Source of the DNA: Kitasatospora sp. NA04385 | Lineage (GTDB): Bacteria > Actinomycetota > Actinomycetes > Streptomycetales > Streptomycetaceae | Assembly: GCF_013364235.1 (NCBI RefSeq) | Contig: NZ_CP054919.1 | Coordinates: forward strand, 1,739,309 to 1,796,738 | Direction: 5' to 3' | Length of the DNA: 57,430 nucleotides | Part shown: in pieces, positions 1 through 57,430 of the stretch | Position numbering within the stretch: position 1 is the first letter of the stretch | Layout of the letters: every line of letters starts with the position of its first letter | Made by a program: the position numbers and the translations under genes | Notes under the pieces: model-generated | Told to the model about the DNA's origin: nothing | Seen by the model: the letters and a program-made list of their open reading frames with translations, nothing else | Databases searched by the model: none

Positions 1-393
1 GTGCAGCCGGGCCCGTTCGGCGCCGCGCACCACGTGGTCGGCGGTGCGATGGGTGCCGAGGTGGGCCCGCAGGCCCGCCTCCTCCAGGGCGGTGGCCAGC
101 GCGGGCGCGGAGGCCAGCGGGTGGTCGCCGCCCTCGGCGTCGGTGACCCGGTCGGCGACGATCACCTCGCCGGAGCGCACCCCCGGCCCGAGCGCGGCGC
201 CGAACCCGGCGACCAGCAGCGCGCCGTAGCCGCCCGCGTCGAGCAGCGCGGCGGCCCGGTCGCCGGCGGACTTGCGGCCCATGCCGGTGCGGGCCAGCAC
301 CGGGGGGCCGCCGGCCGCGCCGGACCAGTCGCCGCCGCGCAGCGCCCAGGCCTCCGGCGCGAGCGCGCACAGCACCAGCAGCGGGGCGGTCAT
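1..393 (-). CDS. hpnG: HpnG-like hopanoid-associated phosphorylase, 3' end cut off
   Basis: The gene reads leftward from an ATG at 393 and stays open for 131 codons to the window edge, so only the N-terminal part is present. The visible protein starts MTAPLLVLCALAPEAWALR and contains a GMGRKSAGDRAAALL segment and GFGAALGPGVRSGEVIVAD, the pattern of nucleoside phosphorylase/MTA-SAH nucleosidase folds. In hopanoid loci this family (HpnG) removes adenine from adenosylhopane made by the radical SAM enzyme HpnH. The ATG overlaps the stop codon of shc (ATGA), so it is translated together with the cyclase. The assignment rests on fold-like motifs plus position directly after shc; the C-terminal half and any hpnH lie outside the window. 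Confidence 0.8.
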   Translation of the reverse strand, partial: MTAPLLVLCALAPEAWALRGGDWSGAAGGPPVLARTGMGRKSAGDRAAALLDAGGYGALLVAGFGAALGPGVRSGEVIVADRVTDAEGGDHPLASAPALATALEEAGLRAHLGTHRTADHVVRGAERARLH

Positions 394-2348
394 CGTCCGC
401 CCCCCTGGCCGAGCGGGGCGTCCTGCACGTAGCGGCCGAGCGCGGTGACCGGGAAGACCAGGCGGTACAGGTGGTAGTTGATGGAGAAGTCCCAGGGGAA
501 TCCGGTGCCGGTGAACTGGGGTTCGTCCCACGTCCCGTCGGGGCGCTGGGTCGCGGTGAGCCAGCCGATGCCGCGCTCGACCGCCGCGGAGTCGCGCTCG
601 CCGGCGGCCAGCAGCGCCATCAGCGCCCAGGCGGTCTGCGAGGCGGTGGACTCGCCGCGGCCGGCCCAGGTGGCCGGGTCCTCGTAGGAGCGCATGTCCT
701 CGCCCCAGCCGCCGTCCGGGTTCTGCCGGTCGGCCAGCCAGGCGACGGCGCGGCGGACCGAGGAGTGGTTGCGGCTCACCCCGGCGGCGATCAGGGCGGG
801 CACCACCGAGCCGGTGCCGTAGATGTAGTTGGTGCCCCAGCGGCCGAACCAGGAGCCGTCGGCCTCCTGGTGGCGCAGCAGCCAGACGACGCCGCGCCGG
901 GTGCGCGGGTCGCGGATGCGGCCGGTCTCGGCGAGCATCTCCACCACGTGCGCGGTGACGTCCGCCGAGGGCGGGTCGATGACCTCGCCGAAGTCGCAGA
1001 ACGGCAGCCGGTTGGGGAGCTTGCTGGTGTTGTCGGCGTCGAAGGCGCCCCAGGCGCCGTCCTTGGACTGCATGCCGAGGTTCCAGTCGACGGCCCGTTC
1101 GACCGCGCCGGCCAGCCGCTCGCGGTCGGGGTGGTCGATCCGGCGCAGCGCGAGGACCACCTCGGCGGTGTCGTCGACGTCCGGGTAGGTGTCGTTCTGG
1201 AACTCGAAGGCCCAGCCGCCGGGGGCCAGCCGGGGGCGTTTGACGGCCCAGTCGCCGCGGGTGGTGATCTCCTCGCCGAGCATCCAGTCGCCGGCCCGGA
1301 CCAGGGCGGGGTGGTCGCCGGGCAGTCCGGCGTCGCGCAGCGCGATGGCGGCCAGGCAGGTGTCCCAGACCGGGGACTGGCAGGCCTCCAGCCAGCGCTT
1401 GCCGTCCTCGGTGTGGACGGTGAAGGAGTCGAAGGCGGCGAGTCCGGCCTTCATCACCGGGTGGTCGAGCCGGTAGCCGAGCAGCCGCAGCGCGATCAGC
1501 GAGTAGACGGCGGGCGGCTGGATGCCGCCCCAGCAGCCGTCGGCCTCCTGCCGTTCGACGATCCAGGCGGCGGCCTGCCGCAGCGCCAGGCGGCGCAGCG
1601 GTTTGATGGCGTGCCGGCGGTAGCGGTGCATCAGCTGGTCGAGGCGCTGGAACAGGCCGTCCCAGCTGTGCGCGGGGGCCAGCGGCCGGCGCGGGTACGG
1701 GTCGGCCGGGTCGGTGTGCAGTTCGGCGAGGCCGAACGGGGCGGGGCGGACCGGGCGGTGCGCGGAGACCACGGTGAGCGGGACGATGGTCTGCCGGGCC
1801 CACTGGCCGAAGGAGTAGATGTTCAGCGGTGCCCAGCTGGGCAGGAACAGCACCTCGGGGGGCAGCTCGGGGAGCTCCTCCCAGGGCCACCAGCCGAACA
1901 GGGCGAGCCAGATCCGGGTGAACACCCGGCTGGCGGCGATGCCGCCGCGTTCGCGGACGAAGGCGGCGGCGGCCCGCATGTGCGGGGCGTCCGCGGCGTC
2001 CCCGGCGAGCCGGAGGGCCACGTACGCCTCGACGGTGGTGGAGAGTTCGGGCGGGCCGCCGTGGAAGGTGGTCCAGGTGCCGTCCTCCCGCTGCCGGGAG
2101 CGGATCCAGGCCGCGGTGGCCCGGGTCTGCTCCTCGGTGCGGATTCCGAGGAACTCCCGGAGCAGCAGGTCTTCGGCGTCCATGGTGACGTTGGTCTCCA
2201 GGTCGCCCTTCCACCAGCCGTCGGCGTGCTGGAGTGACAGCAGGTGCGCGGTGGCGCGGCTGAGCGCCGCCACTGGTGAGGAATCGTCAGATCGTGTTAC
2301 TGCAACTGAGGTTTGGGGTCCGAGCCTTCCACCCGCGGTTGCTGTCAC
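390..2348 (-). CDS. shc: Squalene-hopene cyclase
   Basis: This 652-residue protein matches the normal length of bacterial squalene-hopene cyclases, which fold squalene into the pentacyclic hopene at the membrane surface. The catalytic DxDD motif is intact (D390-V-D392-D393-T, in YPDVDDTAEV), and several QW repeats are visible, for example QHADGWWKGDL near residue 40, QREDGTW near 86, RQEADGCWGG near 266 and QSKDGAWGAFD. The start is a GTG preceded by a GAGAGG ribosome binding site about 13 bases upstream. It follows the polyprenyl synthase stop by seven bases and overlaps the next gene (hpnG) by four. Both ends therefore suggest polycistronic expression with the squalene-making genes upstream. 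Confidence 0.97.
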   Translation of the reverse strand: MTATAGGRLGPQTSVAVTRSDDSSPVAALSRATAHLLSLQHADGWWKGDLETNVTMDAEDLLLREFLGIRTEEQTRATAAWIRSRQREDGTWTTFHGGPPELSTTVEAYVALRLAGDAADAPHMRAAAAFVRERGGIAASRVFTRIWLALFGWWPWEELPELPPEVLFLPSWAPLNIYSFGQWARQTIVPLTVVSAHRPVRPAPFGLAELHTDPADPYPRRPLAPAHSWDGLFQRLDQLMHRYRRHAIKPLRRLALRQAAAWIVERQEADGCWGGIQPPAVYSLIALRLLGYRLDHPVMKAGLAAFDSFTVHTEDGKRWLEACQSPVWDTCLAAIALRDAGLPGDHPALVRAGDWMLGEEITTRGDWAVKRPRLAPGGWAFEFQNDTYPDVDDTAEVVLALRRIDHPDRERLAGAVERAVDWNLGMQSKDGAWGAFDADNTSKLPNRLPFCDFGEVIDPPSADVTAHVVEMLAETGRIRDPRTRRGVVWLLRHQEADGSWFGRWGTNYIYGTGSVVPALIAAGVSRNHSSVRRAVAWLADRQNPDGGWGEDMRSYEDPATWAGRGESTASQTAWALMALLAAGERDSAAVERGIGWLTATQRPDGTWDEPQFTGTGFPWDFSINYHLYRLVFPVTALGRYVQDAPLGQGGGR

Positions 2349-2355
2349 TCTTACG

Positions 2356-3519
2356 TCACCTCTCTCTGACCACCACGAATTCGGCGAGTGCGACGAAGTG
2401 CTCGCGCACCTCGTCGGCCATGGGCACCTCGCCGAGCGCGGCGAGGGCGGTGTCGTACTGGCGGCGGGCCTCTTCCTGCGTCCAGGCCCGGCCGCCGGCC
2501 TTCTCGATCAGCGCGGCGCGGGCGGCGAGCACCTGCTCGCTCTCCTCGCCGCGGCCGGTCGGGTCGGCCAGCTGTGCGGCCAGCTCGCGGGAGGCGGCGC
2601 CCCCCTCGGCCAGCGCGGCGCACACCGGCAGCGACTTCTTCCGCGACTGGAGGTCGCTCCAGTGCGGCTTTCCGGTCACTTCGGTGGCGCCCCAGATGCC
2701 CAGCAGGTCGTCCACCGCCTGGAACGCGAGCCCCAGGTGGTGGCCGTACCGCTGGAGCGCGTCGGACACCCGGTCGTCGGCGCCGGCCAGCACCGCGCCG
2801 ATCGCCGCCGAGGCCGCCAGCAGGGCGCCGGTCTTGCCGCCCTCCATGGCCAGGCACTCCTCGACCGTCACCGCGTCGCGCTGCTCGAAGGAGACGTCCA
2901 GCGCCTGGCCGTCGATCAGCCGCCGGGTGGCGGTGGTGATCAGCCGGACCGCGCGGGCGGCGTCGGCCGGGTCGGCCCCGCCGGTCACCGCGGCGTCCAG
3001 CAGGACCTCGGTGCCGAGGGTGGCCAGCGCGTCGCCGACCAGCACGGCCTGCGCCGGGCCGAACACCGTCCAGGCGGTGGCCCGGTGCCTGCGCGTCTCG
3101 TCGCCGTCCATCAGGTCATCATGGAGGAGGGAGAAATTGTGCACCAGCTCGACCGACACGCCGCCGGGTACGCCCACCTGCGCGTTCGCGCCCACCGCTT
3201 CGGCCGACAGCAGGGCCAGCGCCGGGCGCACGGCCTTGCCGCCGTCGCCCGCGGCGGGCTTGCCGTCCCGGTCGATCCAGCCGAAGTGGTAGGCGGCGAC
3301 GGTGTCCATCGGTGCCGCCAAACGGGCGACGGCCGCGCGCATCGGCGGCGTGCAGAGCGTGCGCCCGCGCGCCAGCAGGTCCAGGACGGTCGGGGTGTCC
3401 TCGACCGTCGAGCCGGTGCGTGCCTCCACGTGCGTTCCCTCTCGGTACGTCCGGCCGACCGCGGCGGGCGGCCGGACTGGTGCGGTGTCAGTGGTCGGGG
3501 GGCGGGGGCTCGGCGTCAT
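2356..3519 (-). CDS. Polyprenyl (farnesyl-type) diphosphate synthase of the hopanoid operon
   Basis: The 387-residue protein is an all-helical trans-prenyl diphosphate synthase that condenses IPP with allylic diphosphates, most likely to supply farnesyl diphosphate for the HpnCDE squalene route. The first Asp-rich motif is LLHDDLMDGD (D134, D135, D138). The second is FQAVDDLLGIWG (about residues 266-277), where the last Asp of DDxxD is replaced by Gly. The GKxxRP substrate segment (GGKAVRPAL) is near residue 94. The ATG at 3519 overlaps the hpnE stop (ATGA). The N-terminal 40 residues are Pro/Thr-rich and probably disordered, so a downstream start is conceivable. The chain length of the product cannot be read from sequence alone. 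Confidence 0.9.
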   Translation of the reverse strand: MTPSPRPPTTDTAPVRPPAAVGRTYREGTHVEARTGSTVEDTPTVLDLLARGRTLCTPPMRAAVARLAAPMDTVAAYHFGWIDRDGKPAAGDGGKAVRPALALLSAEAVGANAQVGVPGGVSVELVHNFSLLHDDLMDGDETRRHRATAWTVFGPAQAVLVGDALATLGTEVLLDAAVTGGADPADAARAVRLITTATRRLIDGQALDVSFEQRDAVTVEECLAMEGGKTGALLAASAAIGAVLAGADDRVSDALQRYGHHLGLAFQAVDDLLGIWGATEVTGKPHWSDLQSRKKSLPVCAALAEGGAASRELAAQLADPTGRGEESEQVLAARAALIEKAGGRAWTQEEARRQYDTALAALGEVPMADEVREHFVALAEFVVVRER

Positions 3520-4913
3520 CGGGGCCACCGCCCGTCCCCCCGGTCGACCGGGAGCCGGCCGTGGCCGGCCAGGGCGGCGTCGGCCGCAGCGTGTCCGCTG
3601 CGCACCGCACCCTCCATGGTCGCTGGCCAACCGGTGGCCGTCCAGGACCCGGCGAGCAGGACGCCGGGCAGCCCGGTGCGCGCGCCGGGGCGCAGCGCGG
3701 CGGTGCCGGGCGCCGGGTCGAACGTCGCGGTGCGCTCCCGGGTGACGAAGAAGTCCAGCACCCGGGCGCCGCGGGCGGCGGGCAGCAGCCGCTCCAGCTC
3801 CGGCAGGTAGCGGGCGCGCAGCTCGGCGACCGGCAGGTCGATCTCGTCCTCGACCGCGGACTGCGAGACGGCGAGGTACTGGGCGCCGGGGACGTCCAGG
3901 CCGGAGTGCCGGGTGCGGTCGAAGACGAACTGCACCGGGGAGCCGAGCGCCGCGAAGAACGGGCGGCGGATCAGCGGCCGGTCGTAGACCGCGTGCACGT
4001 TGAGGATCGGGGCGGTGCCGAGCTCGGTCAGCCGGTGCTGGGCCGGGATCGCGCCGGACGGCAGCAGGGCGGCCGCGGTGTCCTGGGCGCCGGCCAGCAC
4101 CACGGTGTCGGCGGTGAGCAGTTCGCCGCCCTCCAGCCGGACGGCGTGCTGCTCGGCGGCCTTCAGCTCGGCGGCCCTGGTGCGCAGCAGCACCCGGACG
4201 CCGGCCCGCTCCAGTTCGGCCGCGGCCCGGTCGTGGTGGATCTCGCCGAGCGGGACGTTGGCCATCCCGATGTCGGCGGCGCCCGCCTCGGAGAGCAGGC
4301 CGGTCTTGAAGACCATCGCGGCCAGCGCCATCGAGGTGCGGTCGGCGGTGGCGTTCAGGGTGGCCACGCCGACCAGGTCCCAGACGGCGGCCACGGTGGC
4401 CGGGGTCTGGCCGTGCCGGCGCAGCCACTCGCCGAAGGAGAGGTCGTCCAGCGCCGGGTCGGCGAGGTCGAGCCGCTGCAGGGCGAGCGCGCCGCGCACC
4501 ACCCGCAGCCGGTCGGCCGGGCCGAGGTGCCGGTAGGCGGCGAGGCTGCCGGCCAGGTGCAGCGGGACGGGCAGGTCGGCGCGGCGCAGCCGGCCCAGGC
4601 GGCGGGTGCCGTCGGGGGCGACGGAGAGCACCGGCACGTCCAGCCGGGGCTGGAGGTCGACCAGGGCGTTCGCGCCGAGCCGGTCGACCAGGCCGCGGTA
4701 GGCGGTGCAGCAGCGCAGGTAGACGTGCTGGCCGTTGTCGACGGTCAGTTCGCCGCGCTTGAAGGAGAAGGCCAGTCCGCCGAGCCGGGGACGGGCCTCC
4801 AGCAGGGTGGTGCGCACGCCCGCGTCGGCGAGGCGGAGGGCGGCGGTGATGCCGGCCAGGCCGCCGCCGACGACCACGGCGGTGCGCTCGCGCGGCACTG
4901 TCGGCGTGCTCAT
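3516..4913 (-). CDS. hpnE: Hydroxysqualene dehydroxylase HpnE (squalene-associated FAD-dependent desaturase)
   Basis: The 465-residue flavoprotein belongs to the phytoene-desaturase/amine-oxidase-like fold. It has the FAD dinucleotide motif VVVGGGLAGITAAL near residue 13 and LLEARPRLGGLAFSF immediately after. In the HpnCDE pathway this family reduces hydroxysqualene to squalene. I place the start at the ATG at 4913 because a GGGAGGG ribosome binding site lies five bases upstream; an in-frame start 11 codons further up has none. A gap of about 94 bases separates it from hpnD, the only real spacing inside the operon, and the downstream prenyl synthase start overlaps its stop. Confidence 0.93.
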   Translation of the reverse strand: MSTPTVPRERTAVVVGGGLAGITAALRLADAGVRTTLLEARPRLGGLAFSFKRGELTVDNGQHVYLRCCTAYRGLVDRLGANALVDLQPRLDVPVLSVAPDGTRRLGRLRRADLPVPLHLAGSLAAYRHLGPADRLRVVRGALALQRLDLADPALDDLSFGEWLRRHGQTPATVAAVWDLVGVATLNATADRTSMALAAMVFKTGLLSEAGAADIGMANVPLGEIHHDRAAAELERAGVRVLLRTRAAELKAAEQHAVRLEGGELLTADTVVLAGAQDTAAALLPSGAIPAQHRLTELGTAPILNVHAVYDRPLIRRPFFAALGSPVQFVFDRTRHSGLDVPGAQYLAVSQSAVEDEIDLPVAELRARYLPELERLLPAARGARVLDFFVTRERTATFDPAPGTAALRPGARTGLPGVLLAGSWTATGWPATMEGAVRSGHAAADAALAGHGRLPVDRGDGRWPR

Positions 4914-5007
4914 CGACCCTCCCGGAAGGCGGTGGACGGTGGGCACAACAACGTGCGCATGCGTCGTGATTCCCCGTTGACACAGCGTGACAGAACTGGC
5001 GCGAGAA

Positions 5008-5910
5008 TCAAGAACGCCCTCCGGCGAGCCCGGACAGTGCCACGTACGCCTTCTCCCAGCCGGGCAGCGAGACCCGGCCGCGGAGCACCGCGTGCGGGTC
5101 GGCGGCGATCCGGCCGAGCAGGCGGTGGTAGATGCCGGCCATGGCGGCGGTGGCGGCGCGGCTGCGGCGGTCGAGCATCGGCAGCAGCCGCAGGCCCTCC
5201 TCGAAGGCGCGCTGGGCGCGTTCGGCCTCGAAGGCGACCAGGCCGGTGAAGTCGGCGCCGGCCGGGAGGGCGGGGAGGGCGAAGCCCTGCTGGCAGCCGA
5301 ACCGGACCAGGTCCTCGGTGGGCAGGTAGGTGCGGCCGTTCAGGGCGTCCTCGCGCAGGTCGCGCAGGATGTTGGTGAGCTGCAGGGCCAGGCCGAGGGT
5401 GTCGGCGTACTCCTCGCCGCGCTCGCGGTCCTCGCAGCCGTAGATGCCCAGCGAGAGCCGGCCGATCGAGCCGGCCACGCAGCGGCAGTAGACCTTGAGG
5501 TCGTCGAAGGTGGCGTACTCGACGCCCTTGAGGTCCATCTCGACGCCGTCGACCAGTTCGTCGAAGCCGCCCAGCGGGATCGGGAAGCGGCGGGCCGCGT
5601 CCGCCAGCGCGACCTTGATCGGGTCGGTGTCGTCCTCGCCGACCGCGCCGGCCCGGACCTCGTCCAGCAGGACGCGGGTGCGGGCCAGTGCGTCGGCCTT
5701 CTGCTCGGCGGGCAGTTCGCCGTCGCCGATGTCGTCGACCCGGCGGGCCAGCGCGTACAGCGCCGACATCGCCAGCCGCTTGGCCTCGGGCAGCAGCCGG
5801 ATGCCGTAGCTGAAGTTGCGGGCCTGCAGGGCGGTGACCGCCTCGCAGTACCGGTAGGCCGCCATGACCGGCGCGGACGCCAGTGGTGATGCCCCCACGC
5901 GGGCGCTCAC
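5008..5910 (-). CDS. hpnD: Presqualene diphosphate synthase HpnD
   Basis: The 300-residue protein is a squalene/phytoene-synthase-family enzyme. Two Asp-rich metal-binding motifs are seen: RRVDDIGDGE near residue 57 and NILRDLREDALNGR near residue 181. In loci with two such paralogues plus HpnE, HpnD joins two farnesyl diphosphates to presqualene diphosphate. The HpnD rather than HpnC identity comes from the YEAVTALQARNFSYG-like N-terminus (YCEAVTALQARNFSYGIRLL) and gene order. The GTG start overlaps the hpnC stop (GTGA) behind a GAAGGGAAG ribosome binding site. An internal Met at codon 16 is an alternative start. Confidence 0.93.
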   Translation of the reverse strand: MSARVGASPLASAPVMAAYRYCEAVTALQARNFSYGIRLLPEAKRLAMSALYALARRVDDIGDGELPAEQKADALARTRVLLDEVRAGAVGEDDTDPIKVALADAARRFPIPLGGFDELVDGVEMDLKGVEYATFDDLKVYCRCVAGSIGRLSLGIYGCEDRERGEEYADTLGLALQLTNILRDLREDALNGRTYLPTEDLVRFGCQQGFALPALPAGADFTGLVAFEAERAQRAFEEGLRLLPMLDRRSRAATAAMAGIYHRLLGRIAADPHAVLRGRVSLPGWEKAYVALSGLAGGRS

Positions 5911-6875
5911 CTTCCCTTCGCGAAGAGTGCCGCCGCCCGGCCGGCCAGGCGGCGCTTGTCGGGCTTCGCCCGGTGCGCGAGCACGTCGAACCCGGCCGCC
6001 TCGATGGCGTCCAGGGCCGCGTACCCGCCGGCGGTGAATCCCGCCAGCAGCAGTCGGAGCCTCCCGTGAACCGTACCCACCAGCGGCGCGCCGCGGTCGA
6101 GCAGGGTCCGGGCCCGGCTCGCCTCCCAGGCGATCAGCTGGCGCACGCCGCGGGAGGCGGTGTCCGCGGCGAGGTCGTCCTCGGTGACGCCGAAGGCCGC
6201 CAGGTCCTCCTGGGGGAGGTAGATCCGGCCGCGGCCGAGGTCCTCGGCGACGTCCTGGAGGTGCTCGACGACCTGCAGCGCGGTGCAGATCGCGTCGGAC
6301 AGCTCGATCCGCCCGGGGGTGGCGCGGCCGGCCAGGGCGAGCACCAGGCGGCCGACCGGGTCGGCGGACAGGGTGCAGTAGTGCCGCAGGTCGGCGTAGG
6401 TCGGGTACCGGGTGGTGGTCTGGTCCACCCGGTTGGCCTCGATCAGGCGGCGGAACGGCTCGGGCGTGACGGCGTGCCGCTCGACCAGCGGGACCAAGGC
6501 GCGCATCAGCGGGTGCCGGGGCTCGCCCGGGTCGGTGCCCAGGACGGTGCCGTGCGGGGCCGGGTCGTCGCCGAGGGCGGTGGCGAAGACCCGGTCGAGG
6601 TCCCGTTCCAGGCCGTCCAGCAGGGCGAGCCGGAAGCCGTCGTCGCCGGGGTCGCCCGGGACGTCCAGCAGCCGGGCGGCGGCGGCCGGGTCGGCGAGGT
6701 CGCCGTCGCCGGCGTCGTCGACCAGTCGGGCGAAGCCGTAGACCGCCATCAGGTCGCCGCGCCAGGCGGCGGGCAGGAAGCCGGGGGCGACCGGGAAGTT
6801 CTCCAGGTCGGCCTTGTCCAGCGTCACCGCCACTGTCTGGTTATCTGACTTAGTTGAATCCGACACTGCCGTCAC
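5907..6875 (-). CDS. hpnC: Hydroxysqualene synthase HpnC
   Basis: The 322-residue protein is a second squalene/phytoene-synthase homologue, beginning ENFPVAPGFLPAAWRGDL, a typical HpnC N-terminus. The Asp-rich motifs are ARLVDDAGDGD (about residue 50) and EHLQDVAEDLGRGR (about residue 183). It converts presqualene diphosphate to hydroxysqualene, the substrate of HpnE. It is the first gene of the hopanoid operon, so its promoter must lie in the 80 bases upstream. A GGGGGA run abuts the GTG at 6875 but sits nine bases before another in-frame GTG at 6866. The second GTG (start MSDSTKSDNQ) may be the true start. Confidence 0.93.
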   Translation of the reverse strand: MTAVSDSTKSDNQTVAVTLDKADLENFPVAPGFLPAAWRGDLMAVYGFARLVDDAGDGDLADPAAAARLLDVPGDPGDDGFRLALLDGLERDLDRVFATALGDDPAPHGTVLGTDPGEPRHPLMRALVPLVERHAVTPEPFRRLIEANRVDQTTTRYPTYADLRHYCTLSADPVGRLVLALAGRATPGRIELSDAICTALQVVEHLQDVAEDLGRGRIYLPQEDLAAFGVTEDDLAADTASRGVRQLIAWEASRARTLLDRGAPLVGTVHGRLRLLLAGFTAGGYAALDAIEAAGFDVLAHRAKPDKRRLAGRAAALFAKGR

Positions 6876-6954
6876 TCCCCCGTTCTACACCGGTCCGCAC
6901 CGCCACCGCGCCACGGACACGCATCCGTCGCCGCGCCTTCACCCGCCGCACGCC

Positions 6955-6999
6955 GCAGGGCCGGTGCCCGGGGATCGGCTCCCCGTGCACCGGCCCTGC
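6955..6999 (-). terminator. Long perfect stem-loop between the exporter and hopanoid operons
   Basis: A 13-bp perfect stem (arms GCAGGGCCGGTGC and GCACCGGCCCTGC) is extended inside by CGGGG/CCCCG. It lies 20 bases beyond the stop of the ABC ATPase gene. There is no T tract, as is common for actinobacterial terminators. It separates the exporter operon from hpnC, whose own promoter would sit in 6876-6954. Confidence 0.8.
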
Positions 7000-7019
7000 G
7001 CCGTGCGGACCGCCCCCGC

Positions 7020-7832
7020 TCAGGGGCGCTCGCCCTTCTCGTAGCGACGGACCACCTCGTCGGTGTGCCCGTCCATGATCAGCTCGCCGTGCTCGATCCA
7101 GATCGTGCGCTCGCAGGTCTCGCGGATCGCGTTGTTGTCGTGGCTGACCAGGAAGACCGTGCCGGCCTCCTTGCGCAGCTCGTTGATCCGGGCCTTCGAG
7201 CGCTGCTGGAAGCCCTGGTCGCCGGTGGCGAGCGCCTCGTCGATCAGCAGCACGTCGTGGGTCTTCGCCGCCGCGATGGAGAACCGCAGGCGGGCGCCCA
7301 TGCCGGAGGAGTAGGTGCGCATCGGCAGCGAGATGAAGTCGCCCTTCTCGTTGATGCCCGAGAAGTCGACGATGCCCTGGTAGCGCTTGCGCACCTCGGT
7401 CGGGGACATGCCCATCGCCAGGCAGCCCAGCACCACGTTGCGCTCGCCGGTCAGGTCGTTCATCAGCGCCGCGTTGACGCCCAGCAGCGAGGGCTGGCCC
7501 TGGGTGTAGATGCCGCCCCGCTCGGTCGGCAGCAGGCCGGCGATGGCCGCCAGCATGGTCGACTTGCCGGAGCCGTTCGAGCCGATCAGGCCGATCGCCT
7601 CGCCCTTGTACGCGGTGAAGCTGATGCCGCGCACCGCGTGCACCTCGCGGATGGTGGGCGACTTCTTGCGGGTGATGATCCGGCTCAGCGCCGAGGTGGC
7701 GCTGCCCTTCCCGGAGCCCGCGCCGTGCACCTTGTAGACGATGTGCACATCGTCCACCACCACGGTGGGGACCTGGGCCTGGTTGTCCACCACGGTGGTC
7801 TCCTTGACGGTGTCGAGAGCTGCGTCAGCCAC
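7020..7832 (-). CDS. Polysaccharide/teichoic-acid-type ABC exporter ATPase (TagH-like)
   Basis: The 270-residue ATPase energises export of a lipid-linked polymer through the neighbouring permease. Motifs are in order: the Walker A segment IGSNGSGKST, the signature YSSGMGARLRF, Walker B VLLIDEALATGD and the H-loop LVSHD. The family is recognised by the N-terminal DDVHIVYKVH segment and the GLLPTERGGIYTQG region. It overlaps the permease gene by eight bases. The first 25 residues are polar and variable. It is the last gene of its operon and is followed by the stem-loop at 6955-6999. The exported substrate is not revealed by this gene alone; the upstream genes suggest a phosphopolyol-containing glycan. 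Confidence 0.92.
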   Translation of the reverse strand: MADAALDTVKETTVVDNQAQVPTVVVDDVHIVYKVHGAGSGKGSATSALSRIITRKKSPTIREVHAVRGISFTAYKGEAIGLIGSNGSGKSTMLAAIAGLLPTERGGIYTQGQPSLLGVNAALMNDLTGERNVVLGCLAMGMSPTEVRKRYQGIVDFSGINEKGDFISLPMRTYSSGMGARLRFSIAAAKTHDVLLIDEALATGDQGFQQRSKARINELRKEAGTVFLVSHDNNAIRETCERTIWIEHGELIMDGHTDEVVRRYEKGERP

Positions 7833-8796
7833 GGCCGTACTCCTCCTCGGCCTTCCAGAAGAACACGAAGCCGAGGACGAAGGCGACGACCGCCCAGGTG
7901 CCGGCCATGATCCAGATGTGGTCCGGCAGGATCAGCGCCTTCGGCAGCTGGTGGCCCTGCGCGTCGTAGCCGCCCGGGTACTTGTGCGGGTTGAAGCTGT
8001 CCGGCATGAACGCGTAGCGCATCAGGTCCATGTAGACCGTGGCCGGGTTCCAGGAGTAGACCGTCTGCCAGATCTGCGGCCAGGTCTGGATGTAGCCGGA
8101 GACCGAGTACATGACGCCGGAGACGTACATCCAGGTGCGCAGCAGGAAGGGCATCAGCTGCGAGATGTCGGAGGTCTTGGCGCCGATCCGGGCCATCACC
8201 ATGGCCAGGCCGGTGTTGAACAGCGACTGCAGCACCAGCGCCGGGATGATCAGGATCCAGGTCATCGCGGGCATGATCCCGCTGATCAGCACGATCGCGA
8301 CCAGCACCACCATCGAGATCAGCAGCTGCTGGAGCTGGATCACGGTGAAGGCGATCGGCAGCGAGGCGCGCGGGAAGTGCAGCGCCCGGATCAGGCCGAG
8401 GTTGTCGGAGATCGACCGGGTGCCGGCCTGGATCGCGCTCTGCGAGAACTGGAAGACGAAGACGCCGATGCACAGCCAGGCGATGTACACCGGGACGCCG
8501 TCCCGGCTCTTCATGATCACGCCGAAGACCAGGTAGAACACCGCGCAGTTCAGCAGCGGGGTGAGCACCTGCCAGAGCTGACCCAGCTTGGCGGTGGTGT
8601 ACTGCGCGACCAGGCGGGCGGTGGCGAAGGCGCTGATGAAGCTGCGCCGGGCCCAGAGCTGGCGGACGTACTGCGGCAGGCTCGGCCGCTTGCCGCTGAC
8701 GGACAACCCGTACTTGTCCGCCAGCTGCTTCGGGGTCAGACCCGCGTCGGAACCCCTTGGTGCGGAGAGGTTGACCGGGTCACTCAGTGTCGACAC
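7825..8796 (-). CDS. Polysaccharide/teichoic-acid-type ABC exporter permease (TagG-like)
   Basis: The 323-residue membrane protein has an ABC2-type permease layout. A cytoplasmic N-terminus of about 65 residues and the amphipathic segment LGQLWQVLTPLLNC are followed by six hydrophobic segments, for example CAVFYLVFGVIM, LLISMVVLVAIVLIS and IMAGTWAVVAFVLGFVFFW. The segment between residues 190 and 270 matches the TagG family style (MPFLLRTWMYVSGVMYSV). The GTG at 8796 has an AAGGA ribosome binding site six bases upstream. It forms the transporter with the overlapping ATPase gene. A 119-base gap with a G/C-rich inverted repeat separates it from the glycosyltransferase gene, so it may also have its own promoter. 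Confidence 0.92.
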   Translation of the reverse strand: MSTLSDPVNLSAPRGSDAGLTPKQLADKYGLSVSGKRPSLPQYVRQLWARRSFISAFATARLVAQYTTAKLGQLWQVLTPLLNCAVFYLVFGVIMKSRDGVPVYIAWLCIGVFVFQFSQSAIQAGTRSISDNLGLIRALHFPRASLPIAFTVIQLQQLLISMVVLVAIVLISGIMPAMTWILIIPALVLQSLFNTGLAMVMARIGAKTSDISQLMPFLLRTWMYVSGVMYSVSGYIQTWPQIWQTVYSWNPATVYMDLMRYAFMPDSFNPHKYPGGYDAQGHQLPKALILPDHIWIMAGTWAVVAFVLGFVFFWKAEEEYGRG

Positions 8797-8915
8797 ATTC
8801 GTCCTTCAGGGGGTCGTCATCCCCCGCCCCGGGGGGACGGGACGGGGGACCGGGGCGTACCACGGGGAGCTCTGGTCTGCTCGCGGCCTGCTCGGGGAGG
8901 GCCGATCGGCCGCGA

Positions 8916-9800
8916 TCAGATGATTGGCGGTCTGCCGAGCCTGGTCAAGCGCCAGACGGTGGACCACTTCATCGGCCGGCGCGGACCGCAGGGCTCGCTC
9001 CAGCCTGCCCGGAACCCGCCGAGCCAGGCCCGCAGGCCCTCCTTGGAGGGTCGTCGGAGCACGGTCAGCAGGAACCAGGTTCCCAGGTAGAGAGGCACCA
9101 GCGGGGCCGGAAGGTTCCGCCGGGCCAGCCACACCCGGTTGCGCGCCACGTTGTGGAAGTAGGCGGCGTGCCGGGCCGGGGAGGTGGCGGGGTGGTGCAG
9201 CACCACGTCCGGGCGGTAGTCGATCGACCAGCCGGCGTCCAGCGCGCGCCAGGCCAGGTCGGTCTCCTCGTGCGCGTAGAAGAACTCCGCCGGCAGCTGC
9301 CCGGCCTGCGGGAACACCGCGCTGCGCACCGCGCTGGCGCCGCCCAGGAAGGTGGTGACCCGGGAGCCCTGCATCGGGTCGCTGGCGCGCAGCCGGGGCA
9401 CGTGCCGGCGCTGGGTGGTGCCGGTCTCCGGGTCGGCGATCCGGAACGAGACGATGCCCAGGCCCGGATCGGCGGCGAACGCCTCGCGCAGCAGCGCCGC
9501 CGAGTCGGTGTTCGGCAGCAGGCCGTCGTCGTCCAGGAAGAGCACCGCGTCGACGTCCCGGCCGTCCGGGCCGAACAGCTCGATGCCGACGTTGCGGCCG
9601 CCCGGGATGCCCAGGTTCTCCGGCAGCTCGACGCTCCGCACGCCCTCCGGCAGGACGGGGAGCGGGGCGCCGTTGCCGACCACCGCCAGCTCCACCGGCG
9701 GGCCCTGCTGGGCGCGTACCGACTCGATCAGGGCGTTCAGCTCGGCGGGGCGGTTGCCCATCGTGATGATGACCGCGCCGAGGCGGAAGTCGTCGCTCAT
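8916..9800 (-). CDS. Family 2 glycosyltransferase
   Basis: The 294-residue protein has a GT-A fold typical of GT2: a nucleotide-binding N-terminus (LGAVIITMGNRPAELNALI), a divalent-metal DxD-like motif in AVLFLDDDGLL near residue 90, and the acceptor-side EEFFYAHEETDLAWRAL-type segment (FFYAHEETDLAWRALDAGW). It transfers a sugar from an activated donor, probably onto the phosphopolyol lipid or polymer made by the upstream enzymes. The ATG at 9800 overlaps the stop of the CDP-alcohol phosphatidyltransferase (ATGA). The C-terminal 60 residues contain a hydrophobic stretch (VPLYLGTWFLLTVL) that could anchor it to the membrane. Donor and acceptor are unknown. Confidence 0.88.
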   Translation of the reverse strand: MSDDFRLGAVIITMGNRPAELNALIESVRAQQGPPVELAVVGNGAPLPVLPEGVRSVELPENLGIPGGRNVGIELFGPDGRDVDAVLFLDDDGLLPNTDSAALLREAFAADPGLGIVSFRIADPETGTTQRRHVPRLRASDPMQGSRVTTFLGGASAVRSAVFPQAGQLPAEFFYAHEETDLAWRALDAGWSIDYRPDVVLHHPATSPARHAAYFHNVARNRVWLARRNLPAPLVPLYLGTWFLLTVLRRPSKEGLRAWLGGFRAGWSEPCGPRRPMKWSTVWRLTRLGRPPII

Positions 9801-10627
9801 CGCAGCCTGCTGGACAGGACGATCGACAGCAGGTGCAGGACGGTCTGCAGCACCGCGATGGCGGCCAGCACCACGACCGCGAGCCGGGTGAAGAACAGGT
9901 CGCCGCGGACGGCGTCGGCGATGCCGGCGGCCAGGATGAACAGCGAGGCCTCGACCGCGCCGACCAGGCGGTGGAACTTGAGCAGCGAGGCGGCCCGGCG
10001 GGCCTTGGCCACCGCGGTGGAGCGCGGCACCGAGGCGCTGTCCTCGACGGCGGTCATCCCGGAGCGGGCCCGGGCCACGTCGACCAGGTCGGTCTCGGAC
10101 TTGATCAGGATCGCGCCGAGCGCGGCCAGCGTGCCCAGGAAGGCCCACTGCCAGGCGGCGTGCGCGCCCTCGCGGTGGAACAGGTCGGCGGCGCGCAGGC
10201 CCAGGCCGGTCAGCAGCGCGGCCTCGGACATGTAGTGGCCGACCCGGTCCAGGTAGACGCCGGTCAGCGAGGTCTGCCGGCGCCAGCGGGCCACCTCGCC
10301 ATCCACGCAGTCCAGCAGCAGGTAGACCTGGATCAGCAGGGCGCCGAGGACCGCGCCGGCCAGGCCGGGCACCAGCAGCGCGACACCGGCCAGGATGCCG
10401 GTGAGCATCATCAGGTAGGTCAGGCCGTTGGGCGTGATCGCCGTGACGGTCGACAGGACCCGGGTGATCCGCAGCGAGATCCTCCGCATGTAGAGGCGGC
10501 CGGCCCAGTGCTCGGCACTGCGGCGCTGCAGCATCCCCTCGGGGTGGATCACCGCCCGCAGTTCCTCGATCGACGGGCGCCGGGTGAGGTCGACCGGCGG
10601 GCGTTCAGCTGTTGACGGCTTGGACAT
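9797..10627 (-). CDS. CDP-alcohol phosphatidyltransferase family protein with an altered catalytic motif
   Basis: The 276-residue integral membrane protein has the family signature D106-x2-D109-G110-x2-A113-R114-x8-G123-x3-D127 and five or six hydrophobic segments. The residue at the fourth aspartate position, usually the catalytic base, is His131 (in LDRVGHYMSE). The codon is CAC, clearly read. The family transfers a phosphoalcohol from a CDP-alcohol to a second alcohol in the membrane. Here the operon supplies a glycerol-1-phosphate-dehydrogenase-like protein and a nucleotidyltransferase, so the reaction may use a CDP-polyol. It overlaps the dehydrogenase gene by 23 bases and the GT2 gene by four. 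Whether His131 serves as the base or marks a changed activity is open. Confidence 0.85.
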   Translation of the reverse strand: MSKPSTAERPPVDLTRRPSIEELRAVIHPEGMLQRRSAEHWAGRLYMRRISLRITRVLSTVTAITPNGLTYLMMLTGILAGVALLVPGLAGAVLGALLIQVYLLLDCVDGEVARWRRQTSLTGVYLDRVGHYMSEAALLTGLGLRAADLFHREGAHAAWQWAFLGTLAALGAILIKSETDLVDVARARSGMTAVEDSASVPRSTAVAKARRAASLLKFHRLVGAVEASLFILAAGIADAVRGDLFFTRLAVVVLAAIAVLQTVLHLLSIVLSSRLR

Positions 10628-11666
10628 AGTCGGCGTACGCGTCCCTGATGTCTGTGGCGGAGAGGTCGAGGTGTTCGAGGATGGTGAAGCGCCCCGGTCT
10701 GGTGTTCGGAGCGTAGTGCACCGCTTCGGTGAACTCCGCGTCGGTGAAGCCGAGCTGATCGGCGGTCACCGGCAGGCCGTGGAAGCGCAGGCGCTCCACG
10801 ATCAGCCCGGACAGCTCCCGTTCGCCCCGCAGGTGGCAGGCGAAGGCGGCGCCGAGGCCGACCTGCTCACCGTGCTGGCCGGGCCGCCTGGGGTGCAGTT
10901 CGACCAGGGCGTGCGAGATCTCGTGGCAGGCGCCCGAACTGGGCCGGGTGCTGCCCGCGATGTTCATCGCGATGCCGGACAGTACCAGGGCTTCCGCGAG
11001 CGTCGTCAGCAGGTCCGGGTCATCCAGGGTGCCGGGGTGCCGGAGCAGGTTCTCGCCGGCCGACCGGGCCATCGCGACGGCGAGCCCGTCGACCGGCTCG
11101 CCGGTCACCGCGTGCGAGAGCTCCCAGTCCGCGCAGGCGGAGATGTTGGAGACCGCGTCGCCGATCCCGGCCGCCACGAACTGCTTCGGGGCCTTGGCGA
11201 TCACGTCCAGGTCGACGACGATGCCGATCGGGCTGGGCACGCCGTAGGAGCCCCGGCCGGCGTCGTTGTCGAGGGTGGAGACCGGGGAGCACAGGCCGTC
11301 GTGGGCCAGGTTGGTGGCGACCGCGACCACCGGCAGGCCGACCCGCGCCGCGGCGTACTTCGCCACGTCGATGATCTTGCCGCCGCCGAGGCCGACCAGG
11401 GCGTCGTAGTGCCCGCGGCGAATCTCGTCGGTCAGCCGGACCGCGCTGTCCAGGGTGCCGTCGGCGACCTGGTACCAGTCGGCGCCGGGCAGCGCGGGCT
11501 CCAGCCGCTCGCGCAGCAGCGCGCCGGAGCCGCCGCTGATCGCCACCGCGATCCGGCCGCCGGCCGACAGCCGCCGGTCGGCGAGGATGCCCCCCAGTGC
11601 GTCCAGGGCGCCCGCGCGGATCTCCACGAAGACCGGCGAGGGCACCAGGCGGGTCAGTACTGGCAC
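10605..11666 (-). CDS. sn-Glycerol-1-phosphate dehydrogenase-like protein (iron/zinc alcohol dehydrogenase superfamily)
   Basis: The 353-residue protein belongs to the glycerol dehydrogenase/3-dehydroquinate-synthase-like superfamily that reduces dihydroxyacetone phosphate with NAD(P)H to glycerol-1-phosphate. Visible are the nucleotide motif LVGLGGGKIIDVAKYAA, the TNLAHDGLCSPVS segment, and metal-ligand histidines in ACHEISHAL and RPGQHGEQVG. The GTG at 11666 lies inside the end of the nucleotidyltransferase gene (overlap 13 bases). The stop lies inside the start of the CDP-alcohol transferase gene. G1P rather than G3P stereochemistry is unusual for bacteria (known in AraM-type enzymes) and is inferred here from family only. 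A different polyol phosphate is possible. Confidence 0.85.
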   Translation of the reverse strand: MPVLTRLVPSPVFVEIRAGALDALGGILADRRLSAGGRIAVAISGGSGALLRERLEPALPGADWYQVADGTLDSAVRLTDEIRRGHYDALVGLGGGKIIDVAKYAAARVGLPVVAVATNLAHDGLCSPVSTLDNDAGRGSYGVPSPIGIVVDLDVIAKAPKQFVAAGIGDAVSNISACADWELSHAVTGEPVDGLAVAMARSAGENLLRHPGTLDDPDLLTTLAEALVLSGIAMNIAGSTRPSSGACHEISHALVELHPRRPGQHGEQVGLGAAFACHLRGERELSGLIVERLRFHGLPVTADQLGFTDAEFTEAVHYAPNTRPGRFTILEHLDLSATDIRDAYADYVQAVNS

Positions 11667-12409
11667 GCGATCTCCCGGGCCTTGGCGAGGTCGTCGTGGT
11701 TGTCGACCTCGACCCAGGAGACCTCGCCGATCGGCTGCACGTCGACGGTCAGGCCGCGGTCGACCATCTCCTGGTAGCCGTCCTCGTAGTACAGCTGCGG
11801 GTCGCGCTCGTAGACCGCCTTGAGCGCGTCGGCGAGGGCGTCGGCCGCGGACGGGTTGATCACGGTGACGCCGATGTACTCGCCGGTGGCGTCCTGCGGG
11901 TCCATCAGCTTGGTGATCCGGCGCACCCCCAGCTCGGGGTCGACGACGACCTTCATCTCCTCGTCGGCGAGCTTCTTCACGGTGTCCAGCGCGAGCAGGA
12001 TGCCGGGGGCCCGGCCCTCCTTGATCCGCAGGTCGTTGCCGTCCAGCATGGTGCGCTGCACCGAGGCGGGGTGCACGGTGTCGCCGTTGGCGAGCAGCAG
12101 GCCCTCGGCGAACAGCTCGCGGGCGCACCACAGCGAGTAGGCGTTGTTCCACTCCTCGGCCTTGTCGTTCTCGACCAGGGTGAGCTTCACGCCGTACTTC
12201 TGCTCCAGCGCCCGCTTGCGCTCCTGCACCGCCTCCTTGCGGTAGCCGACCACGATCGCGGCCTCCCGCAGCCCGACCTCGGCGAAGTTCCCGAGCGTCA
12301 GGTCGAGCACCGTCCGCTCGCCGTCGACCGGCACCAGTGCCTTGGGCAGGGTGTCGGTGTACGGACGGAGCCGGCGGCCGGCGCCGGCGGCCAGGACGAG
12401 GCCGATCAT
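11654..12409 (-). CDS. Sugar-phosphate/polyol-phosphate nucleotidyltransferase-like protein
   Basis: The 251-residue protein has the nucleotidyltransferase signature LAAGAGRRLRPYTDTLPKAL at its very N-terminus and a metal-binding LLANGDTVH segment near residue 110. This family activates sugar or polyol phosphates with NTP. Given the downstream CDP-alcohol transferase, a CDP-activated polyol is the attractive product, but the base specificity cannot be read. I chose the ATG at 12409 because GGAG lies seven bases upstream and the conserved motif begins at residue 3. It is the first gene of the exporter operon, and the promoter must lie in the long non-coding region upstream. Confidence 0.85.
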   Translation of the reverse strand: MIGLVLAAGAGRRLRPYTDTLPKALVPVDGERTVLDLTLGNFAEVGLREAAIVVGYRKEAVQERKRALEQKYGVKLTLVENDKAEEWNNAYSLWCARELFAEGLLLANGDTVHPASVQRTMLDGNDLRIKEGRAPGILLALDTVKKLADEEMKVVVDPELGVRRITKLMDPQDATGEYIGVTVINPSAADALADALKAVYERDPQLYYEDGYQEMVDRGLTVDVQPIGEVSWVEVDNHDDLAKAREIACQY

Positions 12410-12863
12410 GCGGGACTCCAGGGGTTCTCTCGGGTGCCGCGCGGCGCCGTTCCGGGTCGGACGTACCGTGCGGGTCTGCTGCGGCCGCGGCTGCGGCGCG
12501 CCGGGTGGGCGGCCACTGCGGGCCGTCCGGTGCCACTGATGGTAGGCGACCTCGACGACCTGCCAGAACGCGGCCCGGGCGGTTCGGTGATCGTTCCCGG
12601 GAACCCGGTGAACGCCCGGTGACCGGGGACGACCACGGGTCGAACACTTCTGCCAGTGGTCCCGCCCTCCCCCACCGGGGTGTGCGTCGCGGCCCCGCGC
12701 CGGGCGGGCCATGCGGCAGACTTGGGCCCCGACGCCGTCGGCGGACCGGCCGGTCCGGGCCGACGCGCGTGCAGCCGACCCCAAGGAACGGGGCGGGCGG
12801 CCCCGGAGACCACGGCCCGGGGCCGGCGTCCCCGGTCCACGTGCCGAAAGGGGCATTGTGCCC
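12410..12863. other. Non-coding divergent region between the nucleotidyltransferase gene and idi
   Basis: These 454 bases separate two divergent genes. I see no credible coding frame, RNA gene or long repeat. They must hold the promoters of both the exporter operon (leftward) and idi (rightward), but no clear -35/-10 pair stood out. Confidence 0.6.
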
Positions 12864-13469
12864 ATGAGCCCTGCTGTCAGCCCGACCGAGGCCCTCTCGC
12901 CGGAACTCGCCTCCCCTTCCGGGGCCGCACCGGGCGAGATCCTGCTGGAACTGGTCGACGACGACGGCGTGACCATCGGGACCGGCGAGAAGCTCTGGGC
13001 CCACCAGCAGCCGGGCCGGCTGCACCGGGCGTTCTCGGTCTTCCTGTTCGACCGCCAGGGCCGGCTGCTGCTCCAGCGCCGCGCCCTCGGCAAGTACCAC
13101 TCCCCCGGTGTCTGGTCGAACACCTGCTGCGGCCACCCCTACCCCGGCGAGCAGCCCTTCCTGGCCGCCGCCCGCCGCACCACGGAGGAGCTCGGCGCCG
13201 CGCCGGCCCTGCTCTGCGAGGCGGGCAACGTCCGCTACGACCTGCCGGACGAGGCGTCCGGGCTGATCGAGCGGGAGTGGAACCACCTCTTCGTCGGGTT
13301 GGTCACCGCCGAGCTGGACCCGGACCCGGACGAGATCGAGGACACCCGCTTCGTGACTGCGGCGGAGCTGCGCGAGCTGCGGGCCGAGAAGCCGTTCTCG
13401 GTGTGGTTCGAGACCGTCTTCGAGGCGGCGCTGCCGGGGATTCGGGAGATCGCCGGGCACGATTGGTGA
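12864..13469 (+). CDS. idi: Isopentenyl-diphosphate delta-isomerase, type I (Nudix)
   Basis: The 201-residue enzyme interconverts isopentenyl and dimethylallyl diphosphate and so balances precursors for the hopanoid genes nearby. Type I features are the catalytic cysteine in WSNTCCGHPYPGE (about residue 87), the Nudix-box region AAARRTTEELG and the second metal/acid segment EREWNHLFVG. An AAAGGGG ribosome binding site lies ten bases before the ATG at 12864 and four before an in-frame GTG at 12858, so the start could be two codons earlier. The gene faces away from the hopanoid and exporter operons. Its TGA stop is the first triplet of the repeat array that follows. Confidence 0.95.
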   Translation: MSPAVSPTEALSPELASPSGAAPGEILLELVDDDGVTIGTGEKLWAHQQPGRLHRAFSVFLFDRQGRLLLQRRALGKYHSPGVWSNTCCGHPYPGEQPFLAAARRTTEELGAAPALLCEAGNVRYDLPDEASGLIEREWNHLFVGLVTAELDPDPDEIEDTRFVTAAELRELRAEKPFSVWFETVFEAALPGIREIAGHDW

Positions 13470-13777
13470 TGCGGCATCGGTGATGCGTCACTGGTTGATG
13501 TGTCACTGGTTGATGTGTCACCGGTGACGCGTTATCCGTGTCGCGTCATTCGTGACGCGACATCGGTGACGCGACATCAGTGGCACGACATCGGCGGCGC
13601 GAGGTCGGTGACGCGACGTGAATGACGCGACATCGATGACTCGACATTGGTGCCGCGACATCCGTGATGCGACACGGGTGGTTCAGCACGGATGTCGTGT
13701 CATCGATGCTGCGGCACGGGTGTCGCGACACCGATGCTGCGGCAACTGGTGACGCGACATCGGTGACATGGCACCGG
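13467..13777. repeat. Degenerate 14-nt tandem repeat (minisatellite)
   Basis: About 22 imperfect units of 14 bases (occasionally 15) run head to tail, with a consensus near TGACGCGACATCGG. The core drifts around the palindrome TGTCGCGACA, and one exact palindrome, GGTGTCGCGACACC, is present. The array starts on the idi stop codon and ends just before the RsbW-like gene's 3' end. Both reading directions are open in places, but no coding signal is seen. Confidence 0.85.
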
Positions 13778-13821
13778 CGCGTTCGGGCGGCCCCGGCGCG
13801 GCAGACGGCGGTGGGCCGGGC

Positions 13822-14373
13822 TCAGTAGTCGGGGTCGTCGTCGAGGTCGTCGAGGTCGGCCCCGACGCCCGGCCCGGGGGCGCCCGCGCCGGGGAGCGGC
13901 AGGCTGGCCCAGATCACCTTGCCGCCGCCCTCGGTGCGCTCCACGTCGCACTCGCCGCCGGCCTGCAGGGTGATGCTCTTGACCAGCAGCAGTCCGCGGC
14001 CGCCGGGGCGGGCGGGGTCGTTCTCCTGGGCCTTGGGGCGGTAGGGGTGGCCGTCGACCACCGAGATCCGGACCCGGTCGGGGTCGATGGCGAGTTCGCA
14101 GACCACCTCGGGCGAGAGCACCGCGGCGTGGGTGACGGCGTTGGAGACCAGCTCGGAGACGATCAGCAGCAGGTCGTCCACCAGCTCCTGGTAGCGCTGT
14201 CCGGCCATTCCCTGGGCCAGCAGCCGGTCGCGCACGGCGTGTCTGGTGCGGGGCACCGACGCCTCGTGGGAGACCGCCGAGAAGCGCCACACGCCGGTTT
14301 CGGGTCCGGGGCCGGGTTCGCGGCCGGGCCACCAGGTCGCGGTGTCCAAGGCCGCCTTGTCCGTCTGTTCCAC
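13822..14373 (-). CDS. RsbW-like ATP-binding regulatory protein (histidine-kinase-like ATPase)
   Basis: The protein is an anti-sigma-factor/serine-kinase-type HATPase as found in dozens of copies in streptomycetes. The N box is LLLIVSELVSNAVTHA, and the G1/G2 boxes are ISVVDGHPYRP and RPGGRGLLLVKSIT. Such proteins bind or phosphorylate anti-sigma antagonists in stress and developmental signalling; the partner is not encoded nearby. I use the GTG at 14373 (183 residues), which has an AAGGGCGG ribosome binding site. An in-frame GTG at 14475 would add a Pro-rich 34-residue tail but has no ribosome binding site. The C-terminus is acidic (DLDDLDDDPDY). Confidence 0.85.
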   Translation of the reverse strand: MEQTDKAALDTATWWPGREPGPGPETGVWRFSAVSHEASVPRTRHAVRDRLLAQGMAGQRYQELVDDLLLIVSELVSNAVTHAAVLSPEVVCELAIDPDRVRISVVDGHPYRPKAQENDPARPGGRGLLLVKSITLQAGGECDVERTEGGGKVIWASLPLPGAGAPGPGVGADLDDLDDDPDY

Positions 14374-14826
14374 TGCACGCCGCCCTTCACGCGGTGACGG
14401 GAGGCTCCCGCGCCGGGGTCCGGCCGGCGGCGGCTGTCGGGAATCGGGCGTTCCGCTCAAGGCTCCCTGGTTCACAGAGGCTAGGAGAGCACCACCCGAT
14501 GACCCACGCCGGGACTGGAACTACGCGTGTCGTGAAGGTTCCCGACCGATTCGGTGCGTGTTGTGCGCCGTCCTGGCCGGTCGCTTCACACCCGGGGCTC
14601 ACTGTTGCCGCCAGAACGCGCGTCCGAAATCGTCCGCACCCCCGTCACCAGGGCAATCGCCCTCCGGACGGCCCACCCGTCGTCCGGCTTGTCCGGTTCT
14701 GCCCCGATCCCTCGCCGATGGCCGTCCGGACCCCCGAAAACGCAGGTGAGAAGCACTCCCCGGGCCTGGTAGTGTTCTCTCTGTCGCCAGGGGGCAGCCG
14801 AAAGGAAGCCCCGAGGTGAACACCCG
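14374..14826. promoter_or_regulatory. Non-coding region with probable tRNA-Leu promoter
   Basis: About 450 bases without a credible gene. A TAGTGT -10 element at 14770-14775, with TGAGAA 17 bases upstream, is a plausible tRNA promoter and would give a 5' leader of about 45 bases. The rest shows nothing recognisable. Confidence 0.4.
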
Positions 14827-14914
14827 GTCCGGGTGGCGGAATGGCAGACGCGCTAGCTTGAGGTGCTAGTGCCCTTTATCGGGCGTGGGGGTTCAAGTCC
14901 CCCCTCGGACACCA
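14827..14914 (+). tRNA. tRNA-Leu (anticodon GAG)
   Basis: An 88-nt class II tRNA folds cleanly. The acceptor arms are GTCCGGG and CTCGGAC, and the anticodon stem CTAGC/GCTAG encloses the loop TTGAGGT with anticodon GAG at 14860-14862. A long variable arm (TGCCCTTTATCGGGCG) and a T arm with GTTCAAGTC complete the fold. Discriminator A and CCA are encoded. It reads CUC/CUU leucine codons. Confidence 0.97.
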
Positions 14915-14920
14915 GTGTGA

Positions 14921-14942
14921 GACCCCTGCTTCGGCGGGGGTC
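14921..14942 (+). terminator. tRNA-Leu terminator
   Basis: A hairpin with arms GACCCC/GGGGTC and an inner GC-TTCG-GC tetraloop begins seven bases after the tRNA and is followed by a T-rich stretch (TCTTCTGCTTTT). Confidence 0.85.
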
Positions 14943-14972
14943 TTCTGCTTTTCCGGCTGGGCCGCCCCCGCC

Positions 14973-15019
14973 GACCGACCTCCTGCCCGGCGGCTGCGGG
15001 GCCGGGCAGGAGGTCGGTC
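14973..15019 (-). terminator. Terminator of the toxin-immunity operon
   Basis: A strong hairpin has arms GACCGACCTCCTGCCCGG and CCGGGCAGGAGGTCGGTC (18 bp) around a short G-rich loop. The right arm overlaps the stop codon of the immunity-like gene. It lies between that gene and the convergent tRNA-Leu gene. Confidence 0.8.
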
Positions 15020-15842
15020 AGCGCGGGGGCAGCAGGTCGGTGCGGTGGGGGGTCAGGTCGGTGACGCTGTCCAGGTCGGCTTCCACGGTGTACCAGGTGT
15101 GCGCGCCGTCGGGAGCGGTCTCCTCGTCCAGCTGGTTGGCGTCCGCGAAGCCCCAACTGCCGCCGGTGTAGACGCCCTTGATCCGGCCCTCGACCGTGCC
15201 GACGGCCTCGAACGGGCCGCCTCGCCACTGGAACGTCCAGTGGGTGCGGTACCAGGCGTCGAGCTGCTCCGGGGGGACGGCGCCGCCCTCGGCGAGGGTG
15301 ACCAGGCCGTGCGGGTCGACCGCGGGGGCGGCCCGGTGGGTGGTGCCGCCGAGGACGGCGAAGCAGCCGGGGCGGAAGTGGTCGGCCTCGGAGAGCCGCC
15401 GGGCCAGGTCGAGGCGCGGGGCCAGCAGGTCCCGGCGGTGCTCCTCGGGCTCGGTGACCTCGGCCAGCGGGAAGACGCCCCGGTAGCCGTTGACCCGGCG
15501 CTTCAGGTGCTGCCGGGCGAACTCCCGGTCGTCGCCGAGGTAGTTGCCGGAGACGGTGGTGTCGACGCGGTCGGTGCACTCGAAGAGCTCGCCGCGCCAG
15601 TGGAAGGTCCAGTGCACGGCGTACCAGGCGTCGAGCCGCTCGGGCGGCAGCGGGTAGCCGAGCACCGAGCCGTCGGCGGCGAGCCGGGGCGCGACGCCCT
15701 CGGGGGCGGGGACGCCGGGGCCGGGGAGCAGTTCCACGCAGGGCCACAGGCCGGCGGCGGCGCGGGCCGGGTACACCGTCCCGCCGTGGACCGCGAACTC
15801 GCCCTTCACCGGCTGGTGACGGTCCGAGGGGTCAGTTGTCAT
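15018..15842 (-). CDS. Putative immunity protein with two repeated domains
   Basis: I do not recognise a named family for this 274-residue protein. It has an internal duplication: the segment LDAWYAVHWTFHWRGELFE (about residue 80) returns as LDAWYRTHWTFQWRGGPFE (about residue 205), each followed by a VxxxVxGxYxG strand pair. No signal peptide or membrane segment is seen, so it is probably cytosolic. The ATG at 15842 overlaps the end of the preceding toxin-like gene by 11 bases. Position last in a WXG100-like/toxin-like trio is the main reason to call it an immunity protein; this is inference, not homology. Confidence 0.6.
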   Translation of the reverse strand: MTTDPSDRHQPVKGEFAVHGGTVYPARAAAGLWPCVELLPGPGVPAPEGVAPRLAADGSVLGYPLPPERLDAWYAVHWTFHWRGELFECTDRVDTTVSGNYLGDDREFARQHLKRRVNGYRGVFPLAEVTEPEEHRRDLLAPRLDLARRLSEADHFRPGCFAVLGGTTHRAAPAVDPHGLVTLAEGGAVPPEQLDAWYRTHWTFQWRGGPFEAVGTVEGRIKGVYTGGSWGFADANQLDEETAPDGAHTWYTVEADLDSVTDLTPHRTDLLPPR

Positions 15843-16866
15843 AGTACTTCCACAGCCCATCGCTCTTGTCGAAGCGGCCGACGGCCTCTTCCGTCCCGTC
15901 GGCGTCCATCCGCCAGATCTCCGCACCGTGCGGGAAGCCGGTGGGCTTGGCGTCCCACTCCGGGACGCCGCCGCCGGTGTAGCCGGTGCCCAGGAACGGT
16001 GCGTCCCAGTTCTTTCCTGCATTCTGCCCGGCCATGCCCGCGACGCGGTCGGCCAGGGCCTGGTCGTTGACCGCGCCGAGGGTCGGGTCGGCCTCCATGC
16101 CGTGCGGGGCGGGGAAGCGCAGTTGGTACGCCTCGGACGCGCCGGGCGGCACCGGGCTCCAGCCCGCGCCGCCGTCGTCGAGGGCGAGGCCGTCGCGCAG
16201 GTCGTCCATGCTGCGCAGGTCGGCGGTGTCGGAGCCGCGCGCGATGGAGCCGCGGAACTCGCCGGGGTCGAAGGTGCGGCCGCCGAGCGTGGTGGAGTTC
16301 TCCAGGTAGGCCTCCGCGACGTCGGGCTTGACGATCTTGGTGACCATCCGGCCCTCGTCCAGCTTGATCGCGTCGCGGACCTGGACGACCTGGCGGGCCT
16401 GTTCCTCGGTCAGGCTGTTGGTGGGGCTGAGGCGCAGCCGGTCGTGCTCGGCGCGGTCGAGGCCGCGGGGGGCCAGTTCCTCGTCGATCTGCTGCTGGTA
16501 GCTGGGGCCGTCGCGGAGCGCCCCGTTGCCGTACTGCTCGGTCTCCAGCGGGGCGGAGCCGGGTGCGGTGCGCGGGCTCGGGACCGTCCCGGCCTCGCCG
16601 GCCAGCGCGGACTCCTCGCTCGCCAGGCGCGGGCCGGCCGCTTCGAGGTTCTTCGGGGCGGCCACCTTGAGGTCCCGCGGGGCCACCGCCTTGAGGTCCT
16701 CGGCGATCTTCGCCTCGGTGGCGGCGTGGGCGGCGAGGTTGCGGGCGCCCTTCTCGGCGGCCTCCTCGACGACGGCGGCGTGCTTCTCGGCGATCTTCGG
16801 CAGCGAGTCCACGGCGTCGTTCTTGAGCGCCCGGAAGACCGCCTGCTCCTCTCCTCCGGCCGCCAT
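15832..16866 (-). CDS. Putative polymorphic toxin of a type VII-like secretion cassette
   Basis: The 344-residue protein has an Ala/Glu/Lys-rich helical N-terminus, with a repeated APRDLKVAAPKNLEAAGP segment near residue 80, then a Pro/Ala linker. The folded C-terminal half ends WRMDADGTEEAVGRFDKSD-LWKYYDN. The C-terminal aromatic- and Gly-rich block (PFLGTGYTGGGVPEWDAKP) is the likely effector domain, but I cannot assign an activity and no catalytic motif is certain. The ATG shares a base with the stop of the WXG100-like gene, and the stop overlaps the next gene. This tight trio is typical of actinobacterial polymorphic toxin loci, where the small upstream protein directs export and the downstream one protects the producer. 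Confidence 0.6.
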   Translation of the reverse strand: MAAGGEEQAVFRALKNDAVDSLPKIAEKHAAVVEEAAEKGARNLAAHAATEAKIAEDLKAVAPRDLKVAAPKNLEAAGPRLASEESALAGEAGTVPSPRTAPGSAPLETEQYGNGALRDGPSYQQQIDEELAPRGLDRAEHDRLRLSPTNSLTEEQARQVVQVRDAIKLDEGRMVTKIVKPDVAEAYLENSTTLGGRTFDPGEFRGSIARGSDTADLRSMDDLRDGLALDDGGAGWSPVPPGASEAYQLRFPAPHGMEADPTLGAVNDQALADRVAGMAGQNAGKNWDAPFLGTGYTGGGVPEWDAKPTGFPHGAEIWRMDADGTEEAVGRFDKSDGLWKYYDN

Positions 16867-17576
16867 CAGAACGCCAGCCGTTCGAGCCCGCCGCGCAGTT
16901 CCTGCGCGTGGCCGCGGAACGCCTCGGTGTGGGCGCGCATCGCCTTCAGGTGCTGGTCGGCCAGGTCGGCGTCGAGGCTGAAGCCGTCCGCGGCGCCGCC
17001 GGTCGCGCCCGAGGTCTGTCCCCAGTCCAGGCCGGACATCGCCTGCTCGATCTTGGCGAAGAGCGGTTTGGCCGCGGCCTCGATGATCTCGCCGATGATG
17101 TACTGGATGATCTGCTGCTTGAGCGTCTCCAGCAGTTTCTTCCCGGCCTCCACGATCACCGGCACGGCGGCCTCGGCCAGCCCGAGGGTGGCCACCGCGG
17201 CGGCCTGGTCGGCGATGAAGGTGGCCGCCATGACGCCCAGTTCGACCAGGGCCTCGACCTTCTGCCCGATGATCACCTCGGCGCCGATCTCCAGCGCCTC
17301 GGCGAGCAGGGTGCAGCCCATCACGAGTTCCCGGGTGTGCCGCTCGGAGAGCTCGGACCAGCCGGACTGCATCCGCTGGGTGGCGGCGCCCTGGTAGGCC
17401 TGGGCGAAGGAGGCCATCGCCCGGGTCGCGTCGGCGTGCGTCCGCTCCACGGCCTGGCCGAACTGCCGGACCATGGTGGCGAAGGCGCGGACCTCGTCCT
17501 CGTTGATGTAGGGCCAGGGCACCCCGATGACGTTCAGGAACGTCACCACCGGTGCCGGTAGGTCGTCGATGGCCAC
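16866..17576 (-). CDS. WXG100-like helical protein, probable type VII secretion partner
   Basis: The 236-residue protein is almost entirely helical. Its N-terminal half resembles WXG100-type helical hairpins, with an AYQGAATQRMQSGWSELSER segment near residue 60 holding the W-x-x-L/G-type turn. A hydrophobic central block (VMAATFIADQAAAVATLGLAEAAVPVI in outline, about residues 110-140) and a C-terminal helix (KAMRAHTEAFRGHAQELRG) follow. Proteins of this type are secreted with or fused to polymorphic toxins. The GTG start has a GGGGGA ribosome binding site seven bases upstream. It is the first gene of the trio, and its promoter should be in 17577-17779. The family name is inferred from shape. 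Confidence 0.6.
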   Translation of the reverse strand: MAIDDLPAPVVTFLNVIGVPWPYINEDEVRAFATMVRQFGQAVERTHADATRAMASFAQAYQGAATQRMQSGWSELSERHTRELVMGCTLLAEALEIGAEVIIGQKVEALVELGVMAATFIADQAAAVATLGLAEAAVPVIVEAGKKLLETLKQQIIQYIIGEIIEAAAKPLFAKIEQAMSGLDWGQTSGATGGAADGFSLDADLADQHLKAMRAHTEAFRGHAQELRGGLERLAF

Positions 17577-17779
17577 TGCGCATCCCCCGTGCAGTCGTTC
17601 GGACTCGCCGCGGTCGCGGGCGGGTCGGGCGGCCAGACTGTAGCGCAGTGGGCAACGGGGTTCGGGGCGGCGTCGGTTACCGCCCTGACCTGGGGTAAAG
17701 GCTTGTTCAAGGGTGTACCGCAGACCGGTGCGCGGACGGCCCGCGCGGTGCGGTGACCGGGGCCGGGGTCAAGGTTTGT

Positions 17780-18229
17780 TCAAGGCTGCGGGGCCCAGAG
17801 CCCTTCGGCGCTGCCCTCGGCGAGGCGGGCCCGGTAGGTGGCGACCTTGTGGTCGATGCCCGCGAGGTGGGCCTGGAGTTCGGCGAGGCGGGCGGCGACC
17901 TCGGCGCGGTGGGATTCCAGGAGGGCGAGGCGCTCGGCCTCGTTGCCGTTGCCGGCCGCGGCGAGTTCGGCGTAGCGGCGGAGGGTGCGGATCGGCATGC
18001 CGGTGGCGCGCAGCCGGGTGCAGACGTCGATCCAGCGCAGGTCGCGGTGGTGGTAGCGGCGGCGGCCGCCCGGGGTGCGGTCGATGTCGGTGATCACCAG
18101 ACCGGCCCGCTCGTAGTAGCGCAGGGTGTGGACGCTGACGCCCGTCCACTCGGCGGCCTCGGCGATGGTCAGCCCTTCGCCGGGGAGTTCCGGCTCGCCG
18201 CCCGGGAGTTCCGGCTTGATTTCGAGCAC
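17780..18229 (-). CDS. MerR-family transcriptional regulator
   Basis: The 149-residue protein has a MerR DNA-binding head (LTIAEAAEWTGVSVHTLRYYERAGLV, a winged helix starting near residue 20, and GGRRRYHHRDLRWIDV wing) and a long dimerisation helix. A short C-terminus without the cysteines of metal sensors (EGLWAPQP) suggests an organic-ligand or redox-independent sensor. The GTG start lies inside a perfect palindrome that is its likely operator. It is divergent from an MFS drug-efflux gene, so the expected role is ligand-dependent activation of that pump by distorting its long-spacer promoter, plus autoregulation. Confidence 0.9.
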   Translation of the reverse strand: MLEIKPELPGGEPELPGEGLTIAEAAEWTGVSVHTLRYYERAGLVITDIDRTPGGRRRYHHRDLRWIDVCTRLRATGMPIRTLRRYAELAAAGNGNEAERLALLESHRAEVAARLAELQAHLAGIDHKVATYRARLAEGSAEGLWAPQP

Positions 18230-18246
18230 GCTCGAAATCGTAGCGT
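18216..18246 (+). promoter_or_regulatory. MerR-type promoter/operator of the MFS gene
   Basis: A -35 element TTGATT (18216-18221) and -10 element TAGCGT (18241-18246) are separated by 19 bp, the overlong spacer typical of MerR-activated promoters. A perfect palindrome of two 10-bp arms, GATTTCGAGC and GCTCGAAATC around AC (18218-18239), fills the spacer and covers the merR start codon. The MFS start codon follows 75 bases after the -10. Confidence 0.75.
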
Positions 18247-18320
18247 CGGTGCCGCCGACCGGACGGGGTGGAGTGGGCGAGGGGCCGACTCCCGTCGCGG
18301 CGGCGGACGGAGGCGGGGCG

Positions 18321-22641
<4,321 letters not shown>

Positions 22642-22653
22642 GCGTGAGCCGAC

Positions 22654-22685
22654 GGGGCCCGGACCGCTGCTGCGGTCCGGGCCCC
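22654..22685. terminator. Bidirectional terminator between katG and ddaH
   Basis: A perfect 14-bp stem (arms GGGGCCCGGACCGC and GCGGTCCGGGCCCC) with the tetraloop TGCT lies between the convergent stop codons of katG and ddaH, and probably ends both transcripts. Confidence 0.85.
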
Positions 22686-22695
22686 CGCCGCTGCG

Positions 22696-23505
22696 TCAGT
22701 GGCGCAGTTCCAGCGTGCAGCACTTGACGGCGCCGCCGGCCCGGAGCAGTTCGGTCAGGTCGACGCCGATCGGGGTGAAGCCGCGCTCGCGCAGCCGGTC
22801 GGCGAGGCGGACGGCGGCCTCCGGGAGGACGACGTTGGCGCCGTCGGAGACCGCGTTCAGGCCGAACACCCGGGCGTCGTCGGCGTCGGCGAGCACCGCG
22901 TCCGGGTAGAGGCGCTCCAGCACCGCGCGGGAGGGGGCGTCGAAGGCCGGCGGGTGGTACATGACCTCGGTGTCGCTGAGCACGGCGAGCGCGGTGTCCA
23001 GGTGGTAGTAGCGCGGGTCGACCAGCCGCAGGGTGACCACCTCGCGGCCGAGGAACTCCCGCGCCTCGGCGTGCGCGGCGGTCTCGGTGCGGAAGCCGGT
23101 GCCGGCCAGGACGCGCTCGCCGGCCACCAGCAGGTCGCCCTCGCCCTCGTTGACGTGCTCGGCGTCCTTGACCCGCCAGCCGCGCTCGCGGAACCAGTCG
23201 GCGTACGCCGGGCCCTCGGCGGCCCGTTCGGGGTGCCGGAAGCGGGCGCCGAGCACCCGGCCGTCCAGCGTGGTGGCGCCGTTGGCGGCGAACACCATGT
23301 CCGGCAGGCCGGGCAGCGGTTCGATCAGCTCGACGGTGTGGCCGAGGCGCCGGAACAGCGCGTGGAGCTGGTCCCACTGGGCGAGGGCGGTGCCGGTGTC
23401 GGTGGGCTTCGCCGGGTCCATCCACGGGTTGATGGAGTAGTCGACGGTGAAGTGCGCGGGCCGGCACATCAGGTAGTGGCGCGGGGTGGCGGTTCGCGGC
23501 GACAC
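22696..23505 (-). CDS. ddaH: Dimethylarginine dimethylaminohydrolase (amidinotransferase superfamily)
   Basis: The 269-residue enzyme hydrolyses methylated arginines to citrulline and methylamines. Family marks are MCRPAHFTVDYSINPWMD near the N-terminus, FAANGATTL, the catalytic histidine in RYYHLDTALAVL and the nucleophile cysteine in AVKCCTLELRH at the C-terminus. The GTG at 23505 is chosen because AAGGAG lies nine bases upstream; the frame is open further but without a site. It is co-directional with and 86 bases downstream of the FAD oxidoreductase. It could be the distal gene of the neighbouring cluster or an ordinary metabolic gene. Confidence 0.9.
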   Translation of the reverse strand: MSPRTATPRHYLMCRPAHFTVDYSINPWMDPAKPTDTGTALAQWDQLHALFRRLGHTVELIEPLPGLPDMVFAANGATTLDGRVLGARFRHPERAAEGPAYADWFRERGWRVKDAEHVNEGEGDLLVAGERVLAGTGFRTETAAHAEAREFLGREVVTLRLVDPRYYHLDTALAVLSDTEVMYHPPAFDAPSRAVLERLYPDAVLADADDARVFGLNAVSDGANVVLPEAAVRLADRLRERGFTPIGVDLTELLRAGGAVKCCTLELRH

Positions 23506-23591
23506 GGTGGTGTCTCCTTCCGGGGCTCGCGGGCGCGGCGGATCGGCTGACGGTCGGTCAGCGGCGTTCCGGGGCACGGGACTTGGTGGGT

Positions 23592-24947
23592 TCAGCTGCC
23601 GATGGACTGCGGGAAGGCGAACAGGCCGTCCGGGTCGTGACGGCGCTTGGTGGCGACCAGCCTGGGGTAGTTCGCACCGTAGTAGGCCGTGCGCCAGTCC
23701 CGCAGGTCCGGGTCGGTGAAGTTCAGGTAGGCGCCGCCGGTCGCGTGCGGGGCGATCAGTCGGTCGAGCGCGGCCAGCCAGTCGAGCTGCGGGGCCGGGT
23801 CCTCGCCGGGCAGCCAGGAGGTGTCCAGGCTGACCAGGTACTGGGCGTCGCGGTGCGGGAAGGCGGTGGCCGCCGGGTCGACCCGGTTGATCGCGCCGCC
23901 CCAGCCGAACAGCGCCAGGCCGCAGCCGTCGGTGTTGCCGCCGGGCGGTGCGGCGGCGAGGTGGGCCAGGGCGGCGTCCAGCGCCGCGGGCGGCAGCGGG
24001 CGGGCGGCGAAGTGGGTGCGGACGGCGAACGCCCCGCCGCTGGTCTCGTGCTGGAGGTGGTCCATGGCGTCCCAGAAGTCCCGGTCGGCGATCTCCGCGC
24101 GCAGCGGCGGCCCGGCGGCGAACGCCGGGGCGAGCAGTTCGCGCAGCTCGGCGGCGGGGCCGAGGTGCAGGCCGACGGTGGAGACCAGGGTGCGGCCGCC
24201 GGAGGTGGCGACGCCGAGGCGGAGCGAGGTCTCCTCGGGCGCGGTGAGCATCAGTTCCTGCACGGCGGGCAGCACCGCGGGGGCGTGGTCGGCCTCCCAG
24301 AGCAGCACGCAGGTGGACGCGGCGGGGGCCGCGACGGCCTGGAAGGTCAGGTCCAGGTTGATGCCGAAGTTGCCGCCGCCACCGCCCCGGCAGGCCCAGT
24401 ACAGGTCCTCGTTCTGCTCGGCGTCGCAGCTCAGGACCGTTCCGGCGGCGGTGGCCAGGGTGGTGGCGCGCAGCGTGTCGGCCGTCAGCCCGAACCGGCG
24501 GGAGGTGGCGGCGGAGCCTCCGCCGAGCGCCAGGCCGGCGATCCCGACGCCCGCGCCGTTGCCGAGCGGCAGCGCGAGCCCGTGCGGGCGCAGCGCGGCG
24601 TAGAGCGCGCCGGTCAGGACGCCGCCGCCGACGGTGACCCGCCCGGTGGCGGGGTCGACGGTGATCGCGTCCAGGGCCCGCAGGTCCACCACCAGGCCGG
24701 AGTTGACGGAGTGCCCGGCGTACGAGTGCCCTCCCCCGCGCGGGACGATCGGCACCGCGTGGTCCCGGGCCCAGTCGACGGCCCGCAGCACGTCGGCGGG
24801 GTCGGCGGCGCGCAGCACGGCGGTGGGCGCGCGGTGCGCCCAGCGCTCGTTGAAGGCGGCGCAGGAGTCGTGGAACCCGGCGTCCCCGGGGCGCAGCAGG
24901 GGGCCGGTGGTGTGCTTGTCGAGCAGCGCCCAGTCGGCGGGGGTCAC
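23592..24947 (-). CDS. FAD-linked oxidoreductase of the BBE/PCMH type
   Basis: The 451-residue protein has the VAO-type FAD domain with the covalent-flavin histidine in VPRGGGHSYAGHS (about residue 75), GLALGGGSAATSRRFGLTAD and YWACRGGGGGNFGI. It ends with a BBE-type C-terminus (YYGANYPRLVATKRRHDPDGLF). The cysteine that gives bicovalent flavin attachment in berberine-bridge-like enzymes is not seen (GNGAGVGIAGLALG in its place), so a monocovalent flavin is expected. Such enzymes oxidise C-O, C-N or C-C bonds in secondary metabolites. The GTG start overlaps the upstream gene (GTGA), and it is the last clearly coupled gene of the hydrazine-type cluster. The substrate is unknown. Confidence 0.88.
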   Translation of the reverse strand: MTPADWALLDKHTTGPLLRPGDAGFHDSCAAFNERWAHRAPTAVLRAADPADVLRAVDWARDHAVPIVPRGGGHSYAGHSVNSGLVVDLRALDAITVDPATGRVTVGGGVLTGALYAALRPHGLALPLGNGAGVGIAGLALGGGSAATSRRFGLTADTLRATTLATAAGTVLSCDAEQNEDLYWACRGGGGGNFGINLDLTFQAVAAPAASTCVLLWEADHAPAVLPAVQELMLTAPEETSLRLGVATSGGRTLVSTVGLHLGPAAELRELLAPAFAAGPPLRAEIADRDFWDAMDHLQHETSGGAFAVRTHFAARPLPPAALDAALAHLAAAPPGGNTDGCGLALFGWGGAINRVDPAATAFPHRDAQYLVSLDTSWLPGEDPAPQLDWLAALDRLIAPHATGGAYLNFTDPDLRDWRTAYYGANYPRLVATKRRHDPDGLFAFPQSIGS

Positions 24948-25282
24948 GGGGCGACCTCTTCGATGGTGGAGGTGCCGGTGTCGGGCTGGGGGCCGTAGCG
25001 CTCCCAGGTCTCGTGCAGGCGGATGCGGCCGTCGGCGGTGAGGGTGGGGGTGTTGTGGGTGCGGCCGCAGACGATCCGGCCGTCGGTGAGGACGAAGGTG
25101 TAGCCCATGGCGAGGGTGCCGTCGGGCTGGCGGGTGCCGGCGGTCCAGCCGCGCTGGATGGTGCCGCCGGTGACCTCGCCCCAGACCAGGTCGCCCTGCT
25201 GGTGGTAGACGGCGACGGTGCGGTGGTCGCCGTCGGGGGCGTGGAAGCGGCGGCCCTCGTAGTCGAGGTGGCGGGGGTTCAC
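24944..25282 (-). CDS. Small NAGS-like protein (family often named n-acetylglutamate synthase)
   Basis: The 112-residue protein starts MNPRHLDYEGRRFHAPDG and carries VWGEVTGGTIQRGW and GRIRLHETWERYG, the pattern of a small beta-rich family that databases often label n-acetylglutamate synthase. I know of no firm demonstration of that activity, and no GNAT motif is seen. Start and stop both overlap neighbours (GTGA with the cupin gene, GTGA with the FAD oxidoreductase), so it is translated as part of the cluster. The role is unknown. Confidence 0.7.
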   Translation of the reverse strand: MNPRHLDYEGRRFHAPDGDHRTVAVYHQQGDLVWGEVTGGTIQRGWTAGTRQPDGTLAMGYTFVLTDGRIVCGRTHNTPTLTADGRIRLHETWERYGPQPDTGTSTIEEVAP

Positions 25283-25629
25283 GCCTGCCACCAGATGGCG
25301 TAGTAGGCGAAGTCGTCGTCGTGCGGGTTGGCGACGGCGTGGTCGGTGTCGGCGGGGAGCAGGACGAGGTCGCCGGCGGCGACGGGGTGGCCGGTGCCGC
25401 CGGTGCGGATCTCGCCGCGGCCGCTGATGCAGATGAACAGCTCGCGTTCGGTGTGCTGGTGGGTGTCGGTGAGGTCGCCGGGGCGCAGGACGCACCAGGC
25501 GCCGTGGAAGGGGGCGGTCAGTTCGCCCCAGGGGTGCAGGAGCTTGAGGTCGAGGCCGTGGGCGCGTTCGAGCCCTTCGGGTTCCTGGCGGCGGATCACC
25601 AGGCCGGGCGGCAGGCCGGTTTCGGGCAT
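25279..25629 (-). CDS. Stand-alone cupin protein, candidate cupin half of a split hydrazine synthetase
   Basis: The 116-residue single-domain cupin has the metal motif in DTHQHTERELFICISGRGE (His57 and His59, then Glu63) and the second motif GDLVLLPADTDHAVANP with a histidine. In hydrazine synthetases such as Spb40 of the s56-p1 pathway, a cupin domain fused to a MetRS-like domain carries out the N-N-forming rearrangement. Here the MetRS-like protein has no cupin, and this cupin is in the same co-directional gene set. The link is inference; small cupins also act as isomerases or sensors. The ATG has GGAG eight bases upstream, and the gene lies 30 bases after the response-regulator gene. Confidence 0.75.
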   Translation of the reverse strand: MPETGLPPGLVIRRQEPEGLERAHGLDLKLLHPWGELTAPFHGAWCVLRPGDLTDTHQHTERELFICISGRGEIRTGGTGHPVAAGDLVLLPADTDHAVANPHDDDFAYYAIWWQA

Positions 25630-25659
25630 GGCGGTGCTCCGTTCTGGGGGGGCGGTGGG

Positions 25660-26337
25660 TCAGCGGGCCGCGGCGGCGTGGCCGAGGCCGGCGTCCCGGG
25701 CGAGGACCAGGGCCTGGGCGCGGTCGGCGACGCCGAGCTTGCCGAGGATGTGGGAGATCCGGTTGCTGACCGTCTTGGAGGCGAGGGCGAGTTCCCGGGC
25801 GATGACGGTGTTGGAGCGGCCGGCGGCGAGGTGTTCGAGCACCTCGCGCTCGCGGATGCTGAGCTGCGGGAACGGGTAGCTGCGCGGGCGGGGGCCGGTG
25901 CCGATCAGGGTGCCGAGCCGGGCCGCGATGGTGCGGTCGAGGATGGCCTCGCCGGCGCCGACCGCGTGGATGCCGCGGACGATCTGGTCGGCGGTGGCGC
26001 GCTTGACCAGGTAGCCGCGGGCTCCGGCGTGGAAGGCGGCGGCGACGGCCTTGTCGTCGTCGAGGGTGCTGAAGACCAGGACGCCGGTCTCGGGGGTGAG
26101 GCGCAGGATCTGGCTGATCATCCGCATGCCGGCGGCCTCGTCCAGGTGCGGGTCGAGGACCAGGACGTCGGGCCGGTGCCGGGAGGTGGCGGCGAGCACT
26201 TCTCCGGTGGTGCCGGCCTCGTCGACCACGGTGGCGGCGCCGGTGGCCTCGACCATGGAGCGGACGCCCTGCCGGACGGCGGGCTGGGCGTCGGCGAGCA
26301 GCACGGTCAGCGGCGTGGTGATCCGGTGCTGGTTCAT
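25660..26337 (-). CDS. NarL/LuxR-family response regulator, orphan
   Basis: The 225-residue protein has an N-terminal receiver (phospho-acceptor Asp in DVLVLDPHLDE, conserved Lys in GYLVKRA) and a C-terminal LuxR-type HTH (LSIREREVLEHLAAG, then TVIARELALASKTVSNRISHIL). No sensor kinase gene is near, so it may be an orphan. It sits inside the biosynthetic gene set, and I infer it is the pathway-specific regulator. The ATG at 26337 follows a GAGGGG run closely. A frame extension upstream exists but lacks a ribosome binding site. The 129 bases upstream are markedly AT-richer than the surroundings and carry a palindrome. Confidence 0.88.
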   Translation of the reverse strand: MNQHRITTPLTVLLADAQPAVRQGVRSMVEATGAATVVDEAGTTGEVLAATSRHRPDVLVLDPHLDEAAGMRMISQILRLTPETGVLVFSTLDDDKAVAAAFHAGARGYLVKRATADQIVRGIHAVGAGEAILDRTIAARLGTLIGTGPRPRSYPFPQLSIREREVLEHLAAGRSNTVIARELALASKTVSNRISHILGKLGVADRAQALVLARDAGLGHAAAAR

Positions 26338-26431
26338 CGTCCCCTCGCGGCGTCCGGTGGTGCGGCGGTGGTGCGGTGCGGTGTGGCGCGCGGAGTCGAT
26401 CACCGGTAGTGATGATTCCGTTACCTCATCA

Positions 26432-26442
26432 TGATCTGATCA
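26432..26442. promoter_or_regulatory. Palindrome in the AT-rich gap upstream of the response regulator gene
   Basis: TGATC-T-GATCA is a perfect 5+5 palindrome in the unusually AT-rich interval 26404-26460. A weaker pair GATGA/TCATC lies beside it. It is a candidate regulator-binding site or promoter region for the response regulator and the downstream cupin operon. Confidence 0.35.
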
Positions 26443-26466
26443 ATCCTGCGCCTCAAGTGTGCAATG

Positions 26467-28194
26467 TCATGCAGGAGTTGGCAGATGTGACGGTTGGGGC
26501 GCCGCTTCCCGGGCCTTGCGCATGATCTCCTCGCGGCCGCGCCAGTGCGACCAGAAGGCGCCGGTGTAGCCCAGGCCGCCGAGGCTGGTGAGGAAGGGGT
26601 TGTCGGCGTAGTTGTTGTCGTGCTCGCTCATGCCCTCGACGGTGGGCAGCATGACCCGGTGGTGGTCGGCCGGGTCGATCAGCGCCCACAGGTCGGTGAC
26701 GGCGCCGTGCCAGCGCTCGGCGGGGTCGGCGGCGCGGGCCGGGTCGGGCAGCAGGCCGGGCGAGAAGTAGCAGACCAACCGGAAGTTGCCGTGCTCGTCG
26801 AACATGAACTGCCGCTCGTACTCGGCCGGGGAGGAGCACATCCGCAGCGGCTTGAGCACGATCGGGCCGTCGGCGGTGTTGGACTGCAGGCCGGGGACGG
26901 TGCGCACGCCCGCGCACTGCTCGGCGAGGTCCATGCCCATCGGGGTGTACGGGAACAGCCGCAGGCCGAGCGAGAAGCCGGTGACGGTGGCGTCCAGCGC
27001 CATGAAGGCGTCCACGCAGGCGCGGACCGTCTCGGGGGTCTCCCCCGGCATGCCGAACAGCGCCTCGACCATGGTGAGGATGCCGCGTTCGTGGCACAGC
27101 CGCACCAGCCGCTCGGTGTCGGCGAAGGTGTAGTAGGTGCCGCCCTTCTCGGTGACCTTCCAGCCGCTGAGCACCTCGGGGCGGATGTGGTCGCTGCCGA
27201 CGTTGACGCCCCGGCAGCCGGCCGCGGCCAGCAGGTCGGCGAACTCCTCGTCGAACGGGCTGGGTTGGCAGTAGACCCACAGCCGCAGCAGGTTCAGCGG
27301 GTTGTCCGGGTCGGCGTGCCGGCGGCGGACGATCTCCCGCAGCAGGTTCTTGGCGTGCGCGATCGAGAGGTTGAACTCGCTGTCGGTGGTGTGCTGGTCC
27401 AGGATGCCCTGCGCGGCCAGCGACTCCATCTCGTCGACCACCGAGGCGAGTTCGCGCTGCCCGTAGCGGGTGCCCTTGGCGTCCGGTTCGACGCAGTGCG
27501 AGCAGCGGTAGGCGCAGCCGTTCTTGGTCAGGATGGAGCCGAGGCCGCCGCGCCGGTAGTACTCCAGGTTGTCGACCCGGCGCGGCACGCCGGAGCGCCG
27601 CCGGTAGACCGAGAGCTGGTCGACCTGCCACACCCGGGGCTCGAACTGGCCGGTGGGCTCGGCGGGCAGCGCCTTGCCGTGGCGGACGGTGAGCACCGCG
27701 GGTGGCACCCGGACGGCGCCCTGCCCGGTGTTGCGGATCAGGCCGGGGATGCCCGCCGTGTCGCGGCCCTCGGCGACCGCGGCGGCCAGCTCGCAGAGGA
27801 TCTTCTCGCCGGGGCCCTTCACGCCGTAGTCGATGCCGAAGTACTCGACCAGCGCGAACGGCATGGTGGAGAAGCCGATCCCGCCGCCGACCACGGGCGC
27901 GTCGGTGAGCCGGCGGATCTCGGTGATGATCTCCAGGTGCTCGCCGACGAACGGGCGCTGCTCGAAGGCGTACACGGTGTCGGTGTTGCGGACGGTCACC
28001 CCGACCAGCACCGGGGAGCGTTCGGCGAAGTACTCGTGCAGGCAGGTCTTCCAGTCGTCGCGGTGGAAGGTCAGGTCGAGCACCTCCACCTCGAAGCCGT
28101 CGTCCTCCAGCGCGGTGGTGAGCACGTCGAGGGCGTACGGGGCGATCGGCGGATGCACCTTGTTCGGGTTGACCAGCAGGACGAGTCTGCTCAT
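26467..28194 (-). CDS. Radical SAM protein with B12-binding-like N-terminal domain
   Basis: The 575-residue protein has a Rossmann-like N-terminal domain of the B12-binding type (residues 1-150, with VVGGGIGFSTMPF and YGVKGPGEKILCELA) and a radical SAM core. Cys227, Cys231 and Cys234 (NGCAYRCSHC) bind the 4Fe-4S cluster. The cobalamin His motif DxHxxG is not visible, so cobalamin use is uncertain. The fold class includes methylases and ring-forming or rearranging enzymes. The ATG has a strong AAGGGAGG ribosome binding site. It lies between the duplicated flavoenzyme genes and the regulator, all leftward with short gaps, and is expected to tailor the cluster product. The C-terminal 150 residues match no domain I know. 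Confidence 0.82.
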   Translation of the reverse strand: MSRLVLLVNPNKVHPPIAPYALDVLTTALEDDGFEVEVLDLTFHRDDWKTCLHEYFAERSPVLVGVTVRNTDTVYAFEQRPFVGEHLEIITEIRRLTDAPVVGGGIGFSTMPFALVEYFGIDYGVKGPGEKILCELAAAVAEGRDTAGIPGLIRNTGQGAVRVPPAVLTVRHGKALPAEPTGQFEPRVWQVDQLSVYRRRSGVPRRVDNLEYYRRGGLGSILTKNGCAYRCSHCVEPDAKGTRYGQRELASVVDEMESLAAQGILDQHTTDSEFNLSIAHAKNLLREIVRRRHADPDNPLNLLRLWVYCQPSPFDEEFADLLAAAGCRGVNVGSDHIRPEVLSGWKVTEKGGTYYTFADTERLVRLCHERGILTMVEALFGMPGETPETVRACVDAFMALDATVTGFSLGLRLFPYTPMGMDLAEQCAGVRTVPGLQSNTADGPIVLKPLRMCSSPAEYERQFMFDEHGNFRLVCYFSPGLLPDPARAADPAERWHGAVTDLWALIDPADHHRVMLPTVEGMSEHDNNYADNPFLTSLGGLGYTGAFWSHWRGREEIMRKAREAAPQPSHLPTPA

Positions 28195-28229
28195 CGGGGT
28201 TACCTCCCTTGGGGGTTGGCGGCGGGTGG

Positions 28230-29399
28230 TCAGACCAGGCCGAGGCTGATGCCGAACTCGGGTTCGGCGCCCAGCAGGTAGGCCCCGGCGGACTGCAGGA
28301 TGCGGTCCTGGGCGACCAGGTGCTGGGCGAGGACGGTGGTGTCGCGCAGCCAGCGGTCCATCGGCGAGCTGCGGTTGATCGACCAGGTCTGCAGCAGGTC
28401 GTAGGTGCGGGCGACGATCGTCCGGGCGCTGCGGAAGGCGTGCAGCCAGGACAGCGGCGAGGCGGCGCGCTCGGTCGGGGTGAGGTCGTCCAGGGTGCCG
28501 CCGGCCGCCAGCACCGCCCACTGGCGGCGCATCGCGCCGTACACGCCCTCCCGGACGGCGTTGAACTCGGCCTCCAGGCGGGCCAGTTCGGTCTGCACCC
28601 GCCAGCTGTCGGCCCAACTGCGCCCGGCCATCCGGTCGTAGCGGGTGGTGGCGACCTCGCGGGCGTGGTCGAGCGCGGCCCGGGCCACCCCGAGCGGGAC
28701 GCCGCACATCGCCCGGGTGAAGGAGTCCGGCTGGGCCAGCGGGCCGGGGCGGCCCTGCGGGGTGGCGAAGGTGTAGGTGTGCTCCTCCGGGACGAACACG
28801 CCGTCCATGGTGTAGTCGCAACTGCCGCTGCCGCACAGGCCGGTGGTGTCCCAGTTGTCGATCACCTCGACCTGCTCGCGGGGCACCAGGAACTGCCGGG
28901 AGTCGTGCCGGTGCTTGCTGCCGGGGGCGGCCCAGGGCTCGCCGCCGTCGTAGATGAAGGCGCCGGAGGTCACCCAGTCGGCGTGCTTGACGCCAGAGCC
29001 GAACGACCAGCGGCCGCTGAGCCGGAAGCCGCCGGGGACGCGCTCGGCCCGGCCGGAGGGCTGGAGCAGGCCGGCCACCACCAGGTCGAGGCGCGGGAAG
29101 ACCTCCTTGGCGACGGTCTGGTCCAGGAAGTTGGCGTAGATGCCGGTGTTGGCGCCGATCACGGCGCACCAGGCGGCCGAGGCGTCGCCGTACGCCAGGG
29201 CCTCCACCACCTCGGTCTGCTCCATCGAGGTCAGGCCGGGGCCGCCCCACTCGGGGCCGTAGCACATGCCGAACACGCCGGTGGCGCGCAGCAGTTCGAC
29301 CACCTCGGCGGGCAGCGTGCGGTTGGCCTCGATCTCCGGGGCCCTCTCCCGCAGCAGCGGCGCCAACTCCCGGGCGCGGCGCAGGATCTCCGTTGTCAT
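28230..29399 (-). CDS. Acyl-CoA-dehydrogenase-like flavoenzyme, copy 1 (group D monooxygenase type)
   Basis: The 389-residue protein has the acyl-CoA dehydrogenase fold with the variant typical of flavin-dependent group D monooxygenases and N-oxidising enzymes, such as the segment GGFRLSGRWSFGSGVKHADW near residue 125 and WDTTGLCGSGSCDYTM. It lacks an obvious catalytic Glu context of true acyl-CoA dehydrogenases. In an N-N bond cluster it could oxidise a hydrazine to azo, diazo or hydroxylated forms, using FADH2 from an unlinked reductase. It is 38 bases downstream of its paralogue and has an AAGGAG site 11 bases before the ATG. It shares long identical stretches with copy 2. Confidence 0.82.
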   Translation of the reverse strand: MTTEILRRARELAPLLRERAPEIEANRTLPAEVVELLRATGVFGMCYGPEWGGPGLTSMEQTEVVEALAYGDASAAWCAVIGANTGIYANFLDQTVAKEVFPRLDLVVAGLLQPSGRAERVPGGFRLSGRWSFGSGVKHADWVTSGAFIYDGGEPWAAPGSKHRHDSRQFLVPREQVEVIDNWDTTGLCGSGSCDYTMDGVFVPEEHTYTFATPQGRPGPLAQPDSFTRAMCGVPLGVARAALDHAREVATTRYDRMAGRSWADSWRVQTELARLEAEFNAVREGVYGAMRRQWAVLAAGGTLDDLTPTERAASPLSWLHAFRSARTIVARTYDLLQTWSINRSSPMDRWLRDTTVLAQHLVAQDRILQSAGAYLLGAEPEFGISLGLV

Positions 29400-29437
29400 G
29401 CTGGTCACTTCTCCTTCTGCGTCGGGTGGTCGGCGGG

Positions 29438-30643
29438 TCAGCGGTCCAGGCCGAGGCTGATCCGGAACAGCGGGGGGCGGCCGAGCAGGTAGGCGCCGAC
29501 CGACTCCAGCACGGCGTCCTGGGCGGTCAGGTTCTGGCACATCACCGCGGTGTCGCGCAGCCAGCGGTCCATCGGCGAGCTGCGGTTGATCGACCAGGTC
29601 TGCAGCAGGTCGTAGAGCCGGGTGACGACGGCGCGGGAGGCCCGGAAGGCGTGCAGCCAGGCGAGCGGGGAGGCGGCGCGCTCGGCCGGGGTGAGGTCGT
29701 CCAGGGTGCCGCCGGCCGCCAGCACCGCCCACTGGCGGCGCGCCGCGCCGTACACGCCCTCCCGGGCCGCGTTGAACTCGGCCTCGCAGCTGGCGAGTTC
29801 GGTCTGCACCCGCCAGCTGTCGGCCCAACTGCGCCCGGCCATCCGGTCGTAGCGGGTGGTGGCGACCTCGCGGGCGTGGTCGAGCGCGGCCCGGGCCACC
29901 CCGAGCGGGACGCCGCACAGGGCGCGCATGAAGGAGTCCGGCTGGGCGAGCGGGCCCGGGGTGCCGCGGACCTCCCAGAAGGTGAAGGTGTGCTCGTCGG
30001 GGACGAACACGTCGGTCATGGTGTAGTCGCAACTGCCCGTCCCGCACAGGCCGGTGGTGTCCCAGTCGTCGAGCACCTCGACGGCGGAGCGCGGCACCAG
30101 GAACTGCCGGGAGTCGTGCGCGTGCGGGCTGCCGGGCTCGGCCCAGGGCTCGCCGTCCTGGAACAGGAAGGCCCCGGAGGTGACCCAGTCGCTGTGCCTG
30201 ATCCCGGAGCCGAACGACCAGCGGCCGCTGAGCCGGAAGCCGCCGGGGACGCGCTCGGCCCGGCCGGCCGGGGCGAGCACCCCGGCGGTGATCAGGTCCA
30301 GGCTCGGGTACACGTCCTTCACCACGGACTGGTACAGGAAGTTGGCGAGCAGCCCGCTGTTGGCGCCGATCACGCCGCACCAGGCGGCCGAGGCGTCGCC
30401 GTACGCCAGCGCCTCGACCACCTCCAACTGTTCGACGGAGGTGAGCTCGGGGCCGCCCCACTCGCGGGCGAAGCACATCCGGAACACGCCGGTGGCGCGG
30501 AGCAGTTCGACCACCTCGGCGGGCAGCGTGCGGTGGGCCTCGATCTCCGGGGCCCTCTCCCGCAGCACGGGGGCGATCTCCTTGGCCCGGCGCAGCACCT
30601 CGGCGGCGTCCTGGGGCGGTCCGGCCCAGCGCGCGGCGCTCAC
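29438..30643 (-). CDS. Acyl-CoA-dehydrogenase-like flavoenzyme, copy 2
   Basis: The 401-residue protein is a close tandem paralogue of the next gene. Both carry APEIEAxRTLPAEVVELL, the GGFRLSGRWSFGSG segment and one run of about 40 identical residues beginning GVPLGVARAALDHARE. Differences cluster in the N-terminal cap (FAREWGGPELTS versus YGPEWGGPGLTS) and around WEVRGTPG/FATPQGRPG, which may alter substrate choice. The GTG start overlaps the stop of the ATP-grasp gene (GTGA). The two copies may act on sequential intermediates or as a heteromer. Function is inferred from family and context only. Confidence 0.82.
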   Translation of the reverse strand: MSAARWAGPPQDAAEVLRRAKEIAPVLRERAPEIEAHRTLPAEVVELLRATGVFRMCFAREWGGPELTSVEQLEVVEALAYGDASAAWCGVIGANSGLLANFLYQSVVKDVYPSLDLITAGVLAPAGRAERVPGGFRLSGRWSFGSGIRHSDWVTSGAFLFQDGEPWAEPGSPHAHDSRQFLVPRSAVEVLDDWDTTGLCGTGSCDYTMTDVFVPDEHTFTFWEVRGTPGPLAQPDSFMRALCGVPLGVARAALDHAREVATTRYDRMAGRSWADSWRVQTELASCEAEFNAAREGVYGAARRQWAVLAAGGTLDDLTPAERAASPLAWLHAFRASRAVVTRLYDLLQTWSINRSSPMDRWLRDTAVMCQNLTAQDAVLESVGAYLLGRPPLFRISLGLDR

Positions 30644-31956
30644 CGGTCCACGTCCAGCAGCCCGGCGGGCATCGCGAACGGGGCCTCGGGGTCGGCGGGC
30701 CCGACCTCGGAGGTGACGGTGCGCACCAGCGCGGCGGCGGCGGCCAGGCGCTGTTCGCAGGCGGCGACGCTGTCGGCCTCGCAGACCACGAAGGAGTGCC
30801 GGGCCAGGTAGCCGCCGGGGGGCAGCCGCAGCACGGTACCGGGCGGGGCCATCGGGGCGGCGTGCAGCAGGCCGGGCGCGTCGCCGGGCTCCGGGAGGAC
30901 CAACTCGTCCAGGCGGCAGTCCTGTTCGGGGCAGCCGAAGCTGATCCCGGCCACCGCGGAGCGGCTCGGGGCGATCTCCGGGCGGCGGCCGGTGGCGACG
31001 TCGAACAGCACCTCGCCGGGTTCGATGCCGGTGGCGATCCGGCCGAGCAGCGGGATCAGGTCGCCGCCGAGCCGGCCGTTGACCTCGACGATCAGCGGGC
31101 CGCGCGGGGTGAGCCGCAGCTCGGTGTGGGTGATGCCGTCCTCGACGCCGAGCGCCCGGTGCGCGTCGGCGAGGTGGGCCAGCAGGGCGGGGTCGGCGAG
31201 CAGCGGGTCGGCGGCGTCGACGACGTGGCCGACCTCCTCGAAGTACGGCTCGTCGCTGCTGTACTTGCGGGCCAGGAACAGCGGCCGGTACTCGCCCTTG
31301 TGGACGGCGCCGTCGACGCTGATCTCCGGGCCGCCCGCGTACTCCTCGACGATCACGCTGGCCCGGTACGGCCCGGGGTCGACCCGGCTGGCGGACAGCG
31401 CGGTGCGGAACGCCTCGTCGAGCCCGTGCTCGTCGGCGGCGAAGACCACGCCGATGCTGGCGCCCATGGCGCGCGGCTTGAGCACCACCGGGTAGCCGAT
31501 CCGGGCGGCGGCGGCGCGGGCCTCGGCGAGGTCGGTGGTGAGCGCGAAGCCGGGCTGGCGCAGGCCGGCGGCGGTGAGCACGGTGCGGGTGCGCTCCTTG
31601 TCGCGCACGCCGCGCACGCCGCGCTCGGACAGGCCGGGGACGCCGAGCTCGGCGGCCAGCAGGCCGGCGTCCAGCACCAGCGGCTCGTCCCAGCAGAGCA
31701 GGCCGACGATGGTCCGGCGGGCGGCGATCTCCCGGACGGTGGCGTTCATGGTGGCGGTGTCGAAGACGTCGGCGACCACGATCTCGTCGAAGTACTCGCG
31801 CTGCCAGGTCGGCCGCAGGTTGTTGACCAGCAGCAGTTCCAGCCCGGCGGCGCGGGCCCGGCGGCTCATCGGGCCGACCAGGTACTCGCGGTACTCCTTC
31901 AGCCCGCTGCCGATCACCAGCAGGGTGCCCGGCGTTGTTTCCTGACGTTGCGTCAT
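30640..31956 (-). CDS. ATP-grasp ligase 1
   Basis: The 438-residue ATP-grasp protein joins a carboxylate to an amine through an acyl phosphate. The layout is classical: an N-terminal Rossmann-like part (TLLVIGSGLKEYREYL), the central nucleotide motifs GYPVVLKPRAMGASIGV and SVIVEEYAGGPEISVD, and the metal-binding LIVEVNGRLGGDLIP. The C-terminal domain is of the biotin-carboxylase/BtrJ-like style. It overlaps the second ATP-grasp gene (ATGA) and copy 2 of the flavoenzymes (GTGA). In this cluster it may attach an amino acid to the hydrazino acid or to its amine. The specificity is not readable. Confidence 0.88.
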   Translation of the reverse strand: MTQRQETTPGTLLVIGSGLKEYREYLVGPMSRRARAAGLELLLVNNLRPTWQREYFDEIVVADVFDTATMNATVREIAARRTIVGLLCWDEPLVLDAGLLAAELGVPGLSERGVRGVRDKERTRTVLTAAGLRQPGFALTTDLAEARAAAARIGYPVVLKPRAMGASIGVVFAADEHGLDEAFRTALSASRVDPGPYRASVIVEEYAGGPEISVDGAVHKGEYRPLFLARKYSSDEPYFEEVGHVVDAADPLLADPALLAHLADAHRALGVEDGITHTELRLTPRGPLIVEVNGRLGGDLIPLLGRIATGIEPGEVLFDVATGRRPEIAPSRSAVAGISFGCPEQDCRLDELVLPEPGDAPGLLHAAPMAPPGTVLRLPPGGYLARHSFVVCEADSVAACEQRLAAAAALVRTVTSEVGPADPEAPFAMPAGLLDVDR

Positions 31957-33236
31957 GATTCCTCCGCTGCTTGGGAGTCGAGGTCGAACCGGACCAGGGC
32001 GGCGGCCGCGTCGGCCAGCCGGCGGGCCTCGGCGGGGGTGTCGGCGCGGGTGGTGACGATGCCGACCCGGTCCCAGGAGCTGCGCAGTCCGGCGCTGCGG
32101 TGGCCGGCGGCGATGCCGACCACGGCGAGCTGCACGCCCTCGGCGGCGGCGGCCGCGTCCAGGCCGTGCACGGCGGTGACGGTGCCGGGCCGGCCGGGGG
32201 CCAGGAAGGCGGCGGCGGTGGCGCGTTCGGCCTTGGCGGGCAGCTCGCCGGTCGGCTCGCCGCGCATCAGGGCGTAGTAGGCGCGGGTGAGTTCGACCGG
32301 GTAGGCCGCCTCGATCAGGTCGGTGATGGAGTCACCGGGCAGCCGTCCGGCGCACTCCACCAGGACGGGGACGCCGTCGGCGAGGATCCACTCGCAGTGC
32401 AGCACGCCGGTGCCGAAGCCGACCGCGGCGGCCAGCCGTTCGGTCTCGGCGGCCAGCAACTCGTGCGTCTCGGTCGGGAGTTCGGCCGGGACGGTGTGCC
32501 CGGCCTCGATCGGGTACGGGCCGGGGTAGAGCAGCTTGCCGGTGGTGTTGGCGAACACCGGGCGGCCGTCGGCGACCAGCATCTCGACGCTGAACTCCGA
32601 CCCGGCGACGTACTGTTCGGCCAGCATGGCGGGCGCGATCGGCCGGTCCGGGACGAACACGCCCTCGTCCTGCGCCTGCCCGAACGCCCAGGCCGCGGCC
32701 ACCTCCTCGGGGGCGCGGACCACCCGGGTGCCGACCGAGGCCTGCCGGTTGGCGGGCTTGAGCACCACCGGGCCGGGGTGCCGGGCCATGAAGCCGGCCA
32801 GCGCGGCGGCGTCGGCGACCGGCTCGGAGGCCGGGTTGGCGATTCCGGCGGCCGCCGCGACCACCCGCAACTGGTGCTTGTCGCGCAGCAGTTGGGCGGC
32901 GCCCAGGCCGGCGCCGGGCAGCCCGTAGCGTTCGGCGAGCCGGGCCGCGAACGGCACCGCGTACTCGACGGCGGGGATCACCGCGACCGGGTCGAGCCCG
33001 GGGTGGGCGGCGAAGAAGGCGTCCGCGCGGCCGGGCAGGTGGTACTCCCACTCGATCAGGGCGCGGGCGAAGCCGATGCCCTCGACGGCCTCGGCGAGGT
33101 GCCGCTTGCGGGCGACGTCCGGCTCCTCCACGTAGACCACCGAGTCGGCGTCCTGGAAGGCGGCGACGGTGGCGACCGCGAAGGCCACGTAGCCGATGAT
33201 CAGCACCGGCCGCGGGCCGGTCGACGGGCCGTTCAT
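31953..33236 (-). CDS. ATP-grasp ligase 2
   Basis: The 427-residue protein is a second, clearly diverged ATP-grasp ligase (N-terminus RPVLIIGYVAFAVATVAAF). Nucleotide-binding segments are PGPVVLKPANRQASVGTRVV and MLAEQYVAGSEFSVEML, and the metal site is PVLVECAGRLPGDSITDL. The usual Glu-x-Asn of the metal site reads ECA here (E-C-A-G-R instead of E-V-N-G-R), worth checking for activity. The ATG at 33236 overlaps the MFS stop, and the stop overlaps the first ligase. Two ligases suggest two amide- or ester-forming steps without carrier proteins. Confidence 0.86.
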   Translation of the reverse strand: MNGPSTGPRPVLIIGYVAFAVATVAAFQDADSVVYVEEPDVARKRHLAEAVEGIGFARALIEWEYHLPGRADAFFAAHPGLDPVAVIPAVEYAVPFAARLAERYGLPGAGLGAAQLLRDKHQLRVVAAAAGIANPASEPVADAAALAGFMARHPGPVVLKPANRQASVGTRVVRAPEEVAAAWAFGQAQDEGVFVPDRPIAPAMLAEQYVAGSEFSVEMLVADGRPVFANTTGKLLYPGPYPIEAGHTVPAELPTETHELLAAETERLAAAVGFGTGVLHCEWILADGVPVLVECAGRLPGDSITDLIEAAYPVELTRAYYALMRGEPTGELPAKAERATAAAFLAPGRPGTVTAVHGLDAAAAAEGVQLAVVGIAAGHRSAGLRSSWDRVGIVTTRADTPAEARRLADAAAALVRFDLDSQAAEES

Positions 33237-34510
33237 ACGGTCTCTCCCACGGGGTCCTGGTCGGTGGCCGCTCCGGCGGCGGCGGTGCGCTGCTGCGCCC
33301 GGTGCTTGATGCCGTACACCGCGAGCACCCCGGCCAGGCCGTTGACCACGGCCATCAGCACCCAGAACCCGGCGTGCAGGTGCGTCCAGGCCCACACGCC
33401 GAACAGCGGTCCGACGGCCGAGGCCAGGCCGGCCGCGGCCTGCATGGTGGCCAGGTAGCGGGCCTTCGAGCCGTCCGGGAAGGTGGCCGGGTGGGCGAAC
33501 ATGCTGGGCCCGGCGATCATCAGCCCGCTGACCGCGAGCACCGCGCCGAACAGCACGAACGCCCCGGAGTGCACGGCCAGCCCGTAGGCGGCGAGGCCGA
33601 CCGAGTTGACCAGGTGGCCGACGCCGACCGCCAGGTAGGTGGGGATCCGGGTGATGTACGCGGTGATCTTCAGCTCGCAGGTGATCAGCACCAGCGAGGA
33701 GGCGGTGAGCACCGCGCTGTACAGCCAGGTCGGGTAGTCGTCGTGCACGATCTCCAGCGGCAGCGAGATCGAGGACTGCACGTAGGCGACCGTCCCGAGC
33801 ACCACCGCGGCCAGGTAGGCGAGGTAGGCCCGGTCGCGGAGCATCCGGGCGTACGCGGCCCGGCCGTCGGAGCGGCGTTCGGCCCTCGTCCGCGGCGCCG
33901 GCTCGGGCACCGCGTGCCGGGGCAGCAGCCGGTGGGCGAGCAGCGCGTACAGCAGGGTGGTGGCGCCGTCGATCCAGAACAGCAGGTCCCAGTCGAGCAG
34001 GATCACCCCGGCGGCGATCAGCGGGGCGAGCGCCGCGCCGGTGTTCAGGGCGATGCGCATCATCGAGAACGCCATCACGTGGTAGCGCTCCGGCATCAGG
34101 TCGCTGAGCAGCACCGCGGCGGCGGGCCGGTACGCCTGGGCGGCCAGGCCGGCCAGCGCGATCGTCACCAGCAGCACCGGGACCAGCCCCGGCCGGACCA
34201 GCAGCGGCAGCACCGCGACCAGCGGCGCCGAGCCGGCCATCGCCGCGACGATGGTGGCGCGCGCCCCGAACCGGTGGGTGATCTCCCCGCCGAGGACGGT
34301 GCCGAACACGGTGCCCAGGCTGTACGCGCCGAGCGCGAGGCCCGCGGTGCCGTCCGACAGGCCCTCGTGCGTCAGGTAGAGCACCAGGAAGGTCTGGACG
34401 AACGCGCCGAGCTGGTTGACCAGTACGCCGCCGAGCAGGTACCGGACGGTGGCCGGGGTGGCCCTGAGCGTGTCGAGGACGCCGATCGGGGGCCCGTCGT
34501 CGTCGGTCAT
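33233..34510 (-). CDS. MFS transporter, probable product exporter of the cluster
   Basis: The 425-residue protein has 11-12 membrane helices and MFS motif A-like loops (GGEITHRFGARATIVAAMAG near residue 75). The helices include VRYLLGGVLVNQLGAFVQTFLV in outline at the N-terminus and WVLMAVVNGLAGVLAVYGI at the C-terminus. The ATG overlaps the stop of the DAO-like gene, and the stop overlaps the ATP-grasp gene, so it is firmly embedded in the operon. By analogy with other small-molecule clusters it should export the product or confer self-resistance. The tail is polar and cytosolic. Confidence 0.88.
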   Translation of the reverse strand: MTDDDGPPIGVLDTLRATPATVRYLLGGVLVNQLGAFVQTFLVLYLTHEGLSDGTAGLALGAYSLGTVFGTVLGGEITHRFGARATIVAAMAGSAPLVAVLPLLVRPGLVPVLLVTIALAGLAAQAYRPAAAVLLSDLMPERYHVMAFSMMRIALNTGAALAPLIAAGVILLDWDLLFWIDGATTLLYALLAHRLLPRHAVPEPAPRTRAERRSDGRAAYARMLRDRAYLAYLAAVVLGTVAYVQSSISLPLEIVHDDYPTWLYSAVLTASSLVLITCELKITAYITRIPTYLAVGVGHLVNSVGLAAYGLAVHSGAFVLFGAVLAVSGLMIAGPSMFAHPATFPDGSKARYLATMQAAAGLASAVGPLFGVWAWTHLHAGFWVLMAVVNGLAGVLAVYGIKHRAQQRTAAAGAATDQDPVGETV

Positions 34511-35610
34511 GCCGCCTCCTTCACTGCCTTGGCGATGCGTTCCGCGACCAGCGGAGCGGTGGAGAACCCGCCGCCGCCGCACGCGGCGCGGGTCCACAGG
34601 CCCGGGGAGACCCGGGTGAGCAGCGGGCCGCCGGTGGCGGTGTCCGCGGTGTAGTGGCAGACCCGGACGCCGGCCACGGGGTAGCGCTCCAGGTCGGGCA
34701 GGACGCCCTCGGCGGCCAGCCGGTCCAGGTGGGGCCGCTGGTCCTCGCCGGTGCTGTCGGTGTCCGCGACGGGGCGGCACACCGTGTCGGAGCTGAGTTT
34801 GAGCAGGGTGCCGGCGCCGGGCGGCAGCACCCAGCCGCGGCCGGAGCGGCCGAGGCCGCCGGCGGCGGGCGCGTCGTCCCAGCGGTCGTCCCCGGCGGGG
34901 CGGCGCAGGTAGAGCATGGTCTGCCGGTGCAGGGTGACGGGGCTGTCGGCGAGCCGGCGCGTCCAGGGGCCGCCGGCCAGCAGGGCGAGGTCGCCGCGGA
35001 GCACCTCGCCGGTGTCCAGCACGATCCGGCCGGAGCCGGTGAACACCGAGCGGACGGTGCTGTGCGGGCGCAGCACCACGCCGGGCCGGGCGGTGAGCCA
35101 GCGGGCGGCGGCGTGCAGCACCCGGTCGGCGAGCAGGACGCCGCCGGTGAGTTCGCGCACCCCGACGGTGCCGGGCGGCAGCCCCAGCGGCGGGAGCCGG
35201 TCGGCCGGCGGCAGGTCGACGGGGACGCCGGCCTTGTCGGCCTCGGCGAGCAGTTCGTCGAGGCGTTCGGCGGGGTGGGCGGTGAGCGTGCCGACCCGGC
35301 GGTACAGCGGGGTGCCGAACAGGGCCTCCAGGTCCTGCCAGTGGCGGTGCGCGTCGAGCCGGCGGGCGGTGCCGTCGGGGTCGCCGGGCAGCAGGGTGCG
35401 GATGGCGCGGTGCTGGTCGTGCGAGGTGGCGTCCGGGTTGGGCAGCGGGCCGCGTTCCAGCACGGTGACCCGGTGGCCGGCCCGGGCGCAGGCGACCGCG
35501 GTGAGCAGTCCGGTGACGCCCGCGCCGACCACCAGGACGTGGGCGGCGGCGCTGCCCGCGTCCACCGCGACGGCACTGCCCGCCGCCGCGGGCCCGGTGG
35601 CACCGCTCAC
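34507..35610 (-). CDS. D-amino-acid-oxidase-like FAD oxidoreductase (hydrazino-acid releasing type)
   Basis: The 367-residue flavoprotein has the DAO-fold FAD motif VLVVGAGVTGLLTAVACARAG in outline near residue 25, the LERGPLPNPDATSHDQHR segment and a C-terminal FAD-contact region (RAACGGGGFSTAPLVAERIA). In the s56-p1 type pathway the corresponding enzyme (Spb39) oxidatively cleaves the lysine-hydrazino-acid adduct, giving the free hydrazino acid and 2-aminoadipate semialdehyde. The GTG start overlaps the stop of the MetRS-like gene (GTGA), exactly the company expected. The N-terminal 20 residues are Ala/Gly-rich and non-conserved. Other DAO-family reactions cannot be excluded. Confidence 0.85.
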   Translation of the reverse strand: MSGATGPAAAGSAVAVDAGSAAAHVLVVGAGVTGLLTAVACARAGHRVTVLERGPLPNPDATSHDQHRAIRTLLPGDPDGTARRLDAHRHWQDLEALFGTPLYRRVGTLTAHPAERLDELLAEADKAGVPVDLPPADRLPPLGLPPGTVGVRELTGGVLLADRVLHAAARWLTARPGVVLRPHSTVRSVFTGSGRIVLDTGEVLRGDLALLAGGPWTRRLADSPVTLHRQTMLYLRRPAGDDRWDDAPAAGGLGRSGRGWVLPPGAGTLLKLSSDTVCRPVADTDSTGEDQRPHLDRLAAEGVLPDLERYPVAGVRVCHYTADTATGGPLLTRVSPGLWTRAACGGGGFSTAPLVAERIAKAVKEAA

Positions 35611-37154
35611 CGTCCGCCGCCGCGCGCTCTGGTCGTCAGCCGGGGCAGGGCGCGGGGGCGGACGGTGGTGGCGGTGTGCTCGGCGGGGATGGCGTCGTCG
35701 GGCAGCGCCTCGGCGGCCAGGTCGACCAGCAGCGGGGCGGCGCAGCGCAGGAACAGGTCGAGTTCGTGCCAGAAGTCGCCGGCGTCGTCGTCGGTGACCT
35801 CCCAGCGGTCGAGCCGGCCGAGCTGCTCGGTGAGGGTGGCGGCCGCGCTGCTGAGGCTGAAGCGGCGCGGGTTCAGGGCGGCGGCGAAGCGCTCGGCGCT
35901 CAGCGCGGCGGCGTGCCGGGAGCGGGCGCTGACGGGCAGCGGGCCGCGGTCGAGGTGGGCCTCGGCCTTGGCGGCGACCCGGTTCCAGGGTTCGACCAGG
36001 CGCTGTCCGCAGACCCGGTCCATGGCGGCGCGGGTGAAGTTGGTGCGCTGGTAGTCGGGGCCGGTGGCGGCCAGGTAGTAGCGGGCCAGGTCGCGCGGGA
36101 CTTCGGCGGTGAGCTGGCGCCCGGTGACGACGTGGCCGCGGCTGGTGGAGAACTTGTCGCTGTCGAGCTCGTAGAACTCGTTGGTGACGAAGTGCGCGGG
36201 CAGGGCGAGTCCGCCGAGGGCGAGCAGCATGGCGGTGCCGGCCAGGGCGAAGGCGAAACTGGCGTCGGAGCCGAAGAAGTAGACGACTTCGGGGCCGGCC
36301 TCCAGCGCCCAGTGGCGTTCCTCGTCGCCGGGGACCTCGCCGCGCGACTCGGCGGCCAGCGCGACGGCGTGCAGGCTCCAGGCCACCGTCTCGGTGTCGG
36401 AGTACAGCACCTGGCCGGGGGTCTCGGCGAACGGGGCGGGGATGCCCCAGTCGATGGGCAGGGTGATCGGGTAGTCGGGCAGCCGGCGGGCCATCAGCTC
36501 CTCGACGAGCTGGGCGAGCCGGGGCCGCATGGTGCCGGCGAGCCGGGCGAAGTAGCTGGCCAGCGCGGGGCGGTGCTCCTCCAGCGGCAGTACCAGGACC
36601 TCCTTCTCCCGCAGTTCGACCGGGAGTTCGGGGTACCGGGTGGAGCGCGGGTCGAGCAGTTCGCCGGAGGCGATCCAGTGGCCGCAGCTCTCGCACAGCC
36701 CGGCGCAGCCCTCGGCCAGGCAGACCGGGCAGCCGCCGCGGACGTACGCGTCGGTGAGGTACTCGCCGGTGTCCGGCAGGTACGGGAACTTCACCTTGCG
36801 CAGCCTCAAGTGCCCTTCGCCGTGCAGCCGTTCGAAGAAGGTGCGGACGGTCTTGAGGTAGCGCTCGTCGAAGCGGACGAAGCCGTCGGGGACGATGCCG
36901 GCCGCGGCGAGGGTGGCCTCGACCTGTTCGGCGGCGCGCTGCCGCAGTTCCTCGGGCTGTTCGCCGAGCCGGCGGGCGGTGGTGACGATGTAGTTCTGGG
37001 TGAAGTGCACGCCGGTGCCGAACAGGGTGTCGCGGCCGGTGGCGCGGGCGTAGCGGGCGCACACGTCGGCGGACAGGAACGGGCCGGCCAGGTGGCCCAG
37101 GTGCAGGTCGCCGTTGGCGGTGGGGCCGGGGGCGATCACCAGCAGCGCGGCCAT
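35607..37154 (-). CDS. Methionyl-tRNA-synthetase-like ligase, candidate hydrazine synthetase subunit
   Basis: The 515-residue class I synthetase-like protein keeps a HIGH-type motif H18-L-G-H21 (GDLHLGHL), a KMSKS-type motif K334-F-S-T-S338 and a zinc knuckle with Cys142, Cys145, Cys154 and Cys157 (plus Cys150). It is not the housekeeping MetRS: its motifs are degenerate, and it sits between a lysine N-hydroxylase and a DAO-like oxidase with overlapping ends. In known hydrazine synthetases a MetRS-like domain adenylates an amino acid (glycine in Spb40) and esterifies it to N6-hydroxylysine before cupin-driven N-N formation. Here the cupin domain is absent. The amino acid used is unknown. Its start shares one base with the hydroxylase stop. 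Confidence 0.85.
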   Translation of the reverse strand: MAALLVIAPGPTANGDLHLGHLAGPFLSADVCARYARATGRDTLFGTGVHFTQNYIVTTARRLGEQPEELRQRAAEQVEATLAAAGIVPDGFVRFDERYLKTVRTFFERLHGEGHLRLRKVKFPYLPDTGEYLTDAYVRGGCPVCLAEGCAGLCESCGHWIASGELLDPRSTRYPELPVELREKEVLVLPLEEHRPALASYFARLAGTMRPRLAQLVEELMARRLPDYPITLPIDWGIPAPFAETPGQVLYSDTETVAWSLHAVALAAESRGEVPGDEERHWALEAGPEVVYFFGSDASFAFALAGTAMLLALGGLALPAHFVTNEFYELDSDKFSTSRGHVVTGRQLTAEVPRDLARYYLAATGPDYQRTNFTRAAMDRVCGQRLVEPWNRVAAKAEAHLDRGPLPVSARSRHAAALSAERFAAALNPRRFSLSSAAATLTEQLGRLDRWEVTDDDAGDFWHELDLFLRCAAPLLVDLAAEALPDDAIPAEHTATTVRPRALPRLTTRARGGGR

Positions 37155-38440
37155 CAGCGGCCGCCCGCCGCGACGGTGGCCAGGCCGTGGCGCTCCAGCA
37201 GGTCGCCGGTGATGTCGCGGGCCCGGTGGGCGAGCACGCTGATCAGCGAGTCGGCGATGCCGTGGGTGGCCTCGTTGACGCCCTGCAGGTACAGCGCGGC
37301 GTCGGTGCCGGCGCCCAGGTCGACCCGGTAGTCGCGGCTGACGGTGACCTCGGGCAGCCCGGCCTTCTCGGTCAGCTCCCGGACCAGGGCCGGCATCCGG
37401 CCGTCGTAGCCGGTGCCGAGCAGGACCAAGTCGCAGCGCTGCTCGGTGACCTTGCCGGTGCGCCGGTCGCGCAGGTCGAGGACGACCTCGCCGTCCTCCT
37501 CGCGGGCGGCGAGCACCTCGGTCATCGGGCGGACCTCGGCCCGGCCGGTGCCGATCATCTTCTCCCGGTAGAGCAGCATGTAGAGCTCGTCGAGGAACGG
37601 CGGGGCGAGCGCCGCGTAGTTGGTGAACCGCATCTCGTCGAGCAGCTGGGCGCGGGTCTCGGCGGGGGCGTCGAAGAACTCGTCGACGAAGGACGGGTAG
37701 AACAGCTCGTTGACGAACTTGCTGGTCTGGTAGTTCTGCAGGCCGATCGAGCGGACCAGCATGGTGACGGTGGAGTTCGGCAGGTTCTCGTACAGCGCCA
37801 TGAACATCTCGGCGGCGCTCTGCGCGCCGCCGATCACCACGGTGCGCAGCGGGGCGTCCTTGTCGACGGCGTTGATCCGGCTGCGGAAGCGGGCGCTGTG
37901 GATGACCTTCTCGGCGGGCAGGTCGGCGAAGACCGCGGGGATGTGCATGTCGCGGCCGGCGCCGACGACCAGGTCGCGGCAGCGGATGGTGTCGCCGTCG
38001 GCGAGGGTGACCTGCCAGCCGGCCAGCTTGCCGTCGGCGTCGTGCCTCGGTTCGGCGGAGACGACCTTGGCGTCGTAGCGGATGCGCACCTTCTCCAGCG
38101 AGCGGGCCACCCACTGGAGGTAGTCGGAGAACTCCCAGCGGTGCGGGTGGAAGGTGCCCAGGTTGATGAACTGGTCCAGCCGGTCGTGCTGGTGCAGGAA
38201 GTTGAGGAACGAGAAGCGGCTGCGCGGGTCGCGCAGGGTCACCAGGTCCTTCAGGAAGGAGACCTGGCTGCGGGCCCAGGGCATCAGCAGGTCGCGCTGC
38301 CACTTGATGTCCGGGGCCTGTTCCAGCAGCAGGGTGCGCTCGGCCAGTTCGGCCGATCCGCTCTCCTCGATCGCGGCGGCGAGGGCCAGGTTCGCCGGTC
38401 CGGCGCCGATCGCCAGTACGCCCACCTCTAGGTCAGCCAC
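37154..38440 (-). CDS. L-lysine N6-monooxygenase (IucD/SidA-type FAD/NADPH hydroxylase)
   Basis: The 428-residue N-hydroxylating monooxygenase has the FAD motif IGAGPANLALA (residues 11-21), the NADPH motif VVIGGAQSAAEMF (about 201-213) and the C-terminal LLGTGYDGRMP. The family hydroxylates lysine or ornithine side-chain amines; the coupled genes favour lysine to N6-hydroxylysine. It is the first gene of the cluster. The GTG at 38440 has a GAGGGGG site five bases upstream, although the frame is open far beyond. A siderophore role is possible for this family alone, but no siderophore synthetase is nearby. The MetRS-like and DAO-like genes that overlap downstream argue for hydrazine formation. 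Confidence 0.9.
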   Translation of the reverse strand: MADLEVGVLAIGAGPANLALAAAIEESGSAELAERTLLLEQAPDIKWQRDLLMPWARSQVSFLKDLVTLRDPRSRFSFLNFLHQHDRLDQFINLGTFHPHRWEFSDYLQWVARSLEKVRIRYDAKVVSAEPRHDADGKLAGWQVTLADGDTIRCRDLVVGAGRDMHIPAVFADLPAEKVIHSARFRSRINAVDKDAPLRTVVIGGAQSAAEMFMALYENLPNSTVTMLVRSIGLQNYQTSKFVNELFYPSFVDEFFDAPAETRAQLLDEMRFTNYAALAPPFLDELYMLLYREKMIGTGRAEVRPMTEVLAAREEDGEVVLDLRDRRTGKVTEQRCDLVLLGTGYDGRMPALVRELTEKAGLPEVTVSRDYRVDLGAGTDAALYLQGVNEATHGIADSLISVLAHRARDITGDLLERHGLATVAAGGR

Positions 38441-38497
38441 ACTTTCCCCCTCGGGAACTCGGTTTGCTCCAGGGCCGGTTGTCGCGGCGCCGACACG

Positions 38498-38563
38498 CTG
38501 TCGTCGCGCTGTCGTCGCGCTGTTGTCGCGTCCTCGTCGCATCTTCGTCGCGTCCACGTCGCG
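38498..38563. repeat. Six 11-nt tandem repeats in the promoter region of the N-hydroxylase gene
   Basis: Six head-to-tail units of CTGTCGTCGCG and variants (TCCTCGTCGCA, TCTTCGTCGCG, TCCACGTCGCG) occupy 38498-38563, 58 bases upstream of the cluster's first start codon. All share the core GTCGC. A possible -10 element for the leftward operon, TAGATT on the minus strand, lies just beyond at 38571-38576, which would place the array in the 5' untranslated leader. Confidence 0.75.
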
Positions 38564-38643
38564 TCGAGGAATCTAGGAAGCCGGGGTTCCCGGCAGGTAG
38601 GGCGGGCTTCCCGGCGGCGGGGGAAATTCCGGACGGGAACGGC

Positions 38644-38677
38644 GAAGGGCCCCGGGGGAGGTTCCCCGGGGCCCTTC
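38644..38677 (-). terminator. Terminator of the secreted propeller-like gene
   Basis: A perfect 14-bp stem (arms GAAGGGCCCCGGGG and CCCCGGGGCCCTTC) with a six-base loop begins 18 bases past the stop of the gene at 38696. It marks the upstream border of the hydrazine-type cluster. Confidence 0.85.
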
Positions 38678-38695
38678 CGGTGCTTCCTGCGGCGG

Positions 38696-40102
38696 CTACT
38701 TCCTGGTGATCCGCAGCACCCCGGTCTCGGTGCCCTGGTAGAGGGTGCCGTTGGGCGCGGTGGTGCCGGTCATCTGGAGCGGGTTGTAGAGCAGCCCGAT
38801 GCCGAAGGCGGTGCCGGCGACCTTGGCGCCGGTGGCCGGGTCGATCACGGCGTGCGCGTAGGTGGCGAAGGTCTGGGCGCCGATCGAGTCGGTGGGGCCG
38901 CTGACGGTGACGGTGTAGATCAGGTTGTCGCCGAGCGAGAGCCGGGGCAGCGCGGCCGACTTGACGTCGCTCTCCCACACGGTGGTGCAGCCGGTGCCGC
39001 TCGCGTTCAGGTCGACCCGGGCCAGGCCGCCCTGGTAGGAGGCCGAGGACGGGACGCTGGCGGGCGCGCCCTCGGGCAGCGCCGGGTACGGGTAGCCGTA
39101 GGTGTTGGTGACGAAGACGCTGCGGCCGGAGGCGATCACCGCGTCCTCGGTGCCGCTGGCCGCCCACTTGGTGAGCACCGGCGTGGTGCAGACCGGGGAC
39201 GGGCCGGCGTCGACCTTGTAGACCAGCAGGTTCTCGTGCGGTGCGGCGTTGTCGGTGATGGTGACGTACTCGGTGCCGTCGCCGGGTCCGAAGAAGCTGG
39301 GCGTGGCGCCGGTGCCCCAGCTGAGCTGGCCGGGCTTGCGGCCGGGGCCGCGGTCGTAGGGGGCGCGCCACTGCACGGTGGGCGTGCCGTCGGCGCTCTG
39401 GCCGAGCAGGTAGAGGGCGTGGTCGGTGGCGACGGCGGTGTGGCCGGGGACGGTGGAGATGCTGTTGGCGACGCCCTCGCCGGTGGCCAGGGTGCGCACC
39501 GCGCCGGTGGCGGTGTCGGCGGTGCCGATCACGCCGCCGCCGGTGGCGAACCACACCTTGCCGTCCCAGCCGGGGCTGAGGCCGACGATGTTGTCGCCGG
39601 AGGGCACGGCCCCGGCCAGCGGGGTGCTCTGGTCGACCGTCAGCTGCCAGCCGCCGGTGCCGGTGCGGTGGTGGCCGATCCGCAGCAGGTTGTCGTTGCC
39701 GTCGACGCCCACCAGCCGGTCGTCCTGGTCCAGGTAGGCGTACACGCCGCCGAACAGCGCGCCCTTGGGGAGCTCCAGCGAGGCCAGGTCGTTGCCGTTG
39801 GCGGGGTCGAGCAGGTGCACGGTCGGGGTCTGGCCGAAGATCGTGGTGCACAGCGCGACCGGGTAGCCGTCCCGCCCGACGGTGACGGTGGGGCAGGCCG
39901 AGGCGAGCGCGGTGCGGCTCCAGTTGACGGCGCCGGTGCCGGGCCCGGCGTACGGGGTGGTGTCGCTGGAGGCGGAGTCGCCGTGCATCCCGGCGTTGCC
40001 GTTCGGGGCGGTGGCCGGGTTCTGCGGGGGTAGCGGCCCGAAGGCGGTGGCGGCGAGCGCCGCGGCCAGGGCGAGGGCGGGGAGCAGCAGTCGGGTGCGC
40101 AT
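38696..40102 (-). CDS. Secreted beta-propeller-like protein of unknown function
   Basis: The 468-residue protein starts with a clear signal peptide (MRTRLLLPALALAAALAATA) and continues as a beta-rich protein. It has repeated GWDGKVWFATGGGVIGTAD, GTEYVTITDNAAPHENL and ANGTLYQGTETGVLRI-type blades, suggesting a six- to eight-bladed propeller. Paired cysteines (SACPTV, ALCTTI, PVCTTP, TGCTTV) could form disulfides outside the cell. I choose the ATG at 40102, with AGGA seven bases upstream and the signal peptide directly following. A probable leader peptide and two hairpins lie upstream. I do not recognise an enzyme family, and ligand or cargo is unknown. Confidence 0.8.
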   Translation of the reverse strand: MRTRLLLPALALAAALAATAFGPLPPQNPATAPNGNAGMHGDSASSDTTPYAGPGTGAVNWSRTALASACPTVTVGRDGYPVALCTTIFGQTPTVHLLDPANGNDLASLELPKGALFGGVYAYLDQDDRLVGVDGNDNLLRIGHHRTGTGGWQLTVDQSTPLAGAVPSGDNIVGLSPGWDGKVWFATGGGVIGTADTATGAVRTLATGEGVANSISTVPGHTAVATDHALYLLGQSADGTPTVQWRAPYDRGPGRKPGQLSWGTGATPSFFGPGDGTEYVTITDNAAPHENLLVYKVDAGPSPVCTTPVLTKWAASGTEDAVIASGRSVFVTNTYGYPYPALPEGAPASVPSSASYQGGLARVDLNASGTGCTTVWESDVKSAALPRLSLGDNLIYTVTVSGPTDSIGAQTFATYAHAVIDPATGAKVAGTAFGIGLLYNPLQMTGTTAPNGTLYQGTETGVLRITRK

Positions 40103-40196
40103 GGCGAGTCCTGTTCCGGAGTCGGAGGCGTTCCGCCGGGAGCGGAAGGAAAGGACGCCGAACGGACACCACGGCACCGGGGACGGGAAGGCGCGA

Positions 40197-40228
40197 AGGG
40201 CCGCTCGGCGGAGTGCGTGAGCGGCCCT
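40197..40228 (-). promoter_or_regulatory. Second hairpin of a putative attenuator
   Basis: A 10-bp stem, AGGGCCGCTC with GAGCGGCCCT, with a 12-base loop lies between the leader peptide and the secreted-protein gene. It could be the intrinsic-type stop of an attenuator or, alternatively, the terminator of the DUF4132 gene further upstream. Confidence 0.45.
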
Positions 40229-40250
40229 CTACGGGAGGGAAGGGGTGCGG

Positions 40251-40270
40251 GCCGCGTCAGCCGACGCGGC
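40251..40270 (-). promoter_or_regulatory. Hairpin overlapping the leader peptide stop codon
   Basis: A perfect 8-bp stem GCCGCGTC/GACGCGGC with the loop AGCC overlaps the end of the leader reading frame and lies directly after its Cys codon. A ribosome stalled at that codon would prevent this stem from forming. Confidence 0.5.
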
Positions 40271-40331
40271 GACAACCCGTCGTGGTGGCACGGCCATGGT
40301 CGACATGGCGGCGGCTCACCAGCAGGGTCAT
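40257..40331 (-). CDS. Probable leader peptide of the cysteine-responsive type
   Basis: A 24-codon frame encodes MTLLVSRRHVDHGRATTTGC followed by RRVG. The SRRHVD block followed by a late cysteine is the hallmark of the short leader peptides seen ahead of sulfur-metabolism and other genes in streptomycetes, where stalling at the cysteine codon senses Cys-tRNA. The codon order is ATG ACC CTG CTG GTG, ending GGC TGA. It lies 155 bases upstream of the secreted propeller-like gene on the same strand, with two hairpins between. An AGGG lies eight bases before the ATG and a TAGGGT sequence at the same place could serve as a -10. The regulatory role is inference. Confidence 0.6.
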   Translation of the reverse strand: MTLLVSRRHVDHGRATTTGCRRVG

Positions 40332-40435
40332 GCCAGGAACCCTAGCGGCCGCGCACCGCCCGCCGCTGCCCCCTTCTCACCCTTCGGACGGCCGGGCCGA
40401 CCCGGCGCCACCACCGGCCGGAACCCGGTCGGCGA

Positions 40436-43400
40436 TCAGTCTGCGGTCAACTCCTCCAGGTCGGCGAGGAGTTCGGAGGCGATGACCGGTTCGAGGTCGC
40501 CGAGGAGCTCGCGGTACTCACGGCTGTTCGGCCAGTAGCGCTCCAGCGCGCCGTCCAACCAGACCGCCTCGAGGGTCTGTTCGTCGTACTCGTTGGGGGT
40601 GCCGACCGCGATGCCCGGCCGGATCTCGACCACCAGGTGGCTGCCGTTCGGGAGCGGCCGGTGGAACCACCACTCCAGGCCCGCGTCCTGCGGTTCGCCG
40701 CGCCGCCAGCCGCGCTTGGTCAGCCCGAGTATCCGGCCCACCGGGACGGTGTGCTGCTCGAACCGGTGCAGCCGGTGCCCGGCGGCCTCCTCGTCGGTCA
40801 GCACGGCCACCGGACGGCCCAGTTGGCGGAAGGGCTGGAGGATCTCGTAGTCCGCGAAGAGCTCCGCCCAGGCGGCCAGGTCGGCGGGCGCCAGGTGCAG
40901 CGGATGGACGAGTCGGACGACGGCGTCCGCGGGAAGGGCGAAGGGCTCGTCGTGGACGTCGGCGAAGCTGCGGTCCTCGGCGACCCGGAAGGCGGCGCCA
41001 CCCGCCGTCCAGACCAGGCGGCGCACCAGGTGCCCGAGCAGCGGGTGGGCGACCAGCAGGTCGGTGAACTCGCCCGCGCTCCACGTCCGTTGGGCGACCA
41101 TCGCGGCCTCCAGCCGGGCGGTCTGGTCGGCGACCAGGGTGCGGGCGTCCTTCTTCAGCGCGGCGAAGCGCTTGCGCTCGGCGGGGGCGAGTTCCGGGTC
41201 GTCCTTCGCACCCGGCGCGGGCAGGTCCTTGCGCCGCTTGCCGTCGGCGTCCCGCACGTACGGGCGCAGTTCCTGGTCGAAGCCGACGGTGAACGTCCGC
41301 GGGCCGTAGTCGATCACCGTGGTGCCGTCCGGGTCCAGGCCGAGGTCCGGCACCAGGCGGTCGCCGAGCTGTTCGCCCGTCAGGTCGAGCGATTCGGCGA
41401 TCTCGGCGATCTTCTCCTGGGCGCGGGCCTTGAGCGCCTTGAACTTCACCCGTTGGGCGATGCCCTGCAGCTGCATCAGGGCGGCGTCGGTGCCGATCGC
41501 GGCCAGCACGTCCAGGCCCTCCACCGCGCGCTGGTGGGCGTTCTGGCCCGGCCACTCGCACAGCAGCGGTGCCAGTTGCCGGGCGGTGCCGTCGTCGCCG
41601 AACTCGCCGAGCGCGTACAGCGTCCAGCTGTCCGCCCCCGGCATTCCGGCCTGCCGCCACTCCGCCAGCAGCGCCCAGCAGAACGCCCGCACCGTGTCGG
41701 TCCGCAGCTCGGGTGCGATCAGCGCCAGGCCCGGGTACGGGTCGCGCAGCTTCCCCAACTGCAGCACGGTCAGCAGGTTGCGTACCGCCTGCTGCGGCAA
41801 CGTCCCGCCCCCGTCGGCCAGTTGCACCTGCGGCAGCACCTCCGGCCGCAGCCAGGAGGGGAGTTCGGGGAGCTTCAGGGGCAGCGCGGCCGCCAACGGG
41901 TCGGAGTCCAACGCGTCCGCGACCACCGCCGCGACCGGCTCGCCGTACCGCTCCGCCACCGCCGCCGTCAGCACCTCCGCCCCCTGCCGGAGGGCCACCA
42001 GCCGCAGCGCGTGCTCCGCGGCCTGCCGGGCCTTCCCGGCCTTGCCGACCGCCGCCGGAACCAGCAGCAGCGCCCCCGCCACGCCGTGCCGTTCGAACCA
42101 CGAACGGGCCACCGGCTGAACGGACTTGAGCCGCAACAGGGCGTCCGCCATGACGCCCGCGGCGACCGCGCCCCGCACCGGCAGCAGCACGGGTGCGACC
42201 TGGGACGGAGAGGCCACGGCCGCGCCGAGCACCAGCCGCAGCGCGGCCGTGCCGAACCTGGCCAGCACCGGCGCCAGTTGCTCACCGCAGGACGCCATCT
42301 CGCTCGGGTCCCAGGACTCCAGGTACGGCGCCATCAGTTCCACCGGAGCGATCGCCAGCAGCCGGCAGCACTGGCCGGTCCAGGCGTTCTCCTCGGCCCT
42401 CCGCACCTTCTCCGCCCAGTCGATGTCCACCGAGTAGTCCCAGGAGCGGTAGGGGGTGGCCGCGAATGCCGCCGACTCGCCCTCCTGCCAGAGCAGTTGA
42501 GTCTCCTGGTCGGCCGGTACGCCGGTCAGCACCCGCGGCTTGCGGACGGTGCGCCGGTGCGTCCACGGCGGGTCGACCAGCAGCGCGGGCAGCCGCTCCG
42601 GCGCGGCCTCCGGCAGGGGTTCCCGCGCTCCCTCCAGGCCCCGCACGTAGGCGGCGCTCTCCTCGTCCAGGGTCGGCAGGATCTCCGGCAGCCGCGAACG
42701 CAGCACCGCCACCTGCCGGTTGAGCAGGTGCCGGACCATCCCCGCATCGGAGCCGCCGCGCCGCGCCGCCGCCGAGAGGACCCGCACCGCCCGCACCGGG
42801 AAGCGCTCCACCATCGCCAGCAGCACCGGCCGGACGGTCTTCGAGGCGATCCGGTCGACCAGCTCGGCCATCGCCGCGTCGGTCGGGAACTCCGCCACGT
42901 ACTCGGCGTACTCGCGCACCCGGTCGCCTTCGCTCCCGTAGTGCCCCAGCACCTCCGCCACCAGCGGCACCGCGGCCGGCCCCACCCCGTCGGCGAGGGT
43001 GGCCACCAACCGGGGCGTCCAGTGCAGCCACGGCCCGCGCGTCGCCGCGTCGAGCCGCCGGGCCTGATCGGCGCTGCCGACCGCGGGCAGCAGCAGTTCG
43101 CGCAGCAGGCCGGTCGTCGCGCGTGCGTGCCCGGACAGCTCGGCCAGGCACTCCTCCACCCACTCCACCCGCTCCGGCAGCAGGAACGCGGTGGCCGCCC
43201 GGCGCACCGGGGTGTCCCTCAGTTCGGCCAACTCCGCTACCACGGACGCGTACTCGGCCTCCGGCGCGGCGGCCAGCGCCAGGCGGGCGGCCGCCAGCAC
43301 CCGGAGGTCGGGCTCCGTGTGGGGAGCGTACGGGGAGTCCAGGTCGCGGACGGTCACCCTGGCCCGCTGCCCGTAGGGCGCCTGCAGGTGGGAGGTGTCC

Positions 43401-43939
43401 ACCTCCAGGGACGCCAGGGCGGCCCGCACCGCGAAGCTCAGGCCGAAGCGCGCCGTCCAGCCCGCGAACGCCCGCTCCTCCCAGTCGGCGACCTCCCGCT
43501 CCCGGACCATCGCGGTGACCGTCACCAGCCCCACCGGGTCCGGCGCCCCGGCCCGGTACGCCCGGACGGCGGCCACCACGCCGGGGTCGGACCCCGGGGC
43601 GGTCAGCACCTGCTCGATCGCCCGGTGCGGCCGGGTCATGTGGAGGTCCTCCGCCTCGACCACCGCCGCCACGTCCACCACCGGCCACCAGGCGGGCAGC
43701 GGCACCGGCACCCCGCCCCGGCGGCGCGGCAGCACGTGCTCGCGCCACGCCTCGGGCAGCACGAACGCGTCCTCGTCCGGGAACCCGGCGGGCGGGACGG
43801 ACGCGTCGGCCGCTGCGGGCGCAGCGGCGGGCACGCCGGCGTCGGGGAACTCCTCGGCCTGGAGCCGCAGCTCGGCGCCGTCGACCCCGGCCTCACAGAA
43901 CTTCGCGGACCCGCCGCCGACCAGCTCCCAGCGCTGCAC
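40436..43939 (-). CDS. Large DUF4132-domain protein with degenerate WGR-like N-terminus
   Basis: This 1167-residue cytosolic protein belongs to the MolR/DUF4132 type. Helical HEAT-like repeats fill the centre (for example QAAEHALRLVALRQGAEVLT and LDVLAAIGTDAALMQLQGI), and the C-terminal DUF4132 region runs from LDPDGTTVIDYGPRTFTVGFD to WFHRPLPNGSHLVVEI. The N-terminus VQRWELVGGGSAKFCEAGVDG looks like the first strands of a WGR domain, but the following WGR core is missing and replaced by an Ala/Pro linker. Start GTG at 43939 has GGAGG five bases upstream. The DUF's function is not established. The gene stands alone between a TPR gene and the leader region. Confidence 0.8.
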   Translation of the reverse strand: MQRWELVGGGSAKFCEAGVDGAELRLQAEEFPDAGVPAAAPAAADASVPPAGFPDEDAFVLPEAWREHVLPRRRGGVPVPLPAWWPVVDVAAVVEAEDLHMTRPHRAIEQVLTAPGSDPGVVAAVRAYRAGAPDPVGLVTVTAMVREREVADWEERAFAGWTARFGLSFAVRAALASLEVDTSHLQAPYGQRARVTVRDLDSPYAPHTEPDLRVLAAARLALAAAPEAEYASVVAELAELRDTPVRRAATAFLLPERVEWVEECLAELSGHARATTGLLRELLLPAVGSADQARRLDAATRGPWLHWTPRLVATLADGVGPAAVPLVAEVLGHYGSEGDRVREYAEYVAEFPTDAAMAELVDRIASKTVRPVLLAMVERFPVRAVRVLSAAARRGGSDAGMVRHLLNRQVAVLRSRLPEILPTLDEESAAYVRGLEGAREPLPEAAPERLPALLVDPPWTHRRTVRKPRVLTGVPADQETQLLWQEGESAAFAATPYRSWDYSVDIDWAEKVRRAEENAWTGQCCRLLAIAPVELMAPYLESWDPSEMASCGEQLAPVLARFGTAALRLVLGAAVASPSQVAPVLLPVRGAVAAGVMADALLRLKSVQPVARSWFERHGVAGALLLVPAAVGKAGKARQAAEHALRLVALRQGAEVLTAAVAERYGEPVAAVVADALDSDPLAAALPLKLPELPSWLRPEVLPQVQLADGGGTLPQQAVRNLLTVLQLGKLRDPYPGLALIAPELRTDTVRAFCWALLAEWRQAGMPGADSWTLYALGEFGDDGTARQLAPLLCEWPGQNAHQRAVEGLDVLAAIGTDAALMQLQGIAQRVKFKALKARAQEKIAEIAESLDLTGEQLGDRLVPDLGLDPDGTTVIDYGPRTFTVGFDQELRPYVRDADGKRRKDLPAPGAKDDPELAPAERKRFAALKKDARTLVADQTARLEAAMVAQRTWSAGEFTDLLVAHPLLGHLVRRLVWTAGGAAFRVAEDRSFADVHDEPFALPADAVVRLVHPLHLAPADLAAWAELFADYEILQPFRQLGRPVAVLTDEEAAGHRLHRFEQHTVPVGRILGLTKRGWRRGEPQDAGLEWWFHRPLPNGSHLVVEIRPGIAVGTPNEYDEQTLEAVWLDGALERYWPNSREYRELLGDLEPVIASELLADLEELTAD

Positions 43940-44051
43940 TCGCCCCTCCAGACCGAGCCGACCGACCACGAACGGCCGACCACCTGGCGGCACCCTAGCG
44001 AGCGGTCCGGACACCCCGGACCGGCGGGCGTTCCGCGGGGACGCCCGGGGG

Positions 44052-44675
44052 TCAGAGCATCCGCTGCGCGGTCGCGGCCTTCGCCAGCAGGGCTTCGGCC
44101 TCGGCGGTGCGGCCCTGGGCGGTGAGCAGGCGGGCCCGGTACTCCATGGCGTAGGCGTCGCCCAGTTCCTCGGCGCGCCGGAAGGCGTGCACGGCCCGGT
44201 CGAGATCGCCGTTGTCGCGGAAGGCGACGCCCAGCGCGGTGATCGGGAAGGCTTCGCCCTGGGCCAGGATCTCCGGCGCCCAGCGGTCCACCGTGGCCGG
44301 GTCGCCGCGTTCCAGGCCCTGCTTGACCAGGCCCAGCATGGCGTCGGGGTCGCCGAGGGCGGCCACCTGCTCCCAGATCACCTGGGCCCGGTTGCCGTCC
44401 CCCGCCGTCTCGTACTGCATGCCGAGGTTGAACCCGGACACCGCGTTCCCGGCCGCCCAGGAGCGCTCCCACAGGTGCATCGCCCCGGCCTGCTCGCCGC
44501 GCAGGTGGAGCTCCGCCGCCAGGTTGCCCATCGCGACGTCGTCCCCGCGCTCCACGTCGGCCAGCAGGGCGACCAGCTCCGCGTCGGACAGCCTGCCGGG
44601 CGCCCCTGACGCTCCGGGCATCGGGCCCGCGTCCTGCCGCTCGCGCCGCTTCCGGCCCGGCCACCGCCACCCCAT
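44052..44675 (-). CDS. TPR/Sel1-like repeat protein
   Basis: The 207-residue protein is a helical repeat protein. After a basic N-terminus (WRWPGRKRRERQ) come about four Sel1/TPR-type helix pairs, for example AMGNLAAELHLRGEQAGAMHLWERSWAAGNA, given here in outline only by its AxxxLAxxxxxxG spacing, and LDRAVHAFRRAEELGDAYAM. Such proteins scaffold other proteins, and no catalytic motif is seen. The ATG at 44675 is preceded by GGGAG eight bases upstream. It lies 112 bases upstream of the DUF4132 gene in the same direction and may be co-transcribed with it. It is divergent from the GH13 gene. Confidence 0.75.
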   Translation of the reverse strand: MGWRWPGRKRRERQDAGPMPGASGAPGRLSDAELVALLADVERGDDVAMGNLAAELHLRGEQAGAMHLWERSWAAGNAVSGFNLGMQYETAGDGNRAQVIWEQVAALGDPDAMLGLVKQGLERGDPATVDRWAPEILAQGEAFPITALGVAFRDNGDLDRAVHAFRRAEELGDAYAMEYRARLLTAQGRTAEAEALLAKAATAQRML

Positions 44676-44803
44676 CGCCACCACTCCCACCTGCGCCCGA
44701 ACTCCACGACCCGGCGATGATGCCAGGCCGCCCGGGACGGCCGCGCACCGGGCCGGTTGGTTCCCCGGGGCCGGGGCGGGGCATGGCTTGGGGGAACACC
44801 GGT

Positions 44804-44843
44804 GTGCGGTCGCGGTGCGGTCGCGGTGCGGTCGCGGTGCGGG
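44804..44843. repeat. 11-nt tandem repeat upstream of the GH13 gene
   Basis: Three exact copies of GTGCGGTCGCG plus a partial fourth lie 26 bases before the GH13 start codon, in the divergent intergenic region. They would sit in the promoter or 5' leader. Confidence 0.8.
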
Positions 44844-44868
44844 CCGGTTCGAGGCGAGAGGGGCCGTG

Positions 44869-46434
44869 GTGGGTACGGAGTGGGCGAGCGACGCGGTGCT
44901 GTACCAGATCTATCCGCAGAGCTTCGCGGACGGGAACGGGGACGGGACCGGCGACTTCGCGGGGCTGACGGAGCGGCTGGAGTACCTGCGCTGGCTGGGG
45001 GTGGACGCGGTGTGGCTGAACCCGTGCTTCGCCTCCCCGTTCGGCGACGCCGGCTACGACGTGGCGGACTTCCTGACCACCGCGCCCCGGTACGGGACGG
45101 CGGAGGACCTGGCGAAGTTCACCGAGGAGGCCCGCCGCGGCGGCATCCGGGTGCTGCTGGACCTCGTCGCGGGCCACACCTCGGACCGGCACCCGTGGTT
45201 CGTCCGCTCGGCCGCCGACCCGGACGACCACCGCTACGTGTGGGCGGACCGCCCGGCGCCCGGGTACGTGGCCTCGCCGGGCAGCCGCCCGGGCTGGTAC
45301 AGGCCGAACTTCTTCGACTTCCAGCCCGCGCTGAACTTCGGCTACGCCCGCACCGACCCGGCCGAGCCGTGGCGGCAGCCGGTGGACGCCGAGGGGCCGC
45401 GGGCCAACCGGGCGGCGCTGCGCGAGATCATGGCGCACTGGTTCGCGCTGGGCGTCTCGGGCTTCCGGGTGGACATGGCGTCCTCGCTGGTCAAGGACGA
45501 CCCCGGGTTCGTGGAGACCGGGAGGCTGTGGCGCGAGACCCGGGCCTGGATGGACGCGCACCACCCCGACAACGTGATCCTGGCCGAGTGGGGCGACCCG
45601 GCCCGCTCGGTGCCGATGGGCTTCCACGGCGACTTCTTCCTGCAGTTCGGCGGCCCGACCGAGGGCGCGGCGCTGCGCTCGCTGTGGAACAACGGCGCGG
45701 GCACGGTCCACGAGGAGTGGCCCGCGGAGCCCTGCTACTTCGACCCGGAGGGGCGCGGTTCGATGCGCCCGTTCCTGGCCGAGTGGGAGCGCGCCGCGAA
45801 GGCCACCGCCGGGCACGGCTTCGCCTCGCTGCCGACCGCGAACCACGACTTCTCCCGACTGGCCTGCGGCCCGCGCACCCGCGAGCAGTTGGCGGCGGCG
45901 TTCGCCTTCCAGCTGACCTGGCCGACCGTCCCGGCGATCTACTACGGCGACGAGATCGGCATGCGATTCGTGCCGGGCCTGCCGGACACCGAGGGCAGCG
46001 TGCTGGGCCCGCACTACAACCGGGCCGGGTCGCGCACCCCGATGCAGTGGGACGCCACGGCGGACGCCGGGTTCTCCTCCGCGCCCGCCGAGAGCTTCTA
46101 CCTGCCGCTGGACCCGTCCCCGGACCGTCCGGACGTCGCCTCCCAGCGCGCCGACCCCGACTCGCTGCTGCACCAGGTGCGCGAGCTGATCGCGCTGCGG
46201 CGCGCGCACCCGGGCCTGGGGGCGCACGCGCCGGTCGAACTGCTGCACACCGGCTACCCGTTGGCGTACCTGCGGGGCGAGCGCCACCTGGTGGTGGTCA
46301 ACCCGCGCCGGACGCCCGCCTGCCTGCCGGTGGAGCGCGAACTGCCGGGGCGGCTGCTGTTCGGGCGGGGCGTGTCGCTGACCCACTCGGTGCTGCGCGC
46401 GGAGGGCTTCTCGTACGCCGTGTTCACCCGCTGA
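44869..46434 (+). CDS. GH13 alpha-glucosidase/alpha-amylase family protein
   Basis: The 521-residue protein opens with WASDAVLYQIYPQSFADGNG, the typical GH13 oligo-1,6-glucosidase/trehalose-synthase-like start, followed by the (beta/alpha)8 motifs. These are LLDLVAGHTSDRHPWF (region I), GFRVDMASSLV (nucleophile Asp), VILAEWGDP (acid/base Glu) and TANHDFSRL (transition-state Asp). GSRTPMQWD near residue 385 is also typical. It acts on alpha-linked gluco-oligosaccharides in the cytosol; no signal peptide is present. The second of two adjacent GTGs (44869) is chosen for better spacing from a GAGAGGGG site. Two tandem-repeat arrays follow its stop codon. Confidence 0.9.
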   Translation: MGTEWASDAVLYQIYPQSFADGNGDGTGDFAGLTERLEYLRWLGVDAVWLNPCFASPFGDAGYDVADFLTTAPRYGTAEDLAKFTEEARRGGIRVLLDLVAGHTSDRHPWFVRSAADPDDHRYVWADRPAPGYVASPGSRPGWYRPNFFDFQPALNFGYARTDPAEPWRQPVDAEGPRANRAALREIMAHWFALGVSGFRVDMASSLVKDDPGFVETGRLWRETRAWMDAHHPDNVILAEWGDPARSVPMGFHGDFFLQFGGPTEGAALRSLWNNGAGTVHEEWPAEPCYFDPEGRGSMRPFLAEWERAAKATAGHGFASLPTANHDFSRLACGPRTREQLAAAFAFQLTWPTVPAIYYGDEIGMRFVPGLPDTEGSVLGPHYNRAGSRTPMQWDATADAGFSSAPAESFYLPLDPSPDRPDVASQRADPDSLLHQVRELIALRRAHPGLGAHAPVELLHTGYPLAYLRGERHLVVVNPRRTPACLPVERELPGRLLFGRGVSLTHSVLRAEGFSYAVFTR

Positions 46435-46435
46435 A

Positions 46436-46730
46436 CCCGGGGAACGGCGGGTCCGTGCTGCGCAGTGGCCCCGTCAGGGGCCCGGGGAACGGCGGGTCCG
46501 TGCTGCGCAGTGGCCCCGTCAGGGGCCCGGGGAACGGCGGGTCCGTGCTGCGCAGTGGCCCCGTCAGGGGCCCGGGGAACGGCGGGGCCGTGCTGCGCAG
46601 TGGCCCCGTCAGGGGCCCGGGGAACGGCGGGGCCGTGCTGCGCAGTGGCCCCGTCAGGGGCCCGGGGAACGGCGGGGCCGTGCTGCGCAGTGGCCCCGTC
46701 AGGGGCCCGGGGAACGGCGGGGCCGTGCTG
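46436..46730. repeat. 45-nt tandem repeat array with a hairpin in every unit
   Basis: Six full copies and a partial seventh of a 45-base unit start at 46436, 46481, 46526, 46571, 46616, 46661 and 46706. Each full unit holds the inverted repeat GGCCCC-GTCA-GGGGCC. Units 1-3 have GGCGGGTCCG and units 4-7 GGCGGGGCCG at the same place; otherwise the copies are identical. The array begins one base after the GH13 stop codon and is open in several frames (45 is a multiple of three), but I see no gene. Confidence 0.95.
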
Positions 46731-46842
46731 CTGACGGCCGGAGCCCATCGGAGGTTCGTGCTGCTGCGTGTAGTGACAAGAACCCGAAGCAGCTGCGCGC
46801 CACGGCAGTGCACCGTCAGCAGCCACGGGCTCGCCGTTCCCC

Positions 46843-46966
46843 GAGCCCCTGATGTCGCCTCCCGCCGTTCTCGCCCGAGCCCCTGATGTCGCCTCCCGCC
46901 GTTCTCGCCCGAGCCCCTGATGTCGCCTCCCGCCGTTCTCGCCCGAGTCCCTGATGTCGCCTACCG
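46843..46966. repeat. 34-nt tandem repeat array
   Basis: Three full copies of a 34-base unit (GAGCCCCTGATGTCGCC then TCCCGCCGTTCTCGCCC) begin at 46843, 46877 and 46911. A truncated fourth at 46945 runs into the 3' end of the UbiA gene, whose stop codon it contains. The copies are exact apart from one T in the fourth. Confidence 0.95.
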
Positions 46967-47773
46967 CAGGCCGCCGCCCGCGAGCAGCACCGCGAGGGCG
47001 ACCGCCGCCGCCGCGATGACCCCCAGGAAGGGGACGCGGCTGCGCGGCGGGGCGAGGAGGACGGCGAGGGCGGCCGGGGCGGTGACGGCGAGCACCGGCC
47101 AGCCGGGGGCGAGCAGGAGGGCGGCCGCGGTGGCGGCGAGGACGGCGACGGCGGCCGAGGCCCGGCGGCCGAGGCGCTGGGGCAGGCCGCGGATGCCGGC
47201 CGCGCGGTCCGCGGCCAGGTCGGGCAGGACGTTGGCGAAGTGCGCGGCGGTACCGAGCAGCGCGCCCGCGCCGAGGACGTCCGGGGCGGGCCAGGGTCGT
47301 CCGGGCAGGGCGAGCGTCACGAAGGCGGGCAGCAGGGCGAACGCCACCGCGTACGGCAGCCAGGACCAGACGGTGGCCTTGAGCCGCAGGTTGTACGCCC
47401 AGCCGGCGGCCACCGCCGTGAGGTGGGCCGTCGCCGCCGCGACGCCGCAGGCCGCCGAGAGCAGGACGCAGCAGGCGACCGCCCAGCGGGTGGCAGCGGT
47501 GATCCGACGCACCGTCAGTTCGGCTGCGGCAAGCGGCTTGTCGGTCCGTCCGGCGTCCGCGTCCCGGCGCCGGTCGATCAGGTCGTTGCTCCAGCCGATC
47601 GAGAGCTGTCCGGCGGCGACCGCACCGGTGGTGAGGACGGCGCCGAGCACGCCGCGTCCGGCGCCGGCGGCCATCGCGGCGGCGAGCGCGGTGACGGCGG
47701 CGGCGGGTTCGGGGTGGCAGGCCCGCAGCAGGGCGCCGATCCGGGCCGGGTGCTCCACCGCTGCGCTGCTCAC
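46961..47773 (-). CDS. UbiA-family prenyltransferase
   Basis: The 270-residue integral membrane protein has eight or nine hydrophobic helices and the two UbiA Asp-rich motifs: N63-D64-x2-D67-x3-D71 (SNDLIDRRRDADAGR) and NVLPDLAADRAAGIRGLP near residue 180. The family moves a prenyl group onto an aromatic or polar acceptor. The type III PKS operon 2 kb away could supply a phenolic or quinone acceptor, but the gene is not in that operon. A GTG at 47773 starts the frame without a good ribosome binding site; a GTG five codons later is an alternative. Its last codons lie inside the 34-nt repeat array. Confidence 0.88.
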   Translation of the reverse strand: MSSAAVEHPARIGALLRACHPEPAAAVTALAAAMAAGAGRGVLGAVLTTGAVAAGQLSIGWSNDLIDRRRDADAGRTDKPLAAAELTVRRITAATRWAVACCVLLSAACGVAAATAHLTAVAAGWAYNLRLKATVWSWLPYAVAFALLPAFVTLALPGRPWPAPDVLGAGALLGTAAHFANVLPDLAADRAAGIRGLPQRLGRRASAAVAVLAATAAALLLAPGWPVLAVTAPAALAVLLAPPRSRVPFLGVIAAAAVALAVLLAGGGLR

Positions 47774-47927
47774 ACCGGACAGGCTAGGGGGTGTCCGGGC
47801 GGATCACCGGCCGGGACATGAACGAATGGTCAAGATCCTTGGTGGGATCGGTGGTTCGGGGTGCTTTCCGGAGTGCCGCCGCTACGCTCTGGTTGCCCTG
47901 CCGCCGATCCGCCCGGAGGACCCGAAC

Positions 47928-49577
47928 GTGGCGTTCCACCCCTTCGACGTCTCCGTGCCGTTCGTCCTGCTGCTCGCGCTGGTGGTCCGGCTGCTCTCGC
48001 TGCCGCTGCTCCGCAGGGCCCAGGGCGCCTTCCGGGCACGGTCGTCGGCCATGGTCGCGGGTACGGGTGCGGGTACGGCCGGGCCGCTGCCGGGGGCGGT
48101 GGTGGCGGAGCTGGCCGCCTGCGCGGTGTTCGGGGCGCTGCTGGTGGCACTGCTCACGGAGATACCCGGCATCGGCCTCGGGCTGCGGATGCCGGCGGCG
48201 TTCGCCGACCTGTCCGGCCTCCAGCGGGAGATGCATCTGCGCAACGGCGCCGCGCAGCTCGAACTGTGGCTGGTGGCCGCACCGGCGCTGGCCCTGTGGC
48301 TGCTCCTGGGCCACCTGGCCCGGCGCCGGCTGCTGACCGTCGGGATGCCGGCGGCGGTGGCCGAGGACGGGCGGCTCCGCCGCGGGGGCCTGGTCCGGTT
48401 CTGGCTGCTGGCCGTGCTCGGGGTGGCCGTGCTGCCGGTGGGCGTGGTGCTGGCCGGGGTGGCGTTCCAGGCGGTCGCGCTGGTCTCCGCCCGCCGGCTG
48501 CCCGCACTGACCGGGCCGGCCGCGGTCATCGTGTTCCCGCCGCGCCCCGAGCCGGTGCCCGCCGCCGCACCCACCGCACCGGCCACCGCACCGACCGCAC
48601 CGGCCACCGCGCCCACCGCACCGGCCACCGCGCCCGCGTCCGCCACACCCGTTCCCCCGCCCGCGCCCCCCGGGCCCGCCGCCGTCCGGGTGCCGCACCA
48701 GCCGCTGCACGGGCACGAGCCGCGCGGCATCGGCGGGTACCGGCTGCTGGGACGGATCGGCGCGGGCGGGATGGGCACCGTGTACCTGGCGCAGCGGGAG
48801 GGCGCGGCGACCCAGGTCGCGCTGAAGACGATCAACCTGGACCTGCTGGACGACCCCGACCTGCTACGCCGGTTCCGGCGGGAGGCGGAGGTGCTGGCGA
48901 TGGTGCCGGGCGCCTACACCGCCCGGGTGCTGGATACCGGGGTGGACGCGGGCCGCCCGTTCCTGGCGATGGAGCTGCTGGACGGGCGGCCGCTCGACGC
49001 CCACCTGCGCGAACTCGGCCCGCTGCGCGCGCCGGAGGCGCTGCGGGCGCTCGCGCTGGCGCTGGCCGTGGCGCTCTCGGGGGTGCACCGGCTCGGGCTG
49101 GTCCACCGGGACCTCAAGCCCGCCAACGTCATGCTCACCTCGGCCGGGCCGCGGCTGCTGGACTTCGGCATCGCCGCGCTGGTCGACGGCACCCGGCTGA
49201 CCGCGACCGGCGCCGGCCCCGGCACGCTCACCTACATGGCGCCCGAGCAGTTCGGCGACGAGCCGGTCGGCACCGCCGCGGACGTCTGGGCCTGGGCCTG
49301 CTGCGTGGTGTGCGCGGCGCACGGCTCCAGCCCGTTCGCGGCGACCAGCACCGGCGGGGTGATCCGCCGCATCGTCGACACCGGCCCCGAGCCGTCCGCG
49401 CTGGCCGCCGTCCGCGCCCTGGACCCGGCGCTGGCCGCCGTCGTCACCCGCGCCCTCACCCCGGACCCGTCCGACCGCCCGACCGACGGCGCGGCCCTGC
49501 TGGCCCTGCTCACCGACGCCCCGCAGGAGGACGTCCGCGCGGAGATCACCCGCGGCTGGAGCACCCTGCGCCGGTGA
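47928..49577 (+). CDS. Membrane-anchored serine/threonine protein kinase with C-terminal kinase domain
   Basis: The 549-residue protein begins with about four membrane helices (roughly residues 9-30, 57-77, 110-128 and 156-186). A repeated PTAPATA linker (about 205-250) follows, and the PknB-type kinase domain comes last (about 268-549). Kinase residues are complete: the G-loop GAGGMG (278-283), K300, HRD 393-395 with HRDLKPAN, and DFG 412-414. Most actinobacterial PknB-like kinases have the opposite order, kinase first. There is no extracellular sensor domain beyond the short loops. GTG 47928 has GGAGGA seven bases upstream. It is divergent from UbiA; the target is unknown. Confidence 0.92.
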   Translation: MAFHPFDVSVPFVLLLALVVRLLSLPLLRRAQGAFRARSSAMVAGTGAGTAGPLPGAVVAELAACAVFGALLVALLTEIPGIGLGLRMPAAFADLSGLQREMHLRNGAAQLELWLVAAPALALWLLLGHLARRRLLTVGMPAAVAEDGRLRRGGLVRFWLLAVLGVAVLPVGVVLAGVAFQAVALVSARRLPALTGPAAVIVFPPRPEPVPAAAPTAPATAPTAPATAPTAPATAPASATPVPPPAPPGPAAVRVPHQPLHGHEPRGIGGYRLLGRIGAGGMGTVYLAQREGAATQVALKTINLDLLDDPDLLRRFRREAEVLAMVPGAYTARVLDTGVDAGRPFLAMELLDGRPLDAHLRELGPLRAPEALRALALALAVALSGVHRLGLVHRDLKPANVMLTSAGPRLLDFGIAALVDGTRLTATGAGPGTLTYMAPEQFGDEPVGTAADVWAWACCVVCAAHGSSPFAATSTGGVIRRIVDTGPEPSALAAVRALDPALAAVVTRALTPDPSDRPTDGAALLALLTDAPQEDVRAEITRGWSTLRR

Positions 49578-49602
49578 CCGGTCCTCTGCTACGACTGGCC
49601 GC

Positions 49603-49725
49603 ATGACCGACCCGCCCACCACGGCCGCCGCGTACTTCGCCGTCCGCCTCGCCGCCTGGGCCAACGCCCGCACCGACACCAAGCCGGTCACCTGGTTCGC
49701 CGCGGCACTGGCGGCGCACGACTGA
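49603..49725 (+). CDS. Possible 40-residue protein
   Basis: A short frame (MTDPPTTAAAYFAVRLAAWA and on to KPVTWFAAALAAHD) starts 25 bases after the kinase stop. It could be an amphipathic helical peptide. No ribosome binding site is visible, and composition bias alone could keep it open. I list it with low confidence. Confidence 0.3.
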   Translation: MTDPPTTAAAYFAVRLAAWANARTDTKPVTWFAAALAAHD

Positions 49726-49914
49726 CGGCGCACGGCCGCCGCTGCCGGTGCCCGGGGTGCGGACACCGGCAAGCACCCGTCCCACCCGTCCCACCGGCCC
49801 TGCCCGTCCACGCGGACGGGAAGCCGGTCCGGACGGACCCGATCCCCTGACGGGGTGTCATCGCCGGGGACGCGCCCGGCCGGGCGAATTGCCCGGTTCA
49901 GGCGGAGTTTTCCC

Positions 49915-49920
49915 TATCCT
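49915..49920 (+). promoter_or_regulatory. Probable -10 element of a leaderless PKS transcript
   Basis: TATCCT ends seven bases before the GTG start of the type III PKS gene in an otherwise GC-rich region. This suggests transcription starts at or next to the GTG (leaderless). No matching -35 at normal distance is seen; TTGCCC is 20 bases upstream. Confidence 0.4.
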
Positions 49921-49926
49921 GGGCCG

Positions 49927-51039
49927 GTGACTCGGATCGCGGCTGTGCACGGAGTGCTCCCGGCCCACCGCTACGGGCAGCGGGAGTTGGCCGGGGCGGT
50001 GGCGGCGCTGCGCCCGGACGGGAACGGGCCCGGGGCCGGGAGCGAGGGCGGGAACGAAGGCGGGAGCGAAGGCGGGGGCGGGCGGACGCGGGCCCTCGCG
50101 GAGCGGTTCGCGGCGGGTGCGGGCGTGGAGTTCCGGCACCTGGCGTTCCCGGTGGAGCGGTACCCGGAGCTGGAGGGCTTCGGCCGGGCCAACGACGCCT
50201 GGCTGGTGGCCGCGGCGGAACTCGCCGAGCGGGCCGCCACGGGTGCGCTGCGCGAGGCCGGACTCCCCTCCGAGCGGGTCGACTTCGTGGTCTCGACGAC
50301 CGTCACGGGTGTCGCCGCGCCCTCCCTGGAGGCCCGGCTGGCGCCCCGGCTGGGCCTGCGCGCGGACGTCCGGCGGCTGCCGCTGTTCGGGCTGGGCTGC
50401 GCGGGCGGGGCGGCGGGGGTGGCGGCGGTGGACGGGCTGCTGGCGGGCCGTCCGGACGGGGCGGCGCTGCTGCTGGCCACCGAGCTGTGTTCGCTGACGC
50501 TGCAACGCGCCGACACCTCGGCGGCGAACCTGCTGGCCACCGCCCTATTCGGGGACGGCGCGGGCGCGCTGGTCGCGGTGGGCGACGCGGTCGACTGCGC
50601 GGGCCCCGAGGTGGTGGCGACCCGCAGCCGGCTGTACCCGGGCACCGAGCGGCTGCTCGGCTGGGAGGTCGGCGACTCCGGCTTCCGCATCCTGCTGGGC
50701 GCCGAACTCCCGGAGCTGGTAAGCCTGTTCGTGGGCGAGGAGGTGTCCTCCTTCCTGGCCGCGCACGACCTGAAGCCGGGCGACGTGACGGCCTGGATCT
50801 GCCACCCGGGCGGGCCACGGGTGTTGGACGCGTTGCAGTCCGAACTCGGCCTGTCGGCAGCCGCGTTGGCCCCGAGCCGGGCCTCGCTGGCGCGCTGCGG
50901 CAATCTCTCCTCGGCGTCCGTGCTGCACATCCTGCGGGACGTGCTCGCGGCCGACTCCCCTCCGCCACCCGGCTCGTACGGGCTGATGCTGGCGCTCGGG
51001 CCCGGCTTCGCCTCCGAACTCGTCCTCCTGCGCTGGTAG
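49927..51039 (+). CDS. Type III polyketide synthase (SrsA-like alkylresorcinol/pyrone synthase type)
   Basis: The 370-residue homodimeric condensing enzyme has the full catalytic triad: Cys158 (FGLGCAGGAAG), His293 (ICHPGGPRVLDA) and Asn326 (RCGNLSSASVL). It extends an acyl-CoA starter with malonyl-type units to a resorcinol or pyrone. A low-complexity Gly/Glu/Ser insert (residues 33-52) lies near the N-terminus and is unlikely to be structural. The following genes, an isoprenylcysteine-methyltransferase-like protein and an FAD hydroxylase, repeat the srsABC order of phenolic lipid loci. The stop is six bases from the next ATG. The starter choice is unknown. Confidence 0.9.
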   Translation: MTRIAAVHGVLPAHRYGQRELAGAVAALRPDGNGPGAGSEGGNEGGSEGGGGRTRALAERFAAGAGVEFRHLAFPVERYPELEGFGRANDAWLVAAAELAERAATGALREAGLPSERVDFVVSTTVTGVAAPSLEARLAPRLGLRADVRRLPLFGLGCAGGAAGVAAVDGLLAGRPDGAALLLATELCSLTLQRADTSAANLLATALFGDGAGALVAVGDAVDCAGPEVVATRSRLYPGTERLLGWEVGDSGFRILLGAELPELVSLFVGEEVSSFLAAHDLKPGDVTAWICHPGGPRVLDALQSELGLSAAALAPSRASLARCGNLSSASVLHILRDVLAADSPPPPGSYGLMLALGPGFASELVLLRW

Positions 51040-51045
51040 TTGCCG

Positions 51046-51573
51046 ATGAACAGCGAAACTGCCTACACCGTCCTGATCGCGCTGGTCGCCGTGGAGCGGC
51101 TGGCCGAGCTGCTGGTCGCCCGCCGCAACGCCGCCTGGAGCCTGGCCCGGGGCGGGGTCGAGTACGGGCGCGGGCACTACCCGGCGATGGTGCTGCTGCA
51201 CACCGCGCTGCTGGCCGGCTGCCTGCTCGAAGTCCACTACGCGGCACGGCCGTTCGTGCCCGCGCTGGGCTGGCCGATGCTGGCGCTGGCCCTGGGCGCG
51301 CAGGGGCTGCGCTGGTGGTGCATCCGGACGCTGGGGCCGCGCTGGAACACTCGGGTGATCGTGGTGCCGGGCCTGCCGCTGGTGAGCGGCGGGCCGTACC
51401 GGTGGCTGCGGCACCCCAACTACCTGGCGGTGGTGGTGGAGGGCTTCGCGCTGCCGCTGGTGCACACCGCCTGGGTGACCGCGTTCTGCTTCACCGCGCT
51501 GAACGCCTGGCTGCTGGCCGCCCGGCTGCGCTGCGAGGACGCCGCGCTGATCCGCTGCCGGGCCGCGGCGTGA
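51046..51573 (+). CDS. Isoprenylcysteine carboxyl methyltransferase-like membrane O-methyltransferase (SrsB-like)
   Basis: The 175-residue membrane protein has four to five helices and the ICMT signature near its C-terminal half: WNTRVIVVPGLPLVSGGPYRW outlines the region, followed by LRHPNYLAVVVEGFALPLVHT. SrsB-type relatives methylate the hydroxyl of alkylresorcinols made by the neighbouring type III PKS. The ATG at 51046 is preceded by a possible TTG at 51040; no strong site is seen, so coupling to the PKS gene is likely. The stop overlaps the GTG of the flavoprotein gene. Confidence 0.85.
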   Translation: MNSETAYTVLIALVAVERLAELLVARRNAAWSLARGGVEYGRGHYPAMVLLHTALLAGCLLEVHYAARPFVPALGWPMLALALGAQGLRWWCIRTLGPRWNTRVIVVPGLPLVSGGPYRWLRHPNYLAVVVEGFALPLVHTAWVTAFCFTALNAWLLAARLRCEDAALIRCRAAA

Positions 51574-52596
51574 TCGACCTGCTGGTGGTCGGCGGCGGCC
51601 CGGCGGGGCTGGCCGCCGCGATCCACGCCGCCCGGGCGGGCCTGTCCGCCACCGTGCTGGAGCCGCGCGCCACGCCGATCGACAAGGCCTGCGGCGAAGG
51701 TCTGATGCCGGGCGCGGTGCGGGCCCTGGAGCGCCTGGGCGTCGAGGTCGAGGGCCGCCCGTTCGCGGGCATCCGCTACCTGTCGGCGGACGGCGCCCGC
51801 ACCGCCGAGGCCCGGTTCCGCACCGGCCACGGCCTGGGCGTGCGCCGCACCGCCCTGCACGCCGCGCTCGCCGCCCGGGCCGAGCAGCTCGGCGTCCACC
51901 GCCTCACCACCCGGGCCGACGGGCTGCGCCTCACCCAGCAGGCGGTCAGCGTCGGCGGGCTGACCGCCCGCCACCTGATCGCGGCGGACGGCCTGCACTC
52001 CCCCGTCCGCCGCGCCCTCGGCCTGCACCTCCCGGCCGCCGGGCGGCACCCGGCCAGGTACGGGCAGCGGCGGCACTTCGCGGTGCGGCCGTGGAGCGAC
52101 CTGGTCGAGGTGCACTGGTCGCGGCACGCCGAGGCGTACGTGACGCCGGTCGCGGACGGGACGGTCGGGGTCGCCGTGCTGGGCACCGCGCGCCTGCCGT
52201 TCGACCGGCAGCTCGCCGCCTTCCCGGCCCTGGCGGAGCGCCTGGGCGGCGCGCCGGCCGGTCCGGTGCGGGCGCGGGCCCGCTGCGGCAGCGGGCGGGC
52301 GCCCGGTCCGCGGCCGGGTGCTGCTGGTCGGCGACGCGGCCGGGTACCTGGACGCGCTGACCGGCGAGGGCGTCGCGCTGGCCCTGGCCTCCGCCGAGGC
52401 GGCCGTCCACTGCCTGGCCGCCGGTCGGCCCGCCGCCTACGAGCGGGCCTGGCACCGCGCCACCCGCCCCTACCGGCTGCTGACCGCCGCCCTGCTGGCC
52501 GCCCGCCACCAGCCCTGGCTGGGCCCGCGCATCGTCCCGCTCGCCGCGGCCCTCCCGCCGCTCTTCCGCACCGCCGTCAACCTGCTGGCCCGCTGA
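51570..52596 (+). pseudogene. FAD-dependent oxidoreductase (SrsC-like), frameshifted
   Basis: The N-terminal part from the GTG at 51570 is a clear flavoprotein hydroxylase/geranylgeranyl-reductase-like protein (IDLLVVGGGPAGLAAAIHAA, ACGEGLMPGAVRALERLG, LIAADGLHSPVRRALG). Near 52265 the frame becomes Arg-rich nonsense. The expected second FAD motif RVLLVGDAAGYLDALTGEG appears in the +1 frame from about 52315 and runs to a stop at 52596. A short stretch between (GAGPLRQRAGARSA) fits a third frame, so one or two single-base indels lie in 52265-52315. SrsC-type enzymes hydroxylate methylated alkylresorcinols to quinones. It is either a true pseudogene or the result of base errors in a very GC-rich stretch. 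Confidence 0.8.
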
Positions 52597-52639
52597 CCCG
52601 GACCGGGCCGACGGGCCGGGCGGCGGGCGCGGGGAACCA

Positions 52640-52679
52640 CCCTCGGCGTCGACCCGGATGCACAGGGTGACGCCGAGGG
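52640..52679 (+). terminator. Terminator of the type III PKS operon
   Basis: An 11-bp stem CCCTCGGCGTC/GACGCCGAGGG with an 18-base loop lies 43 bases after the flavoprotein stop. Confidence 0.65.
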
Positions 52680-52712
52680 GCCGTTGCGCGCGGGGCGCGG
52701 GACACTGGAGGC

Positions 52713-52949
52713 ATGAGCGAGTCCGGAGACATATTCCACCCGCCGGTCGTGGTCCGCCCGCCGACCCGCGGGGAGCGGCCGTACCGGCGGGTGGAGATCT
52801 ACGGGCGGACGGTGGGGCGGGCGACCGGGCCCGAGGACGTAGTGGAGCTGATCCGGCACGCGGGCGTCGCCGAGCCCGACCTGGACGACCCTGACCTGGT
52901 GGCCTGGCGGGGCGGCGACCGGACGGTGTGGGGGCGGACGGTGGCGTAG
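52713..52949 (+). CDS. Small conserved-type hypothetical protein
   Basis: The 78-residue protein (MSESGDIFHPPVVVRPPTRG, then VEIYGRTVGRATGPEDVVELIRHAG) resembles small uncharacterised streptomycete proteins with a helical C-terminal half. A GGAGG lies directly before the ATG, closer than usual. No domain is recognised. It is preceded by a terminator and convergent with the lysR gene, so it is probably a single-gene unit. Confidence 0.6.
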   Translation: MSESGDIFHPPVVVRPPTRGERPYRRVEIYGRTVGRATGPEDVVELIRHAGVAEPDLDDPDLVAWRGGDRTVWGRTVA

Positions 52950-52968
52950 GGCGGTCGGTGGGGGCGGG

Positions 52969-53847
52969 TCAGGGGGCGGGGAGGGCGCGGAGGTAGGCCC
53001 GGACCGCTCCGGAGGTCTCGTCGGGGCGCCCGATGACCAGGAGGTCCGGCCCCGGTGCGGTTCCGTGCAGGGGGCGGTAGACGAGGCCGGGCAGGGTGAT
53101 CCGTTCGGTGGCGGCGGGGACGAGGGCCACGCCCGCGCCGGCCGAGGCGAGGGCGAGGACGCCGAGGGTGCTGCCGACCACGCGGACCCGGGCGCGGTCC
53201 TTCTCGGCGGCGGGCCGGATCCGGGACAGGACGGTCTCGTCCTCCTCGCGGCCGGCGAAGACGATGAGGTCGTGGGTGGCCAGCGCGGCGGCGGTCACCG
53301 TGGCGGCGGAGGCCAGTTCGTGGTCGGCGCGCAGCGCGACGGAGAGCGGGGTGGGCGCGCGGCGGGTGACCCGCAGGCCGTCGGCGTCGCCGAGGGCGAG
53401 GTCGGGGCAGTAGCCGAGGTCGAGCGTGCCGTCGCGCACCGCCTGCACCTGGGCGGCGGGCGGCAGCTCGGTCAGGGCGAGTCCGACCCGGGGGTGGGCC
53501 AGGCGGAAGTCGTGCAGGTCCTCGGGGAGGACGCCCTGGAGGACGGCGACGCCGGAGAAGCCGATCCGCACCGTCCCGGTCTCGCCGCGCACGGACTGCC
53601 GGGCGGCCCGCAGGGCCCGGTCGGCCTGCGCCAGGGTGCGGCGGGCCGCGGGGAGCAGCAGTTCGCCGGCCTCGGTCAGTTCGACGCTCCGGCTGGTCCT
53701 GGTGAACAGCCGCCCGCCCACCTCGCGCTCCAGGGCCTGCACCTGGGCGCTGAGGGTGGACTGGGTGACGTTCAGCCGGGCGGCGGCCCGGCCGAAGTGC
53801 CGTTCGTCGGCGACCGCGACGAAGTAGCGCAGGTGCCGCAGTTCCAC
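52969..53847 (-). CDS. LysR-family transcriptional regulator
   Basis: The 292-residue protein has an N-terminal LysR HTH (ELRHLRYFVAVADERHFGRAA, then LNVTQSTLSAQVQALEREVGGRLFTRTSR) and a periplasmic-binding-like effector domain. The GTG at 53847 has GGGAGG six bases upstream. It is divergent from the SnoaL-like gene, the usual arrangement when a LysR protein controls its neighbour. The 87-base gap holds three direct GATCGT repeats that may be its sites. The inducer is unknown. Confidence 0.92.
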   Translation of the reverse strand: MELRHLRYFVAVADERHFGRAAARLNVTQSTLSAQVQALEREVGGRLFTRTSRSVELTEAGELLLPAARRTLAQADRALRAARQSVRGETGTVRIGFSGVAVLQGVLPEDLHDFRLAHPRVGLALTELPPAAQVQAVRDGTLDLGYCPDLALGDADGLRVTRRAPTPLSVALRADHELASAATVTAAALATHDLIVFAGREEDETVLSRIRPAAEKDRARVRVVGSTLGVLALASAGAGVALVPAATERITLPGLVYRPLHGTAPGPDLLVIGRPDETSGAVRAYLRALPAP

Positions 53848-53862
53848 GGACCGCCTCCCGTC

Positions 53863-53889
53863 GATCGTTCCGGCCGATCGTCGGATCGT
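53863..53889. promoter_or_regulatory. GATCGT repeats in the lysR/SnoaL intergenic region
   Basis: GATCGT occurs at 53863, 53876 and 53884 within the divergent promoter region. It is a candidate LysR binding region; TTGGAC at 53899 may be the -35 of the SnoaL-like gene. Confidence 0.35.
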
Positions 53890-53934
53890 ATCTTTCGGTT
53901 GGACCCATCGTTCACCGGGGCGAACACTGGACGG

Positions 53935-54534
53935 GTGACGACGAATACGACACTTCAGGACCGACAGGACATCGCCGACCTCATGACCGGGTGGATCCAC
54001 CGCGACCTGGGCGACTGGGAGCGGCTGAAGGGCCTCTTCCACCCGGACAGCCGGATCGAGATCACCTGGTTCGAGGGGCCCGCGCACGAGTTCGTCGACG
54101 CGTCCGCCCGGATGGGGGCCTCCGCCTTCCGCACCAAGCACCTGATCACCGCGCCCGTGGTGACCTTCTCCGCGGACGGCACCCGCGCCGTCAGCGAGAC
54201 CAACGCCGTCATCATCGGCGAGAACACCGACCTCCGGCTCGGCTGCGAGGGCCACAACCGGTTCGTCGACCGCCTGGAGAAGCGGGACGGGGTGTGGCGG
54301 ATCAGCGACCGCAAGAGCGTCTACGACTTCGCCTCGTTCACCTTCCCGGCCGGCCCCGTCGACGTCGACCCGCGGGCGGTCGACCGGCACCCGCGGGAGT
54401 ACGCGGCCCTCGCCTACCTGCTGGAGGCCACCGGCTACCCGGTGGGCCGGGTCTTCGCGACCAGGGGCAGCGAGCTGGAACGCGACCTCAAGGAGTCCGC
54501 GTCCGCCTGGCTGCACGAGCGGACGGACGGCTGA
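53935..54534 (+). CDS. SnoaL-like (NTF2-fold) protein
   Basis: The 199-residue protein shows the SnoaL-like/NTF2 cone fold pattern: DRQDIADLMTGWIHRDLGDW helix, the FHPDSRIEITWFEGPAHEF strand pair, then HNRFVDRLEKRDGVWRISDRKSVYD. Members are small isomerases, dehydratases or hydrolases, often of aromatic compounds. The GTG at 53935 has no evident ribosome binding site and may be leaderless. The divergent LysR gene is its likely regulator. The C-terminal 50 residues extend beyond the usual domain. The substrate is not inferable. Confidence 0.82.
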   Translation: MTTNTTLQDRQDIADLMTGWIHRDLGDWERLKGLFHPDSRIEITWFEGPAHEFVDASARMGASAFRTKHLITAPVVTFSADGTRAVSETNAVIIGENTDLRLGCEGHNRFVDRLEKRDGVWRISDRKSVYDFASFTFPAGPVDVDPRAVDRHPREYAALAYLLEATGYPVGRVFATRGSELERDLKESASAWLHERTDG

Positions 54535-54686
54535 CGGCCCGCCCGCCACGCGCCACCGCGCACGCCCCGGACGAACTCCGCCGCGCGGTGCAGGAGTTGG
54601 GTCACGTCGGCACCCCCGTCCACGGCCGGACCGACGACGAGCTCCTCTACCCGTTCGTCGGCACCGCCGGAGCCCGCGCCTTCCTG
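54535..54686. other. Short convergent gap with a possible gene remnant
   Basis: Between the SnoaL-like stop and the ABC permease stop, one frame reads HAPDELRRAVQELGHVGTPV and then GRTDDELLYPFVGTAGARAF, which looks protein-like but has no start. It may be a decayed fragment. No hairpin terminator was recognised. Confidence 0.25.
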
Positions 54687-55490
54687 TCAGACCGCCCGGC
54701 GGTAGAGCCAGACGCCGAGCGGGGCGAAGACGGCGACGATGCCGACGTCCCAGGCGAGCGCCTGCCAGACCTGGGTGCCGAGCGGCCCGCCGATCATCAG
54801 GGTGCGGACGGCGCCCGCGGTGATGGTGACGGGCTGGTGGTTGGCGAAGACCTGCAGCCAGCCGGGCATGGTCGCGGTGGGGACGAACGCGGAGGACGCG
54901 AAGACCAGCGGCGCGAGGACGGGGAACGCGGCGGCGGTCGCGGTCTCGGGGTCGCCGACGGCGAGGCCGACCACGGCGAACACCCAGGACATCGCGAACC
55001 CGAAGGCCAGCACCAGCAGCGCGCCGGCCAGGAACGCCAGGACGCCGTTGTGGATGCGGAAGCCGACCAGGAAGCCGACGCCGGTCATCAGCGCGACCAC
55101 GAACACGTTCCGGGCCAGGTCGGCGGTGGTCCGCCCGGAGAGCACCGCGGAGCGGGCCATCGGCAGCGAGCGGAAGCGCTCCATCAGCCCGGTCTGCAGG
55201 TCGCCGGCCAGGCCGATCGCGGTGTTGACCGCGCCGAACACGACGACCTGCACGAACACGCCGGGCATCAGGTAGTCGACGTACGAGACGCCGTGCAGGA
55301 CCGCGCCGACCACCCCGCCGAACACGTAGCGGAACATCAGCACGAAGACGATCGGCTGCACCGTGGAGAAGATCAGCAAGCGGGGCACCCGGCGCAGCGC
55401 GATCAGGTTGCGCCCGGCGACGGCCAGCCCGTCCCGGACGGGGGCGAGCAGGCGGTCGGCCGGGGGCGGTCGCAGGGTGGTGGTGGTCAT
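54687..55490 (-). CDS. DrrB-type ABC-2 export permease
   Basis: The 267-residue protein has six membrane helices in the ABC-2 pattern. The conserved elements are VQPIVFVLMFRYVFGG, DYLMPGVFVQVVVFGAVNTAIGL, MERFRSLPMARSAVLSGR and FPVLAPLVFASSAFVPTATM. It pairs with the overlapping ATPase gene (ATGA) as a drug or lipid exporter of the daunorubicin-resistance type. Neither upstream nor downstream genes tell what is exported. Confidence 0.92.
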   Translation of the reverse strand: MTTTTLRPPPADRLLAPVRDGLAVAGRNLIALRRVPRLLIFSTVQPIVFVLMFRYVFGGVVGAVLHGVSYVDYLMPGVFVQVVVFGAVNTAIGLAGDLQTGLMERFRSLPMARSAVLSGRTTADLARNVFVVALMTGVGFLVGFRIHNGVLAFLAGALLVLAFGFAMSWVFAVVGLAVGDPETATAAAFPVLAPLVFASSAFVPTATMPGWLQVFANHQPVTITAGAVRTLMIGGPLGTQVWQALAWDVGIVAVFAPLGVWLYRRAV

Positions 55491-56482
55491 GGCCGTGGGC
55501 TCTCGGTGCGGTGGCCGGTGAGGGCGAGGTAGACGTCGTCGAGGCTGGACTCGCGGACGGCGATGGTGCGCGGGGTGAGCCGTTCGGCCTCCAGCGCGTG
55601 CAGGACGTCCATCAGCAGCAGCGAGCCGTCGGGGCTGGGCAGGCGCAGCACCGCGCCGTCGCGTTCGGGGCGCTGCGGCAGCCGGTCGGCGAGCAGGGTC
55701 TCGGCGCGGACGGCGCGCGGGTCCTCGCCCATGCCGAGTTCGAGGACGGTGGTGCCGAGGCGGGCCTTGAGCGCGCGCGGACTGTCGTCGGCGACCACCC
55801 GGCCCTCGGCGAGGACGGCGACGCGCTGGGCGAGCCGGTCGGCCTCCTCCAGGTACTGGGTGGTGAGCAGGACGGTGGTGCCCTCGGCGACGAGTTCGCG
55901 GATCAGCTCCCACAGGGCGGTGCGGCTCTGCGGGTCGAGGCCGGTGGTGGGCTCGTCGAGGAACAGCACGGGCGGTTCGGGGACGAGCGCGGCGGCGACG
56001 TCGAGGCGGCGGCGCATGCCGCCGGAGTAGGTGCGCACCGGGCGGTCGGCGGCGGCCGTGAGGTCGAAGCGGGCGAGCAGGTCGGCGGCGCGCGGGTCGC
56101 GGCGGTGGCGGGGCAGCTGGGTGAGGCGGCCGATCAGCCGGAGGTTCTCGCGGGCGGTCAGGTTGGGGTCGACGGCGGCGTACTGCCCGGCGAGCCCGAT
56201 CAGGCGGCGGACGGCGGCGGGGTGGGCGGCGACGTCGGTGCCGAGCACCTCGGCGCGGCCGGCGGTGGGCCGGATGATGGTGGTGAGGATGCGGATGGTG
56301 GTGGTCTTCCCGGCGCCGTTCGGCCCGAGCAGGCCGAACACGGTGCCGGGCGGGACGGTGAAGTCGACGCCGTCCAGGGCGACGAGGTCCTTGAAGCGCT
56401 TGCCGAGGCCCCGGACCCGGATCGCGGGTCGGGGGTCGGCGGGATCGGTCGGCCCGGTGGCCGCGGGTGTGGTGGGCGTCAT
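55487..56482 (-). CDS. DrrA-type ABC exporter ATPase
   Basis: The 331-residue ATPase has Walker A GLLGPNGAGKTT, the signature YSGGMRRRLDVAAAL and Walker B PVLFLDEPTTGLDPQSR. The C-terminal DrrA extension ends AVRESSLDDVYLALTGH. The ATG at 56482 has a GAGGGGG site. It forms the exporter with the overlapping permease gene. The divergent neighbour is a lipoprotein gene, with 189 bases between the starts for both promoters. Confidence 0.94.
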   Translation of the reverse strand: MTPTTPAATGPTDPADPRPAIRVRGLGKRFKDLVALDGVDFTVPPGTVFGLLGPNGAGKTTTIRILTTIIRPTAGRAEVLGTDVAAHPAAVRRLIGLAGQYAAVDPNLTARENLRLIGRLTQLPRHRRDPRAADLLARFDLTAAADRPVRTYSGGMRRRLDVAAALVPEPPVLFLDEPTTGLDPQSRTALWELIRELVAEGTTVLLTTQYLEEADRLAQRVAVLAEGRVVADDSPRALKARLGTTVLELGMGEDPRAVRAETLLADRLPQRPERDGAVLRLPSPDGSLLLMDVLHALEAERLTPRTIAVRESSLDDVYLALTGHRTESPRP

Positions 56483-56671
56483 GGGCGTGCCCCCTCGGGC
56501 GAGCGGTGCCCCTGCGAGCGGTACTCCTCCAGTGTCCGTCCGCCGCTGCCGGGTGGGCCTTCCGGGGCAACCTGGTCCCCCCTGGTGCGGAGCGGCCCGG
56601 CTCTGGAGTGGCCGGGCGGCGGGCGGCGGGAGTGGATGGTGTCCAGTGCCGCGCCGTCCCCTGGAGCCCCG

Positions 56672-57430
56672 ATGCCCCGTACCCGTCGTGCCGCCGCCGC
56701 CGCGGTGCTGTCGCTGTCCGCCCTGTCCGCCACGGCCTGCTCGGCGTCCGCGGACCTGAACGCCCCGCCCGCCGCGGGCTCCCCGTCCGCGGCGGCGCCG
56801 TCCGCGAGTTCCTCCCCGTCCGTGTCCACGTTCGCGTCCTCGGCGGGCACCCGGGTGGGGCTGGCCGGCGTGGGCAGCCTGGGCCCGGTCCTGGTGGACG
56901 CGCAGGGCCGCACCCTGTACCTGTACGGCGCGGACACCTCGGTGCACGCGAGCTGCCTGGACGAGTGCGCGAAGTCCTGGCCGCCGGTCACCACGCCGGG
57001 GTTCCCGCTGGCCGGGCCGGGCGTGGACGACGGGCTGCTGGGCGCGGCGGCGCTGCCGGACGGGACGGCGCAGGTGCTGTACAAGGGCCACCCGCTGTAC
57101 CGGTACACGGGCGACCGCGGGCCCGGCGAGGCCACCGGGCACACGGTGGCGGACCCGCACGGCACCTTCTACGCGGTGACCTCGCTGGGCGACCCGGTGG
57201 GCGTCGACATCGCGACGCTGCGCGGCGCGGGCGGCGGGGTGCCGAGCGCGGGCGCCTCGGCGAGCGCCTCGGCGGGTGCTTCGGCGAGCGCCTCGGCGGG
57301 CGCGTCGACTCCGGCCGACCCGGCGGCATCAGCGGCACCGGCGGACCCGGCGGAGCCGGGCGCCCAGGCCACCGCGCAGGCCCCGGCGGCCCAGGACCCC
57401 ACCCCGCAGACGCCCCCGCCGGCCGTCCAG
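56672..57430 (+). CDS. Lipoprotein with COG4315-type repeats, 3' end cut off
   Basis: The gene starts at an ATG six bases after GGAG and is open for 253 codons to the window edge. A signal peptide with a lipobox (LSALSATAC, cysteine at about residue 24) is followed by a Ser/Ala-rich linker. The conserved region RTLYLYGADTSVHASCLDECAKSWPP and VLYKGHPLYRYTGDRGPGEATGH (each shown in part elsewhere as LYLYGAD and LYRYTGD) is typical of the secreted COG4315 repeat family of unknown function. It ends in a long Ala/Ser/Pro-rich tail (SASASAGASASASAGAS) with no stop in the window. Confidence 0.85.
   Translation, partial: MPRTRRAAAAAVLSLSALSATACSASADLNAPPAAGSPSAAAPSASSSPSVSTFASSAGTRVGLAGVGSLGPVLVDAQGRTLYLYGADTSVHASCLDECAKSWPPVTTPGFPLAGPGVDDGLLGAAALPDGTAQVLYKGHPLYRYTGDRGPGEATGHTVADPHGTFYAVTSLGDPVGVDIATLRGAGGGVPSAGASASASAGASASASAGASTPADPAASAAPADPAEPGAQATAQAPAAQDPTPQTPPPAVQ

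Follow-up and report, generated by a model that had tools for sequence, protein, structure and literature searches.

A conserved 14-gene cluster of Kitasatospora sp. NA04385 combines a predicted split hydrazine synthetase with TsrM and may make a small hydrazine-bearing pseudopeptide

Introduction

What is made, and from which amino acids, by a locus in which genes for a flavin N-hydroxylase, a MetRS-like protein and a DAO-like flavoprotein lie side by side? We addressed this question in a 57,430-nucleotide stretch of the Kitasatospora sp. NA04385 genome (the window, 1.74-1.80 Mb). An earlier inspection of the DNA letters alone, hereafter the sequence-only reading, had proposed that three overlapping genes form an N-N bond here, and had likened them to Spb38, Spb40 and Spb39 of the s56-p1 pathway, which make hydrazinoacetate from glycine and N6-hydroxylysine. 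According to excerpted review literature, hydrazine synthetases use glycine, alanine, serine, glutamate or tyrosine, and tryptophan is not included in those excerpts. The reading that we favor, with slightly less than even confidence, is that 14 genes constitute one conserved cluster with a split hydrazine synthetase and TsrM, predicted to yield a small hydrazine-bearing pseudopeptide, and that the synthetase likely activates 2-methyltryptophan.

Results

The trio belongs to a conserved cluster of 14 genes

Pfam matches confirmed the order hydroxylase, MetRS-like and DAO-like at 34507-38440, at one end of a conserved cluster of 14 genes that spans positions 22696-38440 and lies entirely on the minus strand (Table 1). 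The hydroxylase and MetRS-like genes share 1 bp; the overlap claimed for all three genes does not extend to the DAO-like gene, which with the start chosen for it follows the MetRS-like gene after 41 bp. The neighbors listed in the sequence-only reading (two ATP-grasp ligases, two acyl-CoA-dehydrogenase-like enzymes, a B12/radical SAM protein and an MFS protein) are all present. Its list did not contain the standalone cupin gene (25279-25629), the assignment of the radical SAM protein to TsrM, or the arginine-hydrolase-like gene that closes the cluster on the other side. In Pfam domain searches, none of the 14 genes matched a carrier protein, an adenylase or a GNAT, nor do they include an NRPS or PKS. 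The claim that a PKS is missing stands for the cluster but not for its surroundings, as a type III PKS gene is located at 49954-51039, 11.5 kb from the 14 genes.

The gene order is repeated in all seven close same-genus stretches examined. In a broader survey, 79 loci were fetched, of which 77 had gene tables, and a MetRS-like gene (at least 47% identity) adjoined the hydroxylase gene in 70 of these 77 named loci. Those 70, picked by this MetRS-like partner of the hydroxylase, were counted as the family and represent 70 further sites in actinobacterial genomes that carry related clusters; gene presence per locus was counted within the flanks covered (n = 70). Three architectures make up the family, marked by TsrM, by a kynurenine-monooxygenase-like (KMO-like) gene, or by a flavin reductase/PEP-mutase, and those devoid of TsrM retain the core. 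The arginine-hydrolase-like gene is also found inside related clusters. This synteny comparison, which the sequence-only reading had called for, establishes that the grouping is not due to chance, as the gene order and the MetRS-like/hydroxylase pair recur in relatives.

Table 1. Predicted products of the 14 cluster genes, with positions in the window.
Predicted product	Position	Strand	Match or occurrence
Guanidino-group hydrolase, arginine dihydrolase/DDAH type	22696..23505	-	NCBIfam dimethylargininase, 441.6 bits (cut-off 300)
Berberine-bridge-enzyme-like (BBE) FAD oxidase	23592..24947	-	PF01565 + PF08031; in 44/70 family loci
112-aa protein	24944..25282	-	No Pfam match; in 35/70 family loci; 4-bp overlap with each neighbor
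Standalone zinc-type cupin	25279..25629	-	PF07883; RHS1 5UQP, E 8.1e-5
Response regulator, LuxR/GerE type	25660..26403	-	PF00072 + PF00196
TsrM, cobalamin/radical-SAM tryptophan C2-methyltransferase	26467..28194	-	TIGR04428, 1093 bits (cut-off 500)
ACADa, flavin-dependent monooxygenase, acyl-CoA-dehydrogenase fold	28230..29408	-	Closest solved Rv3094c, then hydroxylases, XiaF
ACADb, paralogue of ACADa	29438..30643	-	80% identity to ACADa over 385 aa
ATP-grasp ligase 1, L-amino acid ligase type	30640..31917	-	PF13535; closest solved BL00235 3VOT; in 59/70 family loci
ATP-grasp ligase 2 with LAL_C2 domain	31953..33236	-	PF13535 + PF18603; in 40/70 family loci
MFS transporter (putative exporter)	33233..34510	-	PF07690; in 52/70 family loci
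DAO-fold FAD oxidase	34507..35565	-	PF01266, E 1.4e-32; in 67/70 family loci
MetRS-like half of split hydrazine synthetase, standalone	35607..37154	-	PF09334, E 8.2e-59
Flavin N-hydroxylase, ornithine/lysine side-chain amine (putative substrate)	37154..38440	-	PF13434, E 1.4e-87

The MetRS-like protein and a separate cupin resemble a split hydrazine synthetase

The MetRS-like protein carries LHLGHL at residues 17-22, KFSTS at 334 and a Cys-rich knuckle from residue 142, and is 26-27% identical to the pair of housekeeping MetRS that this genome also encodes. Its PF09334 match, and the name methionine--tRNA ligase given to several database copies, would suit an ordinary or drug-resistant MetRS with unrelated neighbors. 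The probability of this explanation is negligible. The tree sought by the sequence-only reading separates the protein from housekeeping MetRS by a branch with SH-aLRT support of 99; the two MetRS encoded elsewhere in the genome pass the cut-off of the curated MetRS model, which the cluster protein fails (155 vs 336 bits); and its Met pocket is replaced. These results and the 26-27% identity led us to discard an ordinary or resistant MetRS, and the conservation of the cluster also argues against it. By both sequence and fold, the closest solved relative is 9L8V, named as the C-terminal domain of PyrN (177 bits, against 95 for the best E. coli MetRS row). The AlphaFold model served for the fold search alone; its pLDDT of 71 is weak, and it therefore lends no support to pocket modelling. 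In the tree, the protein forms its own clade, apart from the azs/tri lineages.

No N-terminal cupin was found on the MetRS-like protein, which rules out a fused form; the cupin is encoded by its own gene, approximately 10 kb from the MetRS-like gene in this cluster and immediately preceding it in relatives L046 and L047. Against a universal pairing, the cupin gene was found in only 46 of the 70 family loci within the flanks covered. Its predicted metal ligands, H57/H59/E63/H97, are spaced as in PyrN and RHS1, for which cupin ligands and mechanism have been reported (PMC8664883). Across 81 aligned cupins, the four sites are occupied by His (77) or Asp (4), His (81), Glu (81) and His (80, plus one gap), and the structure model has a pLDDT of 89.9. 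As judged from these features, the MetRS-like protein and the separate zinc cupin are a predicted hydrazine synthetase of known split type. The proposal that the trio is an N-N-forming core is likewise supported by the tree position of the MetRS-like protein, the proximity of 9L8V and the presence of the cupin in the cluster.

Hydroxylase, DAO-fold oxidase and hydrolase

The closest solved relatives of the hydroxylase are ornithine 5-monooxygenase 3S5W (272 bits), MbtG (214) and KtzI (208), and in the tree it groups with siderophore-type ornithine/lysine hydroxylases (3S5W, 4B63-type, KtzI and MbtG rows). It is 27-29% identical to the hydroxylases of four azaserine/triacsin-type (azs/tri-type) loci, a type assigned here from gene order, and lies across an SH-aLRT 99 branch from them. 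Lysine N6-hydroxylation, as put forward in the sequence-only reading, is thus an unproven prediction for this enzyme. The position on the siderophore side of the family tree and the closeness to 3S5W would be compatible with a hydroxamate siderophore or siderophore-like locus. We consider this very improbable: a search for a siderophore synthetase or an NRPS condensation domain near the window found none, with IucA/IucC at 5.59 Mb only and condensation domains no closer than 0.61 and 2.97 Mb, and the hydroxylase gene is linked to a MetRS-like partner in 70/70 family loci (chosen by that pair).

Compared with five azs/tri-type loci, the DAO-fold oxidase matched L174 with an E-value of 9.7e-6 and L175 and L176 with E >1, and had no match in L177 and L178. 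We infer that this oxidase cleaves the C-N bond of the hydrazine; its distance from the azs/tri-type DAOs counts against the pathway favored here.

The hydrolase is closest to Sll1336 among solved structures (185 bits), which we take to be ArgZ. Its motif is H-x-D, not H-x-K. Asn71 has a role in ArgZ-type arginine dihydrolase; the ArgZ-like Asn71 is present, but eight copies of another subtype also share it. The enzyme would turn arginine into ornithine or citrulline. Since it scores over the dimethylargininase cut-off, the idea of ornithine supply would be wrong if that name is right.

TsrM and its associated flavin enzymes

The radical SAM protein shares 548 of 574 residues (95%) with the crystallized TsrM 6WTE, and its counterpart in L037, a same-genus genome with the same cluster type, is identical to 6WTE at 574/574 residues. 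We take 6WTE/6WTF to be KsTsrM of Kitasatospora setae. R69, E273 and the CX3CX2C motif, residues taken from excerpts of PMC8992657, are all retained. By homology, the protein is TsrM, the tryptophan C2-methyltransferase. TsrM also occurs in 15 further genomes among 394 sampled from the class, all of one other family, at a guess the Micromonosporaceae. In the 11 of these 15 loci that were fetched, TsrM is 57-60% identical and none of the hydrazine genes of this set is nearby, which rules out TsrM as a general marker of hydrazine clusters. Furthermore, the two flavin monooxygenases of ACADa/ACADb type accompany TsrM in 19 of 20 TsrM loci, versus 0 of 50 other family loci; ACADa is inferred to be a group D flavin monooxygenase. 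Resistance through a second TrpRS was also considered and rejected, as the two TrpRS genes, at 2.65 and 3.05 Mb, are unlinked to the cluster.

Pocket residue 253 follows the accessory genes

Excerpts of PMC9071491 assign the MetRS equivalents of sites 50 and 253 to amine binding and closure of the side-chain pocket. The window protein has H50/D253, and this H/D pair is found in all 21 TsrM rows (20 loci and the window), H/H in 9/9 rows with a KMO-like gene and Q/N in 30/30 rows with the flavin reductase/PEP-mutase. Residue 253 (Asp, His or Asn) therefore tracks the marker gene in 60/60 marker rows (the window and 59 loci); among the 11 rows without a marker gene, two (L142 and L148) have other letters there. 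About three changes on the tree, not many independent events, explain this match. A D/W pocket is retained in azs-type (4/4), tri-type (1/1) and group C (6/6) synthetases. An AU test of the TsrM loci as a single clade (p 1.6e-6 against) was set aside because incomplete loci without visible TsrM sit inside the group, making the p-value meaningless.

From the way residue 253 tracks the markers, we suggest that an amino acid derived from tryptophan, probably 2-methyltryptophan, is activated by the synthetase. In the sister architecture, the accessory enzyme is KMO/VioC-like and thus likewise of tryptophan-pathway type. Two points speak against this suggestion. Loss of the amine-binding Asp could signal an unusual acid substrate. 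The PyrN structure, with a glutamyl-adenylate analogue bound, also has no pocket Trp; therefore, loss of Asp/Trp indicates "not azaserine-like" rather than "tryptophan".

Alternatively, as in s56-p1, N6-hydroxylysine and glycine could give hydrazinoacetate, to which an ATP-grasp ligase would then join 2-methyltryptophan through a hydrazide or amide bond. The Pfam families match those described for Spb38/39/40, and ATP-grasp and MFS genes also adjoin the trio in azaserine clusters (PMC10445470, Table 1 therein). "Exactly these families", as the sequence-only reading had it, is correct at the Pfam level but not at that of lineage: the hydroxylase, DAO and MetRS-like proteins all fall outside the azs/tri lineages, the D/W pocket of azs/tri synthetases is absent, and the 14 genes, unlike those for azaserine, contain no carrier protein, adenylase or GNAT. 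We therefore regard this route as rather unlikely and hydrazinoacetate as a less likely product, its formation by this cluster being unproven. It is also conceivable, though improbable, that the synthetase takes another side-chain amino acid, glutamate-like or not made by the cluster, and that 2-methyltryptophan enters through an ATP-grasp ligase alone. Glutamate is used by the nearest solved relative, PyrN (PMC8664883), and the core persists in architectures without TsrM; against this stands the tracking of residue 253 with the TsrM or KMO-like gene.

Discussion

In the pathway that we favor, tryptophan would be C2-methylated by TsrM, a reaction shown by others for TsrM enzymes. The flavin hydroxylase, whose family is clear from its sequence, would act on ornithine or lysine and turn its side-chain amine into a hydroxylamine, ornithine presumably being supplied from arginine by the arginine-hydrolase-like enzyme. 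The MetRS-like protein would adenylate an amino acid, likely 2-methyltryptophan, for transfer to the hydroxylamine oxygen, and the separate zinc cupin would rearrange the ester so that the alpha-amine becomes bonded to the side-chain nitrogen; this mechanism is the one reported for PyrN/RHS1, the partner amino acid being a prediction here. The DAO-fold oxidase would cut the C-N bond to release an alpha-hydrazino acid, the two ATP-grasp ligases would form bonds of amide or hydrazide type, the indole or hydrazine may be oxidized by the pair of flavin monooxygenases and the BBE oxidase, and the MFS protein may export the product, which is likely an undescribed hydrazine-containing small molecule. 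Among the matches listed in open-licence PMC titles and abstracts, we found no report of this cluster or of 2-methyltryptophan joined with hydrazine.

A more specific scheme, possible but doubtful, is a synthetase family using a tryptophan-derived acid rather than glycine or glutamate. The alpha-N of 2-methyltryptophan would be coupled to N5-hydroxyornithine. The resulting alpha-hydrazino-2-methyltryptophan would seed a pseudopeptide assembled without NRPS, and sister clusters would have a KMO-like enzyme in place of TsrM and one pocket residue changed to match. More generally, the cluster brings tryptophan C2-methylation together with the predicted formation of an N-N bond, and its pocket allows the choice of amino acid by hydrazine synthetases to be tested at a single residue. 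It also provides a home and likely purpose for the TsrM of 6WTE, a reference structure for cobalamin/radical-SAM methylation. No description of the native pathway of this TsrM was found in the open-licence PMC literature searched, where the original structure paper, reportedly that of Knox et al., was not among the matches. The family outlined here comprises three architectures and 70 loci, with core genes without NRPS or PKS.

The s56-p1 (Spb38/39/40), azaserine, triacsin and N-nitroglycine pathways use the same Pfam families for hydroxylase, DAO and MetRS-like/cupin proteins, and azaserine clusters have adjoining ATP-grasp and MFS genes as does this one. Compared with azs/tri-type loci, however, the hydroxylase is divergent, the DAO is barely related, the synthetase is split with another pocket, and carrier protein, adenylase, GNAT and NRPS are absent; the synthetase of the hydrazinoacetate pathway is a didomain protein with a D/W pocket, whereas here it is standalone with H/D. 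For albofungin, according to review excerpts, the MetRS-like protein, the cupin and a lysine hydroxylase are likewise encoded apart (Afn8/Afn9/Afn18), but in a polyketide pathway, and these excerpts mention no TsrM or ATP-grasp pair. In contrast to its thiostrepton setting, TsrM lies here within a hydrazine cluster, with no thiopeptide gene among the 14. A further parallel is given by PyrN (pyrazomycin) and RHS1 (Rhodococcus jostii), which also combine a MetRS-like adenylating half with a zinc cupin half having the same ligands and spacing, the Rhodococcus pair being an already known split form. The Kitasatospora synthetase differs from both by its own clade, its H50/D253 pocket, a cupin gene some 10 kb away and other partner enzymes.

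Extent and conservation of the cluster

The hydroxylase, MetRS-like and DAO-like genes that the sequence-only reading had reported as a core were found at 34507-38440 on the minus strand, and the neighbours that it named are real. The window occupies positions 1,739,309-1,796,738 of an 8.40-Mb single contig. Every gene of the cluster lies on the same strand, with intergenic gaps of -4 to 86 bp. A KatG gene is convergent at the left end, and on the right side, 255 bp off, lies the gene of a secreted-looking protein without Pfam family. This protein was matched in five of seven close stretches (absent from L042 and L045) and had no match at the 75%-identical cluster of genome G062.

Features of the window (nucleotide positions)
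Feature	Position	Strand	Remark
Cluster of 14 genes	22696-38440	minus
Guanidino-group hydrolase	22696-23505	minus
Cupin	25279-25629	minus
TsrM	26467-28194	minus	B12/radical SAM protein
DAO-like protein	34507-35565	minus
MetRS-like protein	35607-37154	minus
Hydroxylase	37154-38440	minus
Possible hopanoid locus	390-6833		suggested by putative squalene/hopene-cyclase-like and prenyl-synthase-like genes
Prenyltransferase-polyketide synthase region	46961-51573		UbiA-type prenyltransferase, protein kinase, then type III polyketide synthase
Type III polyketide synthase	49954-51039		followed by a putative small hydrophobic protein

Among 70 Kitasatospora genomes, own genome counted, 10 carry a full-length MetRS-like gene at 93-100% identity and two more, G008 and G035, carry broken close copies. 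More distant genes were found in G062 (75% identity) and, at 58-59% identity, in G013 and at another locus of G035. The broken copies, in L017/L042 (G008) and L019/L045 (G035), show a frame break and an in-frame stop, respectively, reflecting either decay or sequencing error. As the sequence-only reading had proposed, gene order was compared, and the cluster genes were matched in order across seven close stretches (L037-L042 and L045) with few exceptions: in L037, L038 and L042 the second flavin monooxygenase is visible in the best-hit table only as its paralogue, and L045 stops within the BBE-like oxidase gene, short of the hydrolase.

Precursor and later-step enzymes

The B12/radical SAM protein scored 1093 bits with the tryptophan 2-C-methyltransferase model (cut-off 500) and shares 548 of 574 residues with 6WTE, which we take to be KsTsrM. 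The TsrM of L037 (genome G028) is identical to 6WTE at 574 of 574 residues, indicating that the crystallised enzyme stems from this cluster type. The window protein retains Arg69, Glu273 and CX3CX2C, the roles of which are described in PMC8992657. The cluster almost certainly makes 2-methyltryptophan.

TsrM homologues (57-60% identical) also occur in L074-L084, 11 stretches from one other family, at a guess Micromonosporaceae. They adjoin or lie near a gene that in L074 encodes a beta-eliminating lyase (PF01212, tryptophanase/tyrosine phenol-lyase type); recognised by its N-terminus, this gene is found in 10 of the 11 stretches, L077 having no call for it. The arrangement would suit a route to 2-methylindole. 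The hydroxylase gene is doubled in TsrM clusters L043, L096, L097, L100-L102, L145 and L165, and the two copies of L043 are near-identical.

NCBIfam names the hydrolase dimethylargininase (441.6 bits, cut-off 300), and its closest solved protein is Sll1336, presumably the arginine dihydrolase ArgZ. At the site after the catalytic His, arginine deiminases have Asp and DDAHs have Lys (PMC11659421), and the motif reads H-L-D in the window protein and 30 more aligned copies; the L051 gene call lacks the C-terminal motif. We infer that the hydrolase converts arginine to ornithine.

Flavin-dependent oxygenases (Rv3094c, 3-HSA hydroxylase, XiaF) are the nearest matches of the acyl-CoA-dehydrogenase-like pair, and the member encoded at 28230-29408 presumably belongs to group D of the flavin-dependent monooxygenases. 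A flavin reductase gene follows the BBE gene in 20 TsrM-less relatives, in 11 of them directly before the flavin monooxygenase gene. Among solved proteins, ATP-grasp ligase 1 comes closest to an L-amino acid ligase. The substrates and order of these later enzymes are ones we infer.

A probable split hydrazine synthetase

Comparison and tree set the MetRS-like protein apart from the genome's two housekeeping MetRS, with which it shares 26-27% identity, in line with the sequence-only reading of the core as hydrazine-forming. Its closest solved relative is 9L8V, titled 'methionine-tRNA ligase' in one structure library and, in a second, as the C-terminal domain of PyrN complexed with L-glutamyl-sulfamoyl-adenosine; the predicted structure of the window protein is weak. 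No fused cupin is present in this protein, with HLGH at residue 18 versus 137-146 in didomain relatives, and a separate cupin gene lies inside the cluster. According to PMC8664883, the metal-site residues are Asp63, His65, Glu69 and His103 in RHS1 and His50, His52, Glu56 and His90 in PyrN, both known MetRS-cupin hydrazine synthetases; H57, H59, E63 and H97 of the window cupin match them by spacing. Across 81 aligned cupins from the surveyed loci (82 listed, one dropped), the ligand columns hold His in 77 and Asp in 4, His in 81, Glu in 81, and His in 80 with one gap. The cupin model (pLDDT 89.9) best matches the folds of 4RD7 and 4MV2 (TM 0.86-0.87), and matches RHS1 (5UQP) more weakly (TM 0.65, rmsd 15). 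In our judgement a working hydrazine synthetase is very probably encoded here. Split hydrazine synthetases are on record in PMC8664883 and PMC11705231, and the split arrangement is therefore not new.

The same genome holds two MetRS genes (4.753 and 2.988 Mb) and two TrpRS genes (3.048 and 2.655 Mb) above curated cut-offs. At 7.92-7.94 Mb (L056; also L055) it carries a second split hydrazine synthetase, with hydroxylase, cupin, MetRS-like and ATP-grasp genes, that adjoins NRPS genes and a gene reading like a putative diaminopimelate decarboxylase.

Three architectures and the amino-acid pocket

The genome scan gave 79 loci, 77 with gene tables, of which 70 have a MetRS-like protein of at least 47% identity. 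Within flanks of up to 10 kb, shorter at some loci, these 70 contain hydroxylase (70), DAO (67), ATP-grasp 1 (59), flavin monooxygenase (56), MFS (52), cupin (46), BBE (44), ATP-grasp 2 (40), 112-aa protein (35), response regulator (23), TsrM (20) and hydrolase (17). The loci show three architectures, their marker proteins named by profile from one representative each. TsrM marks 20 loci, from Kitasatospora, Actinacidiphila, Streptomyces, Lentzea, Actinokineospora, Kutzneria and an unclassified actinobacterium. Nine loci, seven of them in Amycolatopsis, are marked by a KMO-like monooxygenase alongside a DUF6875 protein, and the third architecture has a flavin reductase (20 loci) and/or a PEP-mutase-family protein (27 loci). 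None of the KMO-like, flavin reductase or PEP-mutase markers was seen near the core genes of TsrM loci. The KMO-like protein scored 227 bits with kynurenine 3-monooxygenase among solved structures; its best NCBIfam model, VioC, fell far under cut-off (166 vs 760). All TsrM loci but L105 (19 of 20) have paired flavin monooxygenases. None of the 50 others does, and 14 of these have no flavin monooxygenase within the flanks. In a further family, L049-L054, MetRS-like proteins at 40-42% identity are accompanied by hydroxylase, cupin and ATP-grasp genes; most of these loci also have the 112-aa protein, and three of the six gave a match to the arginine-hydrolase-like gene.

The methionine amine is bound by Asp51 in the MetRS of S. 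aureus, where Trp237 and Tyr14 close off the pocket (PMC9071491); the aligned window residues are H50, D253 and T12. Both Asp and Trp are kept in azaserine-type (4/4), triacsin-type (1/1) and group C (6/6) proteins. The pair is H50/D253 in 21/21 TsrM rows, window counted, H50/H253 in 9/9 KMO rows and Q50/N253 in 30/30 flavin-reductase/PEP-mutase rows. Eleven marker-less rows were counted apart: the pair is H/D in three of them, H/H in one and Q/N in five, and L142 (Q/R) and L148 (Q/S) fall outside all three architecture patterns. The MetRS-like protein of Kutzneria buriramensis L105 falls in the KMO clade (SH-aLRT 95 and 87 in two trees), yet this locus has TsrM and D253, which makes it an informative case. 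Against an argument from pocket residues count the roughly three changes that residue 253 and architecture each need on the tree, and PyrN, which likewise lacks the pocket Trp. In our judgement, activation of a tryptophan-derived amino acid by the synthetase has a likelihood a little under one half. That N-N chemistry and 2-methyltryptophan converge in one product we judge probable.

Comparison with hydrazinoacetate pathways

We assigned L174 and L176-L178 as azaserine-type and L175 as triacsin-type, comparing their gene order with Table 1 of PMC10445470. The sequence-only reading of the core as an s56-p1 trio was not supported at the lineage level by these loci, which were used in place of the sequences of Spb38-40: the hydroxylase and DAO are unlike theirs, and the MetRS-like protein lacks the Asp/Trp pocket. 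The hydroxylase is 27-29% identical to those of L174, L175, L176 and L178, from which a branch with SH-aLRT 99 divides it in a quick tree with several long branches flagged. There it groups on the side of solved ornithine and lysine hydroxylases, presumably those named PvdA and SidA among them. Its closest solved protein is ornithine 5-monooxygenase 3S5W (272 bits), followed by MbtG (lysine, 214 bits) and KtzI (208 bits), scores that do not decide between ornithine and lysine as substrate. The best DAO match among the five loci, in L174, has an E value of 9.7e-6. Finally, the didomain synthetase relatives of azaserine- and triacsin-type loci keep the Asp/Trp pocket, whereas the window protein is standalone and carries H50/D253.
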